The position numbers and the translations under genes are program-made. The notes below the pieces were generated by a model. That model had not been told where the DNA came from. It did not search any database and worked only from the letters and a program-made list of their open reading frames with translations. A stretch of DNA of 64,000 nucleotides from Pyrococcus kukulkanii (GTDB taxonomy: Archaea > Methanobacteriota_B > Thermococci > Thermococcales > Thermococcaceae). The number at the start of each line of letters is the position of its first letter. Positions within the stretch are counted from its first letter, which is position 1. Of this stretch, positions 1 to 64,000 are shown piece after piece. The DNA is taken from positions 62,001 to 126,000 of the forward strand of contig NZ_JARRIB010000004.1 of NCBI RefSeq assembly GCF_041647995.1, read 5' to 3'.

Positions 1-283
1 CCCTTATAGTCTCATTGATATTCTCTGCAATGAGATTTAGTGCCTCCTTCCAGCTTGCCTCTCTAAACTCTCCACTACCCTTCTTTCCTTCGAGGATTAA
101 TGGTTTCCTTAGCCTCTCCTTTGAGTGGAACCACTTGGGCAGTAATGCCCCCTTTGGGCAGAGAAATCCTCGCGTTATTGGATGTTCCGGATTTCCCCTA
201 ACCGTGAGTCTGCCGTTCTTAAAGTCTGATATTATCGAGCATGTATCGTAGCAGTCCCTCATGCAAGCTGAAAACAACTTCAA
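1..283 (-). CDS. Molybdopterin oxidoreductase, N-terminal fragment (runs off left edge)
   Basis: Translating the minus strand from a TTG at 283 gives about 94 residues beginning MKLFSACMRDCYDTC, with the CxxxCxxxC and downstream FLCPKG cysteine pattern that binds the [4Fe-4S] cluster at the N-terminus of bis-MGD (W/Mo) oxidoreductases such as formate dehydrogenase and polysulfide reductase. The TTG overlaps the TGA of the upstream gene (ATTGA) and follows GAGAGGG, which supports this start. The catalytic part lies outside the window, so the substrate cannot be told. The family call is firm; the exact enzyme is open. Confidence 0.85.
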   Translation of the reverse strand, partial: MKLFSACMRDCYDTCSIISDFKNGRLTVRGNPEHPITRGFLCPKGALLPKWFHSKERLRKPLILEGKKGSGEFREASWKEALNLIAENINETIR

Positions 284-549
284 TCCCTCTCGAGCTTATA
301 CCTAACTACGTACCTTCCTTCTTCGAAGTCTTCCTCGCTCTCAATTATTTCAACTGGCTTAATTTTTAATCCGAAATCAATAGCCTCCCAGGCTATGTCA
401 TCAAAGTAATCATACAATCCGCAGGTTTTGCAAAATGTTCCCCTAAACTCTATTATGACTTCGTCCTCTTTAGCTTCGAGTATTCTAGCTTGAGCCTCGC
501 TTCCATGCCACTTATTGAATTCCCTAATTACATAATCAAGTTTTTCCAT
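280..549 (-). CDS. Hypothetical 89-residue protein with a CxxC motif
   Basis: An acidic 89-residue protein starting at an ATG preceded by GGAGGTGA. It contains a single FCKTCG motif near residue 42, which could bind metal or be redox active; no other family signature is recognised. It overlaps the following oxidoreductase gene by four bases and is three bases from the preceding broken gene, so all three look cotranscribed. A role as a small accessory protein of the oxidoreductase is inference from position only. Confidence 0.7.
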   Translation of the reverse strand: MEKLDYVIREFNKWHGSEAQARILEAKEDEVIIEFRGTFCKTCGLYDYFDDIAWEAIDFGLKIKPVEIIESEEDFEEGRYVVRYKLERD

Positions 550-551
550 AA

Positions 552-829
552 TTAGTCACCTCCGATGTAGTCCAAGGTTTCATCAATGAAGTCCTCGAAT
601 GCCTCCTCACTTACTTCCTCTAGCTTAAAAGTGAATTCCCTTCCAAGGTACCATCTAACTGCAACTTTCCCCTTATTGGTTTCAGCTATCACAAGTCCAA
701 AGGGCATGTCTCCCGCCCAGTGATGCCTGTAAAAGGTGCCCTCGTAACTTCCTCTCTCAACTTCTTCAGCACGAACTTCAGGGCTTCCTCGGGTCCACCA
801 TCTATTTTCGAGAATCCTATAGTTGGCAT
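552..829 (-). pseudogene. Small gene with one frameshift
   Basis: From an ATG at 829, preceded by AAAGGTG, the minus strand encodes MPTIGFSKIDGGPEEALKF and continues to about codon 28. After that the coherent reading switches frame (ERGSYEGTFYRHHWAGDMPF onward, ending LDYIGGD) to a TAA at 552. Total length is 278 bases, not a multiple of three, consistent with a single indel in the purine-rich stretch around 745-755. The product would be about 92 residues of unknown function. It is either a real lesion or a sequencing error; neither frame alone makes a sensible protein. Confidence 0.6.
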
Positions 830-857
830 TCCATTCACCTTTGGTTTGAATTTCTAA

Positions 858-1322
858 TCATATTGATTTATTATTCAAATGTTTAAATGCCTTTCGAAGG
901 TTCTCTATGGAATATTCCTCGCCCGTTAAACTATCGATTATTGAACCTCCCGTTATCCAAAAGACCTTATAGGCCTTCTCCCACCTTACCACCTCAACCC
1001 TGGGATACCACCAGGAAACTACCCTTGAGTTTCCCCATGTTATCGCGCTTTCAATGGCCTTTTGTTTGGCCTCTTCGAAGTCAACTAGGTACTCCATAAC
1101 GGTGTTCTCTGGAACCTCCCATTCCTCGATCTCGATGAATGAATTTCCCCTTTCAGCCCCGAATCTGTAAGCGTCGATATATGCGAAATAATCAAAGATT
1201 TTGTCCTTCATTCCTAGACGTTTGTAAAATAAACGTAGGTGGAATATCCAGTATGGGTAAAGTATGAACTTACATTCACTTTTTGGTTTGAATATTGGCC
1301 TCATAATCTTTACATTTTTCAA
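858..1322 (-). CDS. Hypothetical protein, about 154 residues
   Basis: Soluble protein rich in aromatic residues (WW, YPYW, YFAY), with no recognised domain. The open frame extends to a TTG at 1337, but the strong GGGGGTG site lies inside that extension; the TTG at 1322 sits about six bases after it and is the better start (an ATG 18 bases further on is an alternative). An AT-rich promoter-like stretch lies around 1345-1375, shared divergently with the proline transporter operon. Likely the first gene of the leftward group that ends in the molybdopterin oxidoreductase. Confidence 0.65.
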   Translation of the reverse strand: MKNVKIMRPIFKPKSECKFILYPYWIFHLRLFYKRLGMKDKIFDYFAYIDAYRFGAERGNSFIEIEEWEVPENTVMEYLVDFEEAKQKAIESAITWGNSRVVSWWYPRVEVVRWEKAYKVFWITGGSIIDSLTGEEYSIENLRKAFKHLNNKSI

Positions 1323-1376
1323 ATTTTTCACCCCCAATATTTACAACTATATTCATGTATATTAATGTTCACTTAA

Positions 1377-1386
1377 CTTTTATAAG
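1377..1386 (+). promoter_or_regulatory. TATA box of the proline transporter operon
   Basis: CTTTTATAAG lies 48 bases upstream of the ATG at 1434, placing a start of transcription near 1408-1412 and a short leader. Sequence match to the archaeal TATA consensus only. Confidence 0.6.
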
Positions 1387-1433
1387 GTTGTATTTCCCTT
1401 AATTAATTTTGTAAACCTAATGGGGGTGTTCGC

Positions 1434-1601
1434 ATGGGTCTCAGTGGTGCGGCCTGGGCTACCCTCTTAATTCCAACGATTTTGGCGTTTGTTGTGATGC
1501 TGCTGTATGGATTCTGGGACAGAATTACTGGAAAGGAGTACTATGTGGATGAAGAGATTCTCGCGTACGATGAAGAACTCCTTAGGGAGGGAGGCAAATG
1601 A
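1434..1601 (+). CDS. Small membrane partner of the sodium/solute symporter, 55 residues
   Basis: ATG at 1434 follows a GGGGGTG site and opens a 55-residue frame: a short N-terminus, one hydrophobic helix (about residues 8-27: TLLIPTILAFVVMLLYGF) and an acidic cytoplasmic tail. Its TGA overlaps the ATG of the PutP-like transporter (AATGA), so the two are translationally coupled. Short single-helix proteins encoded next to SSS-family symporters are known as accessory subunits. The function here is inferred from position and topology. Confidence 0.7.
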   Translation: MGLSGAAWATLLIPTILAFVVMLLYGFWDRITGKEYYVDEEILAYDEELLREGGK

Positions 1602-3211
1602 ACTTTGGCGTGCTCTTTGGGTTCTTGGTATATTTAGGTATACTAGCATATATAGGATGGTGGGCCAATAGATATACAAAGACTGAGGATCAGTACTTCG
1701 TTGGTGGGAGGAAAGTTCATGTTCTCGCGGCAACTTTGTCGGATAAGGCAAGTGATTTTTCAGGCTGGCTAATGCTTGGTTATCCTGGGAGCGCATTTAA
1801 AGCAGGACTTGGTGCTTTCTGGGCCGCAATAGGCTGTCTCTACGGAACCTTAGCGGATTATCTGCTAATAGGTCCGAGGCTAAGGATCTATGCGGGAAAG
1901 TTCAGGGCAATAACTCTGCCCGACTACTTGGAGGCAAGGCTAAAGGACAACACGAAACTGATAAGAATCCTAAGTGCAGCCATAATCCTCGTCTTCATGA
2001 CAGCCTACGTTGCCGCCCAGTTTACCGCGGGAGGAAAGACCTTTGCAGAGGGCTTTGGAGTAAGCGTTACAACTGGCATACTAATTACGGTGGTAATTCT
2101 GACAGCTTATGTGATTACTGGAGGTTTCTTTGCAGTAGTTTGGACCGATGTAGTTCAGGCAATGTTCATGTTGATGACGCTGATAATAGTTCCAATCTTA
2201 GCGTTAGTTGAGGTTGGTGGCCTTGATTCTGCAACTGCTGCAATAGCCTCAGTTGATCCGGCAAAACTCCATCCATTCGGTGGTAAAACAGGTTTTGCAG
2301 CCCTGATATTTGCAATAGGTTATGCCTCGTGGATAGTTGGTTACCTCGGACAGCCCCATATAGTCACAAGGTACATGAGCGTTGAGGATCCCAGGAAGCT
2401 TAGGAGGCCCGGAATATTCATCAGCGGTATCTGGACCACAATAGTTCTTTGGGGTGCTTTCTTCGCTGGCTTCCTGGGGTATGCAATGGTCGTTAAGGGC
2501 CTTATCAAAGTCGATGATCCCGAAAAGATAGTTCCAGCTTTGGCAGTTCACTTCCTACCGAGTTGGCTTGCCGGTTTCGTTATCGCGGGAATAATATCCG
2601 CGGTAATGAGTACAGCTGATTCTCAGTTATTAGTTGCATCATCTGCAATAGCGAGGGATATCTATCACAAGGTTCTTGGTCAGGAACTTGGTAAGAAGCA
2701 AATGGTGAACATTTCAAGGGTAGTTGTAAGCATTGTTGCATTAATAGCCTTAATATTTGCCATAAAGGGCCCAGGAGTGATTTATCAAATGGTGGCAACG
2801 GCCTGGGGAGGACTTGCCGTAGGTTTTGGCCCAATACTGACCCTTAGCCTATGGTGGAAGAGGGTAACGAAGGAGGCAGGGATAGTTGGCATGGCCTATG
2901 GTTTGGTCAGCGAAGTTCTCTTGGAGGCAAAGATCTATGGTTGGGCCTTCAATCCAAACGCTCCAGGATTCTTTGGAACCCTTGGCAGGATATTTGATGG
3001 CGTTCCAGTTTTCTTCATAAACTTCTTCGTTACCCTCTTCATCATAATAATAGTCAGCCTCCTCACGAAGCCTCCCGAAGATGTAGTCAAGTTGCATGAG
3101 CAACTCTTCACCAAGGTTCCAATTGAGAGGACGGAAAAGAGGGCTATTGCAAGGACAATGAGCCAGGCAGAAAACGTGTTCGCCTTTGCAACTTCTTCTG
3201 GTCTTCTCTGA
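1598..3211 (+). CDS. putP: Sodium/proline symporter (SSS family)
   Basis: 537 residues with about 13 membrane segments, matching the solute:sodium symporter family. Visible signatures include the DKASDFSGW region early on, the GGFFAVVWTDVVQ helix and the conserved AGIISAVMSTADSQLLVASS segment around residue 330. It would import proline with Na+. It follows the 55-residue partner with a four-base overlap and precedes the proline dehydrogenase genes, which have their own promoter; this neighbourhood is the main reason for choosing proline over other SSS substrates. Confidence 0.85.
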   Translation: MNFGVLFGFLVYLGILAYIGWWANRYTKTEDQYFVGGRKVHVLAATLSDKASDFSGWLMLGYPGSAFKAGLGAFWAAIGCLYGTLADYLLIGPRLRIYAGKFRAITLPDYLEARLKDNTKLIRILSAAIILVFMTAYVAAQFTAGGKTFAEGFGVSVTTGILITVVILTAYVITGGFFAVVWTDVVQAMFMLMTLIIVPILALVEVGGLDSATAAIASVDPAKLHPFGGKTGFAALIFAIGYASWIVGYLGQPHIVTRYMSVEDPRKLRRPGIFISGIWTTIVLWGAFFAGFLGYAMVVKGLIKVDDPEKIVPALAVHFLPSWLAGFVIAGIISAVMSTADSQLLVASSAIARDIYHKVLGQELGKKQMVNISRVVVSIVALIALIFAIKGPGVIYQMVATAWGGLAVGFGPILTLSLWWKRVTKEAGIVGMAYGLVSEVLLEAKIYGWAFNPNAPGFFGTLGRIFDGVPVFFINFFVTLFIIIIVSLLTKPPEDVVKLHEQLFTKVPIERTEKRAIARTMSQAENVFAFATSSGLL

Positions 3212-3250
3212 TTTCACTTTTTGTTTCAAACATTTTTTTGTTAACCTAAT

Positions 3251-3287
3251 GTTTTATAAGTATGGTTTCCTATTTTACAAGTGTAAA
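3251..3287 (+). promoter_or_regulatory. Promoter and palindromic operator of the proline dehydrogenase operon
   Basis: A TATA box (GTTTTATAAG, 3251-3260) is followed by the inverted repeat TTTACA-AG-TGTAAA at 3274-3287, which would lie over the transcription start. The next start codon is at 3308. A regulator binding here would block initiation; an Lrp-type or similar amino-acid-responsive repressor is a guess. Confidence 0.5.
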
Positions 3288-3307
3288 CTATTTTAGAGGT
3301 GATAGCG

Positions 3308-4783
3308 TTGAGGCCACTAGACCTCACAAAGAAGAATGGGAAAAAGATCAGGGTTTTCTTTGAAGGAAGAGAACTCGAGGCCTACGAAGGTGAGAAACTC
3401 ACGATTTCTCTACTCGCTAATGGGGTTTACTGGTTGACAACTAGCAGTGAAGGGAGAAAAAGGGGAGCATTTACATTTGGTCCCGTTCCCATGGTGGTGA
3501 ATGGTGTAAAGAACGTTGACGCCAGGAAAACAAAGGTTCAAGATGGTATGAAAGTTGAGAGGCAGGTTTATGGAGAGTTTCAAGAGGAACCAGTTGGAGA
3601 CTACTCTGGGAGCGTTAAGGAGGTTGTTGTGGATGTTGCAGTCATCGGAGGGGGGCCTGCAGGTCTGGGTGCAGCTCTTGAGCTCCAAGACAATTTGACC
3701 GTGGCCTTAATTGAGGAAAAGGGATGGCTTGGTGGAGATTTATGGATAAGGAGTGTTGAAGTTGAGGACTTTGGAAATCCCAAGAGGGCCGTAGAGGATT
3801 TAAAGGAGGAGTTAAACGAAAACGTGAGGGTGTTTCTTGGTAGTTCCGCCCTTGGTGTCTTCGAGAAAGGTGAGTACTTCTTAGTCCCTGTTGCTAAGGA
3901 CAATGAATTAGTCGAGATCTTGGCTAAGAGAGTAGTTCTCGCAACGGGAGCCGTTGAGAGCATAATGCTCTTCGAAAACAATGACATGCCCGGAGTCTTT
4001 AGGAGGGACTTTGCTTTAGAGGCAATGAACGTTTGGGAAGTTGCCCCAGGATGGAACGTAGCAGTAACTGGAAGCAAAGCAGAGGAGGTCATTGAAGAGC
4101 TTGAAAGGTGGGGAATCGACTACGTTCACATTCCAAACGTCAAGAGGGTGGAGGGAGAGGAGAAAGTTGAGAAAGTTATAGATATGAATGGCAACGAATA
4201 CAAAGTTGATGCTTTAGTGTTCGCCGATGGAAGGAGGCCAGACATAAATCCAATAACTCAAGCTGGGGGTAGGCTCTTCTTCAGAAGAGGGTACTTTAGG
4301 CCACTAATAGATCAGCAGCACAGGATAAGGCAGGGAATATATGTTGCTGGGAGCGCTGTGTCGATTAAGCCTCATTACGCCAACTACATAGAAGGCAGAT
4401 TAGTGGGGGCCTACATCTTGAGGGAATTTGGATTTGAGAGTGAGCCCTGTGTTTACGAGGAAAAGCTTAATGAGTACGAGCCGGAAGCACTTCAAGTTCC
4501 AAAAATACCCTTCGACAAGTTCAACCTCGAAGACGTTCAGATATGCGGTTGTGATGTTTCTCTAAAGAAGGTTGATGATGTTGTCAGGAGGGGAATAACC
4601 GATCTCCAGATAATAAAGAGGCTCACTCATCTAGCGATGGGCTTCTGCCAGGGCAGGTATTGCCTCTTTAATGGAGCTGTCGTTGTCGCTCAAAGAACTG
4701 GAAAGAAGTTGAGTGAGATAGACTTGCCGGTGGCCAGATCACCCATAAAAAATGTTAGAATGGGTGTTCTCGCTAGGAGGTGA
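3308..4783 (+). CDS. Dye-linked L-proline dehydrogenase, alpha subunit
   Basis: About 491 residues, SoxA/PDH-alpha type. Order: an N-terminal ferredoxin-like domain (residues 1-95) that lacks the usual cluster cysteines, an FAD/ADP-binding domain with VIGGGPAGLGAAL near residue 115, and a C-terminal BFD-like region with four cysteines (ICGCD and FCQGRYC) for a [2Fe-2S] cluster. In Pyrococcus PDH1 this subunit forms an alpha4-beta4 complex with the catalytic beta subunit and passes electrons from proline oxidation to a further acceptor. TTG at 3308 is preferred because it follows AGAGGTGAT; a GTG at 3299 lies inside that site. Four bases separate it from beta. Confidence 0.88.
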   Translation: MRPLDLTKKNGKKIRVFFEGRELEAYEGEKLTISLLANGVYWLTTSSEGRKRGAFTFGPVPMVVNGVKNVDARKTKVQDGMKVERQVYGEFQEEPVGDYSGSVKEVVVDVAVIGGGPAGLGAALELQDNLTVALIEEKGWLGGDLWIRSVEVEDFGNPKRAVEDLKEELNENVRVFLGSSALGVFEKGEYFLVPVAKDNELVEILAKRVVLATGAVESIMLFENNDMPGVFRRDFALEAMNVWEVAPGWNVAVTGSKAEEVIEELERWGIDYVHIPNVKRVEGEEKVEKVIDMNGNEYKVDALVFADGRRPDINPITQAGGRLFFRRGYFRPLIDQQHRIRQGIYVAGSAVSIKPHYANYIEGRLVGAYILREFGFESEPCVYEEKLNEYEPEALQVPKIPFDKFNLEDVQICGCDVSLKKVDDVVRRGITDLQIIKRLTHLAMGFCQGRYCLFNGAVVVAQRTGKKLSEIDLPVARSPIKNVRMGVLARR

Positions 4784-4787
4784 TTCT

Positions 4788-5936
4788 ATGCTACCCGAAA
4801 GAGCTGAGATCGTTGTTATCGGTGGGGGAATAGTTGGAGTTACCATAGCCCATGAGCTCGCGAGGAGGGGAGAGGACGTTGTGGTTCTGGAGAAGAGGTT
4901 TATTGGATCCGGATCAACATTCCGTTGTGGAACTGGAATAAGACAACAGTTTAATGATGAGGCAAATGTAAGAGTAATGAAAAGATCCGTGGAACTGTGG
5001 AAAAAGTACAGTGAGGAGTACAACTTCTCATTTGAGCAGACAGGCTATCTCTTCCTTCTGTACGATGAAAAGGAAGTTGAGGAGTTTAAGAGGAACGTAA
5101 AAATCCAAAACAAGTTTGGCGTGCCAACGAGGCTTATAACACCTGAGGAAGCCAAAGAGATTGTGCCTCTGCTAGACACGAGTGAAGTGATCGCCGCTTC
5201 ATGGAATCCCACCGATGGAAAGGCTGATCCCTTTGCCTCAACAACAGCCTTTGCCCTAAAGGCAAAAGAGTATGGAGCCAAGTTGCTGGAGTATACTGAG
5301 GTAAAGGGTTTCATAATCGAGGATGGTGAAATAAGGGGAGTTAAGACCAACAGGGGTGTAATTAAGACGGGAATTGTTGTTAATGCAACAAATGCGTGGG
5401 CCAAGCTAATCAATGCAATGGTCGGGATTAACGTTAAAATTCCAATTGAGCCGTACAAGCATCAAGCGGTAATTACGCAGCCAATAAAGAGGGGCACTAT
5501 AAGGCCGATGGTAATCTCCTTCAAGTACGGCCATGCTTATCTAACCCAAACCTCCCATGGCGGGATTATTGGAGGTGTGGGATACGAGATGGGGCCAACG
5601 TATGATCTAACGCCAACCTATGAATTCCTCAGGGAGGTAAGTTATTACTTCACGAAGATAATCCCCGCCTTGAAAGACCTTTTGATCTTGAGAACGTGGG
5701 CCGGTTATTACGCGAAGACACCAGACAGCAATCCGGCAATAGGAAAGATCAATGAGCTTAGTGATTACTACATAGCGGCGGGCTTCAGTGGGCATGGCTT
5801 CATGATGGCTCCCGCAGTTGCCGAGATGCTTGCTGACTTGATAACTAAAGGTAAATCAAGCCTGCCTGTTGAGTGGTACGATCCCTACAGATTTGAGAGG
5901 GGAGAACTGAGGAGCACGGCCCTCCAGATGGGCTGA
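4788..5936 (+). CDS. Dye-linked L-proline dehydrogenase, catalytic beta subunit
   Basis: 382-residue DAO/glycine-oxidase type flavoprotein: AEIVVIGGGIVGVTIAHEL at residues 6-24 is the Rossmann FAD motif, followed by the GSGSTFRCGTGIRQQF flavin-binding loop, and the C-terminal GFSGHGFMMAPA segment closes the FAD site. It oxidises L-proline to pyrroline-5-carboxylate. The ATG at 4788 follows AGGAGGTGAT; a longer frame beginning at 4752 runs back into the alpha gene and is not used. With PutP it forms a proline uptake and oxidation unit. Confidence 0.9.
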   Translation: MLPERAEIVVIGGGIVGVTIAHELARRGEDVVVLEKRFIGSGSTFRCGTGIRQQFNDEANVRVMKRSVELWKKYSEEYNFSFEQTGYLFLLYDEKEVEEFKRNVKIQNKFGVPTRLITPEEAKEIVPLLDTSEVIAASWNPTDGKADPFASTTAFALKAKEYGAKLLEYTEVKGFIIEDGEIRGVKTNRGVIKTGIVVNATNAWAKLINAMVGINVKIPIEPYKHQAVITQPIKRGTIRPMVISFKYGHAYLTQTSHGGIIGGVGYEMGPTYDLTPTYEFLREVSYYFTKIIPALKDLLILRTWAGYYAKTPDSNPAIGKINELSDYYIAAGFSGHGFMMAPAVAEMLADLITKGKSSLPVEWYDPYRFERGELRSTALQMG

Positions 5937-6053
5937 TCATTCTTTATTTTTTAATTTATCTCGATGTAAAGTATCCTTAACATTTAGTTTAATAATGATG
6001 TGTATAGGAAAACTTTTAACCTAATAATAACACTTCCAAGATAGGGTGGTAAA

Positions 6054-7091
6054 ATGGGAGTACTAAACATCGCAATAAAAGAGTTTGAGGTAGGAATTAG
6101 AACGAAAAGGTTTTATGCGACAATCTTTATGTTCTTCATCCTTGCACTAGTATCCATAAAAACAACAAATATGTTCCGAGGGGACTCTCCCATCACTTTG
6201 AATATAGAGCAATTGTACAATACCCCTTTTCAGGCACTTTTTCTGTCATCTTTTGCCTCTGCCTTCAATTATGCTATTGCCCTACTAGGTATCCTCTTGG
6301 GAGCAACTTCAATAAACCAGGAGATAAGAGACGGAACAATCAAATTATTGTACTCGAAGCCGATATATAGGGACACAATTATTTGGGGAAAATTATTGGG
6401 TAGTATTTTGACAATAGCAGTAACAGTTGGGTTGTTCTATGTCTTTATGGTAGGTATTGCTTTAATCTTTGGAAAGCCAGTAACGGGATATGATATTTCA
6501 AGGCTTCTGGCATTGTATCCCTTTACCGTTCTTTACGGCTTGGCTTTTTATTCCCTGGGGTTGTTGCTTTCAGTTTTGATTAAAACTCCAATTAATAGTC
6601 TTGTAGCTGGGGTACTAGCTTTCATTTTCATAGCCATAATAATCCCAGTTATCGTTGCTCCCCTTGCAGCTTTTGTAATTGCTGGCTCTCCTCAAATTTC
6701 ATATTCCCCAGCAGAGTTCCAAATGTCAAATATATCAAATGGTTCGACGGTGGCCTATGAGGTTGCATACAATCCATTTGAGGATAAAGAGTTCATGGAG
6801 TGGATGGATAAATATATGAATGTGTATAGGAAAATCACCTACATTTCCTTAACCCAGGACTTTGGAGAGATTACCGGAATAATGTTTGGCAGGAAAACTA
6901 CTGAGGATATACTAAGTGCCATGGGTCAACTATTTAGCATAGAAGAGGAAGGAAATTATAAACTTGTGGAGGAGAGGTCAATAGGAGAAGCGATAAGTTT
7001 AGTTATGGGGAATATAGCAGCCCTATTTATTTCAATTTTCATTTTCCTTATACCCGCATATTTGAAATTCGCCAAGATTGATCTGAGGTGA
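6054..7091 (+). CDS. ABC-2 type transporter permease
   Basis: 345 residues with six predicted helices: a first helix at about 18-38, a long extracytoplasmic loop rich in charged residues (about 215-300), and a last helix at the C-terminus. The segment SINQEIRDGTIKLLYSKPIYR is the typical cytoplasmic coupling region of ABC-2 permeases. Start ATG follows AGGGTGG. It is the first gene of a four-gene operon and resembles the fourth gene in layout, so the two permeases probably form a heterodimer. Confidence 0.85.
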   Translation: MGVLNIAIKEFEVGIRTKRFYATIFMFFILALVSIKTTNMFRGDSPITLNIEQLYNTPFQALFLSSFASAFNYAIALLGILLGATSINQEIRDGTIKLLYSKPIYRDTIIWGKLLGSILTIAVTVGLFYVFMVGIALIFGKPVTGYDISRLLALYPFTVLYGLAFYSLGLLLSVLIKTPINSLVAGVLAFIFIAIIIPVIVAPLAAFVIAGSPQISYSPAEFQMSNISNGSTVAYEVAYNPFEDKEFMEWMDKYMNVYRKITYISLTQDFGEITGIMFGRKTTEDILSAMGQLFSIEEEGNYKLVEERSIGEAISLVMGNIAALFISIFIFLIPAYLKFAKIDLR

Positions 7092-7097
7092 TGTATC

Positions 7098-8015
7098 ATG
7101 AATGTTATTGAGATTAAGAACCTAACAAAAAGCTATGGGAAGTTTAAAGCCGTTGATAACCTAAGCATAACGGTTGAAAGGGGTATAGTTTTTGGATTTT
7201 TAGGGCCGAATGGTGCTGGAAAAACTACGACTATCCTTAGCATGCTTGGCTTGATAATCCCTGACAGTGGGGAGGTGAGGATCCTTGGATATGACATATT
7301 TAAGGAGCCAATAAAAGCCAAGGAAAGGCTTGGATTTCTACCTGAGAATGCCACAATATACGAAGAGCTAACGGCGTGGAGAAACCTTGACTTCTTTGCA
7401 AGCTTCTACAATATGTCGAAGGCAGAAAAAGAGAAGAGAATCGAAGAGTTGCTGAAGCTCGTTGGCCTTTGGGATGTAAGGTACAGGAAGGTAAAAACAT
7501 TTTCTAAAGGAATGAAACAGAGACTTCTGTTGGCTCAGGCATTGATAAACGATCCCGAGCTCCTAATACTTGATGAACCAACGAGCGGACTTGACCCAGA
7601 GGGTGCCCATCTTGTTAAAAGCATAATTAGGGAGCAGAGAAAGGCCGGCAAGACGATATTCTTCTCTTCCCACATACTTAGCGAAGTCGAAGAGTTAGCA
7701 GACAAAGTGGGCATTATAGTAAAAGGAAAACTGAGAACCGTTGGAACACTTGATGAGATAAAGAAGCAGTTCATGGAACTTGAGGGTTACGAAATAAAGA
7801 TAGAAACTAAACAAGCCCTCCCCGAAATTGAACATCCTGAAATAATAAGAATCGAGAAACTTGCCGACAATAGGGCGATAATATTTGCAAAGAGCGATAT
7901 AAGGGAGGAGATAAGTGAAATGCTGTCCGCCAAGGGAATTACGATACTTAGCTTAGAAATTGAAGAGCCCAGCTTGGAGGATGTGTTTCTCAGGACAATT
8001 TATAGGAGGGAGTGA
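7098..8015 (+). CDS. ABC transporter ATP-binding protein
   Basis: 305 residues. Walker A GPNGAGKTT (about residue 37), signature FSKGMKQRLLLAQAL, Walker B LLILDEPTSGLDPEG and the SSH switch histidine are all intact, so the ATPase should be active. The C-terminal 90 residues form the regulatory extension common in ABC-2/CcmA-type ATPases. It lies six bases after the first permease and overlaps the next gene by four bases, and would power export by the two permeases of this operon. Confidence 0.93.
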   Translation: MNVIEIKNLTKSYGKFKAVDNLSITVERGIVFGFLGPNGAGKTTTILSMLGLIIPDSGEVRILGYDIFKEPIKAKERLGFLPENATIYEELTAWRNLDFFASFYNMSKAEKEKRIEELLKLVGLWDVRYRKVKTFSKGMKQRLLLAQALINDPELLILDEPTSGLDPEGAHLVKSIIREQRKAGKTIFFSSHILSEVEELADKVGIIVKGKLRTVGTLDEIKKQFMELEGYEIKIETKQALPEIEHPEIIRIEKLADNRAIIFAKSDIREEISEMLSAKGITILSLEIEEPSLEDVFLRTIYRRE

Positions 8016-10207
8016 TTATGAAAAAAATCTTCCTGTCTGTTGTTCTTGTGTCCCTTTTGCTAATGAACTTCCCGGTCTTATCAAGCTCCGACAAGTGGGT
8101 CGTTGTTTATACGGGCTATTTAAAGCCGGGAGATATCCTAAGCGTTGGAGATTACACAATTACGGTGAGGCAGAGTATCTACGGCTCTCCTTATATCTTC
8201 ATTAAGAAGGGTAGCGAATGGGGAACCTTCTTTAAAGCTGATTTTGGTGCAAGTCTGGAATATGAAAACATAAGGGTTACTCCAGGTAGCTATGATAGCG
8301 AAAAAGGCTTATTCGTTGTAGTTAACTATAAAGTCACCAGTGAGGAGCACAAAGCAAAGCCTGGGTTATATTTTAAGGATTTTGAAATACTGAACGTGAC
8401 GAATAACACAGTCAAGATAAAGTACAGTGGGAAGATCCTAACTTTGTTGGCGAACTCTTCAGCTAGAATCGGTTCGTACCTTTTAGAGTTTACTGGGAGC
8501 ACGGTAGTTCTATACGAGTTGCCTAAAGTAGTAGTAAGTAGGAGTGGGGCCGAGCTAGTAGTCTCATTTCCCTATAAAGAAATCACGGTTTCTCCTGAGG
8601 AGACGGTTCAGTTGCCTGTCCTCGTGACTAACAATAGATCCGAGAAAGCCACGGTAAAAGCGGATATCTTAAGCGCCCCCACTGACTGGGACGTTGGTCT
8701 CTACTATCAGGGAGTTGAAATAGGCTCAATGGACCTTGAGGGCAAATCAACTCTTTCTTTAGAATTGCGGATCTCGATACCGCAGAACGCTTCAGGAGTG
8801 CACTACATCAAGTTTTCAATAAATGACGAGATATTTACACTTAAAGTTAGGGTAAAGGGACCGAAGGGGGTAGAAGAAGGGATAAAGGTGTACACTCCAA
8901 TACTCGTCCAAGAAGTTGAGGCTGGAGAATCTGCGAGGTTCCCTCTGGTTATATCGACACCCTACGATGCCAATATTTCCATATCCCTTCACGCTCCAAC
9001 TAACTGGAAGGCTTACTCAACTTACCAGAATATGAGGGTGTCGGAGGTTTCCCTCAGAAAGGGGGAGAGTGCTACCTTTGACGTAGTCGTGGAAGTCCCA
9101 AGAAACGCGGATCTTGGAGCCCATGAGATAAAAGTGGGAATAGCAGTTGAGGGGTCTCAAGGGGGCATTACGAAGGACATAACGTTTGTCATTAATGTGT
9201 ACAAGACTTACAAGGGTCAAAAAGCAACTCTCAAATTGGCAGTGGTTGACGATAGCGGAATGCCCGTTCCAAAGGCCACCGTTAAGATAGGAAATGAGAC
9301 GTATGGGACGGACATTAACGGACTCTTAGAAGTTGAGTTGAATCCTGGGGAGTATAAGGTGGTAGTCACCAAGGATGGCTTTGAAAAGGCTGAAGAGGAT
9401 GTCAAGCTGGAAGACGGTGAGGTTAAGGAATTAAAGATAATGATAAGAAAGGAGGCCTATTACTTTGTCGTTGACACGGAGTCGGATGTGTATCCAATAA
9501 CACTTGGAAGTGTCTCGTCCCCCTTCGCAATTACGATAGAGAATTTGGGTAGGAACGATGACGAGTATAAGCTAGGCATATCAGGCCTTCCGAGCAATTG
9601 GAACGCAATGTTTACACAGTCACCTGAAAGTACACTTCAACTAACTAAAATAAAAGTTGAGGCTGGAAAATCAGAAACCATTTACCTTAAAGTGTACCCC
9701 TCCCTAAACGCTAAGCCTGGGAAGTACAACATCACGCTAATAGTTCGGAGTTCTAGCGGTCTAGTCAAAGAGGTGCCAATAAAAATAGATCTAACGGGAA
9801 TTTATCAGATGGATGTTAACCTAATGAACTACAGGCTAACTATAACTGCAGGCGAAGAAAGGGAGACTACCATAAATATATACAACTTTGGAACGGCGCC
9901 GATAACCAACATTAGGATATCTGCTTCTGCACCAAAGGGTTGGGAAGTTTACGTTGAGCCTCAATCAATCCCGATACTAGATCCCAAGAAGCCTACGAGT
10001 GCCATGATAAGAATAAAGGTGCCGAAAGGGACTCCCGCTGGGGACTACAGAGTAAGGATAACGGTTAAGTCTGACCAGCAGGAGTGGAACGACTCAATTA
10101 GAGTTGTCGTCAGACAAAGGTCTACCTCGGCCTATATAGGTATCTTTCTCTTGATATTGGCGTTTGTGGGAGTAATATTAATGATAAGGAGGGTTGGAAG
10201 GAGATGA
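8012..10207 (+). CDS. Secreted, membrane-anchored NEW3/CARDB-type protein of the ABC operon
   Basis: 731 residues. Signal peptide at the N-terminus (KKIFLSVVLVSLLLMNFPVLSSS) and one C-terminal helix (YIGIFLLILAFVGVILMI) followed by RRVGRR, so the body sits outside the cell, anchored by its tail. The body is a string of beta-sandwich repeats of the NPCBM-associated NEW3 type (VSPEETVQLPVLVTNN, AGESARFPLVI, AGKSETIYLKV, AGEERETTINIYN) and one carboxypeptidase-regulatory-like domain (VPKATVKIGNETYGTDINGL). It overlaps the ATPase and the second permease by four bases each. It may be a surface adaptor or substrate receptor of the exporter. Confidence 0.8.
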   Translation: MIMKKIFLSVVLVSLLLMNFPVLSSSDKWVVVYTGYLKPGDILSVGDYTITVRQSIYGSPYIFIKKGSEWGTFFKADFGASLEYENIRVTPGSYDSEKGLFVVVNYKVTSEEHKAKPGLYFKDFEILNVTNNTVKIKYSGKILTLLANSSARIGSYLLEFTGSTVVLYELPKVVVSRSGAELVVSFPYKEITVSPEETVQLPVLVTNNRSEKATVKADILSAPTDWDVGLYYQGVEIGSMDLEGKSTLSLELRISIPQNASGVHYIKFSINDEIFTLKVRVKGPKGVEEGIKVYTPILVQEVEAGESARFPLVISTPYDANISISLHAPTNWKAYSTYQNMRVSEVSLRKGESATFDVVVEVPRNADLGAHEIKVGIAVEGSQGGITKDITFVINVYKTYKGQKATLKLAVVDDSGMPVPKATVKIGNETYGTDINGLLEVELNPGEYKVVVTKDGFEKAEEDVKLEDGEVKELKIMIRKEAYYFVVDTESDVYPITLGSVSSPFAITIENLGRNDDEYKLGISGLPSNWNAMFTQSPESTLQLTKIKVEAGKSETIYLKVYPSLNAKPGKYNITLIVRSSSGLVKEVPIKIDLTGIYQMDVNLMNYRLTITAGEERETTINIYNFGTAPITNIRISASAPKGWEVYVEPQSIPILDPKKPTSAMIRIKVPKGTPAGDYRVRITVKSDQQEWNDSIRVVVRQRSTSAYIGIFLLILAFVGVILMIRRVGRR

Positions 10208-11202
10208 GTGCCATTCAGAACATAGCAAGTAAGGAGCTTTACTTGGCAGTAAAGACCAAGAGGTTTATAATCTTACTTTCCGTCTATTTAATCTTTTTAG
10301 CCCTCTCCGTATATTTCACAAGGTTTGATGTTACCGCAGAAGGCAGCTATGGCTATACCGTTCACAGGACTATAATGGGAGCTAGTGGTGTTATATATGA
10401 AACTCCAATCTCATCAATTTTCATTAACAACTCAATGTTGTGGATGTTCTTCGGAGCTCTTCTTGGCATTTTATTGGGCGCAGATTCGATAAATAGAGAG
10501 CTCCAAGAAGGGACGGTAAAAGTTCTACTTGGTCATCCAGTTTATAGAGATGAAGTAATAAATGGCAAGTTCTTGGGGAATGCACTAGCCCTCCTACTCG
10601 TGATCTTGGTAGGGTTCATCTTTACCATAGCAACAGCCCTAATATTCGGAATCCCAATGGAGGGGCTCTCTTTAGTTAGGCTCTTCATATTGTCAATTTT
10701 CATATTCCTGTACACCCTTGTATTCTTAAGCTTAGGAACTATGATATCAACGCTTATCAGGAGTCCCGAAACTTCAATATTAGTTAGCATAGGTTTGGTC
10801 ATCTTCTTTGTCATAGTTTATCCGATACTTGCAGGTTCGTTGGCTAACTCGATAGTAGGCGAGCCTCCCGAGTGCCATGCCGTAACGGTAGTCAGACAGG
10901 TTGAGGCAAATGGTCAAGTAATAGAGTCCATTGGGCCTTCAAATGATAACTGTGCAGAGATATATGAGGAGTGGAGGGAAAAAGTGACGGTATGGGAGAG
11001 GAGGATAAATATCCTGAATCCAGCAATGCACTTTGCTCAGCTGATGATCTACACCTTCGCGGGAGAGGAAGGTTACGATGATTATCTGCCCCTTTCAGAT
11101 AGCCTTGGTTACGCGATTAACAACTTGGCTATTCTTATAATAGAGCTACTGTTCCCGTTCTCAATAGCGTACGTCAGATTTCTCACTAGGGATTTACGTT
11201 AG
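10204..11202 (+). CDS. ABC-2 type transporter permease, second subunit
   Basis: 332 residues with the same layout as the first permease of the operon: one N-terminal helix, a coupling segment SINRELQEGTVKVLLGHPVYR, four central helices, a charged outside loop (two cysteines in the segments EPPECHAV and SNDNCAE) and a last helix. It starts with ATG overlapping the previous stop and its 3' end overlaps the convergent aminotransferase by nine bases. Confidence 0.85.
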   Translation: MSAIQNIASKELYLAVKTKRFIILLSVYLIFLALSVYFTRFDVTAEGSYGYTVHRTIMGASGVIYETPISSIFINNSMLWMFFGALLGILLGADSINRELQEGTVKVLLGHPVYRDEVINGKFLGNALALLLVILVGFIFTIATALIFGIPMEGLSLVRLFILSIFIFLYTLVFLSLGTMISTLIRSPETSILVSIGLVIFFVIVYPILAGSLANSIVGEPPECHAVTVVRQVEANGQVIESIGPSNDNCAEIYEEWREKVTVWERRINILNPAMHFAQLMIYTFAGEEGYDDYLPLSDSLGYAINNLAILIIELLFPFSIAYVRFLTRDLR

Positions 11203-12363
11203 CTTCTTCTCTTTTAGGACTTTTTCCATTCTGTCCATTGCCTCTTCCAGCTTTTCATAAGCGGTTGCGTAGCTTATTCTTACGTAACCTTCTCCTGCTT
11301 TTCCAAATGCGCTCCCAGGAACTACAGCAACCCTAGCCTCCTTGAGCATTAGTTCGCTGAACTCCTTGCTCGTGAGGCCCGTATCTTTAATCCTTGGGAA
11401 TATGTAGAATGCTCCCTTGGGCTTCACGGTTGGCAAGCCCATCTCGTTGAGCCTCTTCCAAACTAGCTTCCTTCTCCTATCATATTCCTTCCTCATTTCT
11501 TCAACGGCCTTCCAGCTCCTTTCATCTCTCAGTGCTTTTGCCGCCGCATATTGGACAAATGTTACTGGGCATGTAGCATTGTACATCTGGAACCTGACCA
11601 TCTTTTCAATAACCCATGAAGGTGCTGCAACAAAGCCTAATCTCCATCCGGTCATTGCAAATGTCTTTGAGAAGCCGTTAACTGTTATTGTCCTCTCAAA
11701 CATTCCGTCAAGGGCTGCCATGCTGTAATGCTTTGCATCATCATATATGAAGTGTTCATAAACTTCGTCACTTATAACCATCAAGTCATGTTCTACTGCA
11801 AAATCCGCTATCTCTTCTAGATCTTTTTTAGTTAGCACTGCACCTGTCGGGTTGTTTGGGGAGTTTATAATTAGAGCCCTAGTCTTCTCAGTAACGTACT
11901 TCTCCAGATCGTCAACCGTTAATCTGAATTCGTTCTCCTCGTACGTCGGCACTTCGACGGGCTTTCCTCCGGCAAGGATCACGGCTGGGGCATAGCTGAC
12001 GAACATTGGAGTTGGTATCAAAACTTCTTCACCTTCTCCAAGGAACGTCGCGAGGCTCATGAGGAAGGCCTGATTTGCCCCAACTAGAACCATTATTTCG
12101 GTCTTTGGGTCTGCTTCAATTCCATTCTGCTTCTTTAGCTTTTCTGCTATTGCCTCCCTAAGTTCAAGTAATCCTATGTTTGGACCATAGTGTGTTAATC
12201 CCTTGTCTAGGGCCTCCTTCGCATATTCTTTTATGTGTTGTGGAGTATCGAAATCTGGTTCTCCAATTCCCAGGGATATTACATCTTTCATTCCAGCAGC
12301 AATGTCAAAAAGCCTCCTAATCTCGGAAGGATTAACAAGCTCAAGCCTATCCCTCAGGGCCAC
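11194..12363 (-). CDS. Aromatic/aspartate-type aminotransferase (class I, PLP)
   Basis: 389 residues from a GTG preceded by GGAGGTGA. All class I motifs are present: GIGEPDFDTP, the NSPNNPTGAVL segment that holds the carboxylate and PLP ring, SDEVYEHFIYDD, and the PLP-lysine motif NGFSKTFAMTGWRLGF. I recognise it as very close to the P. horikoshii aromatic aminotransferase PH1371. It would transfer amino groups from Tyr, Phe, Trp and Glu to 2-oxoglutarate or pyruvate in peptide fermentation. Monocistronic, divergent from the NSS transporter. Confidence 0.9.
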   Translation of the reverse strand: MALRDRLELVNPSEIRRLFDIAAGMKDVISLGIGEPDFDTPQHIKEYAKEALDKGLTHYGPNIGLLELREAIAEKLKKQNGIEADPKTEIMVLVGANQAFLMSLATFLGEGEEVLIPTPMFVSYAPAVILAGGKPVEVPTYEENEFRLTVDDLEKYVTEKTRALIINSPNNPTGAVLTKKDLEEIADFAVEHDLMVISDEVYEHFIYDDAKHYSMAALDGMFERTITVNGFSKTFAMTGWRLGFVAAPSWVIEKMVRFQMYNATCPVTFVQYAAAKALRDERSWKAVEEMRKEYDRRRKLVWKRLNEMGLPTVKPKGAFYIFPRIKDTGLTSKEFSELMLKEARVAVVPGSAFGKAGEGYVRISYATAYEKLEEAMDRMEKVLKEKKLT

Positions 12364-12573
12364 TCTCGTCACCTCCAATCAAAATAACGGCGAAGCGTTT
12401 AATAATTTATATTCAACCAAGTTATTTATGTTTTACAAGTAAGTAAATGTTTTAATTTGTCAAATGTTTACATCAGAGTTCGGCAATCTTTATAAACTTC
12501 ATGCGCTGTAGTATATCCGTAAATCTTTTGGTTTGTTTTTAGGTTTAGTATTATTGAGGGAGGTGGCATCGAT

Positions 12574-14133
12574 ATGGAACAAAGAGAAAAATGGGCGACA
12601 AAAATTGGACTGATTTTAGCGATGGCAGGAAATGCCATTGGTCTCGGTAACTTCGTCAGATTTCCAACGCAGGTCGCAGGGAATGGTGGAGGAGCCTTCA
12701 TGGTTCCATACTTCCTTGCACTGTTCCTCCTTGGAATCCCCGTGATGTGGGTAGAGTGGGTCCAGGGAAGGTACGGAGGTAAGTACGGCCACGGAACCTT
12801 GGGTCCAACGTTTTACCTTATGGCAAGGGAAAGCGTAAAGCCAAGAACAGCGTTAATCTTTGGATTAATAGGTGGTGCATTAGCTTTTGCGACCACAACA
12901 TTGCTTAACAGCTATTATCTTCACTTGATTGGATGGTCTGCAGCCTATTCATGGTTCAGCATTACCGGAGCCTACTTCGGTAAAAACACTGCAGAGTTCT
13001 TTAGCCAATATTTAAGCAATCACGGCCAAGTATTCCTGTTTTGGGGTATAACAGTAGTTCTTTTGGGCATTGCAGTAGGTCAAGGTGTAAGCAAAGGTAT
13101 TGAGAGATGGGTCAAGGTAATGATGCCATTGTTATACATCTTTGCAATAATCCTAGTTATTTACGTCTTTGCGTTAGGTTCCCCACTCGGTGATCCTAAC
13201 TGGTCAACACTCAAGGGATTCGAGTTCATCTGGTCACCAAACTGGACTTATCTCAAAGAGCACTTATGGGGCGTAATGTTGGCAGCTAGTGGTCAGATAT
13301 TCTTCACGCTGTCATTAGGTATGGGTATCATTCAGAACTACGCTTCATATCTTGGCCCGAAAGATGATGTTGCGCTATCAGGCTTGGCAACGGTATCATT
13401 GAACGAGTTTGCAGAGGTAGTTTTGGGTGGTTCAATCGCCGTTCCACTGGCAGTGGCTTACGCTCCAAAGATAGTGCCTGCAGATGTTCTTGCCAAGGGT
13501 AGCGATGCCGCGTTACACTGGATTTCAGAAAACTTCGGTCTTGGATTTTCTTACACCAGCCTACCGAACATCTTCGTTCAGATGGGATCAGCTGGGAGAT
13601 TGTTTGGAGCGCTATGGTTCCTCCTTTTGTGGTTTGCTGGATTTACTTCAGCAATAGCAATGTACAACTATCTAACGGCACTTCTTGAAGAGGATCTAGG
13701 AATTCCGAGGAAGACAGGTACCTGGGTTGTCTTCATAATGTACTTCCTCTTGGGAATTCCAGTAGTGTACATAGATGGTTACCTTGACCAAGTTGATGCT
13801 TGGATAAGCTTCCAGCTTGCATTACTTGCACTATTCGACATAATAGTCGGTGTGTGGCTGTTCAAGCCCGACAACTTCTGGAAGGAGTTACATGAGGGAG
13901 CCCTCATTAATGTGCCGGAGATATACAAGTGGATAACGGTAATTATTGCACCAATATTCATACTCCTGCCCCTTATAGGTACATTCTCAGACTTAGTCAG
14001 TAAAACACTCGAGTGGCCTGCAAGGATAGCAATCCTTGCAATGCTGACAATTGGAGCAATAGAAACGTACTATGCAATCAAGAAGAAGTACGGTGAGGAA
14101 TTGGAGAAGAACGAGGTAATTATAAAGGTCTGA
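12574..14133 (+). CDS. Sodium-dependent amino-acid transporter (NSS/SNF family)
   Basis: 519 residues, about 12 helices. The first helix carries the family motif WATKIGLILAMAGNAIGLGNFVRFP with the unwound substrate- and Na+-binding glycine stretch, followed by GGGAFMVPYF. Helix 6 (GQIFFTLSLGMGI) and helix 8 (GFTSAIAMYN) residues for Na+ binding are also present, so it should be functional; likely substrates are hydrophobic amino acids. ATG follows GGGAGGTGG. A 30-residue partner gene follows. Confidence 0.9.
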   Translation: MEQREKWATKIGLILAMAGNAIGLGNFVRFPTQVAGNGGGAFMVPYFLALFLLGIPVMWVEWVQGRYGGKYGHGTLGPTFYLMARESVKPRTALIFGLIGGALAFATTTLLNSYYLHLIGWSAAYSWFSITGAYFGKNTAEFFSQYLSNHGQVFLFWGITVVLLGIAVGQGVSKGIERWVKVMMPLLYIFAIILVIYVFALGSPLGDPNWSTLKGFEFIWSPNWTYLKEHLWGVMLAASGQIFFTLSLGMGIIQNYASYLGPKDDVALSGLATVSLNEFAEVVLGGSIAVPLAVAYAPKIVPADVLAKGSDAALHWISENFGLGFSYTSLPNIFVQMGSAGRLFGALWFLLLWFAGFTSAIAMYNYLTALLEEDLGIPRKTGTWVVFIMYFLLGIPVVYIDGYLDQVDAWISFQLALLALFDIIVGVWLFKPDNFWKELHEGALINVPEIYKWITVIIAPIFILLPLIGTFSDLVSKTLEWPARIAILAMLTIGAIETYYAIKKKYGEELEKNEVIIKV

Positions 14134-14143
14134 GGTGGCAAAA

Positions 14144-14236
14144 ATGTGGGCAGTGTACATGGCAATAGCCTGGCTTGTGATCTTCATAATGATGGGATGG
14201 AGCATTAGTAAGCTGATGAAGGCCCAGCAGGCCTGA
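14144..14236 (+). CDS. Small subunit of the NSS transporter (MetS-like), 30 residues
   Basis: An ATG ten bases after the transporter stop, preceded by GAGGTGG, opens a 30-residue frame: one helix (VYMAIAWLVIFIMMGWSI) and a short basic tail ending KAQQA. Tiny single-helix proteins encoded right after NSS transporters are known (MetS of the Corynebacterium MetPS methionine system). Size, topology and place match; sequence identity to MetS cannot be judged here. Confidence 0.75.
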   Translation: MWAVYMAIAWLVIFIMMGWSISKLMKAQQA

Positions 14237-14282
14237 ACCTTTAAATCTTCTTTTTCTCTCTTTTTAGTTTGGGGGTGTAGGT

Positions 14283-15017
14283 GTGAAAAGCCCAGATATT
14301 CTCAGGGAAGTTGCAGAGAACTTAAAGCTCACAGTAGAGAGATTGCAGAGGATAAAAGTTCTCGAGCAGAAAAAGAAAGAGAAGGCGATAGAGTTACTAA
14401 ACGAAGCTGCAGAGAATTTCTTGAAGTTGAGTGGAGAGGTTGAAAAAGATAACGTTGAAATGGCTGAATTCTTGAGGAAAAGATCGGTTGAGATAAAGAA
14501 TAATACATCGGATAGGGCAATAGAGAGAGTGGGAGAAAAGGAGTATATGGGAAGCATTAAGAAAATGAACTTGTATTCAAAAACTGCATTTTACGACTTC
14601 AAACCGACGAGGCTTAAGGAGCTTAGAAGGGCCTATAGAACCTTCATATATGGAATGGCACTATATTTTGTCCTTGCGGGACTATCAACGAGACCTGAGC
14701 TCGCAATAACTGCTTTAATATTGGCAATCCCAGCAATCCTCTCAATGTTGAGCCTTCAGAGAAGGGGGTACACTGGACTTATGCTGGCGTACGCCGTTGC
14801 CCCCATCCCAATAATACAAAGTGCAATGCTGGTTCGAATGTTCTATGCAGTGTTAAACAGTCCGGAGGCAATAAAAAAAGCCGCTGAAGTTCTTGGAAGA
14901 AGCGAGAGCTTTATCGTAGCGTACAGCTGGGTGGTGATTTTGTTATCAATTGTAGATTTTGCTCTACTTACGTACGGGCTTTACTCGCTGACAAAGCACA
15001 GGCATGCATTTCTCTAA
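14283..15017 (+). CDS. Membrane protein with N-terminal coiled coil, unknown function
   Basis: 244 residues starting at GTG after GGGGGTGTAG. Residues 1-90 are heptad-rich and strongly charged, predicting a cytoplasmic coiled coil (LREVAENLKLTVERLQRIK and on). Residues 115-240 hold about four membrane helices. No family recognised. It follows the NSS small subunit by 46 bases and overlaps the convergent methyltransferase gene by four bases. Confidence 0.7.
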   Translation: MKSPDILREVAENLKLTVERLQRIKVLEQKKKEKAIELLNEAAENFLKLSGEVEKDNVEMAEFLRKRSVEIKNNTSDRAIERVGEKEYMGSIKKMNLYSKTAFYDFKPTRLKELRRAYRTFIYGMALYFVLAGLSTRPELAITALILAIPAILSMLSLQRRGYTGLMLAYAVAPIPIIQSAMLVRMFYAVLNSPEAIKKAAEVLGRSESFIVAYSWVVILLSIVDFALLTYGLYSLTKHRHAFL

Positions 15018-15943
15018 AGCTTCCTAATTTTCGCAACGAAAAATCCGCTTGTTTTGTGGGCGTCTGGATAAAACCTTCTAGCTTTCTTTATCTCCTCGTC
15101 AAGTTCAATTCCGAAGGGTGCCGTTAGGGCCGGTTCTCCATGTTTGAGGGGAATTAGCTCAACGTCAAAGTTATCTAAAACCCACTGGATAACGAATTCA
15201 TTTTCTTCAGGTTCCAGTGAGCATGTTGAGTACACGAGTACCCCACCAGGCTTTAGAACGTCTAATGCCTTTTCAAGCATCTTCATCTGCAAACCTTGGC
15301 AATACTTTACATCCTCTATCGTTCTGTTATGCTTCCTCTCGGGATTCTTGTGAATTGTCCCACTACCGGTGCAAGGGGCATCCAGGAGAATTTTATCGAA
15401 CTCGATTCCTAGCTCGTCTATATAAAGAGATGATTTGTGAAAGAGAATGGTATTCGTAACTCCAAGCCTCGAGAGGTTCAATCTCGTTTCTCTTAACCTA
15501 TCTTCGCCAACATCGAAAGCATATATTATACCTTCGTTCTCCATTAGCTGTGCTATGTGGGAAGTTTTTCCACCTGGGGCGGCTGCCATGTCAGCAATTA
15601 TTTCTCCAGGTTTTGGATCTAGGGCTACTGGTGGATACATTGAGCTGGCTTCTTGGATGTAGATCAGGCCCGTAAGGTATTCAGGAGTTGAAGTTATTGA
15701 GAATGGCTCTCTTGTTAAGCAGAAACCTTCTCTGGCCCATGGAACCTTCCTGAACTGAAACCCCTTTTTGGTGAGCCTCTTTGTCAGCTCAGCCACGGTT
15801 GTTTTGAGTGTGTTGACTCTAAAACATCTTGGTAGAGGTTTTTCCATAGCCTGAGCTATCCTGTAGGCTCTCTCTCCCCAGAGTTGATAGTACCTTTCGG
15901 CAAAGGTTTTAGAATAACCAAGAGAAATCAGCTTGTCAATCAT
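15014..15943 (-). CDS. RNA cytosine-C5 methyltransferase (NSUN/NOP2 type)
   Basis: 309 residues. CFRVNTLKT near residue 40, SAM-binding AAPGGKTSHIAQLM, catalytic motif IV DAPCTGSGTIHKNPERK and motif VI YSTCSLEPEENEF with the second cysteine are present, so the two-cysteine mechanism is intact. It resembles PH1374-type NSUN6-like archaeal tRNA m5C methyltransferases, which modify C72 or nearby positions; the exact target is inference. Last gene of a five-gene operon; it overlaps rpiA by four bases. Confidence 0.88.
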   Translation of the reverse strand: MIDKLISLGYSKTFAERYYQLWGERAYRIAQAMEKPLPRCFRVNTLKTTVAELTKRLTKKGFQFRKVPWAREGFCLTREPFSITSTPEYLTGLIYIQEASSMYPPVALDPKPGEIIADMAAAPGGKTSHIAQLMENEGIIYAFDVGEDRLRETRLNLSRLGVTNTILFHKSSLYIDELGIEFDKILLDAPCTGSGTIHKNPERKHNRTIEDVKYCQGLQMKMLEKALDVLKPGGVLVYSTCSLEPEENEFVIQWVLDNFDVELIPLKHGEPALTAPFGIELDEEIKKARRFYPDAHKTSGFFVAKIRKL

Positions 15944-16629
15944 CTCTCCATCTTCTTAACGCCTTCTTTGGTTCCTACTAGAACTATATCGGCTATGTCT
16001 GCAAATATGCCATTTTCGACGACTCCTGGGATAGTATTTAACTCTATTTCCATGTCTAGGGGGTCTTCTATCCTTTGGAATTTCGCATCAATTATGAAGT
16101 TTCCATTTTCCGTGACTACCGGGCCGTCTTTCTTTTTGCCCATCCTCAGCTTGGCCTCAGCGTTAAATATACTAAGTTCCTCAAGAATCGCCTTCCATGC
16201 TACAGGAATAACCTCAATTGGAACTGGCATCTTCTGGCAGAGGTAGTCGACAAGCTTTGTTTCATCTACGAGGACTACGAACGTTCCTGCCCTATACTCT
16301 ATGATCTTTTCCATCGTAAGGGCTGCACCTCTACCCTTGATTAAGTTTAAATTTGGATCAACTTCATCAGCCCCATCAACTGCAATGTCTATCGCATCAA
16401 CTTGATCAAGGCTAACGACAGGGACTCCATGTTCTATCGCAAGGATCTTTGCTTGATATGAGGTTGGTACTCCGTAAATATCTTCAAGCTCTCCCCTCTG
16501 AATCATCTCTCCTAGAAATTGAATAAAGTAAGCTGTCGTTGAACCTGTACCTAGGCCAACTACCATATCATCTTCTATGTACTTCAGGGCTTCTTTGGCC
16601 ACTGCCTTTTTCATATCCTCGACGTTCAT
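15940..16629 (-). CDS. rpiA: Ribose-5-phosphate isomerase A
   Basis: 229 residues with the RpiA motifs GLGTGSTTAYFI, DGADEVDPNLNLIKGRGAALT, and DETKLVDYL with catalytic Asp, Glu and Lys residues. It interconverts ribose-5-phosphate and ribulose-5-phosphate in the archaeal ribulose monophosphate route to pentoses. Matches the 229-residue P. horikoshii enzyme in length. In an operon between a small membrane protein and the NSUN methyltransferase. Confidence 0.95.
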   Translation of the reverse strand: MNVEDMKKAVAKEALKYIEDDMVVGLGTGSTTAYFIQFLGEMIQRGELEDIYGVPTSYQAKILAIEHGVPVVSLDQVDAIDIAVDGADEVDPNLNLIKGRGAALTMEKIIEYRAGTFVVLVDETKLVDYLCQKMPVPIEVIPVAWKAILEELSIFNAEAKLRMGKKKDGPVVTENGNFIIDAKFQRIEDPLDMEIELNTIPGVVENGIFADIADIVLVGTKEGVKKMER

Positions 16630-16632
16630 TTT

Positions 16633-16965
16633 TCATCCCTTCGTCATGTTATAGTATATTGTTTGGTTATAATAGGCTACAGGCTGGTAGTTTACCACTA
16701 TCGTATATGTCATTCCAGTAAAGTACAGCCAGAAGAAGAAAAAGCTCCAGAATGTTTTCTTAAGCAACACCCTCTCATTTTTTAATTCTTCGGGAATATC
16801 TTTAACGAGGCCTATAATTATCTTTGGAGAAATGACATAGATTGCCCATCCTATTATCCATCCTAGTGGAGCGTAAGCTGAAGCTATTCCGCTTATAACC
16901 CCGGCTATTGTAAATATTGCATATGCTATGAGCATCATTTTATTCTCTGGATTCACCGCTCTCAC
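16633..16965 (-). CDS. Small membrane protein, 110 residues
   Basis: Three hydrophobic segments (MLIAYAIFTIAGVISGIASAY, then LGWIIGWAIYVISPKIIIGLV and FWSFFFFWLYFTGMTYTIVV) with a short charged loop between the last two. No family recognised. It overlaps the preceding gene by 26 bases and ends three bases before rpiA, so it is part of the operon; nothing in the sequence links it to pentose metabolism. Confidence 0.7.
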   Translation of the reverse strand: MRAVNPENKMMLIAYAIFTIAGVISGIASAYAPLGWIIGWAIYVISPKIIIGLVKDIPEELKNERVLLKKTFWSFFFFWLYFTGMTYTIVVNYQPVAYYNQTIYYNMTKG

Positions 16966-17896
16966 CCAGTTCGCTTTGGTTTTCTGACTCCATTTTAAAT
17001 AGTTTTTCCTCGAGTTCTAAAATTTTCAATAGAGCTTCTCTACTTAAGATACTTTCTAGTTCCATTCTAGCTTTGATTGCCATATCGAACTTTGAGGAAA
17101 AGCTTCCAACGCTAATCCAGCTAAGTTTTTCTCCTTTTACTATTACATCGATGTCACATAGCCTCTTATAGCCTCTGTACTCCAATCCCTTGAGCAGAAA
17201 CTTTACCCTCTCAGGTTTTTCCCAAGTTATTAGCCTTAGCCTGTAAACTGGCACTTTGAGAAAAGGCCTAGGATAGTCCCAATCCCACCCCTCTGCTACT
17301 ACAAATCCCAGATCTAAATCCTCTATCACTATCATGAGTCTCTCTATATTTTCTTTATAATAACCAAAAGCATCGTACAGCTTTATTGTTATCTCATTCC
17401 ATTCTGGTTTTGTTTCCAATATAATTACTGGAGCCTCGAGCATAATCGTTCTGTAAACTTCATGAAACTTCTTTGACACGAGTAAGGCTTTGATAATATC
17501 TTCAAACGAAAGAGCTCTTGTAAGAGGTTTCTCCGTTACCATAATTAGAGTGCTTGAGAGGGAGGATGCGAGAATAGCGTCACGAGGATCGAAAATCTGT
17601 CCTCCAACTTTTTCCTTTAGAACTTTTGTTCCCTTTTCGACATCGGGGACCCTAATTATGATCATTGGAGCTGCAGGAGTTATTTTTACCTGGGCTTTCA
17701 GGTTTATTATATCTGTGAGAACCTTCCAAGGATGCTCCTTAAGTAGTATGGCCGTTTCCCTATCCTTAAGCACTAATATCGTTTCAAGTTCTTTTGCAAG
17801 TCTGAATGCATCCTCTGGTGTCATAGTTTCTCTCGTAATCTCTAACTCTCCCTCAACGAAGAAAATTGCAGGCCCTAATCGCAGAAATCTCATCAT
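16940..17896 (-). CDS. Hypothetical protein, 318 residues
   Basis: A soluble alpha/beta protein with a long charged C-terminal helix (about 275-318, LESILSREALLKILELEEK) likely to be a coiled coil. No catalytic motif or family recognised. The first codons are ATGATG with the upstream gene's end providing the ribosome site. It overlaps both operon neighbours, so its expression is tied to the phosphoesterase upstream and the membrane protein downstream. Confidence 0.7.
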   Translation of the reverse strand: MMRFLRLGPAIFFVEGELEITRETMTPEDAFRLAKELETILVLKDRETAILLKEHPWKVLTDIINLKAQVKITPAAPMIIIRVPDVEKGTKVLKEKVGGQIFDPRDAILASSLSSTLIMVTEKPLTRALSFEDIIKALLVSKKFHEVYRTIMLEAPVIILETKPEWNEITIKLYDAFGYYKENIERLMIVIEDLDLGFVVAEGWDWDYPRPFLKVPVYRLRLITWEKPERVKFLLKGLEYRGYKRLCDIDVIVKGEKLSWISVGSFSSKFDMAIKARMELESILSREALLKILELEEKLFKMESENQSELGESGESRE

Positions 17897-18462
17897 AATC
17901 CCCTCGGAAACCTATATCCTCTATCAAATGCTGTTCCCGAAGGATAAGGAAGCTTAAAAACTTTCCAGTCAGGGTACGTTATTATGTTAACTGAGTGCAC
18001 ACCATTTAGGCCAAATTTTTCTTTTGGATCATGCCCATATAGCAGAAAGTCTGCCTTTAAATCGGAAACATCCTCTGGCTCATGTCCAACTCCGATGCTT
18101 TTTCCCCAGATGTTGAGTACTGTGCCAGATCTGACAATTATTGCAGAATTTTGAAAAATTTCCCTTATTATCTCCTCTTTGTCTTCGTTTCCTGGAATTA
18201 TATATAGTTGGTCAGTTTTAGAAAGAATTCGCTTTAGCACTTCAAGTTTTCTCCTGTATGCTCCCTCTAACCATGGTTTTCTCTCAAGTTTTATATTATC
18301 AACGAGGTCTCCTGTGTGGATTATAATATCAGGTTGAACTTCTTTCAGAAGCCTTTGGAGGAATTTGTATACGGATTCGGGAGTATCGCTTATGTGCAAT
18401 ATCTTCTTTTGGGAGAGCTTAATATCTTCCGGTACTTTAATTCTCTTGCTAAATATCCACAC
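17893..18462 (-). CDS. Calcineurin-like phosphoesterase (YfcE/MJ0936 type), altered first motif
   Basis: 189 residues. The metallophosphoesterase blocks appear in order: ILHISDTPES (residues 27-36), HTGDLVDN, IPGNEDKEE, GVGHEPED and LLYGHDPKEKF. In the family the first block is D-x-H and the fourth and fifth are GH and GHTH; here the first is D-x-P and the last is GHDP, so some metal ligands are changed. It may be a weakly active or differently metallated phosphodiesterase. First gene of the rpiA operon. Confidence 0.75.
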   Translation of the reverse strand: MWIFSKRIKVPEDIKLSQKKILHISDTPESVYKFLQRLLKEVQPDIIIHTGDLVDNIKLERKPWLEGAYRRKLEVLKRILSKTDQLYIIPGNEDKEEIIREIFQNSAIIVRSGTVLNIWGKSIGVGHEPEDVSDLKADFLLYGHDPKEKFGLNGVHSVNIITYPDWKVFKLPYPSGTAFDRGYRFPRGL

Positions 18463-18516
18463 AACTTTTAGCTAGGTTTTTATCATCTTTAAACTTTTCT
18501 ATCCCTGGGTGATTGA

Positions 18517-19191
<675 letters not shown>

Positions 19192-19247
19192 CTTTATAAT
19201 TCGTGTTTCAAGAGTAGAGTTAAGATGAACCTACAGGAGGGAGTCAA

Positions 19248-20621
19248 ATGAGAGGTAAGAGCCTATATTTTGTTTTTATACTAATAGCTTACACAGTTGG
19301 AATATGGACATTTTCACTTATTCCAAAGATATTAATGACAGCTGGACTAACAGGGCTGGCTCTAATGGCTGGTTTTTCAATAGTAATTGGAGCTATTATC
19401 ACGATTGAAGTGAATAGCATAATGAAAAAAGCCTACAGAGTTCATGAGTTCATGACGAAAATTGGAAGAACTCCAACTGTTTCGCTTGTTTTGTTGGCAT
19501 TTCTATTTATTGTAACATCTATTATAGGTCATTATACAGGAGTTGCCCTTGAAAAAATCTTAGGATTTACAATTCCCGGTGTGGGAATTTTTGTAGTGTT
19601 ATTAGGTCTACTGTTGCTGATTATGGCAAAGTCAAAGTCTTTGGATCTAATTGTGATATTCTCTGTTCTATTGGTAATCTTGACTATCTTTGCGGCCACC
19701 TTCTTAGGGTCAAAAGTTGATGATGTTGTTACGAAGGAGGCTTCATATCAGTACATATCAACGACCCTTACAAAGCTTCATACATTTACAGGTGAAATTC
19801 CAATTTCAATGGTCGTTGAGACATTTCTGGCTTCTCTATTGACTTTCGGACTTGGCGTAGGATTTTATTATGTGATAGGTTCCTCCCTAGCTACAGTGAA
19901 TCTAGACATAAGGAAGATACTTGGAATTGTTATAGCCCTTCAGATCTTTCTATCTTTCCTTGCTGCCTTGATCGTTACTTATTCCATCGGAATATCCCAT
20001 CAAGCCTACTGGAGTGCTTTTGAGAAGGGGCAAGCTGCTGAGGCCATGGAAGTCTATAATAAATATTTCAGGCCTCTTTGGAAAGAATATACATCCCCAG
20101 AGAGGGTAGAAGTTAAGTCTCTAATTGAAACAATATTTGGAATTCCAGAAATTCTAAAGAAGCTTAAAATTGAAGGCTGGTTCGGTTTTACGCTTGCACT
20201 AATGCTTTCCATATTCTTAGCGGGCTTTACTACAATCTTGGTACTTTTGGAAAGTGGGGCCCAGCTAGCAATGGACGTATTCCAGATAAGTAGGAAAGAT
20301 AGTTTGGTGTTTGTGGGAGTAATATCTGCGATCTTATCGGGCCTTGGGTACTTTGAACCTTTGAGGGCAGTTCTAGTTGCTACAATTGTAACAATGATTC
20401 CAATATACTCCCTAGTGGAGCTCCTTCCCCTAATGAAAGTTGAGGAATACAGAGGAAAAGCAATTATTTTAATGGTTATACTAATTGCTCTCTGGGTTCC
20501 ACTTATAATTGCCGCTCTCAGGGGAGGAAGAGATACAGCTGTACTTGGCATGATAGTGGGGGGTATGTTATTAATCCCATTGGCATTCAACAAAATCCTT
20601 ACACGTTCCCCAAGGGGATGA
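19248..20621 (+). CDS. Multi-helix membrane protein, unknown function
   Basis: 457 residues with about 11-12 membrane helices separated by short loops and one larger loop (about residues 250-305, containing AFEKGQAAEAMEVYNKYF). ATG follows GGAGGGAG. The helix layout is transporter-like, but I see no family motif. It stands between nep1 and eIF-5A and appears to be transcribed alone. Confidence 0.75.
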   Translation: MRGKSLYFVFILIAYTVGIWTFSLIPKILMTAGLTGLALMAGFSIVIGAIITIEVNSIMKKAYRVHEFMTKIGRTPTVSLVLLAFLFIVTSIIGHYTGVALEKILGFTIPGVGIFVVLLGLLLLIMAKSKSLDLIVIFSVLLVILTIFAATFLGSKVDDVVTKEASYQYISTTLTKLHTFTGEIPISMVVETFLASLLTFGLGVGFYYVIGSSLATVNLDIRKILGIVIALQIFLSFLAALIVTYSIGISHQAYWSAFEKGQAAEAMEVYNKYFRPLWKEYTSPERVEVKSLIETIFGIPEILKKLKIEGWFGFTLALMLSIFLAGFTTILVLLESGAQLAMDVFQISRKDSLVFVGVISAILSGLGYFEPLRAVLVATIVTMIPIYSLVELLPLMKVEEYRGKAIILMVILIALWVPLIIAALRGGRDTAVLGMIVGGMLLIPLAFNKILTRSPRG

Positions 20622-20677
20622 AAAAACTAATAAATTGAACTCCTCAAAACCCGACGAAAAAGAAAGAGGTGGTGAAA

Positions 20678-21094
20678 ATGGGCGACAAGACGAAGGTTCA
20701 GGTAAGCAAGCTCAAGCCCGGAAGGTACATAATCATCGATGATGAGCCCTGCAGGATAGTGAACATAACAGTTTCCTCCCCAGGAAAGCACGGTTCTGCA
20801 AAGGCTAGAATTGAGGCAGTTGGAATCTTCGATGGCAAAGTTAGGAGCATTGTAAAGCCAACAAGTGCTGAAGTTGATGTTCCAATAATCGACAAGAAGA
20901 CTGCTCAAGTAATAGCGATTACTCCAGACACTGTTCAGATAATGGATATGGAAACCTATGAGATGTTTGAGGTTCCTATTGACACCGGTGTCGCTGAGGA
21001 AATTAGGGATCAGCTTAAGGAAGGAATTAATGTTGAGTACTGGGAGACCCTTGGAAGGATCAAGATAATGAGGATAAAGGGAGAAGGCGAGTGA
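20678..21094 (+). CDS. eif5a: Translation initiation factor 5A (aIF-5A)
   Basis: 138 residues. The hypusine loop [14 protein letters not shown] carries the lysine modified to deoxyhypusine/hypusine, in a KOW-like N-terminal domain; the OB-fold C-terminus contains [13 protein letters not shown]. It promotes peptide-bond formation on stalled ribosomes. The ATG at 20678 follows GAGGTGGTG; in-frame GTG codons at 20669 lie within that site. Convergent and abutting the next gene. Confidence 0.96.
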
Positions 21095-21898
21095 TCAGAC
21101 CTTTATTTCTTTTCCCACATATATTCCTTCAACGTTTCCCAGTTTTAAGTAGAGGTATGCGAACTCTTCTAAGCCTGTGCAGTGCCCAGGATAAAGCTTC
21201 CTAATCTCGAGCTTCTTAAGTTCTCTCACGGCATCATCTAAGATTTCTTTACTGGCTCCTCTTAAGTGGAATCCACCTATAAGAGCAAGTATCCTTTCTC
21301 CGCTCAAATTAATCGCATGCCTCGCGATGTTTACTATTCCGCTATGCCCACAACCACTTATTACTACGATTCCCTTATCTGTCTTGAGTATTAGGGCGAT
21401 ATCATCTCTAACTGGATCCTTTCTGCCATCGGGGAAGTAGCCCACGGCTCTATCCCAAGTCGTTCTCTGTATCTCTCCAGAGCTCATGAACCCAGGAAGA
21501 AATTCCTGGGGCTTATTGCTAAGATGGAATCTTGCCCCCAGTTCCTCAAGCTCCTCTCTTGTAAAGGGAATGCCTATCTCCCTCCTCCTAGGTTTTAGAG
21601 CTATTCTTCTCTCGAATATTCCGGGGTGTGCGTAGATATCGAGTGGTTTTCCTCTAGCTTCTAGAAGGGCCTTTAGGCCACCCGTGTGGTCGTAGTGGCC
21701 ATGAGTTATGAATAAAGCGTCTATATCTTTCGGATCGATATTGAGTTCTCTCATGTTGTTGAGCAAGATACTTCCCTCGGTTCCGGTGTCAACTAAAACT
21801 TTGTATCCATTGTGCTCAACTAGCGCAGAAAAACCGTGGTAACCCACCAACCCTTTCCTGTAGCCGGCGTGATTCTCAAAAACTATTGTCACCTTCAT
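21095..21898 (-). CDS. Metallo-beta-lactamase superfamily hydrolase (COG1237 type)
   Basis: 267 residues. Metal site motif FITHGHYDHTGGL (HxHxDH), further ligands in ISGCGHSGIVNI and IGGFHLRG, and PGHCTG near the C-terminus. This matches the family often named 7,8-dihydropterin-6-yl-methyl-4-(beta-D-ribofuranosyl)aminobenzene-5'-phosphate synthase, linked to methanopterin-like cofactor synthesis; the name is inherited and its role in Thermococcales is uncertain. The ATG at 21898 (MKVTIVFEN) is the one correctly spaced from GAGGTGAT. Confidence 0.8.
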   Translation of the reverse strand: MKVTIVFENHAGYRKGLVGYHGFSALVEHNGYKVLVDTGTEGSILLNNMRELNIDPKDIDALFITHGHYDHTGGLKALLEARGKPLDIYAHPGIFERRIALKPRRREIGIPFTREELEELGARFHLSNKPQEFLPGFMSSGEIQRTTWDRAVGYFPDGRKDPVRDDIALILKTDKGIVVISGCGHSGIVNIARHAINLSGERILALIGGFHLRGASKEILDDAVRELKKLEIRKLYPGHCTGLEEFAYLYLKLGNVEGIYVGKEIKV

Positions 21899-21932
21899 AT
21901 CCATCACCTCTTAAAGAAAACCCTGCAGTGTT

Positions 21933-22103
21933 TTACGAGATGACCTTTATTATGAGTGGGAGAAAGTGGACAACCTTCTCTTCGTTCCTCCTTCTGGAGT
22001 ACATATTCTTCAGCCCTTCAACGGAGGAGTAATCTGGGCCAACCCTTTCAATTAAGAACTTCTCGTACTCCTCGGCCTTTTCCCTTGGAACTCTCTCTCC
22101 CAT
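21933..22103 (-). CDS. Small 56-residue protein of unknown function
   Basis: ATG at 22103 opens MGERVPREKAEEYEKFL and continues for 56 charged residues (SRRRNEEK near residue 40) to a TAA at 21933. A TATA-like CTTTTTATACTT lies about 35 bases upstream, and GGAT precedes the ATG, so it is probably expressed. No family recognised; the hydrophobic end (FLPLIIKVIS) could mean it is truncated. Between the NifX-like gene and the metallo-beta-lactamase gene, same strand. Confidence 0.5.
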   Translation of the reverse strand: MGERVPREKAEEYEKFLIERVGPDYSSVEGLKNMYSRRRNEEKVVHFLPLIIKVIS

Positions 22104-22145
22104 ATCCTAACAACCGCCATGAATTTAGAAAGAAGTATAAAAAGG

Positions 22146-22592
22146 TCACCAACCTCCCTGCCCCCAGCCTCTTCCTCTTCCCATCCCTCTACCCATGCCT
22201 CTTCCCATGCCACGACCCCTGCCTCTTCCTCCACCTCCCTGACCCATTATCGCCTGTGTAAGCTCTCCTCTCAGGTAAGCCTCAATGGCCTCCTTTACTG
22301 TCATCGTTGGTGGTGCCGAGACGAACTTCATGCCCGCTGCCTGAAGAACACCATATGAGTTCGGCCCAAATTGGCCTGCTATTACAACATCTGCTCCCTG
22401 GTCAATGCAGAACTGTGCGGCTGTAACTCCCGCCCCCCTTGGCTGTGAATAGCCCGGGTTTTCCACTACCTGAACGTTGACTATGTTCCCGTTTTCGTCT
22501 ACATCAACTATCGTGAACGTTGGTGTTCTTCCAAACGCTTGGTTCACCCTGTCGTTTAATCCCCCATTTATAGTTGCCACTATGAACCTCAT
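22146..22592 (-). CDS. NifX/NifB-family dinitrogenase iron-molybdenum cofactor-like protein with a Gly-Arg-Met tail
   Basis: 148 residues. The first 110 form the NifX/FeMo-co-binding fold (MRFIVATINGGLNDRV, AFGRTPTFTIVDVD, GADVVIAGQFGPNSYGVL). The last 38 are a low-complexity tail of GRGMGRGM repeats ending WGQGGW. Proteins of this family bind metal-sulfur clusters and are often encoded beside MinD-like ATPases with ferredoxin inserts, which here lie 14 kb away and share the same operator. There are no nitrogenase genes in view, so a role in some other Fe-S cluster or metal cofactor is inferred. Confidence 0.85.
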   Translation of the reverse strand: MRFIVATINGGLNDRVNQAFGRTPTFTIVDVDENGNIVNVQVVENPGYSQPRGAGVTAAQFCIDQGADVVIAGQFGPNSYGVLQAAGMKFVSAPPTMTVKEAIEAYLRGELTQAIMGQGGGGRGRGRGMGRGMGRGMGRGRGWGQGGW

Positions 22593-22612
22593 CTAACCAC
22601 CTCCGAGAAAAG

Positions 22613-22626
22613 TTAGGTGAGCCTAA
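22613..22626 (-). promoter_or_regulatory. Palindromic operator TTAGG-n4-CCTAA before the NifX-like gene
   Basis: TTAGG TGAG CCTAA, a perfect five-base inverted repeat, lies 21 bases upstream of the ATG and just downstream of an AT-rich TATA-like stretch (AAATTTAAATTA on the minus strand). The same palindrome occurs at 37301-37314 and 38316-38329. It resembles DtxR/IdeR-type metal-regulator sites; the regulator is not in the window. Confidence 0.7.
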
Positions 22627-22815
22627 TTTAAATTTTTGCTCACGCACACTTGTGAACGGAATAAAATAATGGAATAGCCACTTACTTAGGAAAAGTGCCT
22701 TTTAATGAGTTTTCAATAGGAGAGAGTGGTGTTCTCTGATAAAAAGGAGATGCCTCAAGGGAAGTTAGGGTATAATTCTAAAGGAATAAGCTTTCTAGCA
22801 TGAGTCTAAAAACTC

Positions 22816-22998
22816 CTAGTGGGAAAAGTCTGCCCAAGCGATAACCTTCAACTTGAAGAAGTCTTGATTAACGCCAGGATTCAAGGTTGTGAAAATTATA
22901 GTCTCACTGGCCGTTAAATTCAAGAGAAAGATTAGATGGAAGTTGAAATTCAAGCCTAAACTTAGCCACTCTAGCTCTTTCTGGCCATAGATGGTGTT
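22816..22998 (-). pseudogene. Relic of a C-terminal protein segment in an otherwise gene-free stretch
   Basis: The 560 bases between 22627 and 23186 hold no intact gene. On the minus strand one frame is open for 60 codons and reads like protein (YGQKELEWLSLGLNF, then SETIIFTTLNPGVNQDFFK and a natural-looking end VIAWADFSH before TAG). There is no start codon at its upstream end, where a TAG interrupts the frame. It is probably the tail of a decayed gene of unknown family. The rest of the stretch shows only AT-rich sequence and the upstream region of the next gene. Confidence 0.4.
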
Positions 22999-23198
22999 CT
23001 AATAGTTAACCAAGATATAAGTCTTTAAATTGTTTCATTTCATTCCCTCAAGAGGGAGGTCTTCGAAGAAAATGTATTATAAATCTTTTGGAATATTGTT
23101 ACAAGGAAAACTAAGGAAAAGAATAAATAATATGGAACGCTCGTTTCATGAGGGATCCTCAAATATAAGTTTTAAAAACTCACAGTATGGTGAGTAGC

Positions 23199-24308
23199 AT
23201 GAAGAAAATATTTAGTACTATTTTAGGCCTATTGTTACTGATCAGTATAGTTCCTTTGACCATAGCCCAGATCTATAGTGAAGAAGAGGAGTTGGCCACG
23301 GCCTTAATAAAGAACCTTGAAAGGTTGAGTAAATTCGCTGAAAATAAAGTAGAACTAGTAAGGAATGAATTTGATGAGATAACCATTGAAAACTATGAGG
23401 TGGCAGAGAGGTATAAGGAAGAAGCCTTAAACGCGTACAATGCAGGAGGTTACGAAAAGGCTATTGTCAATGCCTTGCTTGCAATGCGTCACTATAAGGT
23501 AGTTCTGTCTTCAATAAAAGAGTTTAGACGGGGATACCAAGATTTAAGGATGGTTGTAGAGAGGACACTTGAATACTTTAACTTCGTCAACAGAACTATA
23601 AGAATTGCTCAAGAAAATGGGATAGAGGTTTTCAACTTGACTAAACTTTTCAACGAAACTAAAGAGGCCTATAGAGTTGTTCTTGATGACATCAAGGCCA
23701 AGAATTATGAGAAAGCCAAAGAGGATTTAAAGATAGCAAGGGAGAAGAAGACTCAACTGGATGAGGAGTTAAAGAAAATCAGAAAGGAGTTAGTCTATGC
23801 TAATGCAGATAAGATCGTTAGTACTTTTTTGGAGAGGGGGGAGAAGGGAATTGAGATCGTTGAGAGGGTAATAAATAGTGGCCATCCAGAGCTAGATGCT
23901 ACCTTAACGGAGTTTAAAGAGGTATATGATGAAGTTAAGGATCTCGCCGATCGGGGAAGGTGGCAGGATGCTTTGAAAGTTATTGAAGAAAATAGGGAAA
24001 CTATAGAGAAGTTTCAGAGAGCTGTGAAAATTATCATGCATGGAAAGATCGACATGGAGAAATTCCTTAGGAATGTCAGAGGAAGGATAGAGCGTGATTA
24101 TAGAGCTCTACAAAAGCTTAAAGAAGAAGGAGTCAACACGAGAATCGCAGAGGTTCAGCTTAAAGCGGCAACCCAGGAAGTCATGGTCGGTCTGAGGTTA
24201 CTTAAGAAAAGAAGGCCCATAGAGGCAAAAACTCACTTCATCTTAGCTCAGGAGCTCTTAAGCAGAGTAGAGAAGTTTATAGCAAAGTATGGGGGGATGA
24301 ATGGGTGA
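23199..24308 (+). CDS. Secreted alpha-helical protein, partner of a membrane winged-helix regulator (copy 1)
   Basis: About 369 residues. Signal peptide KKIFSTILGLLLLISIVPLTIAQ, then almost entirely charged amphipathic helices with repeated AxxYxxAxxDLxxA-like helical hairpins (for example GGYEKAIVNALLAMRHYK, KAKEDLKIAREKK), so it should be a helical-bundle protein outside the membrane. The ATG at 23199 follows GGTGAG; an ATG 12 bases earlier lacks a site. It overlaps the next gene by four bases. A shorter paralogue lies at 32249-33193 with the same neighbour, so the pair works as a unit. Confidence 0.75.
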   Translation: MKKIFSTILGLLLLISIVPLTIAQIYSEEEELATALIKNLERLSKFAENKVELVRNEFDEITIENYEVAERYKEEALNAYNAGGYEKAIVNALLAMRHYKVVLSSIKEFRRGYQDLRMVVERTLEYFNFVNRTIRIAQENGIEVFNLTKLFNETKEAYRVVLDDIKAKNYEKAKEDLKIAREKKTQLDEELKKIRKELVYANADKIVSTFLERGEKGIEIVERVINSGHPELDATLTEFKEVYDEVKDLADRGRWQDALKVIEENRETIEKFQRAVKIIMHGKIDMEKFLRNVRGRIERDYRALQKLKEEGVNTRIAEVQLKAATQEVMVGLRLLKKRRPIEAKTHFILAQELLSRVEKFIAKYGGMNG

Positions 24309-25120
24309 AAAGGTTCTTTTATTTTTTTCTAATCCTTTCAATATTTCTTGTTCCGATTAGTGCTCAGAGGTTAATAACATTAGTTGTTTTTCCCGATGGG
24401 TATGTTAGAGTTGAATATGAGATAACTCCGAGCAATTATTCTACTCAAATTGTAGTTCCAATATTGGGCGAACACTATGAGGATTTGATTGTAGAAGACG
24501 AGAACGGAGATCCCCTTCAATTTGACGTTTCTAACTCATCAATCATTATTTACCCCACAAATGCTCAGCTGGTTATGGTTTCATATTACACCTCAGACCT
24601 GACAAGCAAGAGAGGAATAGTTTGGACTCTGAACGTTTCACTTGACTCGCCTTTTACCGTGGTATTGCCTAAGGGCTCTATAATAGTTGATTTAAGTGAC
24701 GTTCCTCTTAAGATAGCTGAAAACATGATAAACATGCCTCCAGGGAATCAAAGTATTTCCTACACCATTCCACATGAGGAGATCCATACAAGCCAAGGAA
24801 TTTATTTCTTGTTGGCCACTCTACTCATAGCCGCCATGGTTCTAGGAGTGCATCTCCTAAAAAGTAAAGGAAATAGGCAACTTACAAGGGAAAAATTCGA
24901 GAAAATACTTAATGAATTAGATTTAACAGACGAAGAAAGAAGAGCCTTGCTTTATATCTTCGATAAGGGTGGAAGGTGTAGTCAGGCGGAAGTTAGGGAG
25001 GCAATAGGCATTCCAAAGACCACGGCGTGGAGGATGTTCAAGAGGCTTGAGAGAAAAGGCTTAGTCAAAATCCTTAAGGGAAAGAAGGAAAACTGGATAG
25101 AGCTTAAGTTGGGAAGATAA
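24305..25120 (+). CDS. Membrane-anchored winged-helix transcription regulator (COG2512 type, copy 1)
   Basis: 271 residues. N-terminal signal/anchor, a beta-rich outside domain of about 150 residues, one membrane helix (IYFLLATLLIAAMVLGVHLL, about 166-185), then a cytoplasmic winged helix: RRALLYIFDKGGRCSQAEV, the recognition helix IPKTTAWRMFKRLERKG and the wing LVKILKGKKENWIELK. This is the layout of a one-component sensor that carries a signal from outside to DNA. GTG start overlaps the stop of the secreted helical protein, its likely sensing partner. Confidence 0.82.
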   Translation: MKRFFYFFLILSIFLVPISAQRLITLVVFPDGYVRVEYEITPSNYSTQIVVPILGEHYEDLIVEDENGDPLQFDVSNSSIIIYPTNAQLVMVSYYTSDLTSKRGIVWTLNVSLDSPFTVVLPKGSIIVDLSDVPLKIAENMINMPPGNQSISYTIPHEEIHTSQGIYFLLATLLIAAMVLGVHLLKSKGNRQLTREKFEKILNELDLTDEERRALLYIFDKGGRCSQAEVREAIGIPKTTAWRMFKRLERKGLVKILKGKKENWIELKLGR

Positions 25121-25162
25121 CCTTTTAATCTTACATAGGACTTCCCTCAATAGGTGCGAGAG

Positions 25163-26326
25163 ATGAGGTTCTGCTACCGTTGTGGGATAAGTGAGGAAGA
25201 AGGAGGCCCTCTCATCAATGGCCTCTGTCAAGTGTGCTTTAGAAAGGAGAATCCAATCCTGTTATTGTCCAGCGAGATAAACACAGAGCTCTGCCAGAAC
25301 TGTGGGAGTTACAAGAAGAGGGGGGTGTGGGTTGATCCCAAGAACTATGAGCTCGAGGCTTTGATATTTGAAGTTGCCGAAAATGCCCTTCTCGAGGCCA
25401 TAGAAGACTCACTAGACAAGGTTAAGGAATTTGAAATTGTTGGTTGGGAAGAACTTGGAGAAGTAAGGGAGGTACCCGTGGGAAAGGCCTTCGTGGCCTT
25501 TAGGGTTCTTGACTACCACGTAGAGTACTTCCCGGCCATAATAGTGTATGAGGTAAGGGCCAAGGCTAGGATACATGAGCTTCAAGTCGAGCCCCACGAT
25601 GAAACCGTTACGACTACGGTCTATGTGAGGCAAACCGTCTGTCCAAGGTGCCAGAAGTTTCTTGCCGGCTACTACGAGGCCATCCTGCAGGTTAGAGTTG
25701 AGGATAGGGAGTTTACAAAGGAGGAGAGGGCAGAAATAACAAAGCTCGTCCAAGAGAAGGTCGACGAAATAATGCAGAGGGACAGGATGGGCTTCATACA
25801 GGACACTATAGAGAAGGAGGAGGGAATAGACTTCTACATGGGCTCAACAAGTGCTGCAAGGAAGCTCGCTAATGCGATAAGGGAGAGGTTCGGGGGAGTT
25901 ATAAGCGAGGCCTACGAATTAGTTGGTCTTGACAGGCAGACGAGCAAAGAGGTATACAGGACGAGCGTCACCATTAGACTACCTAAGTTCAGGAAGGGCG
26001 ATGTAGTTGAGGACAGGCATGGAAGAGTGTATAGAGTGGAGAGCGTTGACGGGAAGGGCATGAGGCTCAAGAACCTCGAAACTTGGGAGAGTTATCACTT
26101 CGACTGGAAGACTATAAAGAGGGAGAAGATTGACTTAGTGGAGCACGAGGAGAGGAAGGCACTGCTTATGGGCCAAACTCCAACCGAAGCTCAGTTCATG
26201 GACATGGAGACTTACGAGACCTTCGAGGTTAGGAAGCCCAAAGAAAAGCTTGAAGATGGGGAGGTGTATAAGATAGTGAAGGTTAGGGGCAGGCTATACA
26301 TAAAGGAGAAGGAGGGTAGGGAATGA
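25163..26326 (+). CDS. NMD3-like ribosome assembly/export adaptor homologue
   Basis: 387 residues. N-terminal zinc-binding region with CYRCG, CQVC, CQNCG and later CPRCQ pairs, as in eukaryotic NMD3, followed by the conserved DRMGFIQDTIEKEEGIDFYMGS segment and an OB/SH3-like C-terminus. In archaea the protein is thought to act in 50S subunit maturation rather than export. Its C-terminal sequence FMDMETYETFEV recalls eIF-5A, with which NMD3 shares a domain. Overlaps cutA by four bases. Confidence 0.85.
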   Translation: MRFCYRCGISEEEGGPLINGLCQVCFRKENPILLLSSEINTELCQNCGSYKKRGVWVDPKNYELEALIFEVAENALLEAIEDSLDKVKEFEIVGWEELGEVREVPVGKAFVAFRVLDYHVEYFPAIIVYEVRAKARIHELQVEPHDETVTTTVYVRQTVCPRCQKFLAGYYEAILQVRVEDREFTKEERAEITKLVQEKVDEIMQRDRMGFIQDTIEKEEGIDFYMGSTSAARKLANAIRERFGGVISEAYELVGLDRQTSKEVYRTSVTIRLPKFRKGDVVEDRHGRVYRVESVDGKGMRLKNLETWESYHFDWKTIKREKIDLVEHEERKALLMGQTPTEAQFMDMETYETFEVRKPKEKLEDGEVYKIVKVRGRLYIKEKEGRE

Positions 26327-26625
26327 TAATAGTCTACACAACCTTTCCAGATTGGGAAAGCGCTGAGAAAATCGTGAAGACTCTGCTTGAGGAAAGGTTG
26401 ATTGCCTGCGCCAACTTGAGGGAGCACAAGGCCCTCTACTGGTGGCAAGGGAAGATAGAGGAGGACAAAGAGGTAGGGGCAATACTGAAGACAAAGGACG
26501 AACTCTGGGATGAATTGAGGAGAAGGCTTAAGGAGTTACACCCCTACACGGTTCCAGCGATAATAAAGATAAAAGTGGAGGACGTAAACGAGGAGTACTT
26601 GAAGTGGCTCGTTGAAGAGACGAGG

Positions 26626-26628
<3 letters not shown>
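26323..26628 (+). CDS. cutA: Divalent cation tolerance protein CutA1
   Basis: 101 residues, close to the very stable P. horikoshii CutA1. Conserved motifs: IVYTTFPDWESAEKIVKTLLEERLIAC(A)N, WWQGKIEEDKEV and HPYTVPAI. It forms a trimer that binds copper and other divalent metals. The acidic and basic residue content is very high, as expected of the hyperthermophilic homologue. Cotranscribed with the NMD3-like gene, and followed at once by a C/D-box RNA. Confidence 0.93.
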
Positions 26629-28108
<1,480 letters not shown>

Positions 28109-28960
28109 TCAAATCACCCCCTTCTCCTTCAAGTACTTAAGGTAGAGCTCCTTCGCGAGCTTCTCTTGCTCGACGAATCTGTTGTGGTTTCTGTTAATTG
28201 CATCCTCCCAGTCTATCTTGTGTGCATCGAAAACTGGGCCATCTCTGCACGCGAACTTAACTTTGCCGTCGTAGAGAACCCTACAAGAACCGCACATTCC
28301 CGTTCCATCAACCATTATCTGCCTAACCGTTGCGTAGGTTGGGATTCCATATGGTCTTGTGAGTTCAGCGAGCTTTGCTAAGTTATTCAGTCCTCCGCCT
28401 GCAAAAATTATATCCACTTTGTCTTTCTCAATTAACTCTTTAACTACATCAAGGTAGTGCCCCTTAATCCCCGCAGAACCATCTAACGTCGTCAGATAAT
28501 GTTCATCGGCGACGGATTTTGCCAAGAATTCCTCCGGATACACGTGGTTCTTGTCCTCAAATGTCTGCACCGAGATTGTGTAGTTTCCGGCTTCTTTCAT
28601 GGCCTTAAGTAAGGCATAGTTCTCGGCGTGACCGCAAACCGCATCTGAAGCGAAAACAACGTTTCCATACTCTTTGATCTTTATTGGTTTCCCCAGTGGC
28701 CCCAAGAAGCTGTAAAGTTCGTCTCCAACGTTAAACTCGTAGTAAAGTTGCAAGCTAGTTTTTCCTAGCTTCCTTATGAACATCATGACTCTTCCGTTCT
28801 CAGCCTTGAAGACGGACATTGGAATTCTCTCTCCCTTTTCATGGAGAATGAAGACAACAAACTGTCCTGGTTTCCATGCTCTAGCAACGTGGGGTGCCTC
28901 AACTTCTATCATGTAGTCTATGGGACTGAGATCCCTTTTGGCTGTAATCTTGTACCCCAC
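28109..28960 (-). CDS. sudB: SudB / NfnS-type ferredoxin-NADP reductase subunit
   Basis: About 283 residues. FAD-binding barrel (KPGQFVVFILHEKGERIPMS), NAD(P)-binding domain with IIFAGGGLNNLAKL, and a C-terminal [2Fe-2S] motif MCGSCRVLYDGKVKFACRDGP. The GTG at 28960 (VGYKITAKRD) is spaced six bases from GGAGGTG; an ATG-led extension to 28987 contains that site. Promoter region carries a TATA-like TATAAAC and a SurR-type motif. Partner of SudA. Confidence 0.9.
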   Translation of the reverse strand: MGYKITAKRDLSPIDYMIEVEAPHVARAWKPGQFVVFILHEKGERIPMSVFKAENGRVMMFIRKLGKTSLQLYYEFNVGDELYSFLGPLGKPIKIKEYGNVVFASDAVCGHAENYALLKAMKEAGNYTISVQTFEDKNHVYPEEFLAKSVADEHYLTTLDGSAGIKGHYLDVVKELIEKDKVDIIFAGGGLNNLAKLAELTRPYGIPTYATVRQIMVDGTGMCGSCRVLYDGKVKFACRDGPVFDAHKIDWEDAINRNHNRFVEQEKLAKELYLKYLKEKGVI

Positions 28961-29002
28961 GATGAACACCTCCATTCGTACGAACAATTATGTTCACTAA
29001 AA

Positions 29003-29019
29003 GTTCGCAACCAAAAGTT
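29003..29019 (-). promoter_or_regulatory. SurR-type binding site in the sudBA promoter
   Basis: GTT-CGC-AAC-CAAAA-GTT is an exact match to GTTn3AACn5GTT, the published extended motif of the Thermococcales redox regulator SurR. It touches the minus-strand TATA-like TATAAAC (29017-29023 on the plus strand reads GTTTATA). A second core GTT-TAG-AAC lies at 29043-29051. Position over the TATA element suggests repression when SurR is reduced and release on sulfur exposure; this regulation is inference. Confidence 0.7.
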
Positions 29020-29139
29020 TATACGGATTTCTAAAACCGAAAGTTTAGAACCGCTTTTCTTTCCAAAAAAGATCAATAAAGTCGAGTGTTAGGAGTTAAA
29101 ATTTTTGGAAAAGAGATAACAAAATAGAAAAATTATCGG

Positions 29140-31314
29140 TCACCTGATCTTAGCCCCAAGCTTTACTTCTTTATCGGGCATCAGGAGGGCAACGTTTTCA
29201 CCGTCATCCGCTGCCAGTAGCATTCCCTGACTTTCGATCCCTCTGAGCTTCTTGGGCTCTAGATTGGCAACAACGACCACGTACTTGTTAAGCAACTCCT
29301 CTGGCCTGTAATACTTTTTGAGACCTGCAACTAAGGTTCTAACTTCCCCGCCGAGATCGACCTTAACGACGTAGAGCTTGTCGGCGTTTGGATGATCTTT
29401 AACTTCGATTATCTTTCCAACCCTTAAGTCAAGCTTTGCAAAGTCATCAAAGCTTATATAACCCACTTTTTCTCCCTCCTTTTTCTTTTTCTCCTTCTTC
29501 TCTTTATATCCCAACTTTCTCAAGATTACCTCACTCTCTTCGCCAAGCTTCTCCTTTGCGACCTTGACAACAAGCTCCTTCTTATAGTACTTATCGAGGA
29601 GTAGCTTAGCCCCCTCAGGATTACCCTTTGCCATGAACTTCAGGATGAAGTAGATTATCTGTTCGTCCGTAACTTTCTTGAACAGTATCTCAGGCTTCCT
29701 AACTTGATGTCCTGCAGGAAGCTCCTTAAACTTCCATTCTTTGACTTCATCAAGGTTCAGGAGGTGCCATATCTTCTCTCCGGTATCTGGAAGGAAAGGC
29801 TCGATAAGTATTCCGAGGGCTTTAACTATCTGGAGGGAGATGTTTACTGTGGTTGCGGTCCTCTCTCTGTCCGTCTTTGCAGTCTTCCATGGTTGCTTGT
29901 GGTCAAAGTACTTGTTGCCGAAAGATGCTAGGGCCATTACTCTCTTCAGTGCATCCTTGAATCTGTACTCCATTATAAGCTCTCCAACTTCTTTGAATGC
30001 TCTCTCTATCTCCTCGAACGCCTGCTTATCTAGCTCATCCAGCTCTCCCCTCTCCGGAATAACTCCATCGAAGTACCGGTTGACGAAGGTCATCGCCCTA
30101 TGAACGAAGTTCCCTAAGTTGTTGACGAGCTCCTCGTTAATCTTTGTCTTAAACTCCGCAAAGCTGAAGTCAGAATCCCTAGTTTCCGGCATTATGGTGG
30201 TTAGGTAGTACCTGAGGTAGTCGGCGGGGAAGACATCCAGAAACTCGTGCAACCAGATGGCCCAGTTCCTGCTTGTTGAGAACTTCTTGCCCTCCAAGTT
30301 CAAGTACTCGTTCGCTGGAATGTCGTAGGGAAGGTTCCACTCCGCCTCAACCTCCTCATCCTTGTACTTACCATAGGCCATCAGAAATGCAGGCCAGAAT
30401 ATCGCGTGGAATGGAATGTTGTCTTTCCCTATGAAGTGTATCACCCTAGTTTGCCCGTCAAGGTTAAGCCAGTACTTCTTCCACTCATTCGGTTTTCCAA
30501 TCCTCTTGAAGTACTCCATAGTTATCGAAATGTACCCTATCGGAGCCTCGAACCACACATAGAGAACCTTGCCTTTCATATCCTCTTCATTTAGGGGAAC
30601 AGGAATTCCCCACTCTAAGTCCCTAGTTATGGCTCTATCCTCTAGCCCCTCCTTGATCCATCCAAGAACCATGTTTTTAACGTTGGGCTTCCAGTGCTTT
30701 TCCTCTATCCACTTCTTGAGCCTTCCCTCAAAGTCCTTCATCTTTATGTAGTAGTGGGCTGAGTCTCTGAACGTTATTGGATTCCCACAGATGTTACATC
30801 TCGGATTTATCAGGATTTCTGGAGTGAGAGGTCTCCCACAAACCTCACATTGATCTCCTCTCTGGTTTTCGGCCCCACAGTAAGGGCATGTTCCTATGAC
30901 GAATCTATCTGGCAAGAACATCTTGTCGTGCTCACAGTAGGCTTGCTTTGTGACCTTCTTAACTAGGTGTCCATTTTCCAGCGCTTTGAGGAAGAACTCT
31001 TGGCTTAGTTTATAGTGAACGGGTAATTCGGTTCTTCCAAAGAAGTCGAAGCTTATCTTTGCTCTCTGGAACGTTATCTTTATATGCTCGTGGTACTCAT
31101 CTACTATTTCCCTGGGACTTCTTTTCTCTTTTATTGCCCTGAAGGATATTGGAGTACCGTGCTCGTCTGTTCCGCAGATGAAAACGACTTCTTCCCCTTT
31201 GAGCCTTAGGTACCTTACGAATATGTCAGCAGGTAGATAGGCCCCTGCTAGGTGGCCAGCATGTATCGGCCCATTGGCGTAGGGAAGAGCAGAGGTGACC
31301 ATATAGCGAACCAT
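29140..31314 (-). CDS. metG: Methionyl-tRNA synthetase
   Basis: 724 residues. Class I motifs HAGH (in GPIHAGHLAGAY) and KFSTS (in LEGKKFSTSRNWAIW), a double zinc knuckle (CPYCGAENQRGDQCEVCG and CNICG), and a C-terminal EMAP-II/Arc1p-like tRNA-binding domain beginning near FDDFAKLDLRVGKI. The linker contains a lysine/glutamate-rich stretch (KEKKEKKKKEGEK). Start ATG at 31314 follows GGAGGTGG; an upstream in-frame ATG at 31341 would put that site inside the gene. Confidence 0.95.
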   Translation of the reverse strand: MVRYMVTSALPYANGPIHAGHLAGAYLPADIFVRYLRLKGEEVVFICGTDEHGTPISFRAIKEKRSPREIVDEYHEHIKITFQRAKISFDFFGRTELPVHYKLSQEFFLKALENGHLVKKVTKQAYCEHDKMFLPDRFVIGTCPYCGAENQRGDQCEVCGRPLTPEILINPRCNICGNPITFRDSAHYYIKMKDFEGRLKKWIEEKHWKPNVKNMVLGWIKEGLEDRAITRDLEWGIPVPLNEEDMKGKVLYVWFEAPIGYISITMEYFKRIGKPNEWKKYWLNLDGQTRVIHFIGKDNIPFHAIFWPAFLMAYGKYKDEEVEAEWNLPYDIPANEYLNLEGKKFSTSRNWAIWLHEFLDVFPADYLRYYLTTIMPETRDSDFSFAEFKTKINEELVNNLGNFVHRAMTFVNRYFDGVIPERGELDELDKQAFEEIERAFKEVGELIMEYRFKDALKRVMALASFGNKYFDHKQPWKTAKTDRERTATTVNISLQIVKALGILIEPFLPDTGEKIWHLLNLDEVKEWKFKELPAGHQVRKPEILFKKVTDEQIIYFILKFMAKGNPEGAKLLLDKYYKKELVVKVAKEKLGEESEVILRKLGYKEKKEKKKKEGEKVGYISFDDFAKLDLRVGKIIEVKDHPNADKLYVVKVDLGGEVRTLVAGLKKYYRPEELLNKYVVVVANLEPKKLRGIESQGMLLAADDGENVALLMPDKEVKLGAKIR

Positions 31315-31394
31315 TTTATCCACCTCCTGTTGTGTGGGCATTAAACTTTTCCTTTAATTTAAACATTACGGAGGGTTATTTAGGCGGGAAGAAA

Positions 31395-32252
31395 TTATGT
31401 AAGTTTATGCATATCAATATTCAACTCGACCCAATTCTCTCTTCCTACTTTGTAAACTTTTATTAATCCCATCTGCTCCAGCCTGCGGACCATTCTCCAC
31501 ACAGTTGTCTTTGGAAGGTCAAGGGCTTTTCGAAGGTCTGCTTGACTACTTCTTCCTCCCACATCTAGCAAGTACTTAATTGCCCTTATCTCATCGTCAT
31601 TTAGGTTATATTGTTTTGCGATTTTTCCTATCTTATCTTCAAAGTAAGAGAGTTTGCGTCTTGGCTTTCTTTTCTTCAAGAAGAACGCAACAATAGTAGT
31701 AAACACTAAGGCCATAATTATCAATGGAACTACTTTCCTTAAGGGGAACCTTTCCTCTGCTAATAAACTTGGAAAAGTATAATATATCGTCACGTTTCCT
31801 GGTCCTATTAAGACTGTGTTATTTCCAATTATCCTTATTGGAATGTCCGAGAGTCCAACGATCTCCGCGCCTTGTGGGAGTATTATTTCAGCGGGGGCCC
31901 TAGGTAGGTTCAGATTGAGTGTCCATAAGCTACCCTCATTGGATACTAAGCCGCTCGCTGTATAAATAATCCTTACACGTGTTGAATTACGAGTTTCAAT
32001 GAACAGGGAACTATTCTGGAGGGTATAAGGAAGTCTGTATTTGTCTTCACATACAACTAAAATATCACTAATATTGTTTCCTATTAGGGGCACTCGGATT
32101 AGGATTTCATAATCTTCTGGATATATAATTTCGTCAATAGTAACATTCCCATCTTCCCACACTAGTACCCTTAGTTTGCCTACTATATAGCCGTAGGACT
32201 CTGGGAGAAAAAATGCTCCAAGTAAAATTAGAATTATTAAGAGTCTTTTCAC
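31395..32252 (-). CDS. Membrane-anchored winged-helix transcription regulator (COG2512 type, copy 2)
   Basis: 285 residues, same plan as the regulator at 24305: signal/anchor at the N-terminus, beta-rich outside domain ending in LSDIPIRIIGNNTVLIGPGNV, one membrane helix (VVPLIIMALVFTTIVAFFL), then a winged helix with RAIKYLLDVGGRSSQADLRKAL, recognition helix LPKTTVWRMVRRLEQMG and wing LIKVYKVGRENWVELN. The recognition helices of the two copies differ at only a few positions, so they may bind similar sites. GTG start overlaps the previous stop. Confidence 0.82.
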   Translation of the reverse strand: MKRLLIILILLGAFFLPESYGYIVGKLRVLVWEDGNVTIDEIIYPEDYEILIRVPLIGNNISDILVVCEDKYRLPYTLQNSSLFIETRNSTRVRIIYTASGLVSNEGSLWTLNLNLPRAPAEIILPQGAEIVGLSDIPIRIIGNNTVLIGPGNVTIYYTFPSLLAEERFPLRKVVPLIIMALVFTTIVAFFLKKRKPRRKLSYFEDKIGKIAKQYNLNDDEIRAIKYLLDVGGRSSQADLRKALDLPKTTVWRMVRRLEQMGLIKVYKVGRENWVELNIDMHKLT

Positions 32253-33193
32253 TCATTGTCCCCTCCTGTTCTTGTCAGGTAGTTTATTATTCGTGAGGCC
32301 CTTATAACCCTCAAAGTTGCTATCTCCATCCTTCCGAGTTTTATATCTTCATCTGCGAGTTCTAATTCAGTAATTGCAATATTTCTTAACTCACTTTCGT
32401 TTTCTTTTTTCGCCGCTATCTTGAGCTTTAATATTAACACTTTCTTCTCATCTCTAAGTAGTGCTTTCATAAGGCTAATGTGCATTTCTTCCAATGAGTG
32501 TTGAAAGAGCATCAATGAATCAAGGTTTTTAGTTAATAGAGACAGGGCCTCTATATATCTTCCTTGCTTTTTCAAGTTCTCAGCTTCTTTGAGTATCCCT
32601 TCATATATTGAAGCCTTCTCAATCAAAGCATCTCTACTCTTGTTTTCGGGTAGGGCTACTGCGACTTGGATCGCATATTTAATTGTGCTATTGTACTTTT
32701 GTAATAGTATTACAACTTCTTCCTGAAGATCAGAAAAAGTTTTGGGGCTTATACTCTCTATCTTAGAGTGTAATGAGTTATGGGCAAATTTTAGGCTCTC
32801 TTTGGCTGCTTGGTAATTCCCTTCTTTTAAGTACTCTTTGGAGGAGTTCAGTATCTTTTTGAGGCCTTCATCGTCCAGTATCTCTGCATAATATTCAAGC
32901 CTTTTTATCTCCCCTTCAAGTTTATTTGACTTTTTTACAGGTTTAATAAGTGAGAGCTCCTTAACAACGATTTCCGTTACCATGTTCGATGCTGAGATTA
33001 TTGATTTCGGATCATTAGCAGATTTAAGGATCTCTGATATTTTTTCCGCTGAAGCATGATTTATCGGCTTTATTAGATCATAATTTCTTTTTAAAACCTT
33101 AACTAGTCCATCCCAATCGTATCCCTGGCTTAATGCCAATAAAGGCGACATTAAAAGTACCAAGGTAATCAATATGGATATTTTCCTACGCAT
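32249..33193 (-). CDS. Secreted alpha-helical protein, partner of the membrane regulator (copy 2)
   Basis: 314 residues. Signal peptide RRKISILITLVLLMSPLLALSQ, then helical hairpins rich in Lys, Glu and Leu (GNYQAAKESLKFAHNSLHSKI, GRYIEALSLLTKNLDSLM, KLGRMEIATLRVIRASRII). Shorter than and clearly related in style to the protein at 23199. It is translationally coupled to the membrane winged-helix gene as in copy 1. Divergent from the methyltransferase gene at 33274, with an 80-base shared promoter region. Confidence 0.75.
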   Translation of the reverse strand: MRRKISILITLVLLMSPLLALSQGYDWDGLVKVLKRNYDLIKPINHASAEKISEILKSANDPKSIISASNMVTEIVVKELSLIKPVKKSNKLEGEIKRLEYYAEILDDEGLKKILNSSKEYLKEGNYQAAKESLKFAHNSLHSKIESISPKTFSDLQEEVVILLQKYNSTIKYAIQVAVALPENKSRDALIEKASIYEGILKEAENLKKQGRYIEALSLLTKNLDSLMLFQHSLEEMHISLMKALLRDEKKVLILKLKIAAKKENESELRNIAITELELADEDIKLGRMEIATLRVIRASRIINYLTRTGGDNE

Positions 33194-33273
33194 ATGAAAT
33201 CACCTTGTACCTACCTGATCGTTTATGAACGAATGTCTTAAAAAGTTTTGAAGCTGGAATTAAGGGGAGATAT

Positions 33274-34389
33274 ATGGAGAAGTATGGAGTTATATTTGGA
33301 AAAAATTATGAGCTAAGTCTAATCGAGTTAAAGGCTTTTTCAAGAAGATTTAGGTTAGGGATTAGAATTCTTGAAGAACATCCTGGATCTCCAAATGCTT
33401 CGTACGTTATAATAAAAGCCAAAAGAGACATAGAAAAGTACTTCAGATTTATTGGAGGGTCAATTAAGCTTGTTAGGATAGTCGGAGAGGGATTGGAGGC
33501 TGTAAAATACTTAGAATATGCAAGACTGTTCACGGTAAGCCTGTATGGAAGGGAGGATTGGAGGCTGTGGAGGAAGCTTGGCTCAATGGTTAAAAAAGTC
33601 TTCAAGGAAAAAGATTCGACAAAATTCTTCAAACCAGCAAAAGTCTATGCCATGCCAAGTGAGCTCATACTAAAGGGCTTTCCGGAAACTAAAGACGTAG
33701 TATTCTTTTTTGGAAACGGTGAAGTGCTCGTTGGCGAAACCGTTAAAATTACTAATCCCTTTGAGCTGAAGAAACTTGACGTTGAGAAGCCTGTTGTAAG
33801 GCCTACGATCTCTATCCCTCCAAGGCTTGCGAGAATAATGGTCAACCTCTCCGAGGTCAGGAGGGGAAATGTTCTTGATCCTTTCTGTGGAACTGGGACT
33901 ATAATAATGGAGCTCCTTCTGCAGGGGCTGACAGCCTACGGTAGTGATATCAGCGAGGAGAGGATCAGGGATACAGGGAGAAATGTTGATTGGCTTAGGA
34001 AGGAGTTTAGAGTAAAGCATTCGGCAAGCTTGAGGGTATGTGATGTAAGGAGGTTAAAGAAGTGCTTTAGGACAAGGTTTGATGCGATAATTACCGAGCC
34101 CTACATGGGTAAAGCTCTGAAGACGAAACCAACAAGGAGCGAAGCTACAAAGATAGCTAGAGAGCTTGACAGGCTCTATTATCAGGCCTTCGAGAGCTTT
34201 GCTGATGTTCTAAAGAGAAATGCTAGAGTCATTTTTGTATTTCCAGCATTCAATTTGGCTGAGGGAGGAATATATAGGAGGAACAGACCTTGGCTTGATG
34301 AGCTCGGATTTGAGGTTATAGCTTCCGTTTTGGATAGAGATGGAAAGCATAAGATAGTGAGGGATATCCACGTAATAAGAAAAAAGTAA
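33274..34389 (+). CDS. SAM-dependent RNA methyltransferase (Trm11/TrmG10-like, COG1041)
   Basis: 371 residues. The N-terminal 170 residues are a THUMP-like RNA-binding part; the C-terminal Rossmann domain has SAM motif I NVLDPFCGTGTIIMELLLQG, motif II YGSDISEERI, and motif IV TEPYMGK in place of the usual (D/N)PPY. The IRKK end is natural. The family methylates N2 of tRNA guanosines such as G10. The TEPY catalytic motif differs from TrmG10, so the exact base is open. ATG follows GGGAGATAT. Confidence 0.75.
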   Translation: MEKYGVIFGKNYELSLIELKAFSRRFRLGIRILEEHPGSPNASYVIIKAKRDIEKYFRFIGGSIKLVRIVGEGLEAVKYLEYARLFTVSLYGREDWRLWRKLGSMVKKVFKEKDSTKFFKPAKVYAMPSELILKGFPETKDVVFFFGNGEVLVGETVKITNPFELKKLDVEKPVVRPTISIPPRLARIMVNLSEVRRGNVLDPFCGTGTIIMELLLQGLTAYGSDISEERIRDTGRNVDWLRKEFRVKHSASLRVCDVRRLKKCFRTRFDAIITEPYMGKALKTKPTRSEATKIARELDRLYYQAFESFADVLKRNARVIFVFPAFNLAEGGIYRRNRPWLDELGFEVIASVLDRDGKHKIVRDIHVIRKK

Positions 34390-34390
34390 T

Positions 34391-34414
34391 CAAAAAAAGG
34401 TTCCCTGTGGGAAC
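34391..34414 (-). terminator. Hairpin plus T-run ending the tnpB-relic/RNA unit
   Basis: On the minus strand GTTCCC-ACA-GGGAAC (34400-34405 with 34409-34414) is followed by seven T residues (34392-34398). It sits at the extreme 3' end of the structured GC-rich region and two bases after the convergent methyltransferase stop. Confidence 0.6.
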
Positions 34415-34745
34415 ACCCTCCACACGGTCGCCCGTGCTTCATCGGGCATGGCCAAAAGCACCTTCAAGTGAGGTGTATAAAATTTCAGCCCTAAAGGGCA
34501 AGATTCCCAGCTCACAAATGAGTGAGTGGGATAACTCTCTAAGTTAAAAGGGTCCCTACTCTCACTAATAGGGGAACCCATTTGTCCTTCCGTTTCCGCT
34601 ACCAGTTGTAGTGCAACTGGTGTGGTTGGCTTCGCGCTCCCGCTCACATTGGGGCCACCGGCCGCCTCAGGCGGGAGGTCATCAGCCTTCGGGCCGGACG
34701 GAAACGGTCCCAAAACAAAAGCACACTCAAAACCTAAAAAAATTA
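34392..34745 (-). mobile_element. 3' relic of an IS200/IS605-type tnpB gene
   Basis: The minus strand has a continuous reading frame whose last about 110 codons (from LGFECAFVLGPFPSG through GPKADDLPPEA, PTTPVALQLVAETEG and ending VFPQGTFF) read like the Pro/Ala-rich C-terminal tail of archaeal TnpB proteins, stopping at 34390. Upstream of it the catalytic DED domains and zinc ribbon are missing. GC content is far above the neighbourhood. The assignment to TnpB is from general resemblance, the overlap with structured RNA and the position of the hairpins; it needs a protein search. Confidence 0.45.
34415..34710 (-). ncRNA. GC-rich multi-hairpin RNA (candidate omega/reRNA)
   Basis: Perfect pairings nest in order: a nine-base closing stem CCGTTTCCG/CGGAAACGG (34590-34598 with 34699-34707) encloses ACCAGTTG/CAACTGGT (34601-34608 with 34614-34621), CCGCC/GGCGG with a three-base loop (34662-34674) and GCC-TTCG-GGC (34685-34694). 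A GCCCG/CGGGC hairpin (34430-34447) and the terminator lie further 3' on the minus strand. TnpB elements carry such a guide-RNA scaffold at the gene's 3' end. Which strand is transcribed is inferred from the terminator. Confidence 0.55.
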
Positions 34746-34932
34746 CGATTACAAAAACACATGAATGCAACAAAAGAAACCATCAAAAGAACAGCCTAAA
34801 ACCACTACAATATTTTCCAGCCCTTAGAATTTCAATAGGTCATCTTTGCAGCTCTATAAGTGACTTTGGACTTGCTGATCCCTTAACGGAAGCGGGACTT
34901 ATCCAAGTGACATTTATATCTCTTCCAATCCA

Positions 34933-35152
34933 TCAACTTTCTCGGGGGCAGGAAGTTTTGTAAATTTCATTGCGTGTCATTGCATTGGTGGGCTCGGCTC
35001 GGGTTTCCGTCAACGGTAGGGCGATGAAACCCTCGGTGACGAGGTTGAGTTGTTGCCGTGAATCCTCAGAATCGCCGTGATGACTGCCTTGTATCACAAC
35101 AATACAGGACGGGAGAACGGTTCCTTGGTAAATGCATAAACAGAACTCTTGA
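34933..35152 (-). mobile_element. Second tnpB-like 3' relic with GC-rich hairpins
   Basis: On the minus strand a frame ends SRQQLNLVTEGF, IALPLTETRAEPTNAM, TSCPRES, stop at 34933. The segment GFIALPLTETRA is matched by GFTTLPLTETQA in another relic on the plus strand at 40805-40855, so both derive from one protein family, probably TnpB. Hairpins include CCTCG-GTGA-CGAGG (a GNRA tetraloop, near 35030) and TGTAT/ATACA near 35090. No start, no catalytic part. Between the two relics (34746-34932) nothing coherent is seen. Confidence 0.4.
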
Positions 35153-35199
35153 ATCTTCATTGATAGCCTTAGGTAATCATTAACTGTCTCGAACTTTTA

Positions 35200-35258
35200 G
35201 GGGAAAGGCAGAGCAAGCTCAACTGGAGGAGCCTCAACTTTAACTAAGCCCTTTCCCC
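35200..35258. repeat. Inverted repeat GGGGAAAGG / CCTTTCCCC
   Basis: Nine-base perfect arms at 35200-35208 and 35250-35258 separated by 41 bases. It lies between mobile-element relics and may be the end or a hairpin of the same decayed element. Confidence 0.5.
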
Positions 35259-35321
35259 AGGATATGACTCTCTAAAGAGTTTTAGAAGTTTTCTTTATGC
35301 TTCATGGGAGGAATAAAACCC

Positions 35322-35480
35322 TTATGCCCCCCTTCGAGCGTGCTTAGCTAATTTCCCGTAGTACTCAACCTCCTCTCCCTCATTGAATGTTACATAGTTG
35401 AGGATCTCTTTGGGAGAGATTATTTATCCTTAAGTGCCTCAATAACCTTCTCCATGTGCTTCCTAAGCTTAGCTCTCAGC
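35322..35480 (-). pseudogene. Relic of a small gene
   Basis: Two adjoining minus-strand frames look protein-like: KHMEKVIEALKDK ending at 35420, and, one frame over, PKEILNYVTFNEGEEVEYYG then KLAKHARRGA ending at 35322. Together they suggest the end of a decayed gene with a frameshift. No start codon or ribosome site fits. Family unknown. With the relics before it, this makes 34390-35520 free of intact genes. Confidence 0.35.
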
Positions 35481-35524
35481 AATTAGACACATCTAAAAAG
35501 ATTTTTTGAAAAGAAGCTTTAAAA

Positions 35525-36415
35525 TCATTTTATTATCTCCTCCTTTATCGTCTCCGCTATCTCCCTTATTGCCTGTGATGCCTTTGACTCTGGAAATACC
35601 TCAATGAATGGCTTAAGCATCGACATGCTCTTCGGAATGGCGGAGTCGTAAGGTATCTCGCCTAAGACGGGAATTCCCTCCTCCTCTGCCCATTCCCTAA
35701 GCTTCGTGAACCCAGGATTTATGTCGGCCTTGTTTATTATCAGGTAGGCAGGCTCGTGGAAGTGTTGGACGACCTTGTAAACCCTCTGAACGTCGCTCAG
35801 CGAGGCTGGAGTTGGCTCAGCTATTAGAATTGCTACGTCGGCCCCTCCAACGCTCGCTATCACCTGACAGCCGATTCCTGCAGCTGAATCAACTATCATA
35901 TGCTCTAGGTTTTGCTCCTTCATTATCTGCTTGGCCCACTCCTTCTCCTCTGTAACCAGCTTACCGCTCTCGGGCCTTCCTACGTCAAGTTGGGCTGAGA
36001 TTATTGGGAAGCCGTACTTGGTTATAGCCCTCCTTATCACTCCAGAGCGAACCTGCTCCAGCGTTATCGTTCCTGGGACAGGGCACACTAAACCGCAAAC
36101 GTTGCAACCCTCACAGGTGAGCTCGTTAACCACATAGTTTCCTTCATCGTCAACGTAGATGCACTCGTAGGGACACCTCATCTGGCAGATTCCACAGCGG
36201 ACGCACGTTTCCGTGTTAATTCTAGCTATCTTCGCTCCTATGTGCTCTCTCTCCTCCTCCCACTCTGTTACTCCTAGGAGCAAACCCAGGTTAGGGGCCT
36301 CGGCATCTGCATCAACCGCTATTAGCCTGTACTCATCCTTGAGCAGGTAGAGTAAGGACGCTGTAACCGTGCTCTTGCCAACACCACCCTTACCGCTCGC
36401 TATAACTATCTGCAT
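35525..36415 (-). CDS. MinD-superfamily P-loop ATPase with inserted ferredoxin domain (second of pair)
   Basis: 296 residues. Deviant Walker A ASGKGGVGKSTVTA at the N-terminus, Walker B-type IVDSAAGIGC, and between them two [4Fe-4S] ferredoxin motifs CVRCGICQMRCPYEC and CEGCNVCGLVCPVPG. This is the COG1149 type, related to Mrp/NBP35 cluster carriers. It probably loads or inserts a metal-sulfur centre in an ATP-dependent way. Four bases downstream of its paralogue; both under the TTAGG-n4-CCTAA operator at 37301. Confidence 0.9.
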   Translation of the reverse strand: MQIVIASGKGGVGKSTVTASLLYLLKDEYRLIAVDADAEAPNLGLLLGVTEWEEEREHIGAKIARINTETCVRCGICQMRCPYECIYVDDEGNYVVNELTCEGCNVCGLVCPVPGTITLEQVRSGVIRRAITKYGFPIISAQLDVGRPESGKLVTEEKEWAKQIMKEQNLEHMIVDSAAGIGCQVIASVGGADVAILIAEPTPASLSDVQRVYKVVQHFHEPAYLIINKADINPGFTKLREWAEEEGIPVLGEIPYDSAIPKSMSMLKPFIEVFPESKASQAIREIAETIKEEIIK

Positions 36416-36419
36416 TTTA

Positions 36420-37283
36420 TCACCCCCTCAAGAACTCGTAAATCCTCTCAGCAATTCTCCTGAATATCTCAGCTTCGGGATAATCAGTCGTTACAATTGG
36501 AGTTCCAGAAACGTACGTTTTTACGATGTTCTCGCTGTACGGTATCTCCGCTATTACTTTGGCGTTATACCTCTCCGCTCTCCTATAGACCTCGTTAACA
36601 TCACCCAGATTCGCCCTGTTTATCACGACCCAGGTTTCAATTCCCATAAGCTTGCCGAGCTGTAAGATCAGCTCAGTATCGTGGATTCCTAGGGGAGTTG
36701 GCTCAGTGACCGCTATTAAGAGCTGAGATCCCTCGATGGCCTTTGAAACTGTATTCCCTGTTCCTGCAGCTGTATCAACTATCAAGATCTCGTAGTCAAG
36801 GTTTTTGAGCCTCTTCTTAGCGGCAACTACTAATGGCATTGACCTCTCTTCTCCCTCCCTGAGCTTTCCGGTCACGAGGGTGAAGCCATAGGGGGTTGGC
36901 GTAACGTACGTGTGACCAATAAGCCTTGAGCCTTCCTGAATTGCTCCAGGAACTGGACAGACTATCTCACAGGCCCTGCAGCCCGAGCACAGTGTGGGCA
37001 TTAGGAAGGGCGTTCCGTCCTTCAGGGTTATTATAGCGTGCTCCTCACAGACCTCCGCGCACTTCCTGCACTTTATGCACTTTGAATAGTCGAACTTTGG
37101 CATGAACTGGTTTACCTCCTCCTCGTTCTGCAGCTCAACCCCTAAGAGGAGGTGATCATTTGGAGCCTCAACGTCTAGGTCAGCCAAGATAAGCTTAAAT
37201 TTCTTCGCGAGTTCAACCGCAACGTTTATGGCAACTGTTGATTTGCCTGTTCCACCCTTTCCACCGCTTATCGCTATCTGCAT
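36420..37283 (-). CDS. MinD-superfamily P-loop ATPase with inserted ferredoxin domain (first of pair)
   Basis: 287 residues. Walker A ISGGKGGTGKSTVAIN, ferredoxin motifs CIKCRKCAEVCEEHA and CSGCRACEIVCPVPG, switch motif ILIVDTAAGTGN. About 40 percent of positions appear to match the downstream paralogue by eye, so the two likely form a heterodimer. ATG preceded by GGAGGTGAGGAG. Homologous pairs are commonly encoded with NifX-like proteins, which in this window is the gene at 22146. Confidence 0.9.
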   Translation of the reverse strand: MQIAISGGKGGTGKSTVAINVAVELAKKFKLILADLDVEAPNDHLLLGVELQNEEEVNQFMPKFDYSKCIKCRKCAEVCEEHAIITLKDGTPFLMPTLCSGCRACEIVCPVPGAIQEGSRLIGHTYVTPTPYGFTLVTGKLREGEERSMPLVVAAKKRLKNLDYEILIVDTAAGTGNTVSKAIEGSQLLIAVTEPTPLGIHDTELILQLGKLMGIETWVVINRANLGDVNEVYRRAERYNAKVIAEIPYSENIVKTYVSGTPIVTTDYPEAEIFRRIAERIYEFLRG

Positions 37284-37300
37284 CTCCTCACCTCCGAGAA

Positions 37301-37314
37301 TTAGGTCAGCCTAA
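37301..37314 (-). promoter_or_regulatory. Palindromic operator TTAGG-n4-CCTAA before the MinD-like pair
   Basis: TTAGG TCAG CCTAA sits 18 bases upstream of the ATG and next to a TATA-like TTTTAAAAATATT on the minus strand. Same arms, same spacing and same position relative to the gene as at 22613, with the shared flanking text CACCTCCGAGAA on the plus strand. Confidence 0.75.
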
Positions 37315-37357
37315 TATTTTTAAAATTTGTGCGTATGCTCAAATCTGTTTAATCTGA

Positions 37358-38302
37358 TCAAACCCTAGACCTAAGCTTCCTCATATAGAACTTTACACCG
37401 TTGTACTCGAGCTCAATTAGCTTACCCTCTCTAATTAGCTTCTCAACTACATCCCAGGAAGCATTGGCCTTCCTAAGTAGTTCTCTAACTGCATCTTCTC
37501 TCATCGGGTGAACCGCTGTTATTGAAAGTATGTCCTCCTCAACGTTGCCCGTGAACGCGAAGGCGTTGCCTTCGTACCCTATTAGGTATTCAACGTTTTC
37601 GGGTCCAATGGCTTCGCTGAAGAGCTGGTATGCTAGGTGAATAACTTCCTCACTCGCCGGTTTGACCCATTTTTCTGCTGGGGGCCTCGTCGGGATTGCG
37701 ACGTAAGCTTTGTCGGGCTTTAGCTCTTTCAGGAACTCTGCGATTCTTTCAAGCTCATTACCGTAGTCTATGTTTATCAGCATCGTTTCCGTAACAACGA
37801 CTCCTGAGAATTCGTCCCTTAACGTGAGCATTCCCTCCAAAATTCTCTCCAAGCTTAGGGACTTGTGGGGTCTGTCAACTTTCCTCCACACTTCCGGGGT
37901 TACCGCGTCAAGCTTCAGTGAGATGAAGTCAAAGCTCATCAAGTCCTCCCTTACGTCCTCCCTCCAAACGAGGGATGAGTTAGTTAGAATGGCCAGCCTT
38001 ATTCCGAGGTCTTTGAGCATCTCAGCTTCTTTCCCCAGGTTAATGTCTAGGGTTGGTTCTCCATCAGGAACGAAGGTTATGTAATCTATCCTTTCCCCTT
38101 TTTCCAGGGCTTCATTTACCTTCCTTTCAACGTCCTCCACTATCTCCTTGGGATCGTAGAATTCCTGCCTCTCAACCTGCATCTTTATCGTCCTTCCGAT
38201 CTGGCAGTAAACGCAAGCATAACTGCAGACCTTGTCCGGAATGTTGTTCACTCCGAGGCTCTTCCCAAGCCTCCTTGATGGCACGGGACCAAAGGCTATC
38301 AT
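37358..38302 (-). CDS. Radical SAM protein (COG0731-like) with C-terminal winged helix
   Basis: 314 residues. CSYACVYCQIGRT is the [4Fe-4S]-SAM motif; DGEPTLDINLG and the LKLDAVTPEVWRKVDRPH segment complete the half-barrel seen in radical SAM proteins of the wybutosine/MoaA-like group. Residues from about 245 (ITAVHPMREDAVRELLRKA) form a winged-helix tail. Substrate unknown. Same operator as the MinD pair and the NifX-like gene, so a shared metal-cofactor role is plausible. ATG follows GGTGGT. Confidence 0.85.
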   Translation of the reverse strand: MIAFGPVPSRRLGKSLGVNNIPDKVCSYACVYCQIGRTIKMQVERQEFYDPKEIVEDVERKVNEALEKGERIDYITFVPDGEPTLDINLGKEAEMLKDLGIRLAILTNSSLVWREDVREDLMSFDFISLKLDAVTPEVWRKVDRPHKSLSLERILEGMLTLRDEFSGVVVTETMLINIDYGNELERIAEFLKELKPDKAYVAIPTRPPAEKWVKPASEEVIHLAYQLFSEAIGPENVEYLIGYEGNAFAFTGNVEEDILSITAVHPMREDAVRELLRKANASWDVVEKLIREGKLIELEYNGVKFYMRKLRSRV

Positions 38303-38315
38303 ACCACCACCAGAA

Positions 38316-38329
38316 TTAGGTTCGCCTAA
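38316..38329. promoter_or_regulatory. Palindromic operator TTAGG-n4-CCTAA between divergent genes
   Basis: TTAGG TTCG CCTAA lies 14 bases upstream of the radical SAM gene (minus) and about 105 bases upstream of the small frameshifted gene on the plus strand. Third copy of the palindrome in this window. Confidence 0.7.
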
Positions 38330-38434
38330 TCACGTATAAGCGTTTACTTCGTAAGTAGTTGTGTTTACATTTAACGATTTTATTAACCTAAATGTTTAAA
38401 TTTGAAAAGACTGGCATCACCCTTGGTGGTGAGG

Positions 38435-38589
38435 ATGGTAAAGCTGGACATTAGGGGAGAGGTTTTCAAAGACATAATAAGGACAGTGGAATTGGAAGGG
38501 AGGGAATTGGCTACTCAATAGTGGCCCTCACCACAATGAAAACGATAGTCAGGAACTATCGCGGCAAGGGCATCTGGAGCTATATGTGA
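38435..38589 (+). pseudogene. Small gene of about 52 codons with one frameshift
   Basis: ATG at 38435 after GGTGGTGAGG begins [20 protein letters not shown], then meets TAG at 38519. Shifting frame in the purine run near 38500 gives a coherent continuation [19 protein letters not shown] and ending IWSYM at 38589. A TATA-like TTTAAATT lies 35-40 bases before the ATG. Family unknown. It faces the radical SAM gene across the shared palindrome. A sequencing error would make it an intact small gene. Confidence 0.5.
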
Positions 38590-38681
38590 TTTCTTTTTTA
38601 ATTATATTCAATATCATTCATAACGTAAGAATACGACAAACATGCGCTAGAGCCTTAAGGAATTAGAAAAAGAAAGAGAGC

Positions 38682-40121
38682 CTACTCAAATCGTAAATAT
38701 GCAAAGGGAAATTTCGTGTAATGGTTGCAACCTGTCACCGAATACTTAAGACTCGTGTATTTAACTGTAGTTTTTGTATAATCCGCGGTATTCACAATCG
38801 TAAAGGCTCCAAATGCATTTTCATGCTCCTCGTTCGTTATGTAAACTCCACCAACGGCACTTAGACCTATTAGAAACGCTGGCCATGCCTCTGGTTGGAG
38901 GGCAATGGCCACCGCGAGCAGTGGAATGTATGAATTTGAGTAGGTATCATACTTGTCTAGGAAAATCTCCATGTAAGTGGATCTTCCACTTTGCTTCTTT
39001 CCATAGAGTGTTGTTAAAGTTTTCATCTCCGTGTTTTCTTCAACAAGTTTCCCAAAATTATCCGCTGGATATATACTTCTTGGTGGATCGATAAAGGAAA
39101 AAGTTCTGATGAGGTAAGCTTTTTTGTTAGTATCGTATCTTCTTTCTACATCTGAGATCGTTATAAGAACTCTCTCCTGGTCAGTGTCGAAACAGTACAT
39201 GTGCCTGAACTCGTCGACATAACACTTCTGGAGGACTTGGAGAGCTATGTATGGGTTCCCCTTGATGGCTATGAGTCCAATCTGGCCAGGTTTGACATTT
39301 TTAACTTCCCCATCGATGATAGACTTCATGAACTCGTTACCTTTTTCCAGCTCAATCCTAATCTCTCCATTTTCCAGACCCCTCTCGATGCTTAACTCAT
39401 TCCTGCTACTCAATCGAGCTCCCCTAATTATTGTCGTCGAGAAACCTATAGAAAGTCCCGAAGAGCTGGATGAACTTTTCTGAACTTCCACTTTGTACGC
39501 TCCAATAATGGTTGCCTGGCCTTTTCTGTTATCTAGTATTAAAACGGGAAGGTACATGCCATTCAAATTACTAAGGTACTCTTTCTTTGTAATCCAGCGG
39601 TAACCTGCAAAAAATCCCCTAGTTGGACCAATTGGTGGAATTCTCTTTAATTTTTCTACTGAAAAAGCACGAAGGTTATTCTGTGAGAACTTGAGGGTGA
39701 ACCTCTGAATACCCTTAACTGAGTTCTCAGTAAGCCTTGTGCTGAACGTTCCAACTTCGTACGTTTTCCCAGTTTCAGGCTCAACGAGCCATACATCAAT
39801 GAGAACGGCTGGATTTACATCATTCCAAGAACGTTTAATCTCGGAGAACTTTGAACTGGGGATTAGTATTTTACCTGAGGAACTTCCTAAGTAAACGGTT
39901 CTGAAGCCTTTCCGCGTCATTACCTGAACTTGAACGTAGTACTCGTACTTATGAGCCAGTAAGCTGGCAATTGAACTTCTACCCATTATCTTATCTGGAT
40001 TTGGAAGCTCAATTAGCAAGCCCTTTTCTGGTCTGCTAAAGTATTGATAAGCTCCAGCTGTAGTACTTACTAATAGTATTACAACCACAGTTATTCCAAG
40101 CATTATTTTCAGCTTTTCCAT
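38682..40121 (-). CDS. Large extracytoplasmic protein anchored by an N-terminal helix
   Basis: 479 residues starting at an ATG after GGGGTGATC. Residues 6-25 (IMLGITVVVILLVSTTAGAY) are a signal anchor; the rest is beta-rich and polar, with a hydrophobic segment near 400-430 (SYIPLLAVAIALQPEAWPAFLIGLSAVGGVYI) that may be a second helix. Four cysteines (CYVDEFRHMYCF and two others) could form disulfides. No family recognised. Monocistronic, with a long AT-rich upstream region. Confidence 0.7.
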   Translation of the reverse strand: MEKLKIMLGITVVVILLVSTTAGAYQYFSRPEKGLLIELPNPDKIMGRSSIASLLAHKYEYYVQVQVMTRKGFRTVYLGSSSGKILIPSSKFSEIKRSWNDVNPAVLIDVWLVEPETGKTYEVGTFSTRLTENSVKGIQRFTLKFSQNNLRAFSVEKLKRIPPIGPTRGFFAGYRWITKKEYLSNLNGMYLPVLILDNRKGQATIIGAYKVEVQKSSSSSSGLSIGFSTTIIRGARLSSRNELSIERGLENGEIRIELEKGNEFMKSIIDGEVKNVKPGQIGLIAIKGNPYIALQVLQKCYVDEFRHMYCFDTDQERVLITISDVERRYDTNKKAYLIRTFSFIDPPRSIYPADNFGKLVEENTEMKTLTTLYGKKQSGRSTYMEIFLDKYDTYSNSYIPLLAVAIALQPEAWPAFLIGLSAVGGVYITNEEHENAFGAFTIVNTADYTKTTVKYTSLKYSVTGCNHYTKFPFAYLRFE

Positions 40122-40440
40122 TAGATCACCCCACTATACGTTATGCTACTAAATATTTTAAAATTTCTCTTTGTTTAAGTTAAAGATTAGGATAAAAATG
40201 TTCCCAATATTAACATGCATGTTGAACTATCAAATTAATTACAATAAAACATCCAAAGCTACGTGTAGAGTACAAAACTTTATTTATATCTAAATATCTT
40301 GATATGTTACGCCACTACAATATTTTGTCTATATTATTACTTAGATTTAATTAAAACAAATAATTTACAGTTATAATAATATTATTCAGCATAAGGATTA
40401 TATATAACCAAGCAAGTAGTAATAACTGCTCTGAGGGGTG
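40122..40440. other. AT-rich intergenic stretch with divergent promoters
   Basis: No gene is seen in these 320 bases. Base composition is strongly AT. A clear TATA box TTATATATAA at 40399-40408 points right, toward the transcript that begins near 40430; the left side must hold the promoter of the secreted protein gene. Confidence 0.5.
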
Positions 40441-40448
40441 GCATCGAT

Positions 40449-40655
40449 ATGCACTGGAGAAAGCTTAGTGGAGCCCTCCTATTGGGAGGGTTTCTCGTTG
40501 AAGTAGTTGCCATCAGGAACCCGGTTTCGGCAGGCTCCACTAAGAGTAGTTGCTGGACGCCATGGGATCACGATATAGATAAGAAGGCTGGGGCGCCTTT
40601 ACCCTTGTCTAGGCAGGAGCCCATGCGAAAGTTCTCGTCTGCAACGGGTACTTTG
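40449..40655 (+). CDS. Short hydrophobic-leader ORF overlapping an RNA hairpin, probably decayed
   Basis: ATG at 40449 follows GAGGGGTGG and a good TATA box. The first 30 residues (MHWRKLSGALLLGGFLVEVV) look like a membrane segment of a real protein; after residue 30 the sequence loses protein character and stops at 40658. It may be a truncated membrane protein or a chance frame in a structured transcript. The 15 bases GGTGGCATCGATATG at its start are identical to those at the NSS transporter start. Confidence 0.35.
40464..40544. repeat. Twelve-base perfect inverted repeat with nested hairpin
   Basis: CTTAGTGGAGCC (40464-40475) pairs exactly with GGCTCCACTAAG (40533-40544). Inside lies CCCTCC-TATTG-GGAGGG (40474-40490). 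Together they predict a stable stem in the transcript starting near 40430, directly after the start codon at 40449. It could be a structured RNA or the remains of an insertion-element end. Confidence 0.65.
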
Positions 40656-40855
40656 TAAGGATAATCCCACAGTCTAAACCCCTATCTCCAGATCTCATAG
40701 CTGAAGCACGAGGAGTGAGAGTTCTGAACAAGGTAACTTGGAAAGATGAGGTACATTAGCAAAAGGCTTATGCACACATTGACCACATTGACCCCGTCGC
40801 CGGGGGCTTCACCACTCTACCATTAACGGAAACCCAAGCCCTCTATACACAATAA
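40622..40855 (+). pseudogene. Decayed coding relics, including a tnpB-like tail
   Basis: One plus-strand frame reads HAKVLVCNGYFVRIIPQSK then SPDLIAEARGVRVLNKVTW before a TAG at 40757; in the same frame it continues KAYAHIDHIDPVAGG, GFTTLPLTETQALYTQ to TAA at 40853. The last part matches the relic at 34933 (GFIALPLTETRA). There is no start codon. The first part is from an unrecognised protein. From 40856 to 40932 nothing is seen. Confidence 0.4.
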
Positions 40856-40932
40856 AGCACGATAAAGCTAAAAATTTCTGCTCAAGGACTTTGAGTCTTT
40901 ATAGATCTCCCTAGGAACGTTGCCTTAGGAAT

Positions 40933-41070
40933 ATGACTGAAGTTCTGCTCTCTTGGGGTCTCACGCTGTCCCTGAAAGAGCTGGAAGGACTAACTCTCAA
41001 GGTTGATAATGGAAAGTTCGTTATCCCTGAAATAAATATCTGGGTTAAAGGCGATAGATATTGGAGGTGA
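40933..41070 (+). CDS. Small ORF of 45 residues before the DUF364 gene
   Basis: ATG at 40933 begins MTEVLLSWGLTLSLKELEGL and runs 45 coherent residues ending VKGDRYWR; its TGA overlaps the ribosome site of the next gene (GGAGGTGA). The upstream site (TTAGGAAT) is weak, so it may be the tail of a lost gene rather than a full one. Family unknown; translational coupling to the DUF364 gene is possible. Confidence 0.4.
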   Translation: MTEVLLSWGLTLSLKELEGLTLKVDNGKFVIPEINIWVKGDRYWR

Positions 41071-41074
41071 TTGG

Positions 41075-41812
41075 ATGTTGTTGGGCAAGATAAAGAAGAA
41101 GGCCCTTAAGCTTATTGATGACCTTGAGGTAGTGGACTTTTCCTTTGGCCTTCCCTATACATGGGTTCTCATTGAGGGCGAAAAGGGTAGAGCATTAGGT
41201 GTGGCCATGACTCTACCTGAGGAAGTTCAGAGGTACAGGAATTCAATAAAAGAAATTTCCCTTGAAGAGTTTATTGAGAAAGCAGACAGCATAAACGTAA
41301 TAGAGAGAACGCTTGGTCTTGCAGCGATAAATGCGGTCTCCCAGTACCACATAGACCTGAGCAACGCGGAGTGGGTCGATGTTCTTGAGCTCATTCCAGA
41401 GAATGTCGAGAAGATAGCGATAATTGGCAACATGCCTCCCCTCGTGAAAGAGCTGAAAGATAAGTACGAGATTTACGTCTTCGAGAGGAACGCGAAGCTC
41501 TGGGATAAGAATACCTACAGTGATGCCCTCGAGTATCACCTACTGCCAGAGATGGATGTAGTAATTGCAAGTGCCAGTTGTTTGGTTAATGCCACAATAG
41601 ATATGCTACTTGAAAGAGCCAAAAAGGCCAAGCTGTTTGTTTTAACTGGCCCGACGGGCCAACTGCTCCCAGAGTTTCTTAAGGGAACGGGAGTAACCCA
41701 CCTCGCAGCGATGAAGGTTGTCGATATAGAAAAGGCTCTCCTCGGTCTGAAGTTGGGGAGCTTCAAGGGATTTGAGGAGGGGAATAAAAAGTATGTGGTG
41801 GAAGTTCCCTAG
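41075..41812 (+). CDS. DUF4213/DUF364 protein (putative heavy-metal chelation domain)
   Basis: 245 residues. The N-terminal half has the DUF4213 fold (DFSFGLPYTWVLIEG), the C-terminal half the Rossmann-like DUF364 domain (KIAIIGNMPPLVKELK, YVFERNAKLWD, DVVIASASCLVNATIDMLL, LTGPTGQLLPEFL). Family members occur with metal transport and molybdenum/tungsten genes and are thought to bind metal. ATG follows GGAGGTGATT. The formate dehydrogenase block starts 1.2 kb downstream, but no operon link is visible. Confidence 0.8.
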   Translation: MLLGKIKKKALKLIDDLEVVDFSFGLPYTWVLIEGEKGRALGVAMTLPEEVQRYRNSIKEISLEEFIEKADSINVIERTLGLAAINAVSQYHIDLSNAEWVDVLELIPENVEKIAIIGNMPPLVKELKDKYEIYVFERNAKLWDKNTYSDALEYHLLPEMDVVIASASCLVNATIDMLLERAKKAKLFVLTGPTGQLLPEFLKGTGVTHLAAMKVVDIEKALLGLKLGSFKGFEEGNKKYVVEVP

Positions 41813-41821
41813 ACCAATTTT

Positions 41822-42200
41822 TTAAAGTAGCTCTTCAATGCGGTCCAGTTCAGGTAGATATGAACCACGGAAAGGCCCGAAGAATGCGAAGCCTAGATGG
41901 ACGTGCAAAGCATCCACTATCCTCACTAGGGACGCAGGCCTACCTAAAAGCAGAATAGTCCCGGTTATCCCTGTTATAAGGCATAGAAAAAATAAGACTA
42001 TTGAGACGAACATCCCCCAGTTTCATTTTATCCCTCCTCAACATTGTTCCATCTATCTTGATCTCCTCAGCCTTCTAGGCTCCATCCTCATAAGTTGCGA
42101 CGACCTCAACGTACCCTCCAACCTCCAGCATTCCAAGAACTTCCTCTATCCTACCTTTGAAGGTCTTGTTGTGTTTTCCAAGTGGGTTTGGCTGGCTTCC
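41822..42200 (-). pseudogene. Membrane protein gene broken by a stop and a frameshift
   Basis: Read leftward: NPLGKHNKTFKGRIEEVLG, then GGYVEVVATYEDGA, an in-frame TAG at 42075-42077, KAEEIKIDGTMLRRDKMKLG, a one-base slip in the GGGGG run near 42013-42017, then a helix FVSIVLFFLCLITGITGTIL and the segment VDALHVHLGFAFFGPF to TAA at 41822. The parts fit one protein with a soluble N-terminus and a DUF4405-like membrane tail. The tail alone could be made from an ATG at 42013 (63 residues). Confidence 0.5.
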
Positions 42201-42221
42201 TCAAGCTCACTTGAAGTATCA

Positions 42222-42305
42222 TTGCCCGAAGAAGTGCTAAAGATGATCAAGAAGGAGGCCAAAAGGGGGAGGAGAGTGCTAATTCCAGTAATAAAGAGGG
42301 TCTAG
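42222..42305 (+). pseudogene. Fragment of a basic helical protein
   Basis: A plus-strand frame ends LPEEVLKMIKKEAKRGRRV, LIPVIKRV before TAG at 42303. It resembles the C-terminus of some DNA- or RNA-binding protein but has no credible beginning; the frame upstream overlaps the antisense pseudogene. Reported as a relic only. Confidence 0.25.
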
Positions 42306-42344
42306 ATATAATTTTATTAAATACCTTTTCCATATTTGTAGCTG

Positions 42345-42932
42345 GTGGTTAAGTTGGATACCCGGGAAAAACTCCTGCACTCAGCTAAAAAACTCTTCGC
42401 AAGGAAGGGGTTTGACAGGGTAACGGTGGATGAGATAGTTAGAGATGCGGGAGTAGCAAAGGGAACCTTTTATCTCTACTTCAAGAGAAAGGAGGACATA
42501 ATAAGGGAAGTTGCGATTATGGCAATGCCCTTTCAGGCTTTGAGCGACGTTTTTAAGCCCGTCGATAGGGAGAACTTCAGAAGCCTTCGGGATTATTTGA
42601 TGTTTCTGGGGAGGAAGTTCTTCGAGCACTACTCCGATAGAGAGCTCGCGTGCATATTCTTCCACACGGTCTCGATAAAGAGCAGCATTAAATCACTAAA
42701 CGACCTCCATAGGGAGCTGTGTTCTAAGCTGATTAAGGAAGGAACAAGGAGAGTTTTGGAATTCGTGAACATCGAGGAGAAAAAGGCCGAGGTTCTCTTT
42801 AGGACTTTCCTCGGGAGTCTGCTTCACTACCTGTACTCGGAGGACTGTAGCCCAATAGACCATGAAGAGTATTTGAAGAACCTCGCTCAGATTTTAACAA
42901 ATTCAATTAACAATTCCAGTAGCAGTAAATGA
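42345..42932 (+). CDS. TetR-family transcription regulator
   Basis: 195 residues. The N-terminal helix-turn-helix is typical: TREKLLHSAKKLFARKGF, VTVDEIVRDAGVAKGTFYLYFKRKEDII. The C-terminal ligand-binding half holds a cysteine-containing helix (ELACIFFHTVSIKS). GTG at 42345 or TTG at 42354 could be the start. It lies 120 bases before the formate dehydrogenase operon in the same direction but with a separate TATA element between, so it is the obvious candidate regulator of that operon. TetR proteins are uncommon in Pyrococcus. Confidence 0.88.
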   Translation: MVKLDTREKLLHSAKKLFARKGFDRVTVDEIVRDAGVAKGTFYLYFKRKEDIIREVAIMAMPFQALSDVFKPVDRENFRSLRDYLMFLGRKFFEHYSDRELACIFFHTVSIKSSIKSLNDLHRELCSKLIKEGTRRVLEFVNIEEKKAEVLFRTFLGSLLHYLYSEDCSPIDHEEYLKNLAQILTNSINNSSSSK

Positions 42933-42985
42933 ATTGGATTAATCTTTGACGTTCTAATGTGTTCATCTCTGCATACGAATCCGAA

Positions 42986-43030
42986 AAATATTTAAAATTG
43001 CTCATCGAACATTGAATGACCAGTCAGTCA
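42986..43030 (+). promoter_or_regulatory. Promoter and TetR-like operator of the formate hydrogenlyase operon
   Basis: TATA-like AAATATTTAAAATT (42986-42999) is followed 17 bases later by TGAC-CA-GTCA (43017-43026) extended to TGACCAGTCAGTCA, which falls at the expected transcription start. TGAC/GTCA half-sites are common in TetR operators. The ATG of fdhA at 43051 has its own AGGGTGG site. Confidence 0.5.
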
Positions 43031-43050
43031 CAAAATTCAGGGTGGTAAGC

Positions 43051-45099
43051 ATGGAGGAACTCGTGCCAGTTGTATGTCCGTGGTGCTCCGTTGGTTGTAG
43101 GCTGTACATAGTTTCAGTAAACGGCCACCCCAGGAAGATCGAGTGGGATTACGATCACTCCAATACGCCAAACAAGGGTAAGCTATGCCCCAAGGGCGTT
43201 GCCTCCTATCAATTCACCGTAAGCCCAGACAGGCTCAAGAAACCCTTAATTAAGAGGAATGGAAAGTTCGAGGAGGTCTCCTGGGAAGAGGCCATAAGGT
43301 ACGTTGCCCAAAAGTTTAAGGAAATCCTCAAGGAGTATGGGCCCGAGGCCTTAGCCTTCCTGGGGAGCGAGAGATGTTCCCTTGAAGATAACTACGTCCT
43401 TCAAAAGCTTGCTAGGGCCTTAGGAACAAACAATGTAGAATTCGCCGGGAGGCTCTGCCAGTCTTCAAACTTCGTTGCTAGAACCAAGGTGTTTGGAAGC
43501 CCAGCTCAGACAAATCCCTTCGATGATATAGTAAAATCTAAGGTAATTCTAGTCTGGGGGTACAATCCAGCCGAAACTAACCCAGTTCTCTTCGGCCAGT
43601 ACTTCGAGAAGGCCCTTGACAACGGAGCGAAGATGATAGTTGTTGATCCAATAAAGACTAAGACGGCCAAGTTTGCCGATCTACATCTCCAACCTTACCC
43701 AGGAACCGATCTCGCAGTTGCCCTGGCTATGCTCAATTATATAATAAAGAACGAGCTCTACGACAAGAAGTTCGTTGAGGAAAGAACGGACAACTTCGAG
43801 GAGCTCGCAAAGTCCGTGGAGGAGTACACCCCAGAGTGGGCCGAGAAGGTTAGCGGAGTGCCGGCGGAGATGATAAAGAGGGCAGCGGAGCTCTTAGCTA
43901 CAGGAGGCAACGCGACGATAGTGCTCAACGAGGGAGTGAACCAGCACGCGAATGGAACGATGACTGCTTTGGCAATAGCTAACTTGATCGCTATAACTGG
44001 GAACATAGGGAAAGAGGGAGTATTCTCGGGAGTAATTCCTGGGGCCCACTGTGGGTTATGTGCCGCTGTTCCTGGAGTTAACTGCGCCCAGCTCCCTGGA
44101 TCTATTCCACTAAATGAGGAAAATGCGAAGAAGTTCAGCGAGCTCTGGGGATTTGAAGTTCCAAGAAAGCCTGGTCTCCACTATCAGGCAATATTCAAGG
44201 CCATGGCTGAGGGAAAGGTGAAGGGAATATTCATAATGGGCCAAAACCCGGCCAGATCTCTTGCAAATTCAAGCTTAATTGAGGAAGCTCTCGAGAAGGC
44301 TTTCGTCGTTGTAAGCGACATCTTTCCGACAGAAACAACGAAGTTTGCTGATGTAATACTCCCAGCGGCCAGCTGGTACGAGAAGACTGGAACCGTGATA
44401 ACCCAGAACAGGAGGGTGATGAGGAGCTTCAAGGCAGCTAAACCACCGGGAGAGGCAAAGCCCGATTGGGAAATACTGGTTATGTTGGCCAAGGAACTTG
44501 GCGTTGGGGAGTACTTCAATTACTCAAACGTCGACGACATCCTCAGAGAAATCAACAAGGTAATTCCAGCCCTCAAAGGGGCAACACCTGAAAGATTGAA
44601 CTCTAACTTAGAAGGCTGCTTCTATCCATGCCCAGATGAAGAGTCAGAAACTCCAAGACTGTTCTTGAAGGGCTTTCCAACTAAGACTGGGAGGGCCCAG
44701 CTTACGCCGGTCAAGTGGGTTCAGCCGGGAGAAGTTCCGGACGAGGAGTATCCGTTGTGGTTGACCAACTTCAGACTGGTAGGCCACTTCCACACGGGAA
44801 CCATGAGCATGAGGAGCAAGAGCCTAATTAAGAGATGGCCCGAGAGTTTTCTGATGATAAACCCAGAGGATGCCAAAGCGCTTGGAATAAGGGATGGGGA
44901 TAGGGTCAAGGTTGAGACAAGGAGGGGTTCTCTCGTTGTTAGGGCCGTAGTTACGGATAGGATAAGGAAGGGTGTTGTCGCGATGCCATGGCATTGGGGA
45001 GTTAACTTCCTCACGAAAGATGATGCGATAGATGAGTTCTCCAAGATGCCAGAGCTGAAGGCAGTGGCCTGCAGGGTCACCAAGGAGGTGGTAGAATGA
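43051..45099 (+). CDS. fdhA: Formate dehydrogenase alpha subunit (bis-MGD W/Mo enzyme)
   Basis: About 682 residues. [4Fe-4S] ligands Cys9, Cys12, Cys16 and Cys46 (VCPWCSVGCRLY, KLCPKG); pterin domains follow, and the C-terminal cofactor domain has FHTGTMSMRSKSL and GDRVKVETRRGSLV. The expected metal ligand is Cys136 in GRLCQSSN; in E. coli FdhF the equivalent Sec is followed by His, here by Gln. The ATG at 43051 (MEELVPVV) follows AGGGTGG; an extension to 43012 covers the operator. First gene of an operon with hydrogenase and antiporter genes, as in Thermococcus onnurineus fdh2-mfh2-mnh2. Confidence 0.85.
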   Translation: MEELVPVVCPWCSVGCRLYIVSVNGHPRKIEWDYDHSNTPNKGKLCPKGVASYQFTVSPDRLKKPLIKRNGKFEEVSWEEAIRYVAQKFKEILKEYGPEALAFLGSERCSLEDNYVLQKLARALGTNNVEFAGRLCQSSNFVARTKVFGSPAQTNPFDDIVKSKVILVWGYNPAETNPVLFGQYFEKALDNGAKMIVVDPIKTKTAKFADLHLQPYPGTDLAVALAMLNYIIKNELYDKKFVEERTDNFEELAKSVEEYTPEWAEKVSGVPAEMIKRAAELLATGGNATIVLNEGVNQHANGTMTALAIANLIAITGNIGKEGVFSGVIPGAHCGLCAAVPGVNCAQLPGSIPLNEENAKKFSELWGFEVPRKPGLHYQAIFKAMAEGKVKGIFIMGQNPARSLANSSLIEEALEKAFVVVSDIFPTETTKFADVILPAASWYEKTGTVITQNRRVMRSFKAAKPPGEAKPDWEILVMLAKELGVGEYFNYSNVDDILREINKVIPALKGATPERLNSNLEGCFYPCPDEESETPRLFLKGFPTKTGRAQLTPVKWVQPGEVPDEEYPLWLTNFRLVGHFHTGTMSMRSKSLIKRWPESFLMINPEDAKALGIRDGDRVKVETRRGSLVVRAVVTDRIRKGVVAMPWHWGVNFLTKDDAIDEFSKMPELKAVACRVTKEVVE

Positions 45100-45590
45100 G
45101 CAAGAAGATATTCATAGACTTCAAGCGTTGCATTGGCTGCAGGGCCTGTGAAGTGGCCTGCGAGATGGAGCACGGAGAAGCGAGGATAAGGGTCTTCGAG
45201 TTCCCCGACTTAACGGCGATACCCTTCAACTGCAGACACTGTGAAAAGGCCCCCTGTCTTGAAGTTTGTCCGACGGGTGCACTGTACAGGGATCAGGATG
45301 GAGCCGTAGCCTTCGACCCTCTCAAGTGCATTGGCTGTCTGATGTGTGCCGTTGCCTGTCCATTTGGTGTTCCGAAGATAGATGAGGTAAACAAGATCAT
45401 GGACAAATGTGATCTCTGCTCGGAGAGAAGAGCTGAAGGAAAGCTTCCTGCCTGCGTTTCTTCATGTCCAACAGAAGCATTGAAGTTCGGCGAGATAAAC
45501 GAGGTACTTTGGGACAGGGAGGGAAGCTTCGTTTCTCGCCTCAAAGAGGCGAGGGAGAGGGGAGAGAAGGAGCCGATATACCTGCTGTGA
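45096..45590 (+). CDS. Polyferredoxin-like electron transfer protein (HycB/FdhB type)
   Basis: 164 residues with four [4Fe-4S] cluster motifs: CIGCRACEVACEMEH, CRHCEKAPCLEVCPTGA, CIGCLMCAVACPFG and CDLCSERR...PACVSSCPTEA. It should carry electrons from FdhA to the hydrogenase ferredoxin subunit. It overlaps fdhA by four bases (ATGA), a tight coupling consistent with a 1:1 complex. Confidence 0.92.
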   Translation: MSKKIFIDFKRCIGCRACEVACEMEHGEARIRVFEFPDLTAIPFNCRHCEKAPCLEVCPTGALYRDQDGAVAFDPLKCIGCLMCAVACPFGVPKIDEVNKIMDKCDLCSERRAEGKLPACVSSCPTEALKFGEINEVLWDREGSFVSRLKEARERGEKEPIYLL

Positions 45591-45599
45591 GGTGGAAGC

Positions 45600-46994
45600 A
45601 TGGACCTCATTATTTTTTCCTTTTTAGTTCCCATACTCGCGGGAATTTTCGCGTTTAGGCTAGATGGTAAGAGGGCCGACGCCCTGTTAGTGGGAGCTTC
45701 GGGCTTTTCCCTCATCGTAATAACTTACTCACTCATAACCTTCACGCCCAGGCACGTTGTTCTTGCAGAAGTTTATGACTTTGGTGAAGTTTACGGCCTA
45801 ATAGTTGATGATATCTCCCTCCCGATAGCGTTTGTGGTTTCCCTCGTGGGCTTCCTCTTCATGCTGTACTCCATTGACTACCTCTCACCACATAACAGGG
45901 AGAAACCCGTGAGGGAGGGGAAAGGAAGGTTTCACGGATGGATGCTCATATTCCTGGGCTCAACCCTGGGTTTCCTATTCTCCTCTTCAATACTCCAGAT
46001 GCTCGTGTTCTTCGAGCTCATGAGCCTCGCCTGCTGGGGTGTCGTTGGCTTCTATGGAACGAAGGAAGCGATAAGAGCAGCTTATAAAGCCCTTTTAATG
46101 CCAAACTTTGGAGCGCTCGTCGGTCTTTACTCGGCTTTTGCCCTTGCATACCTAAAAACACATAATCTGTCCTTGCTCTCTCTTTCAAGCTTGCCCCAGG
46201 ATGTTAAGCTCCTCGTCTTCTTGGGAGCCATGATAGCGGCCTTCACCAAGAGCGCTCAATTCCCACTATACTCATGGCTTCCAGATGCCATGGAAGCTCC
46301 AACGCCAGCCAGTGCATTTCTCCATGGGACGGCGATGATAGAGATGGGAGTTTTTCTCCTCGCGAGGATAGTTCAGTTCATGAGCCCAATTCCAAAAGCT
46401 AGCGGCTTTATAATGCTTTTCCTACTTGCGATAACTCTCCTGATTACCACGATAGCCTACCCAATGCAGAAAGATGCCAAGAGGTTGCTCGCATATTCAA
46501 CGATGGCCGAAGCGGCGGTGATGTACAGTGGAGTTCTCTTTGCAATCTTCGGTTCTGAGGTGGGAATAAAGCTTGCGATGTTCCAGATATTCACTCACGC
46601 CTTCGTTAAAGGCCTGGGCTTCTTAACCGCGGGGACGTTCAGCTACTCTCTAGGAACCCTAAACATGGGCAAAATAAAGGTGGGTGGTTTAATAGGGGCA
46701 ATTTGGATGCTCTCCCTCTTTGGCCTAGCCGGAGCTCCCCCATTTGGGATATTCTTCAGTAAGGCTCTCCTCCTCAGATCCGGGGTTCAGATAGGGGGAA
46801 TATGCTGGGCGATCGTCCTTCTGATCCTTCTGGATTCAACGGTGTTCTTCGTTGTATCGGCGCTAAGGGTTAGGGACATGCTGGGAGGCGAGGACTTGAA
46901 GGTTACCGGCCTCATGAGGGGAGTAATTGTGATCCTCGCTGTCCTGGCCGTTATTGCTCCAGCGTTGGGTTACAAGCTCATAGTGGGGTGGTAA
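45600..46994 (+). CDS. Antiporter-like membrane subunit of the hydrogenase (NuoN/HyfF type)
   Basis: 464 residues, 13-14 helices. The core ion-translocation motif AAFTKSAQFPLYSWLPDAMEAPTPASAFLHGTA carries the conserved lysine; a glutamate in the HGTAMIEMG region and MVFFELMSLACW are also conserved. These are features of NuoL/M/N and MrpA/D proteins. It would couple electron transfer in the hydrogenase to ion movement. RBS GAGGTGG; two bases separate it from the next gene. Confidence 0.85.
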   Translation: MDLIIFSFLVPILAGIFAFRLDGKRADALLVGASGFSLIVITYSLITFTPRHVVLAEVYDFGEVYGLIVDDISLPIAFVVSLVGFLFMLYSIDYLSPHNREKPVREGKGRFHGWMLIFLGSTLGFLFSSSILQMLVFFELMSLACWGVVGFYGTKEAIRAAYKALLMPNFGALVGLYSAFALAYLKTHNLSLLSLSSLPQDVKLLVFLGAMIAAFTKSAQFPLYSWLPDAMEAPTPASAFLHGTAMIEMGVFLLARIVQFMSPIPKASGFIMLFLLAITLLITTIAYPMQKDAKRLLAYSTMAEAAVMYSGVLFAIFGSEVGIKLAMFQIFTHAFVKGLGFLTAGTFSYSLGTLNMGKIKVGGLIGAIWMLSLFGLAGAPPFGIFFSKALLLRSGVQIGGICWAIVLLILLDSTVFFVVSALRVRDMLGGEDLKVTGLMRGVIVILAVLAVIAPALGYKLIVGW

Positions 46995-46995
46995 A

Positions 46996-48696
46996 ATGGA
47001 AGTCGTCCCTTACCTCTTAGCCCTAGCATCGCTCGTTGGATTTATGGGATTTGCAAGGGTGGGGCTTGGGGTAGCCTCAATCTCCTCGCTCATCATGATA
47101 GGCTTGGCAGTTAGGAACTTAAGTAGCGTTGAGAACTATTTCCTCTTAATCCTAGGGATTTCTTCCCTAGCAGTCTTCGTGTACTCAATGGCATACACCA
47201 AAGACAAGCTTCAGTCAGCACTCCTTCCCTTATTTGTGCTCTCGATGTACGGGGTTTTAGTTAGCGAGAATATCCTTCTCTTCGTGTTCTCTTGGGAGCT
47301 TATGACGTTGCTCTCTTACCTCTTCATAAGGGACAGAGACGTTGGAGCGAAGTACTTCATAACCATGCACATCTTCACTACAATTCCCCTCCTCCTGCTA
47401 ATCGCACTTGCTCCCACACTCTCCCTCAGCTCGCTTAGGGGCAATCTTCCCTTCCTGCTTGTAATGATAGCGGCCATGGCTAAGTCAGGAATAGTCCCAC
47501 TACACTTTTGGGTTGCGGAAACCTACGACAGTGCCCCAAGTAATGTTTCCTCACTCTTTGCGGGAGCCATGGAAAAAGTTGCCCTCTTTGCTCTCGTTAA
47601 GGCTTACCTAACGTTTAATCCAAGCAGGGAGCTGGGGCTAGTCGTTGCAATCCTGGGGGCATTAAGCCTAACCATTGGCACCCTTTTCGCCCTGAAACAG
47701 AAAAACGCGAAGAGGCTACTTGCTTACCACAGCATTGGCCAGATGGGCTACATGTGGCTCGGCATAGGAATTGGCATCTACCTAATTCCCAGTAAAGTTG
47801 GCTACTTGGCATTGGCCGCTGGCCTCTTCCATGCCCTGAATCACTCCCTCTTCAAAGGCTCCCTGTTCCTTACGGCTGGGGCCTTCGAGTACTCAAAGGG
47901 AACTGTAGATCTAGATAAGCTTGGTGGTCTGTTTAAGGCGATGCCATACACGGGAACATTCGCCCTCCTATCCTCACTAGCAATTTCAGGCGTTCCCCCG
48001 TTTAACGGCTTCTTAAGCAAGTTACTTCTCTATGAGGCCGGCTACTCTTCGGGCGATCCCGTGCTACAGTTGGCGACCGCCTTTGCGTTCTTCATAAGCG
48101 CCGCAACGCTGGCATCCTTCATTAAGTTCTACTCCTCAGCATTCCTGGGAGGGGAATCTGAGGGAAGTGAAGTTCCAGTCTCGATGGTGGTTGGTCAGGG
48201 TATACCTTCGATCCTCTGTCTGCTCTTGGGACTCTTCCCCTTGACCCCAGGGGTAAACCCCTACTCGTACTTCTCCTCTCCCATGTTCCTGCTAATGCTT
48301 GCGGTGCTTGCGGTCGGTGTTTTAGTGGCGGTTCCCTTCAATGGGGTTGAAGCCAAGCCTTGGAACTGTGGGGCCTCAGGTTTCCCCGAGGAGAGGTTTA
48401 GGCTGAAGGCCTCTTCCTACTATCACCAGTACGAGGAGAAGATTGGTGGCCTCTACTCACTCTCCAGCTACCTTAGGAGGGCTGGCTCTGCCTTAGTTGA
48501 TGCTATGGCATCGGCATATTGGTGGATCTCCAAGTACTTTGAGGAGTACATTGATGAAGCAATTATAATGCCCGTCGTCAGGTTCCTCACCTCCCTGACG
48601 ATAGTTCTCAGGGACTTCAGCGTGGCTATGGAAGTTACGATGGTTTTGAGCATGATCATCCTTGCTGGAGTTATTGTACTGCTTGTGGGGTGGTGA
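46996..48696 (+). CDS. Large membrane subunit of the hydrogenase (HycC/HyfB type)
   Basis: 566 residues. About 14 helices with MIAAMAKSGIVPLHFWVAETYDSAPSNVSSLFAGAME, the lysine-containing motif of complex I antiporter-like subunits, plus an amphipathic C-terminal extension (about 440-540, YYHQYEEKIGGLYSLSSYLRRAG) like the HycC/HyfB tail. It anchors the peripheral arm and probably moves ions. Starts two bases after the previous gene. Confidence 0.86.
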   Translation: MEVVPYLLALASLVGFMGFARVGLGVASISSLIMIGLAVRNLSSVENYFLLILGISSLAVFVYSMAYTKDKLQSALLPLFVLSMYGVLVSENILLFVFSWELMTLLSYLFIRDRDVGAKYFITMHIFTTIPLLLLIALAPTLSLSSLRGNLPFLLVMIAAMAKSGIVPLHFWVAETYDSAPSNVSSLFAGAMEKVALFALVKAYLTFNPSRELGLVVAILGALSLTIGTLFALKQKNAKRLLAYHSIGQMGYMWLGIGIGIYLIPSKVGYLALAAGLFHALNHSLFKGSLFLTAGAFEYSKGTVDLDKLGGLFKAMPYTGTFALLSSLAISGVPPFNGFLSKLLLYEAGYSSGDPVLQLATAFAFFISAATLASFIKFYSSAFLGGESEGSEVPVSMVVGQGIPSILCLLLGLFPLTPGVNPYSYFSSPMFLLMLAVLAVGVLVAVPFNGVEAKPWNCGASGFPEERFRLKASSYYHQYEEKIGGLYSLSSYLRRAGSALVDAMASAYWWISKYFEEYIDEAIIMPVVRFLTSLTIVLRDFSVAMEVTMVLSMIILAGVIVLLVGW

Positions 48697-48697
48697 A

Positions 48698-49564
48698 ATG
48701 CTGGGCGTAGCGCTGTCCCTCCTTATCTCTCCCCTATTCGACGGCATAGCGAGGAAGATAAAGGCGAGGGTCCAGTTTAGGGTAGGTCCCCCAATAGTTC
48801 AGACGTACTACGACATAGCTAAGCTACTCTCCCTCCAGCCCAGGATTCCAACGAAGAATAAGCTCTTCGTCGTTGCCCCTTACTTGGCCTTAGCTTCTGC
48901 CTTAGCTTCAGTCAGCGTCCTACCCTTCGGCAAGTTCTGGGTGAGCTTCAGCTGGGACGTAGTAGCCTTTATCTACGTCCTCGCGATGGTCAGCGTGTTC
49001 TTCATGCTTGGGGCGTTCTCAGTTAGGAGCGCCTTCTCTCATATAGGAGCTCATAGGGAGATGATGCTCATCCTCAGTACGGAACCGATACTTGCAGTGG
49101 CCCTCGCCATGCTCTCCGCCAGCGCCGGAAGCCTGAAGATGAGCGATATATTGTCATCTCCATTGAGTCCACTCTCGCTTCTAGGAGTGCTCTTCTTGCT
49201 GTACTCAGCGTACGTTGAGGGCTCATTCGTCCCGTTTGATGTCGCCGAAGCTGAAACCGAGATAGCTGGAGGAATATTCGTCGAGTACAGCGGAAAGCTT
49301 CTTGGGATCTCACTCTATGCCCTCTTAATTAAGAGGTTCGCCTTAACGTGGCTTTTGGCATCGATCTTAACCTACAGGTTCCTCCTTGGTGTGAGCTGGC
49401 CGATTGTGCTTCTTGTTCAGTTCGTAGTTTCTGCGGTAATATACTCGGTGTTTGCCCTCATTGAAGCGACGAGTGCTAGGCTTAGGATCGACCAGATAGT
49501 CTCGATGAACGTTCGCGTGTTCTTCCTGGCAATCATTGCGTTCATAGTGGGGTGGTTCGCGTGA
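48698..49564 (+). CDS. Hydrogenase membrane anchor subunit (HycD/NuoH type)
   Basis: 289 residues, eight helices. RKIKARVQFRVGPPIVQTYYDIAKLL at the N-terminus is the NuoH/HycD motif that contacts the peripheral arm; VPFDVAEAETEIAGGIFVEYSG is the conserved acidic loop. The ATG at 48698 (MLGVALSLL) follows GGGTGGTG; an in-frame ATG at 48662 lies in the previous gene. It overlaps the next gene by four bases. Confidence 0.92.
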   Translation: MLGVALSLLISPLFDGIARKIKARVQFRVGPPIVQTYYDIAKLLSLQPRIPTKNKLFVVAPYLALASALASVSVLPFGKFWVSFSWDVVAFIYVLAMVSVFFMLGAFSVRSAFSHIGAHREMMLILSTEPILAVALAMLSASAGSLKMSDILSSPLSPLSLLGVLFLLYSAYVEGSFVPFDVAEAETEIAGGIFVEYSGKLLGISLYALLIKRFALTWLLASILTYRFLLGVSWPIVLLVQFVVSAVIYSVFALIEATSARLRIDQIVSMNVRVFFLAIIAFIVGWFA

Positions 49565-51240
49565 TTGAAGAGTTTGAGACGAAGTTCAAAGATCACATCT
49601 TAGAGAAGAAAACGCCGGCAAAGAATCAGATCCTTTACATGGTTAAAAAGGAGGCCCTTCCCGAGATGGTTGAGTACTGGCAGTGGCATCCCCAGGCTAA
49701 AGAGGCTCACTACTCCATGGGTGTTGGAACCGATGAGAGGCCAATAAGCGGTGGTTTTGTTTACATGCCCGTGATAAGCGTTGTTAATCATGAGACGGGC
49801 GAGGAGTTCTGGATAATGCTCAAGGCTTACCTCGACCCTGAAAACCCTGAATTTCCATCAGTAGCCTCAAAAGTTCCGGCCGCTTTATGGGCCGAGAGGG
49901 AGGTTCACGATCTTCTTGGCCTAAAGCCGAAGGGTCATCCCGATTTGAGGAGGCTAATACTCCCCGAAGACTGGCCTGAAGGAGTATATCCCTTGAGAAA
50001 GGACATGGATTACTCCTACTCCCCCATGGGAGCTCCGAAGTGCGCCTACAGGGAAGGTCCACCAGATACGAGCTTAGTCCCTATAGGCCCATATCATATG
50101 GCCCTCGACGAGCCGGCCCACTTCAGGCTCTTTGTCAGGGGCGAGGAGATAGTGGACGTTGACTATAGGGGCTTCTACTCCCACAGGGGGATAGAGAAAA
50201 TAGGAGAAGGTAGGCTAACTTACAACCAGATATTCTTCATAGCGGAAAGGATCTGTGGCATCTGCGGCTTCCAGCACTCGGTAAGCTATGCGATGGCGAT
50301 AGAAAACCTTGCTGGAGTTGAGGTTCCTGAGAGGGCCCAGTACATAAGGGTCATCCTGCTCGAGATCGAGAGGATTCACAGCCACCTCCTGTGGGCTGGT
50401 GTTGCTGCGCACTTAGCTGGCTTCGACACGGGCTTCATGTACGCGTGGAGGATAAGGGAGAAGGTAATGTGGCTGGCAGAGAGGCTTACCGGAAACAGGA
50501 AGACCTACGGAATGAACATCGTTGGTGGTGTGAGGAGGGACATCCTTGAGTACAGGAAGGCGCTAATACTGGAAACAGTCAAAGAGCTCAGGAAGGATGT
50601 CGAGAAGTTCTACGAGATTGTAACGAACACGAGAACTCTCCTTAAGAGAGCGGAAGGAGTTGGCATTCTACCCTACAAGGTGGCAAAGGCCTATTCAGTT
50701 CTGGGGCCTACGGCGAGGGCTTCCGGGAGGAATATAGATACGAGAAGGGATCACAACGTTCTCGTTTACAATGAGCTTGACTGGAAGGTTCCCGTTTATA
50801 AGGAGGGTGATGTCCTAGCAAGAATCCTCGTTAGGCTTGACGAGGTTTTAGAGAGCATCTGGATAATTGAACAGGCTGTGGATCAGCTTCCAGGAGGAGA
50901 TATTTTCACGCCCGTGGGCAAGATACCAGAATATGAGGAAGGCCTTGGATACACCGAGGCTCACCGCGGCGAAGTCGTTCACTACGTCATGACGGGAGAG
51001 AAGAACAAGGTCTACAGGTGGAAGGTTAGGGCGCCGACGTACAACAACCTACCGGCTGTTCCGGAGATGCTAAAGGGCTACAGTGTCGCAGATGCCCCGC
51101 TGATAATAGCCAGCATAGATCCATGCTACTCATGCACGGAGAGGGTTCAGATAGTTGATGCTGAGACGGGCAAGGTTAGGGTTCTCACGGAGAGCGAGTT
51201 TAACGAGCTTTCCATAAAGAAGGGGAGGGAAATGAGTTGA
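49561..51240 (+). CDS. Catalytic large subunit of group 4 NiFe hydrogenase (HycE/HyfG type)
   Basis: 559 residues. Residues 1-170 are a NuoC-like domain (ALWAEREVHDLLGLKPKGHPDLRRL); the rest is the NiFe domain with the two metal motifs ERICGICGFQHS and DPCYSCTER near the C-terminus. The 31 residues after DPCYSCTER match the tail removed from E. coli HycE by HycI, and a hycI gene lies at 57583. It evolves H2. GTG start overlaps the HycD stop. Confidence 0.93.
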   Translation: MIEEFETKFKDHILEKKTPAKNQILYMVKKEALPEMVEYWQWHPQAKEAHYSMGVGTDERPISGGFVYMPVISVVNHETGEEFWIMLKAYLDPENPEFPSVASKVPAALWAEREVHDLLGLKPKGHPDLRRLILPEDWPEGVYPLRKDMDYSYSPMGAPKCAYREGPPDTSLVPIGPYHMALDEPAHFRLFVRGEEIVDVDYRGFYSHRGIEKIGEGRLTYNQIFFIAERICGICGFQHSVSYAMAIENLAGVEVPERAQYIRVILLEIERIHSHLLWAGVAAHLAGFDTGFMYAWRIREKVMWLAERLTGNRKTYGMNIVGGVRRDILEYRKALILETVKELRKDVEKFYEIVTNTRTLLKRAEGVGILPYKVAKAYSVLGPTARASGRNIDTRRDHNVLVYNELDWKVPVYKEGDVLARILVRLDEVLESIWIIEQAVDQLPGGDIFTPVGKIPEYEEGLGYTEAHRGEVVHYVMTGEKNKVYRWKVRAPTYNNLPAVPEMLKGYSVADAPLIIASIDPCYSCTERVQIVDAETGKVRVLTESEFNELSIKKGREMS

Positions 51241-51770
51241 TATTCTCTTCTTGGAAGAGGAAAGATCTTAGGCAAGGAGTTCCTGTAACGGTAGCTTACC
51301 CGTTCACGGACACAGAAAAGCCACCTGAGTACAGGGGAATTCCGCACATAAATCCTGAACTGTGCATAGGTTGCGGTGCTTGCGTTCGAGCTTGTCCTCC
51401 CGATGCCCTTAGTATAGAATGGGACTTTGAGAACGGAAAGAAGAGGATAGTCTTCAACGCCGCGAGGTGCATAAGGTGCCATCGTTGCGTTGAGGTCTGT
51501 CCAACCGAGGCCATGGAGGAAACTACAAGGTTCGAGATAGCCACAGACAACAAGGAAGACTTGATAGAGGTTGTAGAGCACGACCTATACAGATGTCCTC
51601 GCTGTGGAAGGTACGAGGAGTTCACGGAGAGACAGATCTACAAAATGCTTCAGATTTTACCCAAGGAAATATTCGACGAATCATCTCTTCTCGAGAGGGT
51701 TCTGCTCTGCAGGGAGTGCAGGATGAGGGAGGAAGTTGAGAGGGTGAGGGGTGGTGGGGATGAGGTATAA
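51237..51770 (+). CDS. Hydrogenase [4Fe-4S] subunit (HycF/NuoI type)
   Basis: 177 residues. Two cluster motifs CIGCGACVRACPPDA and CIRCHRCVEVCPTEA, then an extra C-terminal pair set (CPRCGR ... CRECRMR) that may bind zinc. It links the polyferredoxin to the small subunit. TTG start overlaps the HycE stop by four bases. Confidence 0.9.
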   Translation: MIFSSWKRKDLRQGVPVTVAYPFTDTEKPPEYRGIPHINPELCIGCGACVRACPPDALSIEWDFENGKKRIVFNAARCIRCHRCVEVCPTEAMEETTRFEIATDNKEDLIEVVEHDLYRCPRCGRYEEFTERQIYKMLQILPKEIFDESSLLERVLLCRECRMREEVERVRGGGDEV

Positions 51771-52575
51771 GTCTGTATGGGTATTTCACGTGGACAGCGG
51801 TAGTTGTAACGGGTGCGATATAGAGATACTCGATGTTTTGACACCTTACTATGACGTCGAGAGGTTTGGAATAAAGCTCGTTGGGAGTCCAAGGCATGCG
51901 GATGCCCTATTAGTCTCTGGCCCCCTCACCAGGCAGACGTACTACGCCGTCAAAGCAGTGTATGAGGCAATGCCTCCAAAGCCCAGGATAGTGGTTGCCA
52001 TAGGAACCTGCGCCTCAAGCGGGGGGATATTCTACAACGGCTACCCGATATACAATCCCACCAAGGATAGAGGAAGGGACAGGCTGAGAACTGGTGGAAT
52101 TGAAGTTCTCCTGCAGGAATATGGAACGAAGCCAGACTTGTACATCCCTGGATGTCCTCCAAGCCCCGAGGAGATACTCTACGGTCTCTCTCTCCTTCTA
52201 GGGATCAAGGAGAAGAAGATGAAAGGGGAAAGATGGACGGCTTCTCCACCCGGAAGGGAAGAGGGAGTTCCCTTCAGGCTCCCCGTCAGACCTGTGAACG
52301 AGAGGATATACCTGACATTAAGGGAGGAGCTCAGGAGGGTTATTGGCTACTTCGACAGGAAACTAGTCCTTGAAGAATTTCTAAGGATGGTAGAGGAGGC
52401 CGAGAAAAGTGAAAATCCAAGGGAAACTCTGCACTCTCTAATTCAGGGGTTCCTGAAAAAGGAGAGGGATTGTAGGATCAGATTCGCGATGCAGTTCTTA
52501 GAAAAAGAGTACTGGAGGATTAGGGATGAGTACGAAAGGAGGCACGTGGGTCTTGTTAAGGTTGAGGTACCTTAG
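51760..52575 (+). CDS. Hydrogenase small subunit (HycG/NuoB type)
   Basis: 271 residues. Proximal [4Fe-4S] ligands in GSCNGCDIEILD, IGTCASSGG and PGCPPSPEEILYG. After about residue 165 a charged extension (GEVPFRLPVRPVNE-like to the end) of 100 residues is longer than in E. coli HycG, as in other Thermococcales membrane hydrogenases. The ATG at 51760 follows GGGGTGGTGGGG and overlaps the previous gene. Confidence 0.92.
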   Translation: MRYKSVWVFHVDSGSCNGCDIEILDVLTPYYDVERFGIKLVGSPRHADALLVSGPLTRQTYYAVKAVYEAMPPKPRIVVAIGTCASSGGIFYNGYPIYNPTKDRGRDRLRTGGIEVLLQEYGTKPDLYIPGCPPSPEEILYGLSLLLGIKEKKMKGERWTASPPGREEGVPFRLPVRPVNERIYLTLREELRRVIGYFDRKLVLEEFLRMVEEAEKSENPRETLHSLIQGFLKKERDCRIRFAMQFLEKEYWRIRDEYERRHVGLVKVEVP

Positions 52576-52816
52576 CGACATCTACCTCTCAAAGGTAACC
52601 TCCCACTTCGCGGGGGACATGCTTGTCATGGAGGAAATTGGGGAAGTAAGCGAGCCCACTGCAAGGAAGATCCTCGAGATGGGAGAAGTTACTCCTGAAA
52701 CACTTTCAGCCTTGAACCTTGATGAGTTACCTGATAAAGACAGAAGGGTCATCGAGAGAGCCATATCGGGAGAGTGGAAAGCCTTAAAGGTCGTTAGGAG
52801 GGAGAGAAATGATTGA
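52526..52816 (+). CDS. Small 96-residue protein between hydrogenase and antiporter genes
   Basis: The ATG at 52526 follows GGAGGATTAGGG inside the end of the small subunit gene; a TTG at 52553 is an alternative. The product is helical and acidic (SEPTARKILEMGEVTPETLSAL, DKDRRVIERAIS) with no cysteines or membrane helix. Family not recognised. It bridges the hydrogenase and antiporter modules and overlaps mnhF by eight bases, so an assembly or linker role is possible. Confidence 0.7.
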   Translation: MSTKGGTWVLLRLRYLSDIYLSKVTSHFAGDMLVMEEIGEVSEPTARKILEMGEVTPETLSALNLDELPDKDRRVIERAISGEWKALKVVRRERND

Positions 52817-53075
52817 GACTGTTGTAAAATTGATAGTTCCGATATTTTCTCTTGCGATAATTATGTACTTAATAAGAGCCGTTAAAGGGCCCACGATTCC
52901 GGATATAGTTCTCGCAATAGACTGCATAGGGTACGATCTAGCGGCGTTCATGGGGATTCTCTCCCTCTACTTCAAGTCTCCCTACCTGATTTCTGGGGCT
53001 ATCGTCTTAGCTCTCTGGTCCTACCTCCTTGACATCTACGTCTCGAGGTACCTCCTGAGGGAGGTGGGAGGATGA
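52809..53075 (+). CDS. mnhF: Mrp/Mnh antiporter subunit F
   Basis: 88 residues, three helices, with the MrpF signature RAVKGPTIPDIVLAIDCIGYD. It begins the Na+/H+ antiporter module. Overlaps both neighbours by a few bases. Confidence 0.88.
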   Translation: MIETVVKLIVPIFSLAIIMYLIRAVKGPTIPDIVLAIDCIGYDLAAFMGILSLYFKSPYLISGAIVLALWSYLLDIYVSRYLLREVGG

Positions 53076-53416
53076 TCCTGCTCTACATCGGTGCGGGTCT
53101 CATGGTCATTGGTGCCCTCTGCGACCTCTTAGCAGGAATAGGTATGCTAAGGTTCAAGAACTTCTATCTAAGGCTACACGCTGCCACCGTGGGTACGGTG
53201 GGCGGTGCGGTTGTCCCGCTAATCGGCGTTGCATTGGCGGCCCTAGGTATGCCTAGCCTACCCGGGAGGTTAGCTATAGCTGGGGCGAGCTTCATAACGG
53301 CCTTAATAATCCTGCTAGTTGCACCTGCAGGCAGTACAGCACTAGCCTATGCCGCCCACCGCTCAGGAGTCGAAGGGAACTTTCACTTTGACCATCTAAG
53401 GGGTGAGGAGAGATGA
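53072..53416 (+). CDS. mnhG: Mrp/Mnh antiporter subunit G
   Basis: 114 residues, three helices; GIGMLRFKNFYLRLHAATVGTVGGAV is the MnhG/PhaG signature. Four-base overlaps with mnhF and the next gene. Part of the ion-pumping module, with the other subunits forming a membrane sheet. Confidence 0.9.
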   Translation: MILLYIGAGLMVIGALCDLLAGIGMLRFKNFYLRLHAATVGTVGGAVVPLIGVALAALGMPSLPGRLAIAGASFITALIILLVAPAGSTALAYAAHRSGVEGNFHFDHLRGEER

Positions 53417-53655
53417 TACCGCTTCTGGCTTTCTTCTCCCTAGTTGGTCTCATTATGGCGTACCTTGCCGTAACGGAGAGGGATCTCATAAAGGCCGTGG
53501 GCTTCTCTGCCCTCCAGGCCATAGCCTATGCCGGAATATTCTACCTCTTGATGGCCCCTGACATAGTTCTAGCCTACGTTGCCATCTCCGTGGGAATATA
53601 CACGGCCCTCTTGGTGTTCGTGATCATGAAAACTGGGAGGTACGAGGTGAGCTGA
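53413..53655 (+). CDS. Antiporter subunit of DUF4040 type (MbhD-like)
   Basis: 80 residues, three helices, ALQAIAYAGIFYLLMAPDIVLAYVAISVGIYTALLV region matches the DUF4040 domain, which in bacterial MrpA is part of the C-terminal extension and in Thermococcales is a separate gene (MbhD). One base separates it from the next gene. Confidence 0.82.
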   Translation: MIPLLAFFSLVGLIMAYLAVTERDLIKAVGFSALQAIAYAGIFYLLMAPDIVLAYVAISVGIYTALLVFVIMKTGRYEVS

Positions 53656-53656
53656 A

Positions 53657-54364
53657 ATGAGGAGGCTGATATTTGGAATTATACTCATCGTAATTCCATT
53701 CGTCGTTACCTACCTCTATCCCATCTCGGCCCCGAGCTCCATCCACTCCCTTGGTGAGTTCTACCTTAAGGACAGCCTGACTTCAGTTAGGAGCCCGGAG
53801 GTCGTTACTTCGATCTTATGGGACTACCGTGGTCTGGACACTATATTTGAGACAGCGGTGTTCTTCTTAGCTATAATGGGGGGCTTGGCAATATTTAGGG
53901 AGCTGAAGCTTGAATATCCCTCCTGGGAGGAGTTTCCACTGCCCGTTAAAGTTGTCACCAAGGTTACGGCAGTCTTGATAGTAACCGTCGCAACTTCCCT
54001 CGCACTCCACGGACAGCTTACCCCAGGAGGAGGCTTCCAAGGAGGGTCAACGTTAGCAGTTGCTCCGCTCCTAGTTATCGGGGCTGTCTCGCTAGCATCC
54101 CTCAGGAAAATTGGGATAACCTTGGAGAGGGCCGTGCTAGTTAGAATCCTCGGCCTCACGGGAATTGTAATCCTCGCACTTATTCCACTTGCCCTCGGAG
54201 GCTACGCGGTTCAAAACCAGCCGTACTTTCCGAGCGAGTTCCTGGGGACGCTCCTCGGAGGATCCCTCCTATGGTACAACATATTTGAGTTCTTGGCCGT
54301 AGGGGCTGGATTCACGGCGGTGTTCTTGATTCTAGCGGTGGCAGGAGGTGGTAGGAATGATTGA
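53657..54364 (+). CDS. mnhB: Mrp/Mnh antiporter subunit B with MbhE-like N-terminus
   Basis: 235 residues. Residues 1-90 (VTSILWDYRGLDTIFETAVFFLAIMGGLAIF) correspond to MbhE, and residues 95-235 to MnhB, with GQLTPGGGFQGGSTLAVAPLLVI as signature. In the P. furiosus Mbh cluster these are two genes (mbhE, mbhF); here they are fused or read through as one frame. Overlaps mnhC by eight bases. Confidence 0.88.
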   Translation: MRRLIFGIILIVIPFVVTYLYPISAPSSIHSLGEFYLKDSLTSVRSPEVVTSILWDYRGLDTIFETAVFFLAIMGGLAIFRELKLEYPSWEEFPLPVKVVTKVTAVLIVTVATSLALHGQLTPGGGFQGGSTLAVAPLLVIGAVSLASLRKIGITLERAVLVRILGLTGIVILALIPLALGGYAVQNQPYFPSEFLGTLLGGSLLWYNIFEFLAVGAGFTAVFLILAVAGGGRND

Positions 54365-54686
54365 CCTCTGGGGAGTGGCGATAGTTTCTCTAGTGCTCAC
54401 GATGATAGTGGGTATTTATGGCGTTACCGCGAGGAAAGATCTCGTGAAGAAGTTGATCTCCCTAACGATACTTGGAGATTCAGCAAACGCCTTTGTCGTG
54501 GCTTTGGGATATAGAATCAACGGCAAGCCACCTATTCTTCCATCTGGAGAATCCGTAGCAACGTTCGCGAAGACCGCGGTAGATCCGTTACCTCAGGCCT
54601 TAGTTATAACTGCTGTTGTAATTGGGATGGCGATAAACGTGCTCTTGGCATTCGCGATAATCCAGTTAAGGAGGGTTGAAGCATGA
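54357..54686 (+). CDS. mnhC: Mrp/Mnh antiporter subunit C
   Basis: 109 residues, three helices, NuoK-like: GIYGVTARKDLVKKLISLTIL and DPLPQALVITAVVIGMA are the family motifs. ATG at 54357 follows GAGGTGGT. A near-complete Mrp set thus follows the hydrogenase. Confidence 0.9.
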   Translation: MIDLWGVAIVSLVLTMIVGIYGVTARKDLVKKLISLTILGDSANAFVVALGYRINGKPPILPSGESVATFAKTAVDPLPQALVITAVVIGMAINVLLAFAIIQLRRVEA

Positions 54687-55165
54687 GGGAGTTGCCCGTG
54701 TTTCTCTTAGTCCTGGGGACTTACCTAATATTCACAGGCTCTGCAAAACCGTACGATTTAGTTACTGGAGCCCTCGTGGCCCTAGTGGTATCAGTTCTTA
54801 CATCTAAATACCTGGTTAAGAGGCCGGGAAAGGCCCTGAACCCGTTAAGATGGCTCTGGGCTTTGATTTACTTCCTGTGGTACATGGTTGTTGCCGAGGT
54901 TAAGGCTCACATTGACGTGATAGTCAGGATATTCACTGGAAACGTCAAGCCTGCGATAGTCAAGGTTCCCGTTAATTTATCCTCCGACTACTCAAAAATG
55001 CTCGTTGCAAACTCCATAACAAACACCCCAGGAACGGTCGTCGTTGACGTTGATGATGAGTACCTCTACGTGAATTGGATATATGCAACTACGGATAGGC
55101 CAGAAGAGGCCAGGGAGAGAATTTCCAAGGAATTTGAGAAGTTCGCCTCGAAGATTTTTGAGTGA
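54683..55165 (+). CDS. mnhE: Mrp/Mnh antiporter subunit E
   Basis: 160 residues, two or three N-terminal helices and a soluble C-terminal domain with SITNTPGTVVVDVDDEYLYVNWI, the MnhE signature. Overlaps mnhC by four bases; ten bases before mnhD. Confidence 0.9.
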   Translation: MRELPVFLLVLGTYLIFTGSAKPYDLVTGALVALVVSVLTSKYLVKRPGKALNPLRWLWALIYFLWYMVVAEVKAHIDVIVRIFTGNVKPAIVKVPVNLSSDYSKMLVANSITNTPGTVVVDVDDEYLYVNWIYATTDRPEEARERISKEFEKFASKIFE

Positions 55166-55175
55166 GGTGGTGGAA

Positions 55176-56636
55176 ATGAATCCGATTCCCTTGGCAGTTT
55201 TAACCCCAATAACCTTCGCGTTCACACTGCCCCTCATTGGAAAGCTGTCAAAAAGTGTTGCTAAGGCGTACGCCGTACTTGGAACCTTCCTTACGATGCT
55301 CTTCACGTTTGAGGTATTCAAATCATCTGAGGGTGGCCCACTAACGTACACCTTCGGAGGATGGAGGGCTCCAATTGGGATAGTTTATGAAGTAGATACA
55401 ATGAGCGCGTTCCTTGGCCTCGTAACCTCAACTCTCCTCTTCCTCATAGCCATCTATAGCCTCGAGTACATTAAGAGTGGGGAAGTTTGGTACTTCACTC
55501 TCTATCTCGGCCTCGAGGCCGGGCTGATCGGCGTCCTCTATACTGGAGATCTCTTCAACCTCTTCGTAATGCTCGAGGTAACGAGCGTCGCTGCCTATGC
55601 CCTCGTAATGTTCAATAGGGATCCTCAATCCCTGAGGGCCGGCTTGAAGTACGCCTTCATAGGGGCCATTGGAACTACCCTCTACTTCATCGCAATGGGC
55701 CTCCTCTATAGAACGTACGGGACGCTGAACATGGCTCAGCTGGCTGAGATAGTCCACTCCTCCGACGTAGTCAACGCTTCCCTCGCCATCCTCCTTCTAG
55801 CCACTTGGGCCTTTCTGATAAAGGCGGCAATATTCCCCAACCACTTCTGGCTTCCAGACGCGCACCCAGCGGCCCCAAGTCCAATTTCAGCGGTTCTCTC
55901 TGGTTTAGTTGTCAACGTGGGAATTTACTCAATAGCGAGACTCTACTTCACGCTGTACTCAGGCCTTCCCGAGGTTAAGTCCTTGGGAATCCTGCTAATT
56001 ATCCTGGGGGCAATTTCGGCATTCCTAGGTGCGATCATGATGAACGTCCACTCAGACATTAAGAGGATCATAGCGTACTCGACGATAATGCACATGGGTT
56101 ACTTGTCAATGGCCCTCGGGATTGGGAGTAGCTTAGCCTTGGCATCCGCAGTATTCCACACCTTCAACCATGCCGTTGCGAAATCCCTGCTATTCCTCTC
56201 CGCTGGAATAATGATCCAAATCGGCGGGTCTAGAGACCTCAGAGATTTGGCGGGAGTTGGGAGGGCAAATCCGCTTGCAATGTTTTCCTTCGCAGTTGCA
56301 GCCCTGAGTTTGGCTGGAATACCTCCATTGAACGTGTTCTCAAGTAAAGTCATGCTGTTCACGGCCTTCCTAGATTGGAATCCAGCACTTGCAGGGGTTC
56401 TCGTTGTGACGTCGATAATGAGCCTGGTAGCTTACGTCAAGATGATGAGGGTGCTGTGGCTTGGATGCGGAAAGAAGGAGAGCGTAGGGATGCCGGTAAT
56501 GACTGGTGTGGTCGTGGCTATTTCAATAGCGGTCATAGTCCTGGGACTAGTCGGCCCGTGGATATTCAAGGGCATAGCACTCCCAGCCGTTGCCCAGGGA
56601 TGGGAGAGCTACGTCGCGGGAGGGCTGGGAGGATGA
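55176..56636 (+). CDS. mnhD: Mrp/Mnh antiporter subunit D
   Basis: 486 residues, about 14 helices. FLIKAAIFPNHFWLPDAHPAAPSPISAVLSGLVV carries the ion-path lysine; NLFVMLEVTSVAAYAL the conserved glutamate. It is the third NuoL/M/N-like protein of the operon. The ATG at 55176 (MNPIPLAVL) follows GAGGTGGTGG; a longer frame to 55083 lies in mnhE and is not used. Stop overlaps the next start. Confidence 0.92.
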   Translation: MNPIPLAVLTPITFAFTLPLIGKLSKSVAKAYAVLGTFLTMLFTFEVFKSSEGGPLTYTFGGWRAPIGIVYEVDTMSAFLGLVTSTLLFLIAIYSLEYIKSGEVWYFTLYLGLEAGLIGVLYTGDLFNLFVMLEVTSVAAYALVMFNRDPQSLRAGLKYAFIGAIGTTLYFIAMGLLYRTYGTLNMAQLAEIVHSSDVVNASLAILLLATWAFLIKAAIFPNHFWLPDAHPAAPSPISAVLSGLVVNVGIYSIARLYFTLYSGLPEVKSLGILLIILGAISAFLGAIMMNVHSDIKRIIAYSTIMHMGYLSMALGIGSSLALASAVFHTFNHAVAKSLLFLSAGIMIQIGGSRDLRDLAGVGRANPLAMFSFAVAALSLAGIPPLNVFSSKVMLFTAFLDWNPALAGVLVVTSIMSLVAYVKMMRVLWLGCGKKESVGMPVMTGVVVAISIAVIVLGLVGPWIFKGIALPAVAQGWESYVAGGLGG

Positions 56637-57034
56637 AAGAGGAGATAGTTAAGAGGATACTCGAGGTATATGGAGACAACGTCCTCTCAATAGTTTTTTA
56701 TGGGGGCCACTTAAAGGGGCTAATCGATGAGATAGATGTCCTGGTGATACTAAGGGAGCATGAAGATCCCGTAAAGGTAAACAGGCTTGCAGAGTTTATA
56801 ACCAAGGTGAAGGATCCAGTGGAGCGCGAGCTTGGCATAAAGCTTGCCTTTGAGCTCTACACGCTGGAGGAGATGGAGAACTTTCACGCTTCCCTCTTAG
56901 ATATTTTGAAGTGCCATGAGGTTGCCTACGATCCCGAAGGGTACTTCAGGAGACTTGCCGAGGAGGTAAGGGATCCCTATAAAAACCTGAAAAGGATGAA
57001 GTACCTAACAACTATAGAGGTCGTTAGGGGATGA
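56633..57034 (+). CDS. Nucleotidyltransferase-fold protein (MNT-like)
   Basis: 133 residues from an ATG overlapping the mnhD stop (GGATGA). [21 protein letters not shown] resembles the GS-x9-D-x-D core of minimal nucleotidyltransferases, but GS is GG and the acidic pair is E-x-D, so catalysis is doubtful. No HEPN partner is adjacent. It is coupled to mobA downstream; role unknown. Confidence 0.6.
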
Positions 57035-57603
57035 TAGGGGCAGTGCTAGCCGGAGGAAGGGCTAGGAGATTTGGTGAGGATAAGCTACTCTTCAAGATCA
57101 ACGGGAAGCCCTTGATCCTCTACGCTATAGAGAGGTTAGAGGAGAGTAGACTGATCGATGAAATTGTGATCGTTGCATCTAAGTTCAACGCCGAGAAGCT
57201 CAGAACCCTTGGATACAGCGTCGTGGTTGATGAGCTAATGGTGGGCCCAATAAGTGGTATTTTCACCGCACTGTCGTTGGGAGATGCCTTCGTTGTGGGC
57301 GGGGACATGCCTTCTTTAATTCCAGAATTCATTGATTACATAATTGAACAATTCAATAATTCTGGAAAAATTGCGTGCGTTCCCAGGTGGAGCAACGGCT
57401 ACCTTGAACCTCTCCATTCAGCCTACGCCCAGGAATTCCGGGATATCCTGGGGAAGAGGATAAATGAGGGTAGGTACAAGCTGTACGATGCGATAACTTC
57501 CTCAAATGTATGTTACATCAACATAGAGGTCCTGCCCCAGGAATGGCGTATCAGCTTCTTTAACGTTAACAGGAAGGAGGACTTAAAGAATCTCAAAAAA
57601 TAG
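57031..57603 (+). CDS. mobA: Molybdenum/tungsten cofactor guanylyltransferase MobA
   Basis: 190 residues. [26 protein letters not shown] is the nucleotide-binding start of MobA and related enzymes; [11 protein letters not shown] holds the catalytic aspartate; [16 protein letters not shown] is conserved too. It converts the molybdopterin cofactor to the guanine dinucleotide form that FdhA needs, which explains its place at the end of the formate dehydrogenase operon. Overlaps hycI convergently by 21 bases. Confidence 0.9.
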
Positions 57604-58050
57604 GGAGAGCAATTTTTCTAATGCCTCTTTAACCTCTGGACTCATTTTTCCGAACATCTCTAAGTTCTTTGGCTGACAACCAATCAGAATTGCCTTGGCA
57701 TTTATGTGCTCCTTTATGAACTTCATCAAAATTTTTAGGGGCATCCCATGGGTGGAGATAGTATCGCCAAGCGTTCCCTCGGGATCAGCGATAATCAATT
57801 CCCCGGGCTTTCCATTAAAGTGTACCGCATCAACGAATATTATCAAATCAGGATTGAACTCAATTATCTTTCCCAGGAAGCTCTCGGGAACCGGGCCGCA
57901 GTTGAGGATTAGAATGTTTTTACCTTTTACCTTTTTCCTGAGCCTTTCTACAAATGCAACTCCAAAGGCATCATCACTCCTTACATCATTCCCAATTCCA
58001 CAAATAACTATTCTCGTTGAAGTTTCTATTAGGTGTTTTAACTCATCCAT
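57583..58050 (-). CDS. hycI: Hydrogenase maturation protease HycI
   Basis: 155 residues. [20 protein letters not shown] and FVDAVHF provide the nickel-binding acidic residues, and [10 protein letters not shown] the histidine region of HycI/HyaD endopeptidases. It should cut the C-terminal tail from the HycE-like subunit encoded at 49561 after nickel insertion. It is transcribed toward the operon rather than within it. Confidence 0.92.
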
Positions 58051-58209
58051 GTAGGAGCATTTTGTTTAAACTTTAATAAGCTTTGTTAGTGCACTGGTCT
58101 TTGAAGCTGAGAGAAGTTAGCTCAAATTGGCACTTAAAGGCAAAAATCTGAAATAGTCCTAAAACAGGAAAGTTATTAAGCCCCAAAGCATACTAACATA
58201 GGTGATTCC

Positions 58210-58512
58210 ATGCTGGCTGAAAAACCTTTCTTGTTAAGTAGGGACAGGCCCCTTTCAAAGAGGGAGATAGCCCAAGCCTTGCGCTGGGCAATAGAGGCTG
58301 AGCTTGATGCCATAAGCTTCTACGAGCAACTTGCTGAGCTGATAGAGGATGAGAAGGTGAAGCGCGTTTTTTATGATGTAGCAAATGAAGAGAAGGAGCA
58401 CGTTGGAGAGTTTCTCGCCCTACTGCTGGAAATTGATCCTGAGCTTGCAGAGTACATAAAGAAAGGATTTAGGGAAGTAGAGGAAGAGACCGGGATAAAA
58501 GCTAAGCTTTAG
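58210..58512 (+). CDS. Encapsulin-type ferritin-like protein (Flp/EncFtn), free-standing
   Basis: 100 residues. Two helices carry the ligands ALRWAIEAELDAISFYEQLAELIED and DVANEEKEHVGEFLALLLEIDPE (E...E, ExxH), and the LLSRDRPLSKREI leader and REVEEETGI tail closely resemble the ferritin-like domain fused to the shell protein of P. furiosus encapsulin. Here the gene stops at 100 residues, and no HK97-fold shell gene follows. It should act as a diiron ferroxidase or peroxidase decamer. Start ATG after AGGTGATT. Confidence 0.85.
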   Translation: MLAEKPFLLSRDRPLSKREIAQALRWAIEAELDAISFYEQLAELIEDEKVKRVFYDVANEEKEHVGEFLALLLEIDPELAEYIKKGFREVEEETGIKAKL

Positions 58513-58537
58513 ACATTTTATTATCCCTTTTCTCTAA

Positions 58538-58846
58538 CTAGAACAGCATCTTGGCCATCTGAGCATGTGGAACTCCCTGAATTCTGAGAACCCTGGTCTC
58601 ATCTATATAGCCGAGCTCAATTGCTTTGCTAACAACCCTTTCGCCAGTTAGGTTGGCTATTGTGGCTTCCTCTAACAACTTACCTAGCTCTTCAACGTCC
58701 ATAAGTTCCCCTTTGTAGAACCTCTCCTTCACTTCAAGCTTGAGTTCACCCTCTCTAAATGTTTTACCCAGCAATTCTTCATCACATGCTGCTACCAAAA
58801 TTTCACCTTGAACTCTATACACCTTAACGTACATTTTCCCTGACAT
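58538..58846 (-). CDS. DUF424 family protein
   Basis: 102 residues. MYVKVYRVQGEILVAACDEELLGKTFREG and GERVVSKAIELGYIDE, RIQGVPHAQMAKM match the archaeal DUF424 family, seen near translation genes and of unknown biochemical role. The ATG at 58846 is used; a TTG two codons earlier is an alternative. Convergent with the ferritin-like gene, 25 bases apart. Confidence 0.85.
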   Translation of the reverse strand: MSGKMYVKVYRVQGEILVAACDEELLGKTFREGELKLEVKERFYKGELMDVEELGKLLEEATIANLTGERVVSKAIELGYIDETRVLRIQGVPHAQMAKMLF

Positions 58847-58961
58847 CGACAATCCCTTCCAAGATTATATTATAACTTTAGTCCTTCTTGACGGCATAGC
58901 ACAAACTAAGTCTTAGATACTTTAACTTAGACTTAAAATTAAGGAATACGAGCTTAAAGAT

Positions 58962-60072
58962 GTTTTGTATGCAAGATGGTTGTTAGTTTGTGGAGAAGAA
59001 AAACAGGGAAAACATTCTACATCAGAGATAAGGGCTAAGTACTCTCATTATTTTATTGTAACAAGTGGTAGAAATCTTCTCCTAGAGCGAGGAAGGATCG
59101 TTATCGATGAATTCCACAGACTCGGTGAGCCCTTCTTCTCAGCTCTCCAAGGACTGCCTGGAGGGAGGAAACTTATTCTAATAGCTTCAACAAGATACTA
59201 TTTCAGGGAGGTTGTAGGAAGTAACAGTCCACTGCTCGGGTTGTTCTATCTAAGGGAGTTAGGTTTGGTTGATCCAAGGGATGCCATTAATTTCGTTAGT
59301 GAGTTAGGGTATTAGTGGAAAAACTATGATAGAGCTTGCCGTTCTTGTCCAAGAGCCTTGGTTGGCTCCAGCCCTTGAAAGCTTGGGGAAGAGAGTTTTT
59401 TCAACCTCTAGGACAACCTTGAAGGGCAATGTTCCCAGTTTAATTGGCGAAATATTCACAGAGGAGGGTAGGGAGTTAACAATGAGATATTCCGCGATAC
59501 TTGAGGCCGTTGCGGATGGAAAGTCAACTTCAGGAGAAATAACTAATAAACTCTACTCAAGGGGGACTCATAGAAAAGGAAACCAGTAGTGCAGTTGCTC
59601 CTTCTTAAAGCACTTGTAAACATGGGATTCTTGAGCGGATACAACTCTTTGGAAAGAGGAAAAGGATATTCAGGTACAGACATCTATCTCCAGTGGTAGA
59701 TTTTGCACATTACCTGAATGCTAAATATGGGTTCTTTGAAACAGAACTTCCAGATGAAGCGGTGAAAAGATACTTAGGGAGAGAATATCGCACTACGTTG
59801 AGAGGTTCTTTGAAAGACTGCTGGCAAAGTACTACTCCCTTCAGTCAGTGAGGATTGAAATGCCTGATTTAGAGATAGGCATTGCTCTAGTAAAAAATAA
59901 GTGGAAGGAGAAAGTTAAAGAGAAGGATGTCAGAAAGGCTGAAGAGAAATTTAAAAGCATCAGTGCTAAAAAGAAGCTTCTTATAGTTCCAAATAAGGGA
60001 GTATTGCCGAGAGTTCCAGAAAATGTGGAAGTTCTTGACTGTAGGGATGCGCTAAAGCTTGCTAGAACATAA
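58962..60072 (+). pseudogene. Decayed archaeal ATPase of the DEXX-box/DUF234 type
   Basis: Three frames in order make one family: YARWLLVCGEEKQGKHSTS (a ruined GxxxxGK P-loop), RIVIDEFHRLGEPFFSALQ (Walker B region) to 59315; then EPWLAPALESLGK, YSAILEAVADGKSTSGEITNKLYSRG (winged helix) to 59589; then a frameshifted stretch and VKNKWKEKVKEKDVRKAEEK with a C-terminal DUF234-like nuclease fold, to 60072. In intact members these are one gene of about 440 codons. Several stops and frameshifts plus loss of the P-loop mean it is dead. Confidence 0.75.
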
Positions 60073-60082
60073 AAGGGAGAAG

Positions 60083-61150
60083 TTAAACATTCAAGGGAAG
60101 CTTCACGTAGTCGAGAATGCTTCCATAACTCTTCTTTATCTCCACATGCTCGACAAGTTCCCTAAATTCTCCACCGGCAAGTCCGTCGCCGATTATTGCA
60201 CTCCCCTGGGCTGCCTCCTTTGCTTTTCCTTCTAATCCCTTGAGTTTAACCACTGGAAAGCCAAACTTGTCCTCGAAGAGGTCTTTAACATCTTTCCTAA
60301 GCTCTTCGATGCGCATAAGCCTGCCAGAAAGGATTATTTCCCTTGCATCACCTACAACTGCAAGCTCACTAGCAACTGCCTTAAGAAACCCGTCTTTCAT
60401 TGCTTCCCATGCTTTTGCGAAAGGCTCTTCGTCCAAACGCTTTGCAAACTCTTCTGGCGGTAAAATTTTCCCAGTGGCTATTATGGAAGCCCCTCCCCAG
60501 AATAAGTGTTTCTTTTTGACACTCTTCATTAGATAAGCAACTTCACCATCTAACGCTCCACTGTTGACATAAGCGGGCCCAGGAAATATTGTTCCCCCAA
60601 TTCCATCCACTATCTTCCCGTTCTTAACGGCTCCGGCATAGTTGTACCCGAACCCAACCTCCAACAGAACGAAGGACACTTCACTGTACTCTATTCCCAG
60701 TCTTTTTGCTTGATCATAGATGCCAAGAACCGTGATTGCCATTTTATCTGCTGTCCCCATGTCAATCTTGTTGTACTTCCTCCACTCAGGAACCGTGGGA
60801 AGGTGAATAGTGCCGGGAATGAACCACACGTTCATGTTCTTTTCTGCCATCTCATTAATCATTTTTTGAAGTCCAATGAGGACAGGTATTTCTTTCATCT
60901 CATCTTCTCTAACAAGCGTCATTTCAAAGCGGTCTCTCTCAGTGAGGTCTTTTATGTGCTTAAGGGGAACGCCATATCCGGAGGGTCCAATGATAATGTC
61001 CGCGTTGAAATCTTCTATCGCCTTGACTATTCTACTTGGTTCTTCTGCAACAACCTCACTTGGGAAGCTGAGGTCAAGCTTTACTCTTCCGTCTTCAAGC
61101 CCAACAACATCAAAGCTTTTCGTTCCTGGGTCAACACCTACACTCCTCAT
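60083..61150 (-). CDS. DUF1464 protein, predicted acyl/butyrate kinase-like (ASKHA fold)
   Basis: 355 residues. MRSVGVDPGTKSFDVVGLEDG gives the first phosphate loop; LLEVGFGYNYAGAVKNGKIVDGIGGT and EIILSGRLMRIEEL the further ASKHA elements. COG2441 annotates it as a predicted butyrate kinase; substrate is unproven. The ATG at 61150 is spaced six bases from GGGAG; the TTG at 61162 is inside that site. Confidence 0.8.
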   Translation of the reverse strand: MRSVGVDPGTKSFDVVGLEDGRVKLDLSFPSEVVAEEPSRIVKAIEDFNADIIIGPSGYGVPLKHIKDLTERDRFEMTLVREDEMKEIPVLIGLQKMINEMAEKNMNVWFIPGTIHLPTVPEWRKYNKIDMGTADKMAITVLGIYDQAKRLGIEYSEVSFVLLEVGFGYNYAGAVKNGKIVDGIGGTIFPGPAYVNSGALDGEVAYLMKSVKKKHLFWGGASIIATGKILPPEEFAKRLDEEPFAKAWEAMKDGFLKAVASELAVVGDAREIILSGRLMRIEELRKDVKDLFEDKFGFPVVKLKGLEGKAKEAAQGSAIIGDGLAGGEFRELVEHVEIKKSYGSILDYVKLPLNV

Positions 61151-61169
61151 TTCTTCTCCCAAGAAAAGA

Positions 61170-61345
61170 AAGGGAATAAACTATTTAAAATACTAACCGA
61201 GACTTGAACATTAATTTCAAACTTCAGCTTCATTGGAAATAAGCCTTTTCCCTTTAAAAGCCACTTTGCAAGAGGTACGAACCCAATCCGCCCGCTCATG
61301 CCATAGAGCGAGACTTCCTCAACGCCCTCTTCCTCAAGCGTTTCT
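61170..61345 (-). pseudogene. Protein-like relic, family unknown
   Basis: The minus strand reads ETLEEEGVEEVSLYGMSG, then IGFVPLAKWLLKGKGLFP and on into less regular sequence. No start codon with a ribosome site and no clear end. It adjoins an ABC permease relic on the other strand and probably marks a rearrangement junction. Confidence 0.3.
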
Positions 61346-61524
61346 CCGAGACGACGCCTACATTTAATCCTCTCACGTATGCAGTGGATGGAGCAAGGCA
61401 CTTCGTTGTTGGGCCTAGTGTGGCAAAGTTTTCACTTGCTGTTAACCTCGGCGTGCTCAGTGTTTTAGCATTCATACTCGTCGGGATTGCAATGGTGGGC
61501 TTTGAGAAAGCTACAATAGGTTAG
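61346..61524 (+). pseudogene. C-terminal relic of an ABC-2 transporter permease
   Basis: The plus strand encodes TFNPLTYAVDGARHFVVG, then the last membrane helix LAVNLGVLSVLAFILVGIAM and GFEKATIG before TAG at 61522. NPLTYxVDxxR is the hallmark of ABC-2 drug-type permeases just before their last helix. Everything upstream of it is missing. The stretch 61525-61615 holds no gene. Confidence 0.65.
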
Positions 61525-61615
61525 ATCGTTATTATTTTTTCTTTTGTATTTGGGGGCAATTCAAAATTTCATGTCCTTGGAACTGGCCCTTGTATTAAGG
61601 AGGTGAGCCTGATGA

Positions 61616-62605
61616 TTAATCCTCTCCAGAGAAAGCAAGGAATTCCTTCCCTACAACCTTTATCCTGTAGAGAAACCATTCATCGTTGAGTGCCTTTCTT
61701 AGGGCTTTCATAGTTATCTCTCTCCTTCTCAGATCCTCTATGGCCTTTTGAACGCTGATAGGCCTAAACTTCAGCTTTTCTCCGGGCCTCGTTTGTGCGA
61801 CCTTTGGAATGTCAGCCCTTATGACGGTGGCGATCTTAGCGTAGCCTCCAGTCGTCTGCCTATCGGCGAGCATTATTATCGGCTTTCCGTTCGCCGGCAC
61901 CTGAACCGCACCGAGAGGAATCGGCTCAGTGACTATCCCAGCCCCCCTCTCAGAGTGCTCAATTCTGGGTCCTTCAAGTCTGTACCCCATCCTGTCCGAT
62001 TCTGGGGTAACCTCATATTCAGATGAAAGAAAAGTTCTGATTCCCTGGGCTGTGAAGTGCTCTATATTTGGTCCCAAAACCACCCTAACGGTTTTGTCAC
62101 CCCATAGATTGGGAATGAATTCCCTCGGTATGGACTTACCGGCTTTGCCTGTTAGTATTGCATATCCCAAGGAAAGCCTGTCCCCAGGTTTCAGTGGCCT
62201 TCCGAATTTTGCCCTTACGTACGTTGAACAGCTACCCAAGATCCTGGGGCACTCTATCCCTCCCGCAAAGGCTATGTATCCATACATCCCCTTCCTGAGC
62301 CTAACCTTTAGCACATCACCACTCTTCGCCCAGTAGCTCTTCCATGGCTCGAGGGGATAATCATTGAGGATGACTTCGGCCTCTCCAGTTACCGCAAACA
62401 CCGAGGAAGAGTGGAACTTCAGGATAAGCCCACCGACCGTGAACTCTATTACTGGGTAATTGTCGGGATTGCCGACGAGATAATTCGCTAGCCTCGCGGA
62501 TACTTCATCCATGACACCGCTCACTGGAACTCCAAACTTCTGGTAGCCAACTCTCCCAAGATCTTGGATCATCACAGGACTTGGGGTTGCAACTATCTCA
62601 ATCAT
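61616..62605 (-). CDS. pxpC: 5-oxoprolinase subunit C (PxpC)
   Basis: 329 residues, biotin-dependent carboxylase-like (KipA/PxpC) family: SPVMIQDLGRVGYQKFGVPVSGVMD, then GYIAFAGGIE and DRMGYRLEGP, GAVQVPANGKPIIMLADRQTTGGYAKIATV. With PxpA and PxpB it hydrolyses 5-oxoproline to glutamate with ATP, removing a heat-formed damage product of glutamine and glutamate. Overlaps pxpB by eight bases. Confidence 0.92.
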   Translation of the reverse strand: MIEIVATPSPVMIQDLGRVGYQKFGVPVSGVMDEVSARLANYLVGNPDNYPVIEFTVGGLILKFHSSSVFAVTGEAEVILNDYPLEPWKSYWAKSGDVLKVRLRKGMYGYIAFAGGIECPRILGSCSTYVRAKFGRPLKPGDRLSLGYAILTGKAGKSIPREFIPNLWGDKTVRVVLGPNIEHFTAQGIRTFLSSEYEVTPESDRMGYRLEGPRIEHSERGAGIVTEPIPLGAVQVPANGKPIIMLADRQTTGGYAKIATVIRADIPKVAQTRPGEKLKFRPISVQKAIEDLRRREITMKALRKALNDEWFLYRIKVVGKEFLAFSGED

Positions 62606-63281
62606 TTCCCCACTCCTCCCTATAGATTTCCCAGAACTCCTTCTCGTCTATGGGAACGAACTTGACGTAGTCCCCAGGGAGGACTATGCTTGGCGGAACT
62701 CTCTCGGGGTTGAATGTCCTCAAGGGTGTCCTTCCAATTATCCTCCATCCTCCCGGGCTCTCTATTGCATACCATCCGGTCTGCTTTCCTGCTATCCCAA
62801 CGCTTCCGGCGGGAACCTTGGTTCTGGGCTTCTCGAGCCTTGGGGTAGCTATCCTCTCGTCCATGCCCCCCAAGTACGCGAACCCAGGGAGGAAGCCCAG
62901 GAAGTAGACCCTGTAAAGTGGCTTGGAGTGAATCTCAATGACATCATCAACCGTGAGGCCGTTATGCTCTGCCACGAACTCTATATCGGGCCCGAAGTCT
63001 CCTCCATAAGCCACTGGAATCTCAATCTTCCTGCCCTTTACATCCTCCACGTTGAACTTTAAACCGGAAACGTACGAGATAACTTCTTCGTGCGTTATCA
63101 GGGTTGGGTCGTAGTAGATTGCGAGGGAGGAATAAGCTGGAACAACTTCAACGAGCCACCCCGGTTTATCCTTTTCTATCGCCTGAGCGATTGCATGAAT
63201 CCTCTTATTGATCTCTTCATCTATCACCTCCCCAAAGGAAATTAGAACGCCAGAGTCACCGAGTAACCTTATGGTTAACAT
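62598..63281 (-). CDS. pxpB: 5-oxoprolinase subunit B (PxpB)
   Basis: 227 residues, KipI/PxpB family: RLLGDSGVLISFG at the start, IEIPVAYGGDFGPDIEFVA, and PGFAYLGGMDERIATPRLEKPRTKVPAGSVGIAG with the conserved GGWRIIGRTPL later. Forms a complex with PxpC. Seven bases after the vapC-like gene. Confidence 0.92.
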   Translation of the reverse strand: MLTIRLLGDSGVLISFGEVIDEEINKRIHAIAQAIEKDKPGWLVEVVPAYSSLAIYYDPTLITHEEVISYVSGLKFNVEDVKGRKIEIPVAYGGDFGPDIEFVAEHNGLTVDDVIEIHSKPLYRVYFLGFLPGFAYLGGMDERIATPRLEKPRTKVPAGSVGIAGKQTGWYAIESPGGWRIIGRTPLRTFNPERVPPSIVLPGDYVKFVPIDEKEFWEIYREEWGND

Positions 63282-63288
63282 TACAATA

Positions 63289-63669
63289 TCACCTGTAGGG
63301 TGGTTTTATCACGCGCAGACCTTCAACCTTTGAGAAGTGCCTAATATTTCCCGTAACTACCGATAAGCCATGCACAATAGCAGTTGCTGCAATAATGGCA
63401 TCACCAAGCCCTATATTGTAATCTCGCCTAATTTCGCCACCGAGGATTCCTATTTCTTCGTCAATGGGGAGTATCTGAAAGTGCTTCCTCAAAAATCTGA
63501 GGAGCTTTTCCTTTTTCACGGGATCTCTAGTCTCTTTTCCAGATAACAGTTCCGAAAGTGTTATAACTGAAATAAAAAGTCCTTCATCAGCTATTTCTAA
63601 CAAAAATTCCTTAGCCTCTTTCATACCTCTTAGGACGTGGATTAGTACATCCGTATCAATTAGATACAT
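63289..63669 (-). CDS. vapC: PIN-domain ribonuclease toxin (VapC-like)
   Basis: 126 residues. MYLIDTDVLIHVLRG has the first aspartate; ITLSELLSG a conserved glutamate; GLGDAIIAATAI the third acidic residue; VTGNIRHFSKVEGL the usual T-x-N/D-x-x-HF block. It should cleave specific RNAs unless bound by its antitoxin. Overlaps the antitoxin gene by 14 bases. It sits inside the pxp operon. Confidence 0.9.
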   Translation of the reverse strand: MYLIDTDVLIHVLRGMKEAKEFLLEIADEGLFISVITLSELLSGKETRDPVKKEKLLRFLRKHFQILPIDEEIGILGGEIRRDYNIGLGDAIIAATAIVHGLSVVTGNIRHFSKVEGLRVIKPPYR

Positions 63670-63853
63670 CTCTCTCCCACTCCTTTCGAAGTTCCTCCAG
63701 GTTTATTTCTTCTTTAAAAAGTCCAAAGACATCTTCAAGATCCTTGGCGAATTCGTCAATAATTATGACCTTAACAGTTCTCTTATCCGGGATGTTGAGC
63801 TTTTTTTCAAGTTTTAGGACCCCTTTCTCATAAATTGCTTTGAGTGTGATCAT
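63656..63853 (-). CDS. Antitoxin of AF2212/DUF104 type
   Basis: 65 residues. The N-terminus MITLKAIYEKGVLKLEKKLNI is the AF2212-like beta-hairpin; the acidic C-terminal helix (KEEINLEELRKEWERD) would cover the VapC active site. ATG at 63853 immediately follows the pxpA stop and uses GGAGGGG at its end. Translational coupling with the toxin. Confidence 0.85.
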   Translation of the reverse strand: MITLKAIYEKGVLKLEKKLNIPDKRTVKVIIIDEFAKDLEDVFGLFKEEINLEELRKEWERDVSN

Positions 63854-63854
63854 A

Positions 63855-64000
63855 TTAGACCCCTCCAATGATATCTCTAAGGGGAACTATTTTTACACCT
63901 TCCTCTTCGAGCTTTTTCCTTATGTACGCTGTTATCTCCACGGCCTTTGGAGTATCTCCGTGAACGCATATCGTGTCAACCTTTAGCTCGACCCACTCCC
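63855..64000 (-). CDS. pxpA: 5-oxoprolinase subunit A (PxpA, LamB/YcsF), C-terminal part
   Basis: The minus strand reads [19 protein letters not shown] and ends [17 protein letters not shown] at a TAA at 63855. CVHGDTPxAV is the conserved end of LamB/YcsF proteins. The rest lies beyond the right edge. It is followed by the toxin-antitoxin pair and then pxpB and pxpC. Confidence 0.9.

Follow-up and report, generated by a model that had tools for sequence, protein, structure and literature searches.

This locus raises the question of what unites three transcription units of Pyrococcus kukulkanii that share one palindrome, TTAGGN4CCTAA (site A), in their promoters, and which regulator reads it. 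The window, by which we mean the whole 64-kb stretch of DNA that was analysed, holds three exact copies of A, at 22613-22626, 37301-37314 and 38316-38329, each upstream of a minus-strand gene and starting a few base pairs past its TATA box. The original prediction had located these three palindromes correctly at 22613, 37301 and 38316, and its statement that the 64 kb hold no other copy is true for exact copies; with the one-mismatch near-matches at 26229, 32099 and 47598 the total is six against 3.3 expected, which is the chance level. The sites do lie just before start codons, although the measured gap is 13-20 bp and not the 14-21 claimed. The genes and their A-type promoter elements are as follows.

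22146..22592, minus strand: issA2, 148 aa, Nitro_FeMo-Co/NifX domain at residues 13-107 (PF02579, E=8e-22) and a Gly/Arg/Trp-rich tail
22613..22626, minus strand: operator A of issA2 (TTAGGCTCACCTAA, coding strand), predicted DtxR-type, 20 bp before the start codon
22627..22632, minus strand: TATA box of issA2 (TTTAAA), kept in orthologous promoters
35525..36415, minus strand: mrp2, second MinD/ParA-type ATPase with a ferredoxin insertion, in the same operon as mrp1 after a 4-bp gap
36420..37283, minus strand: mrp1, an ATPase of the MinD/ParA type that resembles Orp3/Orp4 and carries a two-[4Fe-4S] ferredoxin domain as an insertion (PF10609, PF01656, PF14697)
37301..37314, minus strand: operator A (TTAGGCTGACCTAA) in the mrp1-mrp2 promoter, separated from the start codon by 17 bp
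37318..37325, minus strand: TATA box of mrp1 (TTTTAAAA)
37358..38302, minus strand: radical SAM protein, 314 aa (PF04055, E=2e-19), with no NCBIfam model over cut-off
38316..38329, minus strand: operator A (TTAGGCGAACCTAA) in the radical SAM promoter, separated from the start codon by 13 bp, present in 7/7 genomes
38335..38339, minus strand: TATA box of the radical SAM gene (TTATA)

Beyond the window, the whole genome contains 14 exact copies of A against two of the reversed pattern. Over 94 Thermococcaceae genomes A is enriched (985 matches vs 258 for the reversed control, with forward matches exceeding control in 91 of the 94), and in the smaller sets of genomes compared below it is conserved at the same genes and positions. 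When seven genomes were compared, A was present at mrp1, the radical SAM gene and feoA in all seven and at issA2 in six. Sites with at most one mismatch precede issA2 in 28 of 30 genomes, at -33 to -36, and mrp1 in all 28 orthologous promoters, at -29 to -31. Together, the two frequency comparisons and the recurrence of the same genes across the seven genomes place A far beyond chance and extend the regulon past three operons. Part of the 14 copies in the genome probably arose by chance, such as the one that adjoins a CRISPR array (L004), and this is what a reading of A as a chance or general promoter element could draw upon; that reading is refuted by the excess over the controls and by the conservation of genes and positions, and we accord it practically no probability.

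The conserved targets of A are feoAB, dtxR, a ZnuA-like transporter gene, the radical SAM gene, mrp1-mrp2 and NifX-family genes. An isolated regulon of three operons, as first envisaged, is ruled out by the 14 genomic sites and the seven or more conserved target operons; judged by sequence comparison, the A sites mark an iron regulon that spans the genome and comprises at least seven conserved operons. The promoter of dtxR itself carries an A-type site in 30 of 30 genomes (a single mismatch in 29 of them and two in the remaining one), whereas only 3 of 600 shuffled controls had a site with one mismatch or fewer. The metal-binding (C-terminal) domain of DtxR occurs in a single protein of the genome, which scores over cut-off for PF01325 and PF02742 and has a Cys in the metal site where MntR has a Glu. 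A dtxR deletion is reportedly the subject of Zhu et al. 2013.

The regulator of A is almost certainly DtxR, because the 14-mer equals the 14-bp single-dimer (minimal) DtxR/IdeR consensus proposed in the literature (PMC8464063). The likeness to DtxR/IdeR sites noted in the original prediction is thus borne out by the identity of the motif, by its presence at feoAB and dtxR and by the single DtxR of the genome, and we consider A, with high confidence, to be the predicted operator of that protein. Iron acquisition in Pyrococcus furiosus is under DtxR control and feoAB is repressed by DtxR, as cited in PMC12827226 and PMC8516115, respectively. The system shares with DtxR/IdeR regulons its operator, the sites at feoAB and at the regulator gene, and a single DtxR homologue; it differs in its archaeal BRE/TATA promoters and in having iron-sulfide storage and trafficking genes among its targets. 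The thermococcal DtxR, whose operator binding is predicted, differs in being a short two-domain protein nearest in sequence to MntR.

The proteins encoded in the window indicate which metal metabolism is at stake. The product of issA2 combines the IPR003731/PF02579 domain with a basic Gly/Arg/Trp-rich C-terminal tail (RGRGRGMGRGMGRGMGRGRGWGQGGW), as IssA does, and matches MTH1175 (E=5e-18) and Orp (E=3e-12); its orthologue adjoins issA in many Thermococcaceae. IssA (SipA, PF2025) of Pyrococcus furiosus stores thioferrate (PMC5524996). While IssA2 resembles it in domain, tail and frequent proximity, it is a shorter, separate paralogue, about 40% identical, with the opposite operator order, and its role as a thioferrate store is putative. 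Neither the window NifX-like protein, which has no match to TIGR02663 (the NifX equivalog), nor the L007 paralogue (33 bits against a cut-off of 112) scores as NifX proper. Both mrp products have the MinD/ParA P-loop and two [4Fe-4S] motifs and are encoded as a pair, which is conserved in loci L244-L248; from sequence they probably belong with the Orp3/Orp4-type and Mrp/Nbp35 ATPases (PMC6345978). The Desulfovibrio orange protein (ORP) complex, with Orp3/Orp4 and MrpORP (PMC6345978), likewise joins a MinD-type ATPase pair with two [4Fe-4S] motifs to NifX-family proteins, but its operons are sigma54-controlled, whereas those described here carry DtxR-type and B sites.

These assignments bear on the proposal that an isolated set of operators serves the assembly of an unknown metal-sulfur cofactor. 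The sharing of one site by NifX-family, radical SAM and ferredoxin-ATPase genes, whose domains also occur in nitrogenase-linked families, is in its favour, and what stands of it is that these genes form one group within metal-sulfur metabolism. The assembly of a new cofactor is not supported: the same site lies at feoAB, dtxR and the ZnuA-like transporter gene, the ATPases group with Orp3/Orp4 and Mrp/Nbp35, and the NifX-like protein groups with IssA, its Gly/Arg/Trp tail fitting a thioferrate store better than a cofactor enzyme. We regard the cofactor proposal as highly improbable.

Though the A sites are real, the original picture overlooked another conserved operator, present in two of the three window promoters. 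This palindrome, B (TTTTG[AT]GC-N4-GC[AT]CAAAA), apparently not described before, is paired with A in mirror order. Its copies in the window are the following.

22635..22648, minus strand: degenerate operator B of issA2 (TGTGCGTGAGCAAA), upstream of the TATA box and overlapping the BRE
37328..37341, minus strand: operator B of mrp1 (TGAGCATACGCACA; with flanks TTTGAGCATACGCACAAA), upstream of the TATA box and overlapping the BRE

The issA2 copy has three mismatches to TGTGCNTATGCACA in this genome, and most other genomes have better copies; no B site was found at the radical SAM promoter. B is rare, with 1-5 matches per Pyrococcus genome and none in the reversed control, which led us to reject it as a general promoter element; in Pyrococcus it lies at issA, mrp1, a CDF transporter gene and a third NifX gene. 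The order is A-TATA-B in 29 of 30 issA promoters (the spacing being constant, 26-27 bp, in 27 of these) and B-TATA-A in 26 of 30 issA2 promoters, the other four not fitting the two-site layout, and in 28 of 28 mrp1 promoters. The upstream site of each pair overlaps the BRE and the downstream site lies at the expected transcription start.

As both upstream sites overlap the BRE, A and B could both simply repress. If DtxR and the B factor were plain repressors everywhere, with the order of A and B neutral, the genes would be switched on when both leave, at low free iron plus the B signal. The positions of the sites agree with such an arrangement, and double repression also explains why S0 raises issA, issA2 and mrp alike in Palaeococcus pacificus. 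Neutral turnover, however, would not predict an order kept gene by gene across genera (29/30, 26/30 and 28/28), and sulfide induces issA only under sufficient iron (PMC5524996), which is the opposite of what repression by iron-DtxR predicts; we consider plain double repression rather unlikely.

As to the factor that reads B, DUF134 is present in one copy in 84 of the 94 Thermococcaceae genomes and in two copies in one; of the 79 genomes that have both DUF134 and issA2, 56 have them no more than 15 kb apart. With a weight matrix of B, sites are found ahead of the DUF134 genes of Bathyarchaeota, a Heimdallarchaeon, Desulfarculaceae and a Lentisphaerote. Among 13 DUF134 loci outside Thermococcales, six have a B-like site at p<=0.05 (five of them at p<=0.01) and seven have no significant site; the combined Fisher p is about 7e-7, against 0.14 for the reversed matrix and 0.23-0.92 for other windows. 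In several cases outside Thermococcales DUF134 precedes or is near NifX genes. The B-like sites that precede DUF134 in several unrelated archaeal and bacterial lineages single it out as the likely B regulator, and we propose with moderate confidence, from these sequence associations, that a single regulator, most likely DUF134, reads B. The family (DUF134/UPF0251, PF02001) has a sigma-70-region-4-like helix-turn-helix and shows linkage to NifX and MinD/Mrp genes both in archaea and in bacteria (L074); it is widespread, neither its function nor an operator was found in the literature searched, and it gains here a candidate role and a proposed operator.

B could instead be read by another protein, such as the PPC/DUF296-like neighbour of DUF134 or an unrecognised sulfide sensor. 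A PPC-like gene adjoins DUF134 in the home genome and is near the cluster in others, and several draft genomes in which DUF134 was not found (G062, G064, G067 and G082) keep intact B sites. A B site was looked for in the thermococcal DUF134 promoter and none was found, so that autoregulation through B was not seen there. Against another reader stand the B-like palindromes upstream of DUF134 in unrelated lineages, several of them near NifX genes, and we hold such a reader plausible but the less probable choice. The strict form TTTGAGCN4GCTCAAA matched in 3 of 60 genomes of the Desulfarculaceae class (one being the source genome) vs 3 in the control, and the matches in the two new genomes lie inside reading frames, not at DUF134 or NifX genes; the exact form thus does not generalise.

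The observed sites, their conservation and mirror order, and the presence of A at feoAB and dtxR suggest a model, a two-operator explanation with DtxR on A and a second factor on B, which we judge probable as a whole. Iron-loaded DtxR, bound to A immediately past the TATA box, would repress feoAB, dtxR, the radical SAM gene, the ZnuA-like gene, mrp1-mrp2 and issA2, and would permit or help issA, in which A lies on the other side. The genes for iron-sulfide handling carry B in addition, through which the B factor may repress issA and the CDF efflux pump and help mrp and issA2. Sulfide, by depleting free Fe2+, would lift DtxR repression of the uptake and trafficking genes and would also release the store (issA) from repression through B. 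That the position of a site relative to the TATA box sets the regulatory sign is a tentative rule of thumb. The fullest form of the model, in which DUF134 is an unrecognised archaeal and bacterial regulator of iron-sulfide handling that forms with DtxR a mirror-image switch driving issA and mrp1-2/issA2 oppositely by free iron and sulfide, we put forward as a possibility that falls somewhat short of an even chance.

Sulfur induces IssA, the iron-sulfur store of Thermococcales, and the regulator behind its control by sulfide plus iron is not named in the literature searched; its promoter can now be assigned two exact conserved operators and candidate regulators, DtxR a strong one and DUF134 a testable one. 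The proposed switch may also explain the joint induction by S0 of iron uptake, IssA, IssA2 and the MinD-ferredoxin pair. In Palaeococcus pacificus (PMC6981617; gene identities inferred) S0 raises issA by a log2 of 6.2, the adjoining FeMo-co binding gene by 4.3 and mrp1/mrp2 by 3.7/3.4, and feoAB is also up; the five genes that sulfur induces most strongly in that organism include issA, issA2, mrp1 and mrp2.

Exact matching across the 64-kb window returned the palindrome TTAGGN4CCTAA (site A) at 22613, 37301 and 38316, precisely the three copies of the original prediction; each lies before a start codon, as had been stated, at 13-20 bp rather than 14-21; the genes are on the minus strand, and each copy begins a few bp past the TATA box. 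Over all nine contigs of the genome (2.05 Mb) there are 14 copies against 2 of the reversed pattern, and 94 Thermococcaceae genomes yield 985 matches versus 258 for the control, with an excess in 91. The copies are real and well above chance; several of the 14, such as those at L004 (beside a CRISPR array), L002 and L009, look like chance matches.

The proposed limit of three operons proved too narrow. Proteins starting just 3' of A sites were clustered across seven genomes, which belong either to Pyrococcus or to the genus group holding Palaeococcus, and the site recurs at the same genes: it is found at mrp1-mrp2 (paired MinD/ParA-type ATPase genes), the radical SAM gene and feoA(B) in 7/7 genomes, at issA2 and the gene for a ZnuA-like metal-binding protein in 6/7, at another NifX-family gene in 5/7, and, in Pyrococcus, at a TPR protein gene. 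The latter site (L003, G000:C1:565701) is perfect in four Pyrococcus genomes; we know of no connection between this TPR-repeat protein and iron. A stands 12-18 bp ahead of the dtxR start in 30/30 genomes, with a single mismatch in 29 and two in the other, while shuffled dtxR upstream regions came within one mismatch in 3/600. At many Thermococcus loci TTCGG or TTTGG often replaces TTAGG in the TATA-proximal half (issA2, mrp1 and dtxR promoters; L020-L034, L134-L154, L316-L336); the TTCGG form is the same half-site change as at issA, read on the opposite strand.

The claimed likeness to DtxR/IdeR operators is exact, A being the shortened consensus, TTAGGNNNNCCTAA with one dimer bound, advocated by a structural study of IdeR (PMC8464063). 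The genome encodes one protein with a DtxR metal-binding domain. It aligns best with MntR, with Cys replacing the MntR Glu in the 'EGIEHH' metal motif, which in this family is the DtxR-like state. According to the passages of PMC12827226 and PMC8516115 that cite Zhu 2013, DtxR in P. furiosus controls iron acquisition and represses feoAB, respectively. DtxR is very probably the regulator acting through A.

The 'NifX-like' gene of the window is a paralogue of the thioferrate store gene issA, and we name it issA2; issA proper is encoded at another locus of the genome (L017). The two adjoin in many Thermococcaceae, and the genome encodes four IssA/NifX-type proteins. The issA2 product joins a Nitro_FeMo-Co domain to a Gly/Arg/Trp-rich tail, and its nearest solved structure is MTH1175, whose source organism also supplied the IssA-type protein used as a model for P. 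furiosus IssA (PMC5524996). The mrp1 and mrp2 products carry two [4Fe-4S] motifs apiece, as do Orp3/Orp4 (PMC6345978); the radical SAM protein matched none of the curated NCBIfam families searched above cut-off. Two neighbours were also seen in the window:

21095-21907 (-): MBL-fold protein gene 3' of issA2; L244 likewise has a similar gene after its issA2
41075-41812 (+): DUF4213/DUF364 putative heavy-metal chelation protein, close to the radical SAM gene; genome G005 has a relative facing away from the radical SAM gene, with the same A site between the two

A second palindrome, B (symmetrised consensus TTTTGTGCATATGCACAAAA), is conserved 5' of the TATA box in mrp1 promoters and recurs at issA2. 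Counting one promoter per genome, the order is B then A at mrp1 (28/28) and issA2 (26/30), and the opposite, A then B, at issA (29/30, with a spacing of 26-27 bp in 27). In these two-site promoters, whichever operator stands upstream overlaps the BRE, and its downstream partner overlaps the expected transcription start. Across nine Pyrococcus genomes the B core GCNTAYGCACAAA has 1-5 matches per genome and its reversed control zero; the matches lie at issA, at mrp1, at the gene for a CDF efflux transporter and at a third NifX gene, and one genome also has a match at a SipB-like gene. The transporter site (G000:C1:129535; L162, L251) directly precedes the start codon and is kept in several Pyrococcus genomes; this protein is possibly an iron exporter. 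A near-perfect B also lies ~100 bp 5' of an Nbp35/ApbC-type ATPase gene (G000:C1:422273; L170, L252).

With elemental sulfur, Palaeococcus pacificus induces SipA/IssA (log2 6.23), the adjoining FeMo-co binding gene (4.29) and a 'CobQ' Fe-S pair (3.74, 3.41), all within its top five induced genes, and feoAB rises (PMC6981617). We infer, partly from gene order, that genome G002 is P. pacificus and that these four genes are issA, issA2 and mrp1-mrp2; G002 has A at mrp1 and feoA, and its issA2 has B and no A within one mismatch. T. onnurineus likewise shows a rise of SipA, SipB and an Mrp/Nbp35 protein (PMC4463584), and sulfide raises SipA only under sufficient iron (PMC5524996). None of these three papers mentions DtxR.

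The sites, their conservation, layout and linkage are directly observed, and a model may be set beside them. Iron-DtxR would repress uptake and trafficking genes via A 3' of the TATA box, and sulfide, by lowering free iron, would lift this repression; B would repress issA and the CDF pump until relieved by sulfide or an Fe-S signal. A upstream of issA and B upstream of mrp1 and issA2 may act as activators, a reading favoured by the need for iron in issA induction; that every gene rises together with S0 is also compatible with a double lock in which both sites repress.

The candidate regulator for B is DUF134 (PF02001), whose HTH resembles sigma region 4. It is found in 85/94 genomes, within 15 kb of issA2 in 56/79 having both genes; several draft genomes keep B with DUF134 not detected. 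In four Lentisphaerota/Victivallales loci, transcription of the DUF134 gene is predicted to start at a GCATATGC palindrome, and related palindromes occur at DUF134 genes of Bathyarchaeota, a Heimdallarchaeon and Desulfarculaceae. A weight matrix built from thermococcal B sites alone was run against the sequence 5' of DUF134 genes at 13 loci (few lineages, found via mrp homologues, with some loci from one genome). Scores exceeded those of shuffles (Fisher p=7e-7, five loci with p<=0.01), about half of the loci showing no site. Neither the reversed matrix (0.14) nor five further windows at these loci (0.23-0.92) gave significance. DUF134 may well be the regulator acting through B. The A part represents a new regulon under a known type of control, and both the mirror-order operator pairs and the proposed DUF134 operator appear new, no earlier description having been found in the literature searched.

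In L074, one of the four Lentisphaerota/Victivallales loci, the DUF134 gene is first in an operon also encoding NifX, MinD, Mrp and MBL-fold proteins, the MBL-fold gene being last. At L274 a PPC/DUF296-like protein gene, assigned by eye (1809-2264, +), is divergent from DUF134, and its product is a second DNA-binding candidate at that locus.

Follow-up and report, generated by a model that had tools for sequence, protein, structure and literature searches.

Standalone omega RNAs were reportedly described for OMEGA systems in 2021. The right-end RNAs of IS607 TnpB elements, among them those of ISXfa1 (PMC10711439) and ISFba1 (PMC11061315), lie at the 3' end of tnpB, fold into stem-loops with a possible pseudoknot adjoining the guide, and take the guide itself from the flank of the element. 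IS607 reRNAs have three stem-loops and a pseudoknot, and in ISXfa1 the pseudoknot has been shown to matter (PMC10711439). In Pyrococcus abyssi, Phok et al. (2011; PMC3124441) detected two noncoding RNAs, sRkB and sRkC. They belong to a six-member repeat set, one copy of which marks the 3' end of a single OrfB element. Transcription occurs at two of these six loci, and the resulting RNAs, sRkB and sRkC, are processed, bind L7Ae, and are growth-regulated; the other four have no promoter and stay silent (PMC3124441). To the authors the repeats seemed peculiar to P. abyssi, and they drew no link to guide RNAs, their work predating the TnpB guides (PMC3124441), and our search of the literature, which took in few subscription journals, found no paper connecting sRkB or sRkC with IS607 TnpB guide RNAs.

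The window, by which we mean the whole stretch of 64,000 nucleotides that was analysed and in which positions are numbered, lies on contig C4 of a 2.05-Mb, Pyrococcus-type genome (G000). Small mobile elements have accumulated in the intergenic space between a methyltransferase gene and a MinD-type ATPase gene, both named from reading the sequence:

33274-34389, plus strand: methyltransferase gene
34392-34414, minus strand: hairpin GTTCCC-ACA-GGGAAC followed by seven T, the 3' hairpin of the HgcC-like left end of element B, adjoining the methyltransferase stop codon
about 34393-34527, plus strand: element B, a decayed IS605-type deletion derivative with a left and a right end and no tnpB, its HgcC-like left end on the minus strand
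34590-34796, minus strand: element A, left to right end, classified from its sharp ends, parents, and the empty sites of its siblings as a 207-bp non-autonomous (MITE-like) IS607-family derivative
34759-34796, minus strand: left end of element A, matching the left ends at L112, L114, L116, and L123
34945-35126, plus strand: element C, a third dispersed element with sharp ends GGGGCAG...GAGAACGG and about ten copies in G000
35525-36415, minus strand: MinD-type ATPase gene

An earlier note on this DNA had taken positions 34390-34745 as one GC-rich, structured, orphan RNA. The base composition is as it described, with 50-56% GC at 34400-34699 against about 37-45% in the surroundings, and the block is not a single unit. 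Searched against its own genome it yields two disjoint repeat sets, the first spanning 34587-34798, and it covers most of element A together with element B, two adjacent non-autonomous elements of different transposon families, with element C next door. The true left end of element A lies outside the block, at 34796, and about a dozen related copies of the block in G000 dispose of its orphan status. A plasmid collection searched with the block gave 0 matches. At the gathering threshold Rfam assigned no family to element A or to the block as a whole, in which the only sub-threshold match was HgcC, over element B.

Aligned copies of element A begin at GGCTGTTCT and finish at CGGAAACGG, at the same base each time; they are dispersed, with unrelated flanks on either side, and sequence searches find them in several Pyrococcus-group genomes. 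Neither a recombinase nor a nuclease gene is present in the 207 bp, which hold only a TnpB-tail frame. This minus-strand frame, PFPSGPKADDLPPEAAGG, aligns with LFPFSPKADEPPAEG, found C-terminally in the intact TnpBs of relatives, and the TnpB-like tail of the earlier note is thus real. In G004 (L065/L112) and G002 (L057/L113) the tail sequence of element A forms the 3' end of an intact tnpB, and in G004 the left-end sequence of element A stands directly upstream of that gene. L112 and L113 are tnpB-only parents. The third parent, L114 in G005, is a complete IS607 element with the order left end, serine recombinase (Resolvase PF00239 and HTH domains), tnpB, and right end; its TnpB matches NF040570 at 7e-33, above the NCBIfam cut-off for RNA-guided TnpB. 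Left ends like that of element A precede serine recombinase and tnpB at L114 and L123 and precede tnpB at L112 and L116, so that the element shares both ends (L114) or the left end (L123) with elements encoding an IS607 serine recombinase. In L112-L114 the omega RNA, or reRNA, overlaps the 3' end of tnpB and stops at the right end of the element.

Because these parents share its ends and the TnpB tail aligns, we classify element A, on sequence grounds, as an internal-deletion derivative of an IS607 transposon that has kept the left end and the right-end RNA and lost the genes. Like MITEs, it is short and multicopy, has both ends kept and the genes deleted, and has an autonomous relative in the genus. 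It differs from them in that one of its ends also serves as a guide RNA gene; moreover, IS607 elements lack terminal inverted repeats (PMC6188088).

G000 itself has two A-type tnpB 5' ends, at C2:3-278 and C7:51406-51678, with identities of 91% and 82% across some 92 residues. The one on C7 is preceded by a left end and an intact recombinase (IS607 transposase NF033518, 4.9e-62). Both starts run off their contig ends and stop at the same residue, from which we infer that the assembly broke in a repeat. The start of C1, the start of C2, and the end of C7 all fall inside tnpB genes, and the G000 assembly is therefore broken at IS607 elements. An intact tnpB with the same RNA, which the earlier note had proposed to look for elsewhere in the genome, occurs in the relatives (L112-L114); G000 offers only the truncated 5' ends, no complete A-type tnpB being readable where the genes are cut by contig ends.

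The putative guide RNA of element A and its parts, all on the minus strand, are as follows:

34590-34717: guide RNA scaffold (omega RNA or reRNA) at the right end, overlapping the former tnpB 3' end, drawn from covariation and from RNA model R1
34691-34710: stem P1 (34710-34705 with 34696-34691), with UUUCCG in the apical loop and CG, UA, GC, and UG pairs across copies
34593-34704: possible pseudoknot, pairing the P1 loop (34704-34699) with 34598-34593, just before the guide
34628-34687: stem P2, outer part 34687-34684 with 34631-34628 and inner part 34677-34672 with 34642-34637, with double changes in 8 of 10 pairs
34602-34620: stem P3, the 3' hairpin near the guide, with double changes in 3 of 7 pairs
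34570-34589: predicted guide, the first 20 nt past the right end, AAGGACAAATGGGTTCCCCT, from the insertion-site flank

The fold of this RNA is conserved. Covariation, on which the earlier note had staked its RNA, was found in all three stem-loops in an alignment (A1) of 25 copies comprising solo elements, parents, and P. abyssi loci. A model of three stem-loops and a pseudoknot leaves 95.5% of the cells of A1 paired. Changes on both sides occur in 13 pairs, as against 8.7 in shuffles, and the number of cells changed on both sides is 61, as against a shuffled mean of 21.6, with none of 500 shuffles reaching 61; sliding the pairing partners destroys the signal. Because the copies are related to one another, this signal, though strong, should not be read as a probability. 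P2 and P1 are the best-supported stems. The pseudoknot (UUUCCG with CGGAAA) is 92.6% paired and almost invariant, so covariation lends it no support; it sits where ISXfa1 has its own pseudoknot, and the fold as a whole matches that of IS607 reRNAs (PMC10711439). What sets element A apart from ISXfa1 and ISFba1 is its archaeal host and the deletion of tnpB and recombinase.

The nine-base closing stem noted earlier (CCGTTTCCG with CGGAAACGG, 34706-34698 with 34598-34590, minus strand) is present, as are the eight-base hairpin (ACCAGTTG-CACTA-CAACTGGT) and a hairpin with a CGAA loop. The closing stem uses the same complementarity as the pseudoknot, with P1 open, and it is this form rather than the pseudoknot that the minimum-energy fold of the window copy adopts (-54.9 kcal/mol; z of -2.3 against shuffles). 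In P1 the window copy carries an A-C mismatch, and P3, an 11-bp stem in the parents, is shorter in solo copies. Sequence, structure, covariation, and tnpB-bearing relatives together support the earlier proposal that a nuclease gene has gone and its RNA part has been kept as a solo omega RNA.

The minus-strand frame at 34773-34390, open for 127 amino acids, might instead encode a small protein. That frame starts with TTG, has no Pfam match at E up to 10, and crosses from element A into the unrelated element B, and in several copies it is interrupted by stops or frame-shifting deletions although the RNA pairing is kept. The Pfam result and these interruptions rule the protein out for practical purposes, and we give it almost no weight.

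The RNA model R1 was built with many copies of element A, and strong scores of its own members, such as the 139.8 bits of the window copy, therefore follow by construction. Of 81 genomes sampled from the family, 39 contain matches to the model, and many of these matches are weak. Two strong solo-RNA matches lie in another genus of the family (L180 in G070 and L182 in G050), which suggests transfer between genera.

Genome G001 carries sequences matching element A at the published coordinates of sRkB and sRkC (E about 1e-7 each), which is one reason why we take it to be P. abyssi, and R1 finds six strong loci there, three of them in the model and three not. By sequence, then, element A is another copy of the sRkB/sRkC family and not a one-off: it shares with these RNAs its sequence family and its occurrence as solo intergenic copies, and differs in its location and in a shorter P3. 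The noncoding RNAs of 2011, described before TnpB guides had been recognised, are thereby tied to IS607 TnpB guide RNAs. Two further P. abyssi RNAs, sRk48 and sRk52, were rejected as members, having no BLAST match and only weak R1 matches (8e-5 and 4e-4); they are at most distant relatives.

The sequence past the right end differs between insertions of the element A family, and the first 16 nt of the predicted guide have no second perfect match in G000, only their own flank. Joining the flanks of sibling insertions revealed empty sites in sister genomes, two of them clean and one imperfect: an insertion in G000 is empty in G004 (L143), an insertion in G004 is empty in G000 (L142), and an insertion in G002 is empty in G004, with some divergence (L151). 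The targets are all G runs (GGG to GG...GG), the exact core, a GG-type dinucleotide if insertion proceeds by exchange at matching dinucleotides, not being placeable within the run. The window copy itself yielded no empty site, its surroundings having been rearranged: in the three closest relatives different genes follow the methyltransferase, and nowhere in the genus does a relative carry, at the corresponding place, DNA that aligns to 34390-35166.

These observations bear on the idea that the RNA has been domesticated by the host for a cellular role such as L7Ae binding or the regulation of a neighbouring gene. The binding of L7Ae by sRkB and sRkC and their growth regulation in P. abyssi (PMC3124441) speak for it. 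Element A, however, is not conserved at the same locus across species: from the methyltransferase side to the MinD side, relatives contain no DNA that aligns to the block. In addition, the sites of sibling insertions are found empty in sister species, and the guide matches its own flank alone. Against this evidence, which contradicts the domesticated RNA that the earlier note had offered as one of its options, such a role appears very improbable.

Given the homology of tail and ends, the parents, the multicopy dispersal, the sibling empty sites, and the covariation, our main reading is that element A is a mobilisable, non-autonomous IS607 element whose right-end RNA, if transcribed, can load TnpB made elsewhere in the cell; we put its probability at roughly three in four. 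The truncated tnpB starts in G000, the transcription and processing of RNAs of the same set in P. abyssi, and the likeness of the fold to IS607 reRNAs also speak for it; the A-C mismatch in P1, the shorter P3 of solo copies, the transcription of only two of the six P. abyssi loci, and the lack of a complete A-type tnpB readable in G000 speak against it. The element would move when the serine recombinase of a full-length relative acts on its ends in trans. Its right end would be at once a transposon end and a TnpB guide RNA. Loading in trans is plausible because the scaffold is structurally intact and is followed by insertion-site sequence. TnpB so loaded would be guided to cleave the empty site, which would favour retention of element A.

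The main challenge comes from the view that the element is mobile junk of IS607 origin whose RNA is neither transcribed nor used, its structure surviving only through the youth of the copies and the requirement of the ends for transposition. Four of the six sibling loci in P. abyssi are promoterless and silent (PMC3124441), several copies of element A carry deletions, and the neighbouring element B is clearly decayed, all of which fit such a relic. Covariation in internal helices of the RNA, some of them far from the ends, argues against it, although it may have been inherited from the parents. We regard this view as a serious possibility that nevertheless falls somewhat short of even odds.

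The mobilisable-element reading also admits a bolder extension, in which gene-less IS607 derivatives serve as dispersed trans-acting guides that hire the TnpB of a rare full-length element and cut their own empty alleles. We advance this tentatively and think it rather doubtful. If true, parasites of the transposon would be running a retention drive. The solo guides described here, for which both filled and empty sites are available among sister species, make retention via TnpB in trans testable.

Element B has a different origin. It aligns with the solo copies L028, L029, and L033, with the left end of a tnpB element (L021), and with the right end of a tnpB element. G000 contains a family of elements of about 190 bp (L028, L029, L033, and others) that have the left and right ends of element B and no gene, and in L021/L027 a tnpB lies between the same two ends. 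The outer left-end palindrome has been lost from element B. On the minus strand it resembles HgcC (RF00062), which has been reported to overlap transposase genes or to lie antisense to them (PMC4247193), but at 23.6 bits it falls below the gathering score of 50, whereas its complete relatives in G000 score 66-111 bits; it is decayed and separate from element A. The terminator hairpin with seven T of the earlier note (34414-34392, minus strand) does exist, but belongs to element B, and by itself such a hairpin is not above chance (1 found against 1.7 expected).

The strong HgcC hits in G000 (L027-L034) correspond to the left end of a short IS605-type element, and in the tnpB-bearing copy the HgcC RNA runs antisense to the gene and away from it. 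This IS605 left-end position is a possible clue to HgcC function.

Element C is probably another IS607-type solo guide RNA, to judge from a similar left end on contig C1, where it stands ahead of a serine recombinase and of a tnpB truncated by the contig end; this likely parent is at G000:C1:3-1385 (minus strand). Elsewhere in the window, the C/D box RNA sR35 (RF01123; 26626-26682, plus strand; 70.5 bits) is the sole Rfam match at the gathering threshold.
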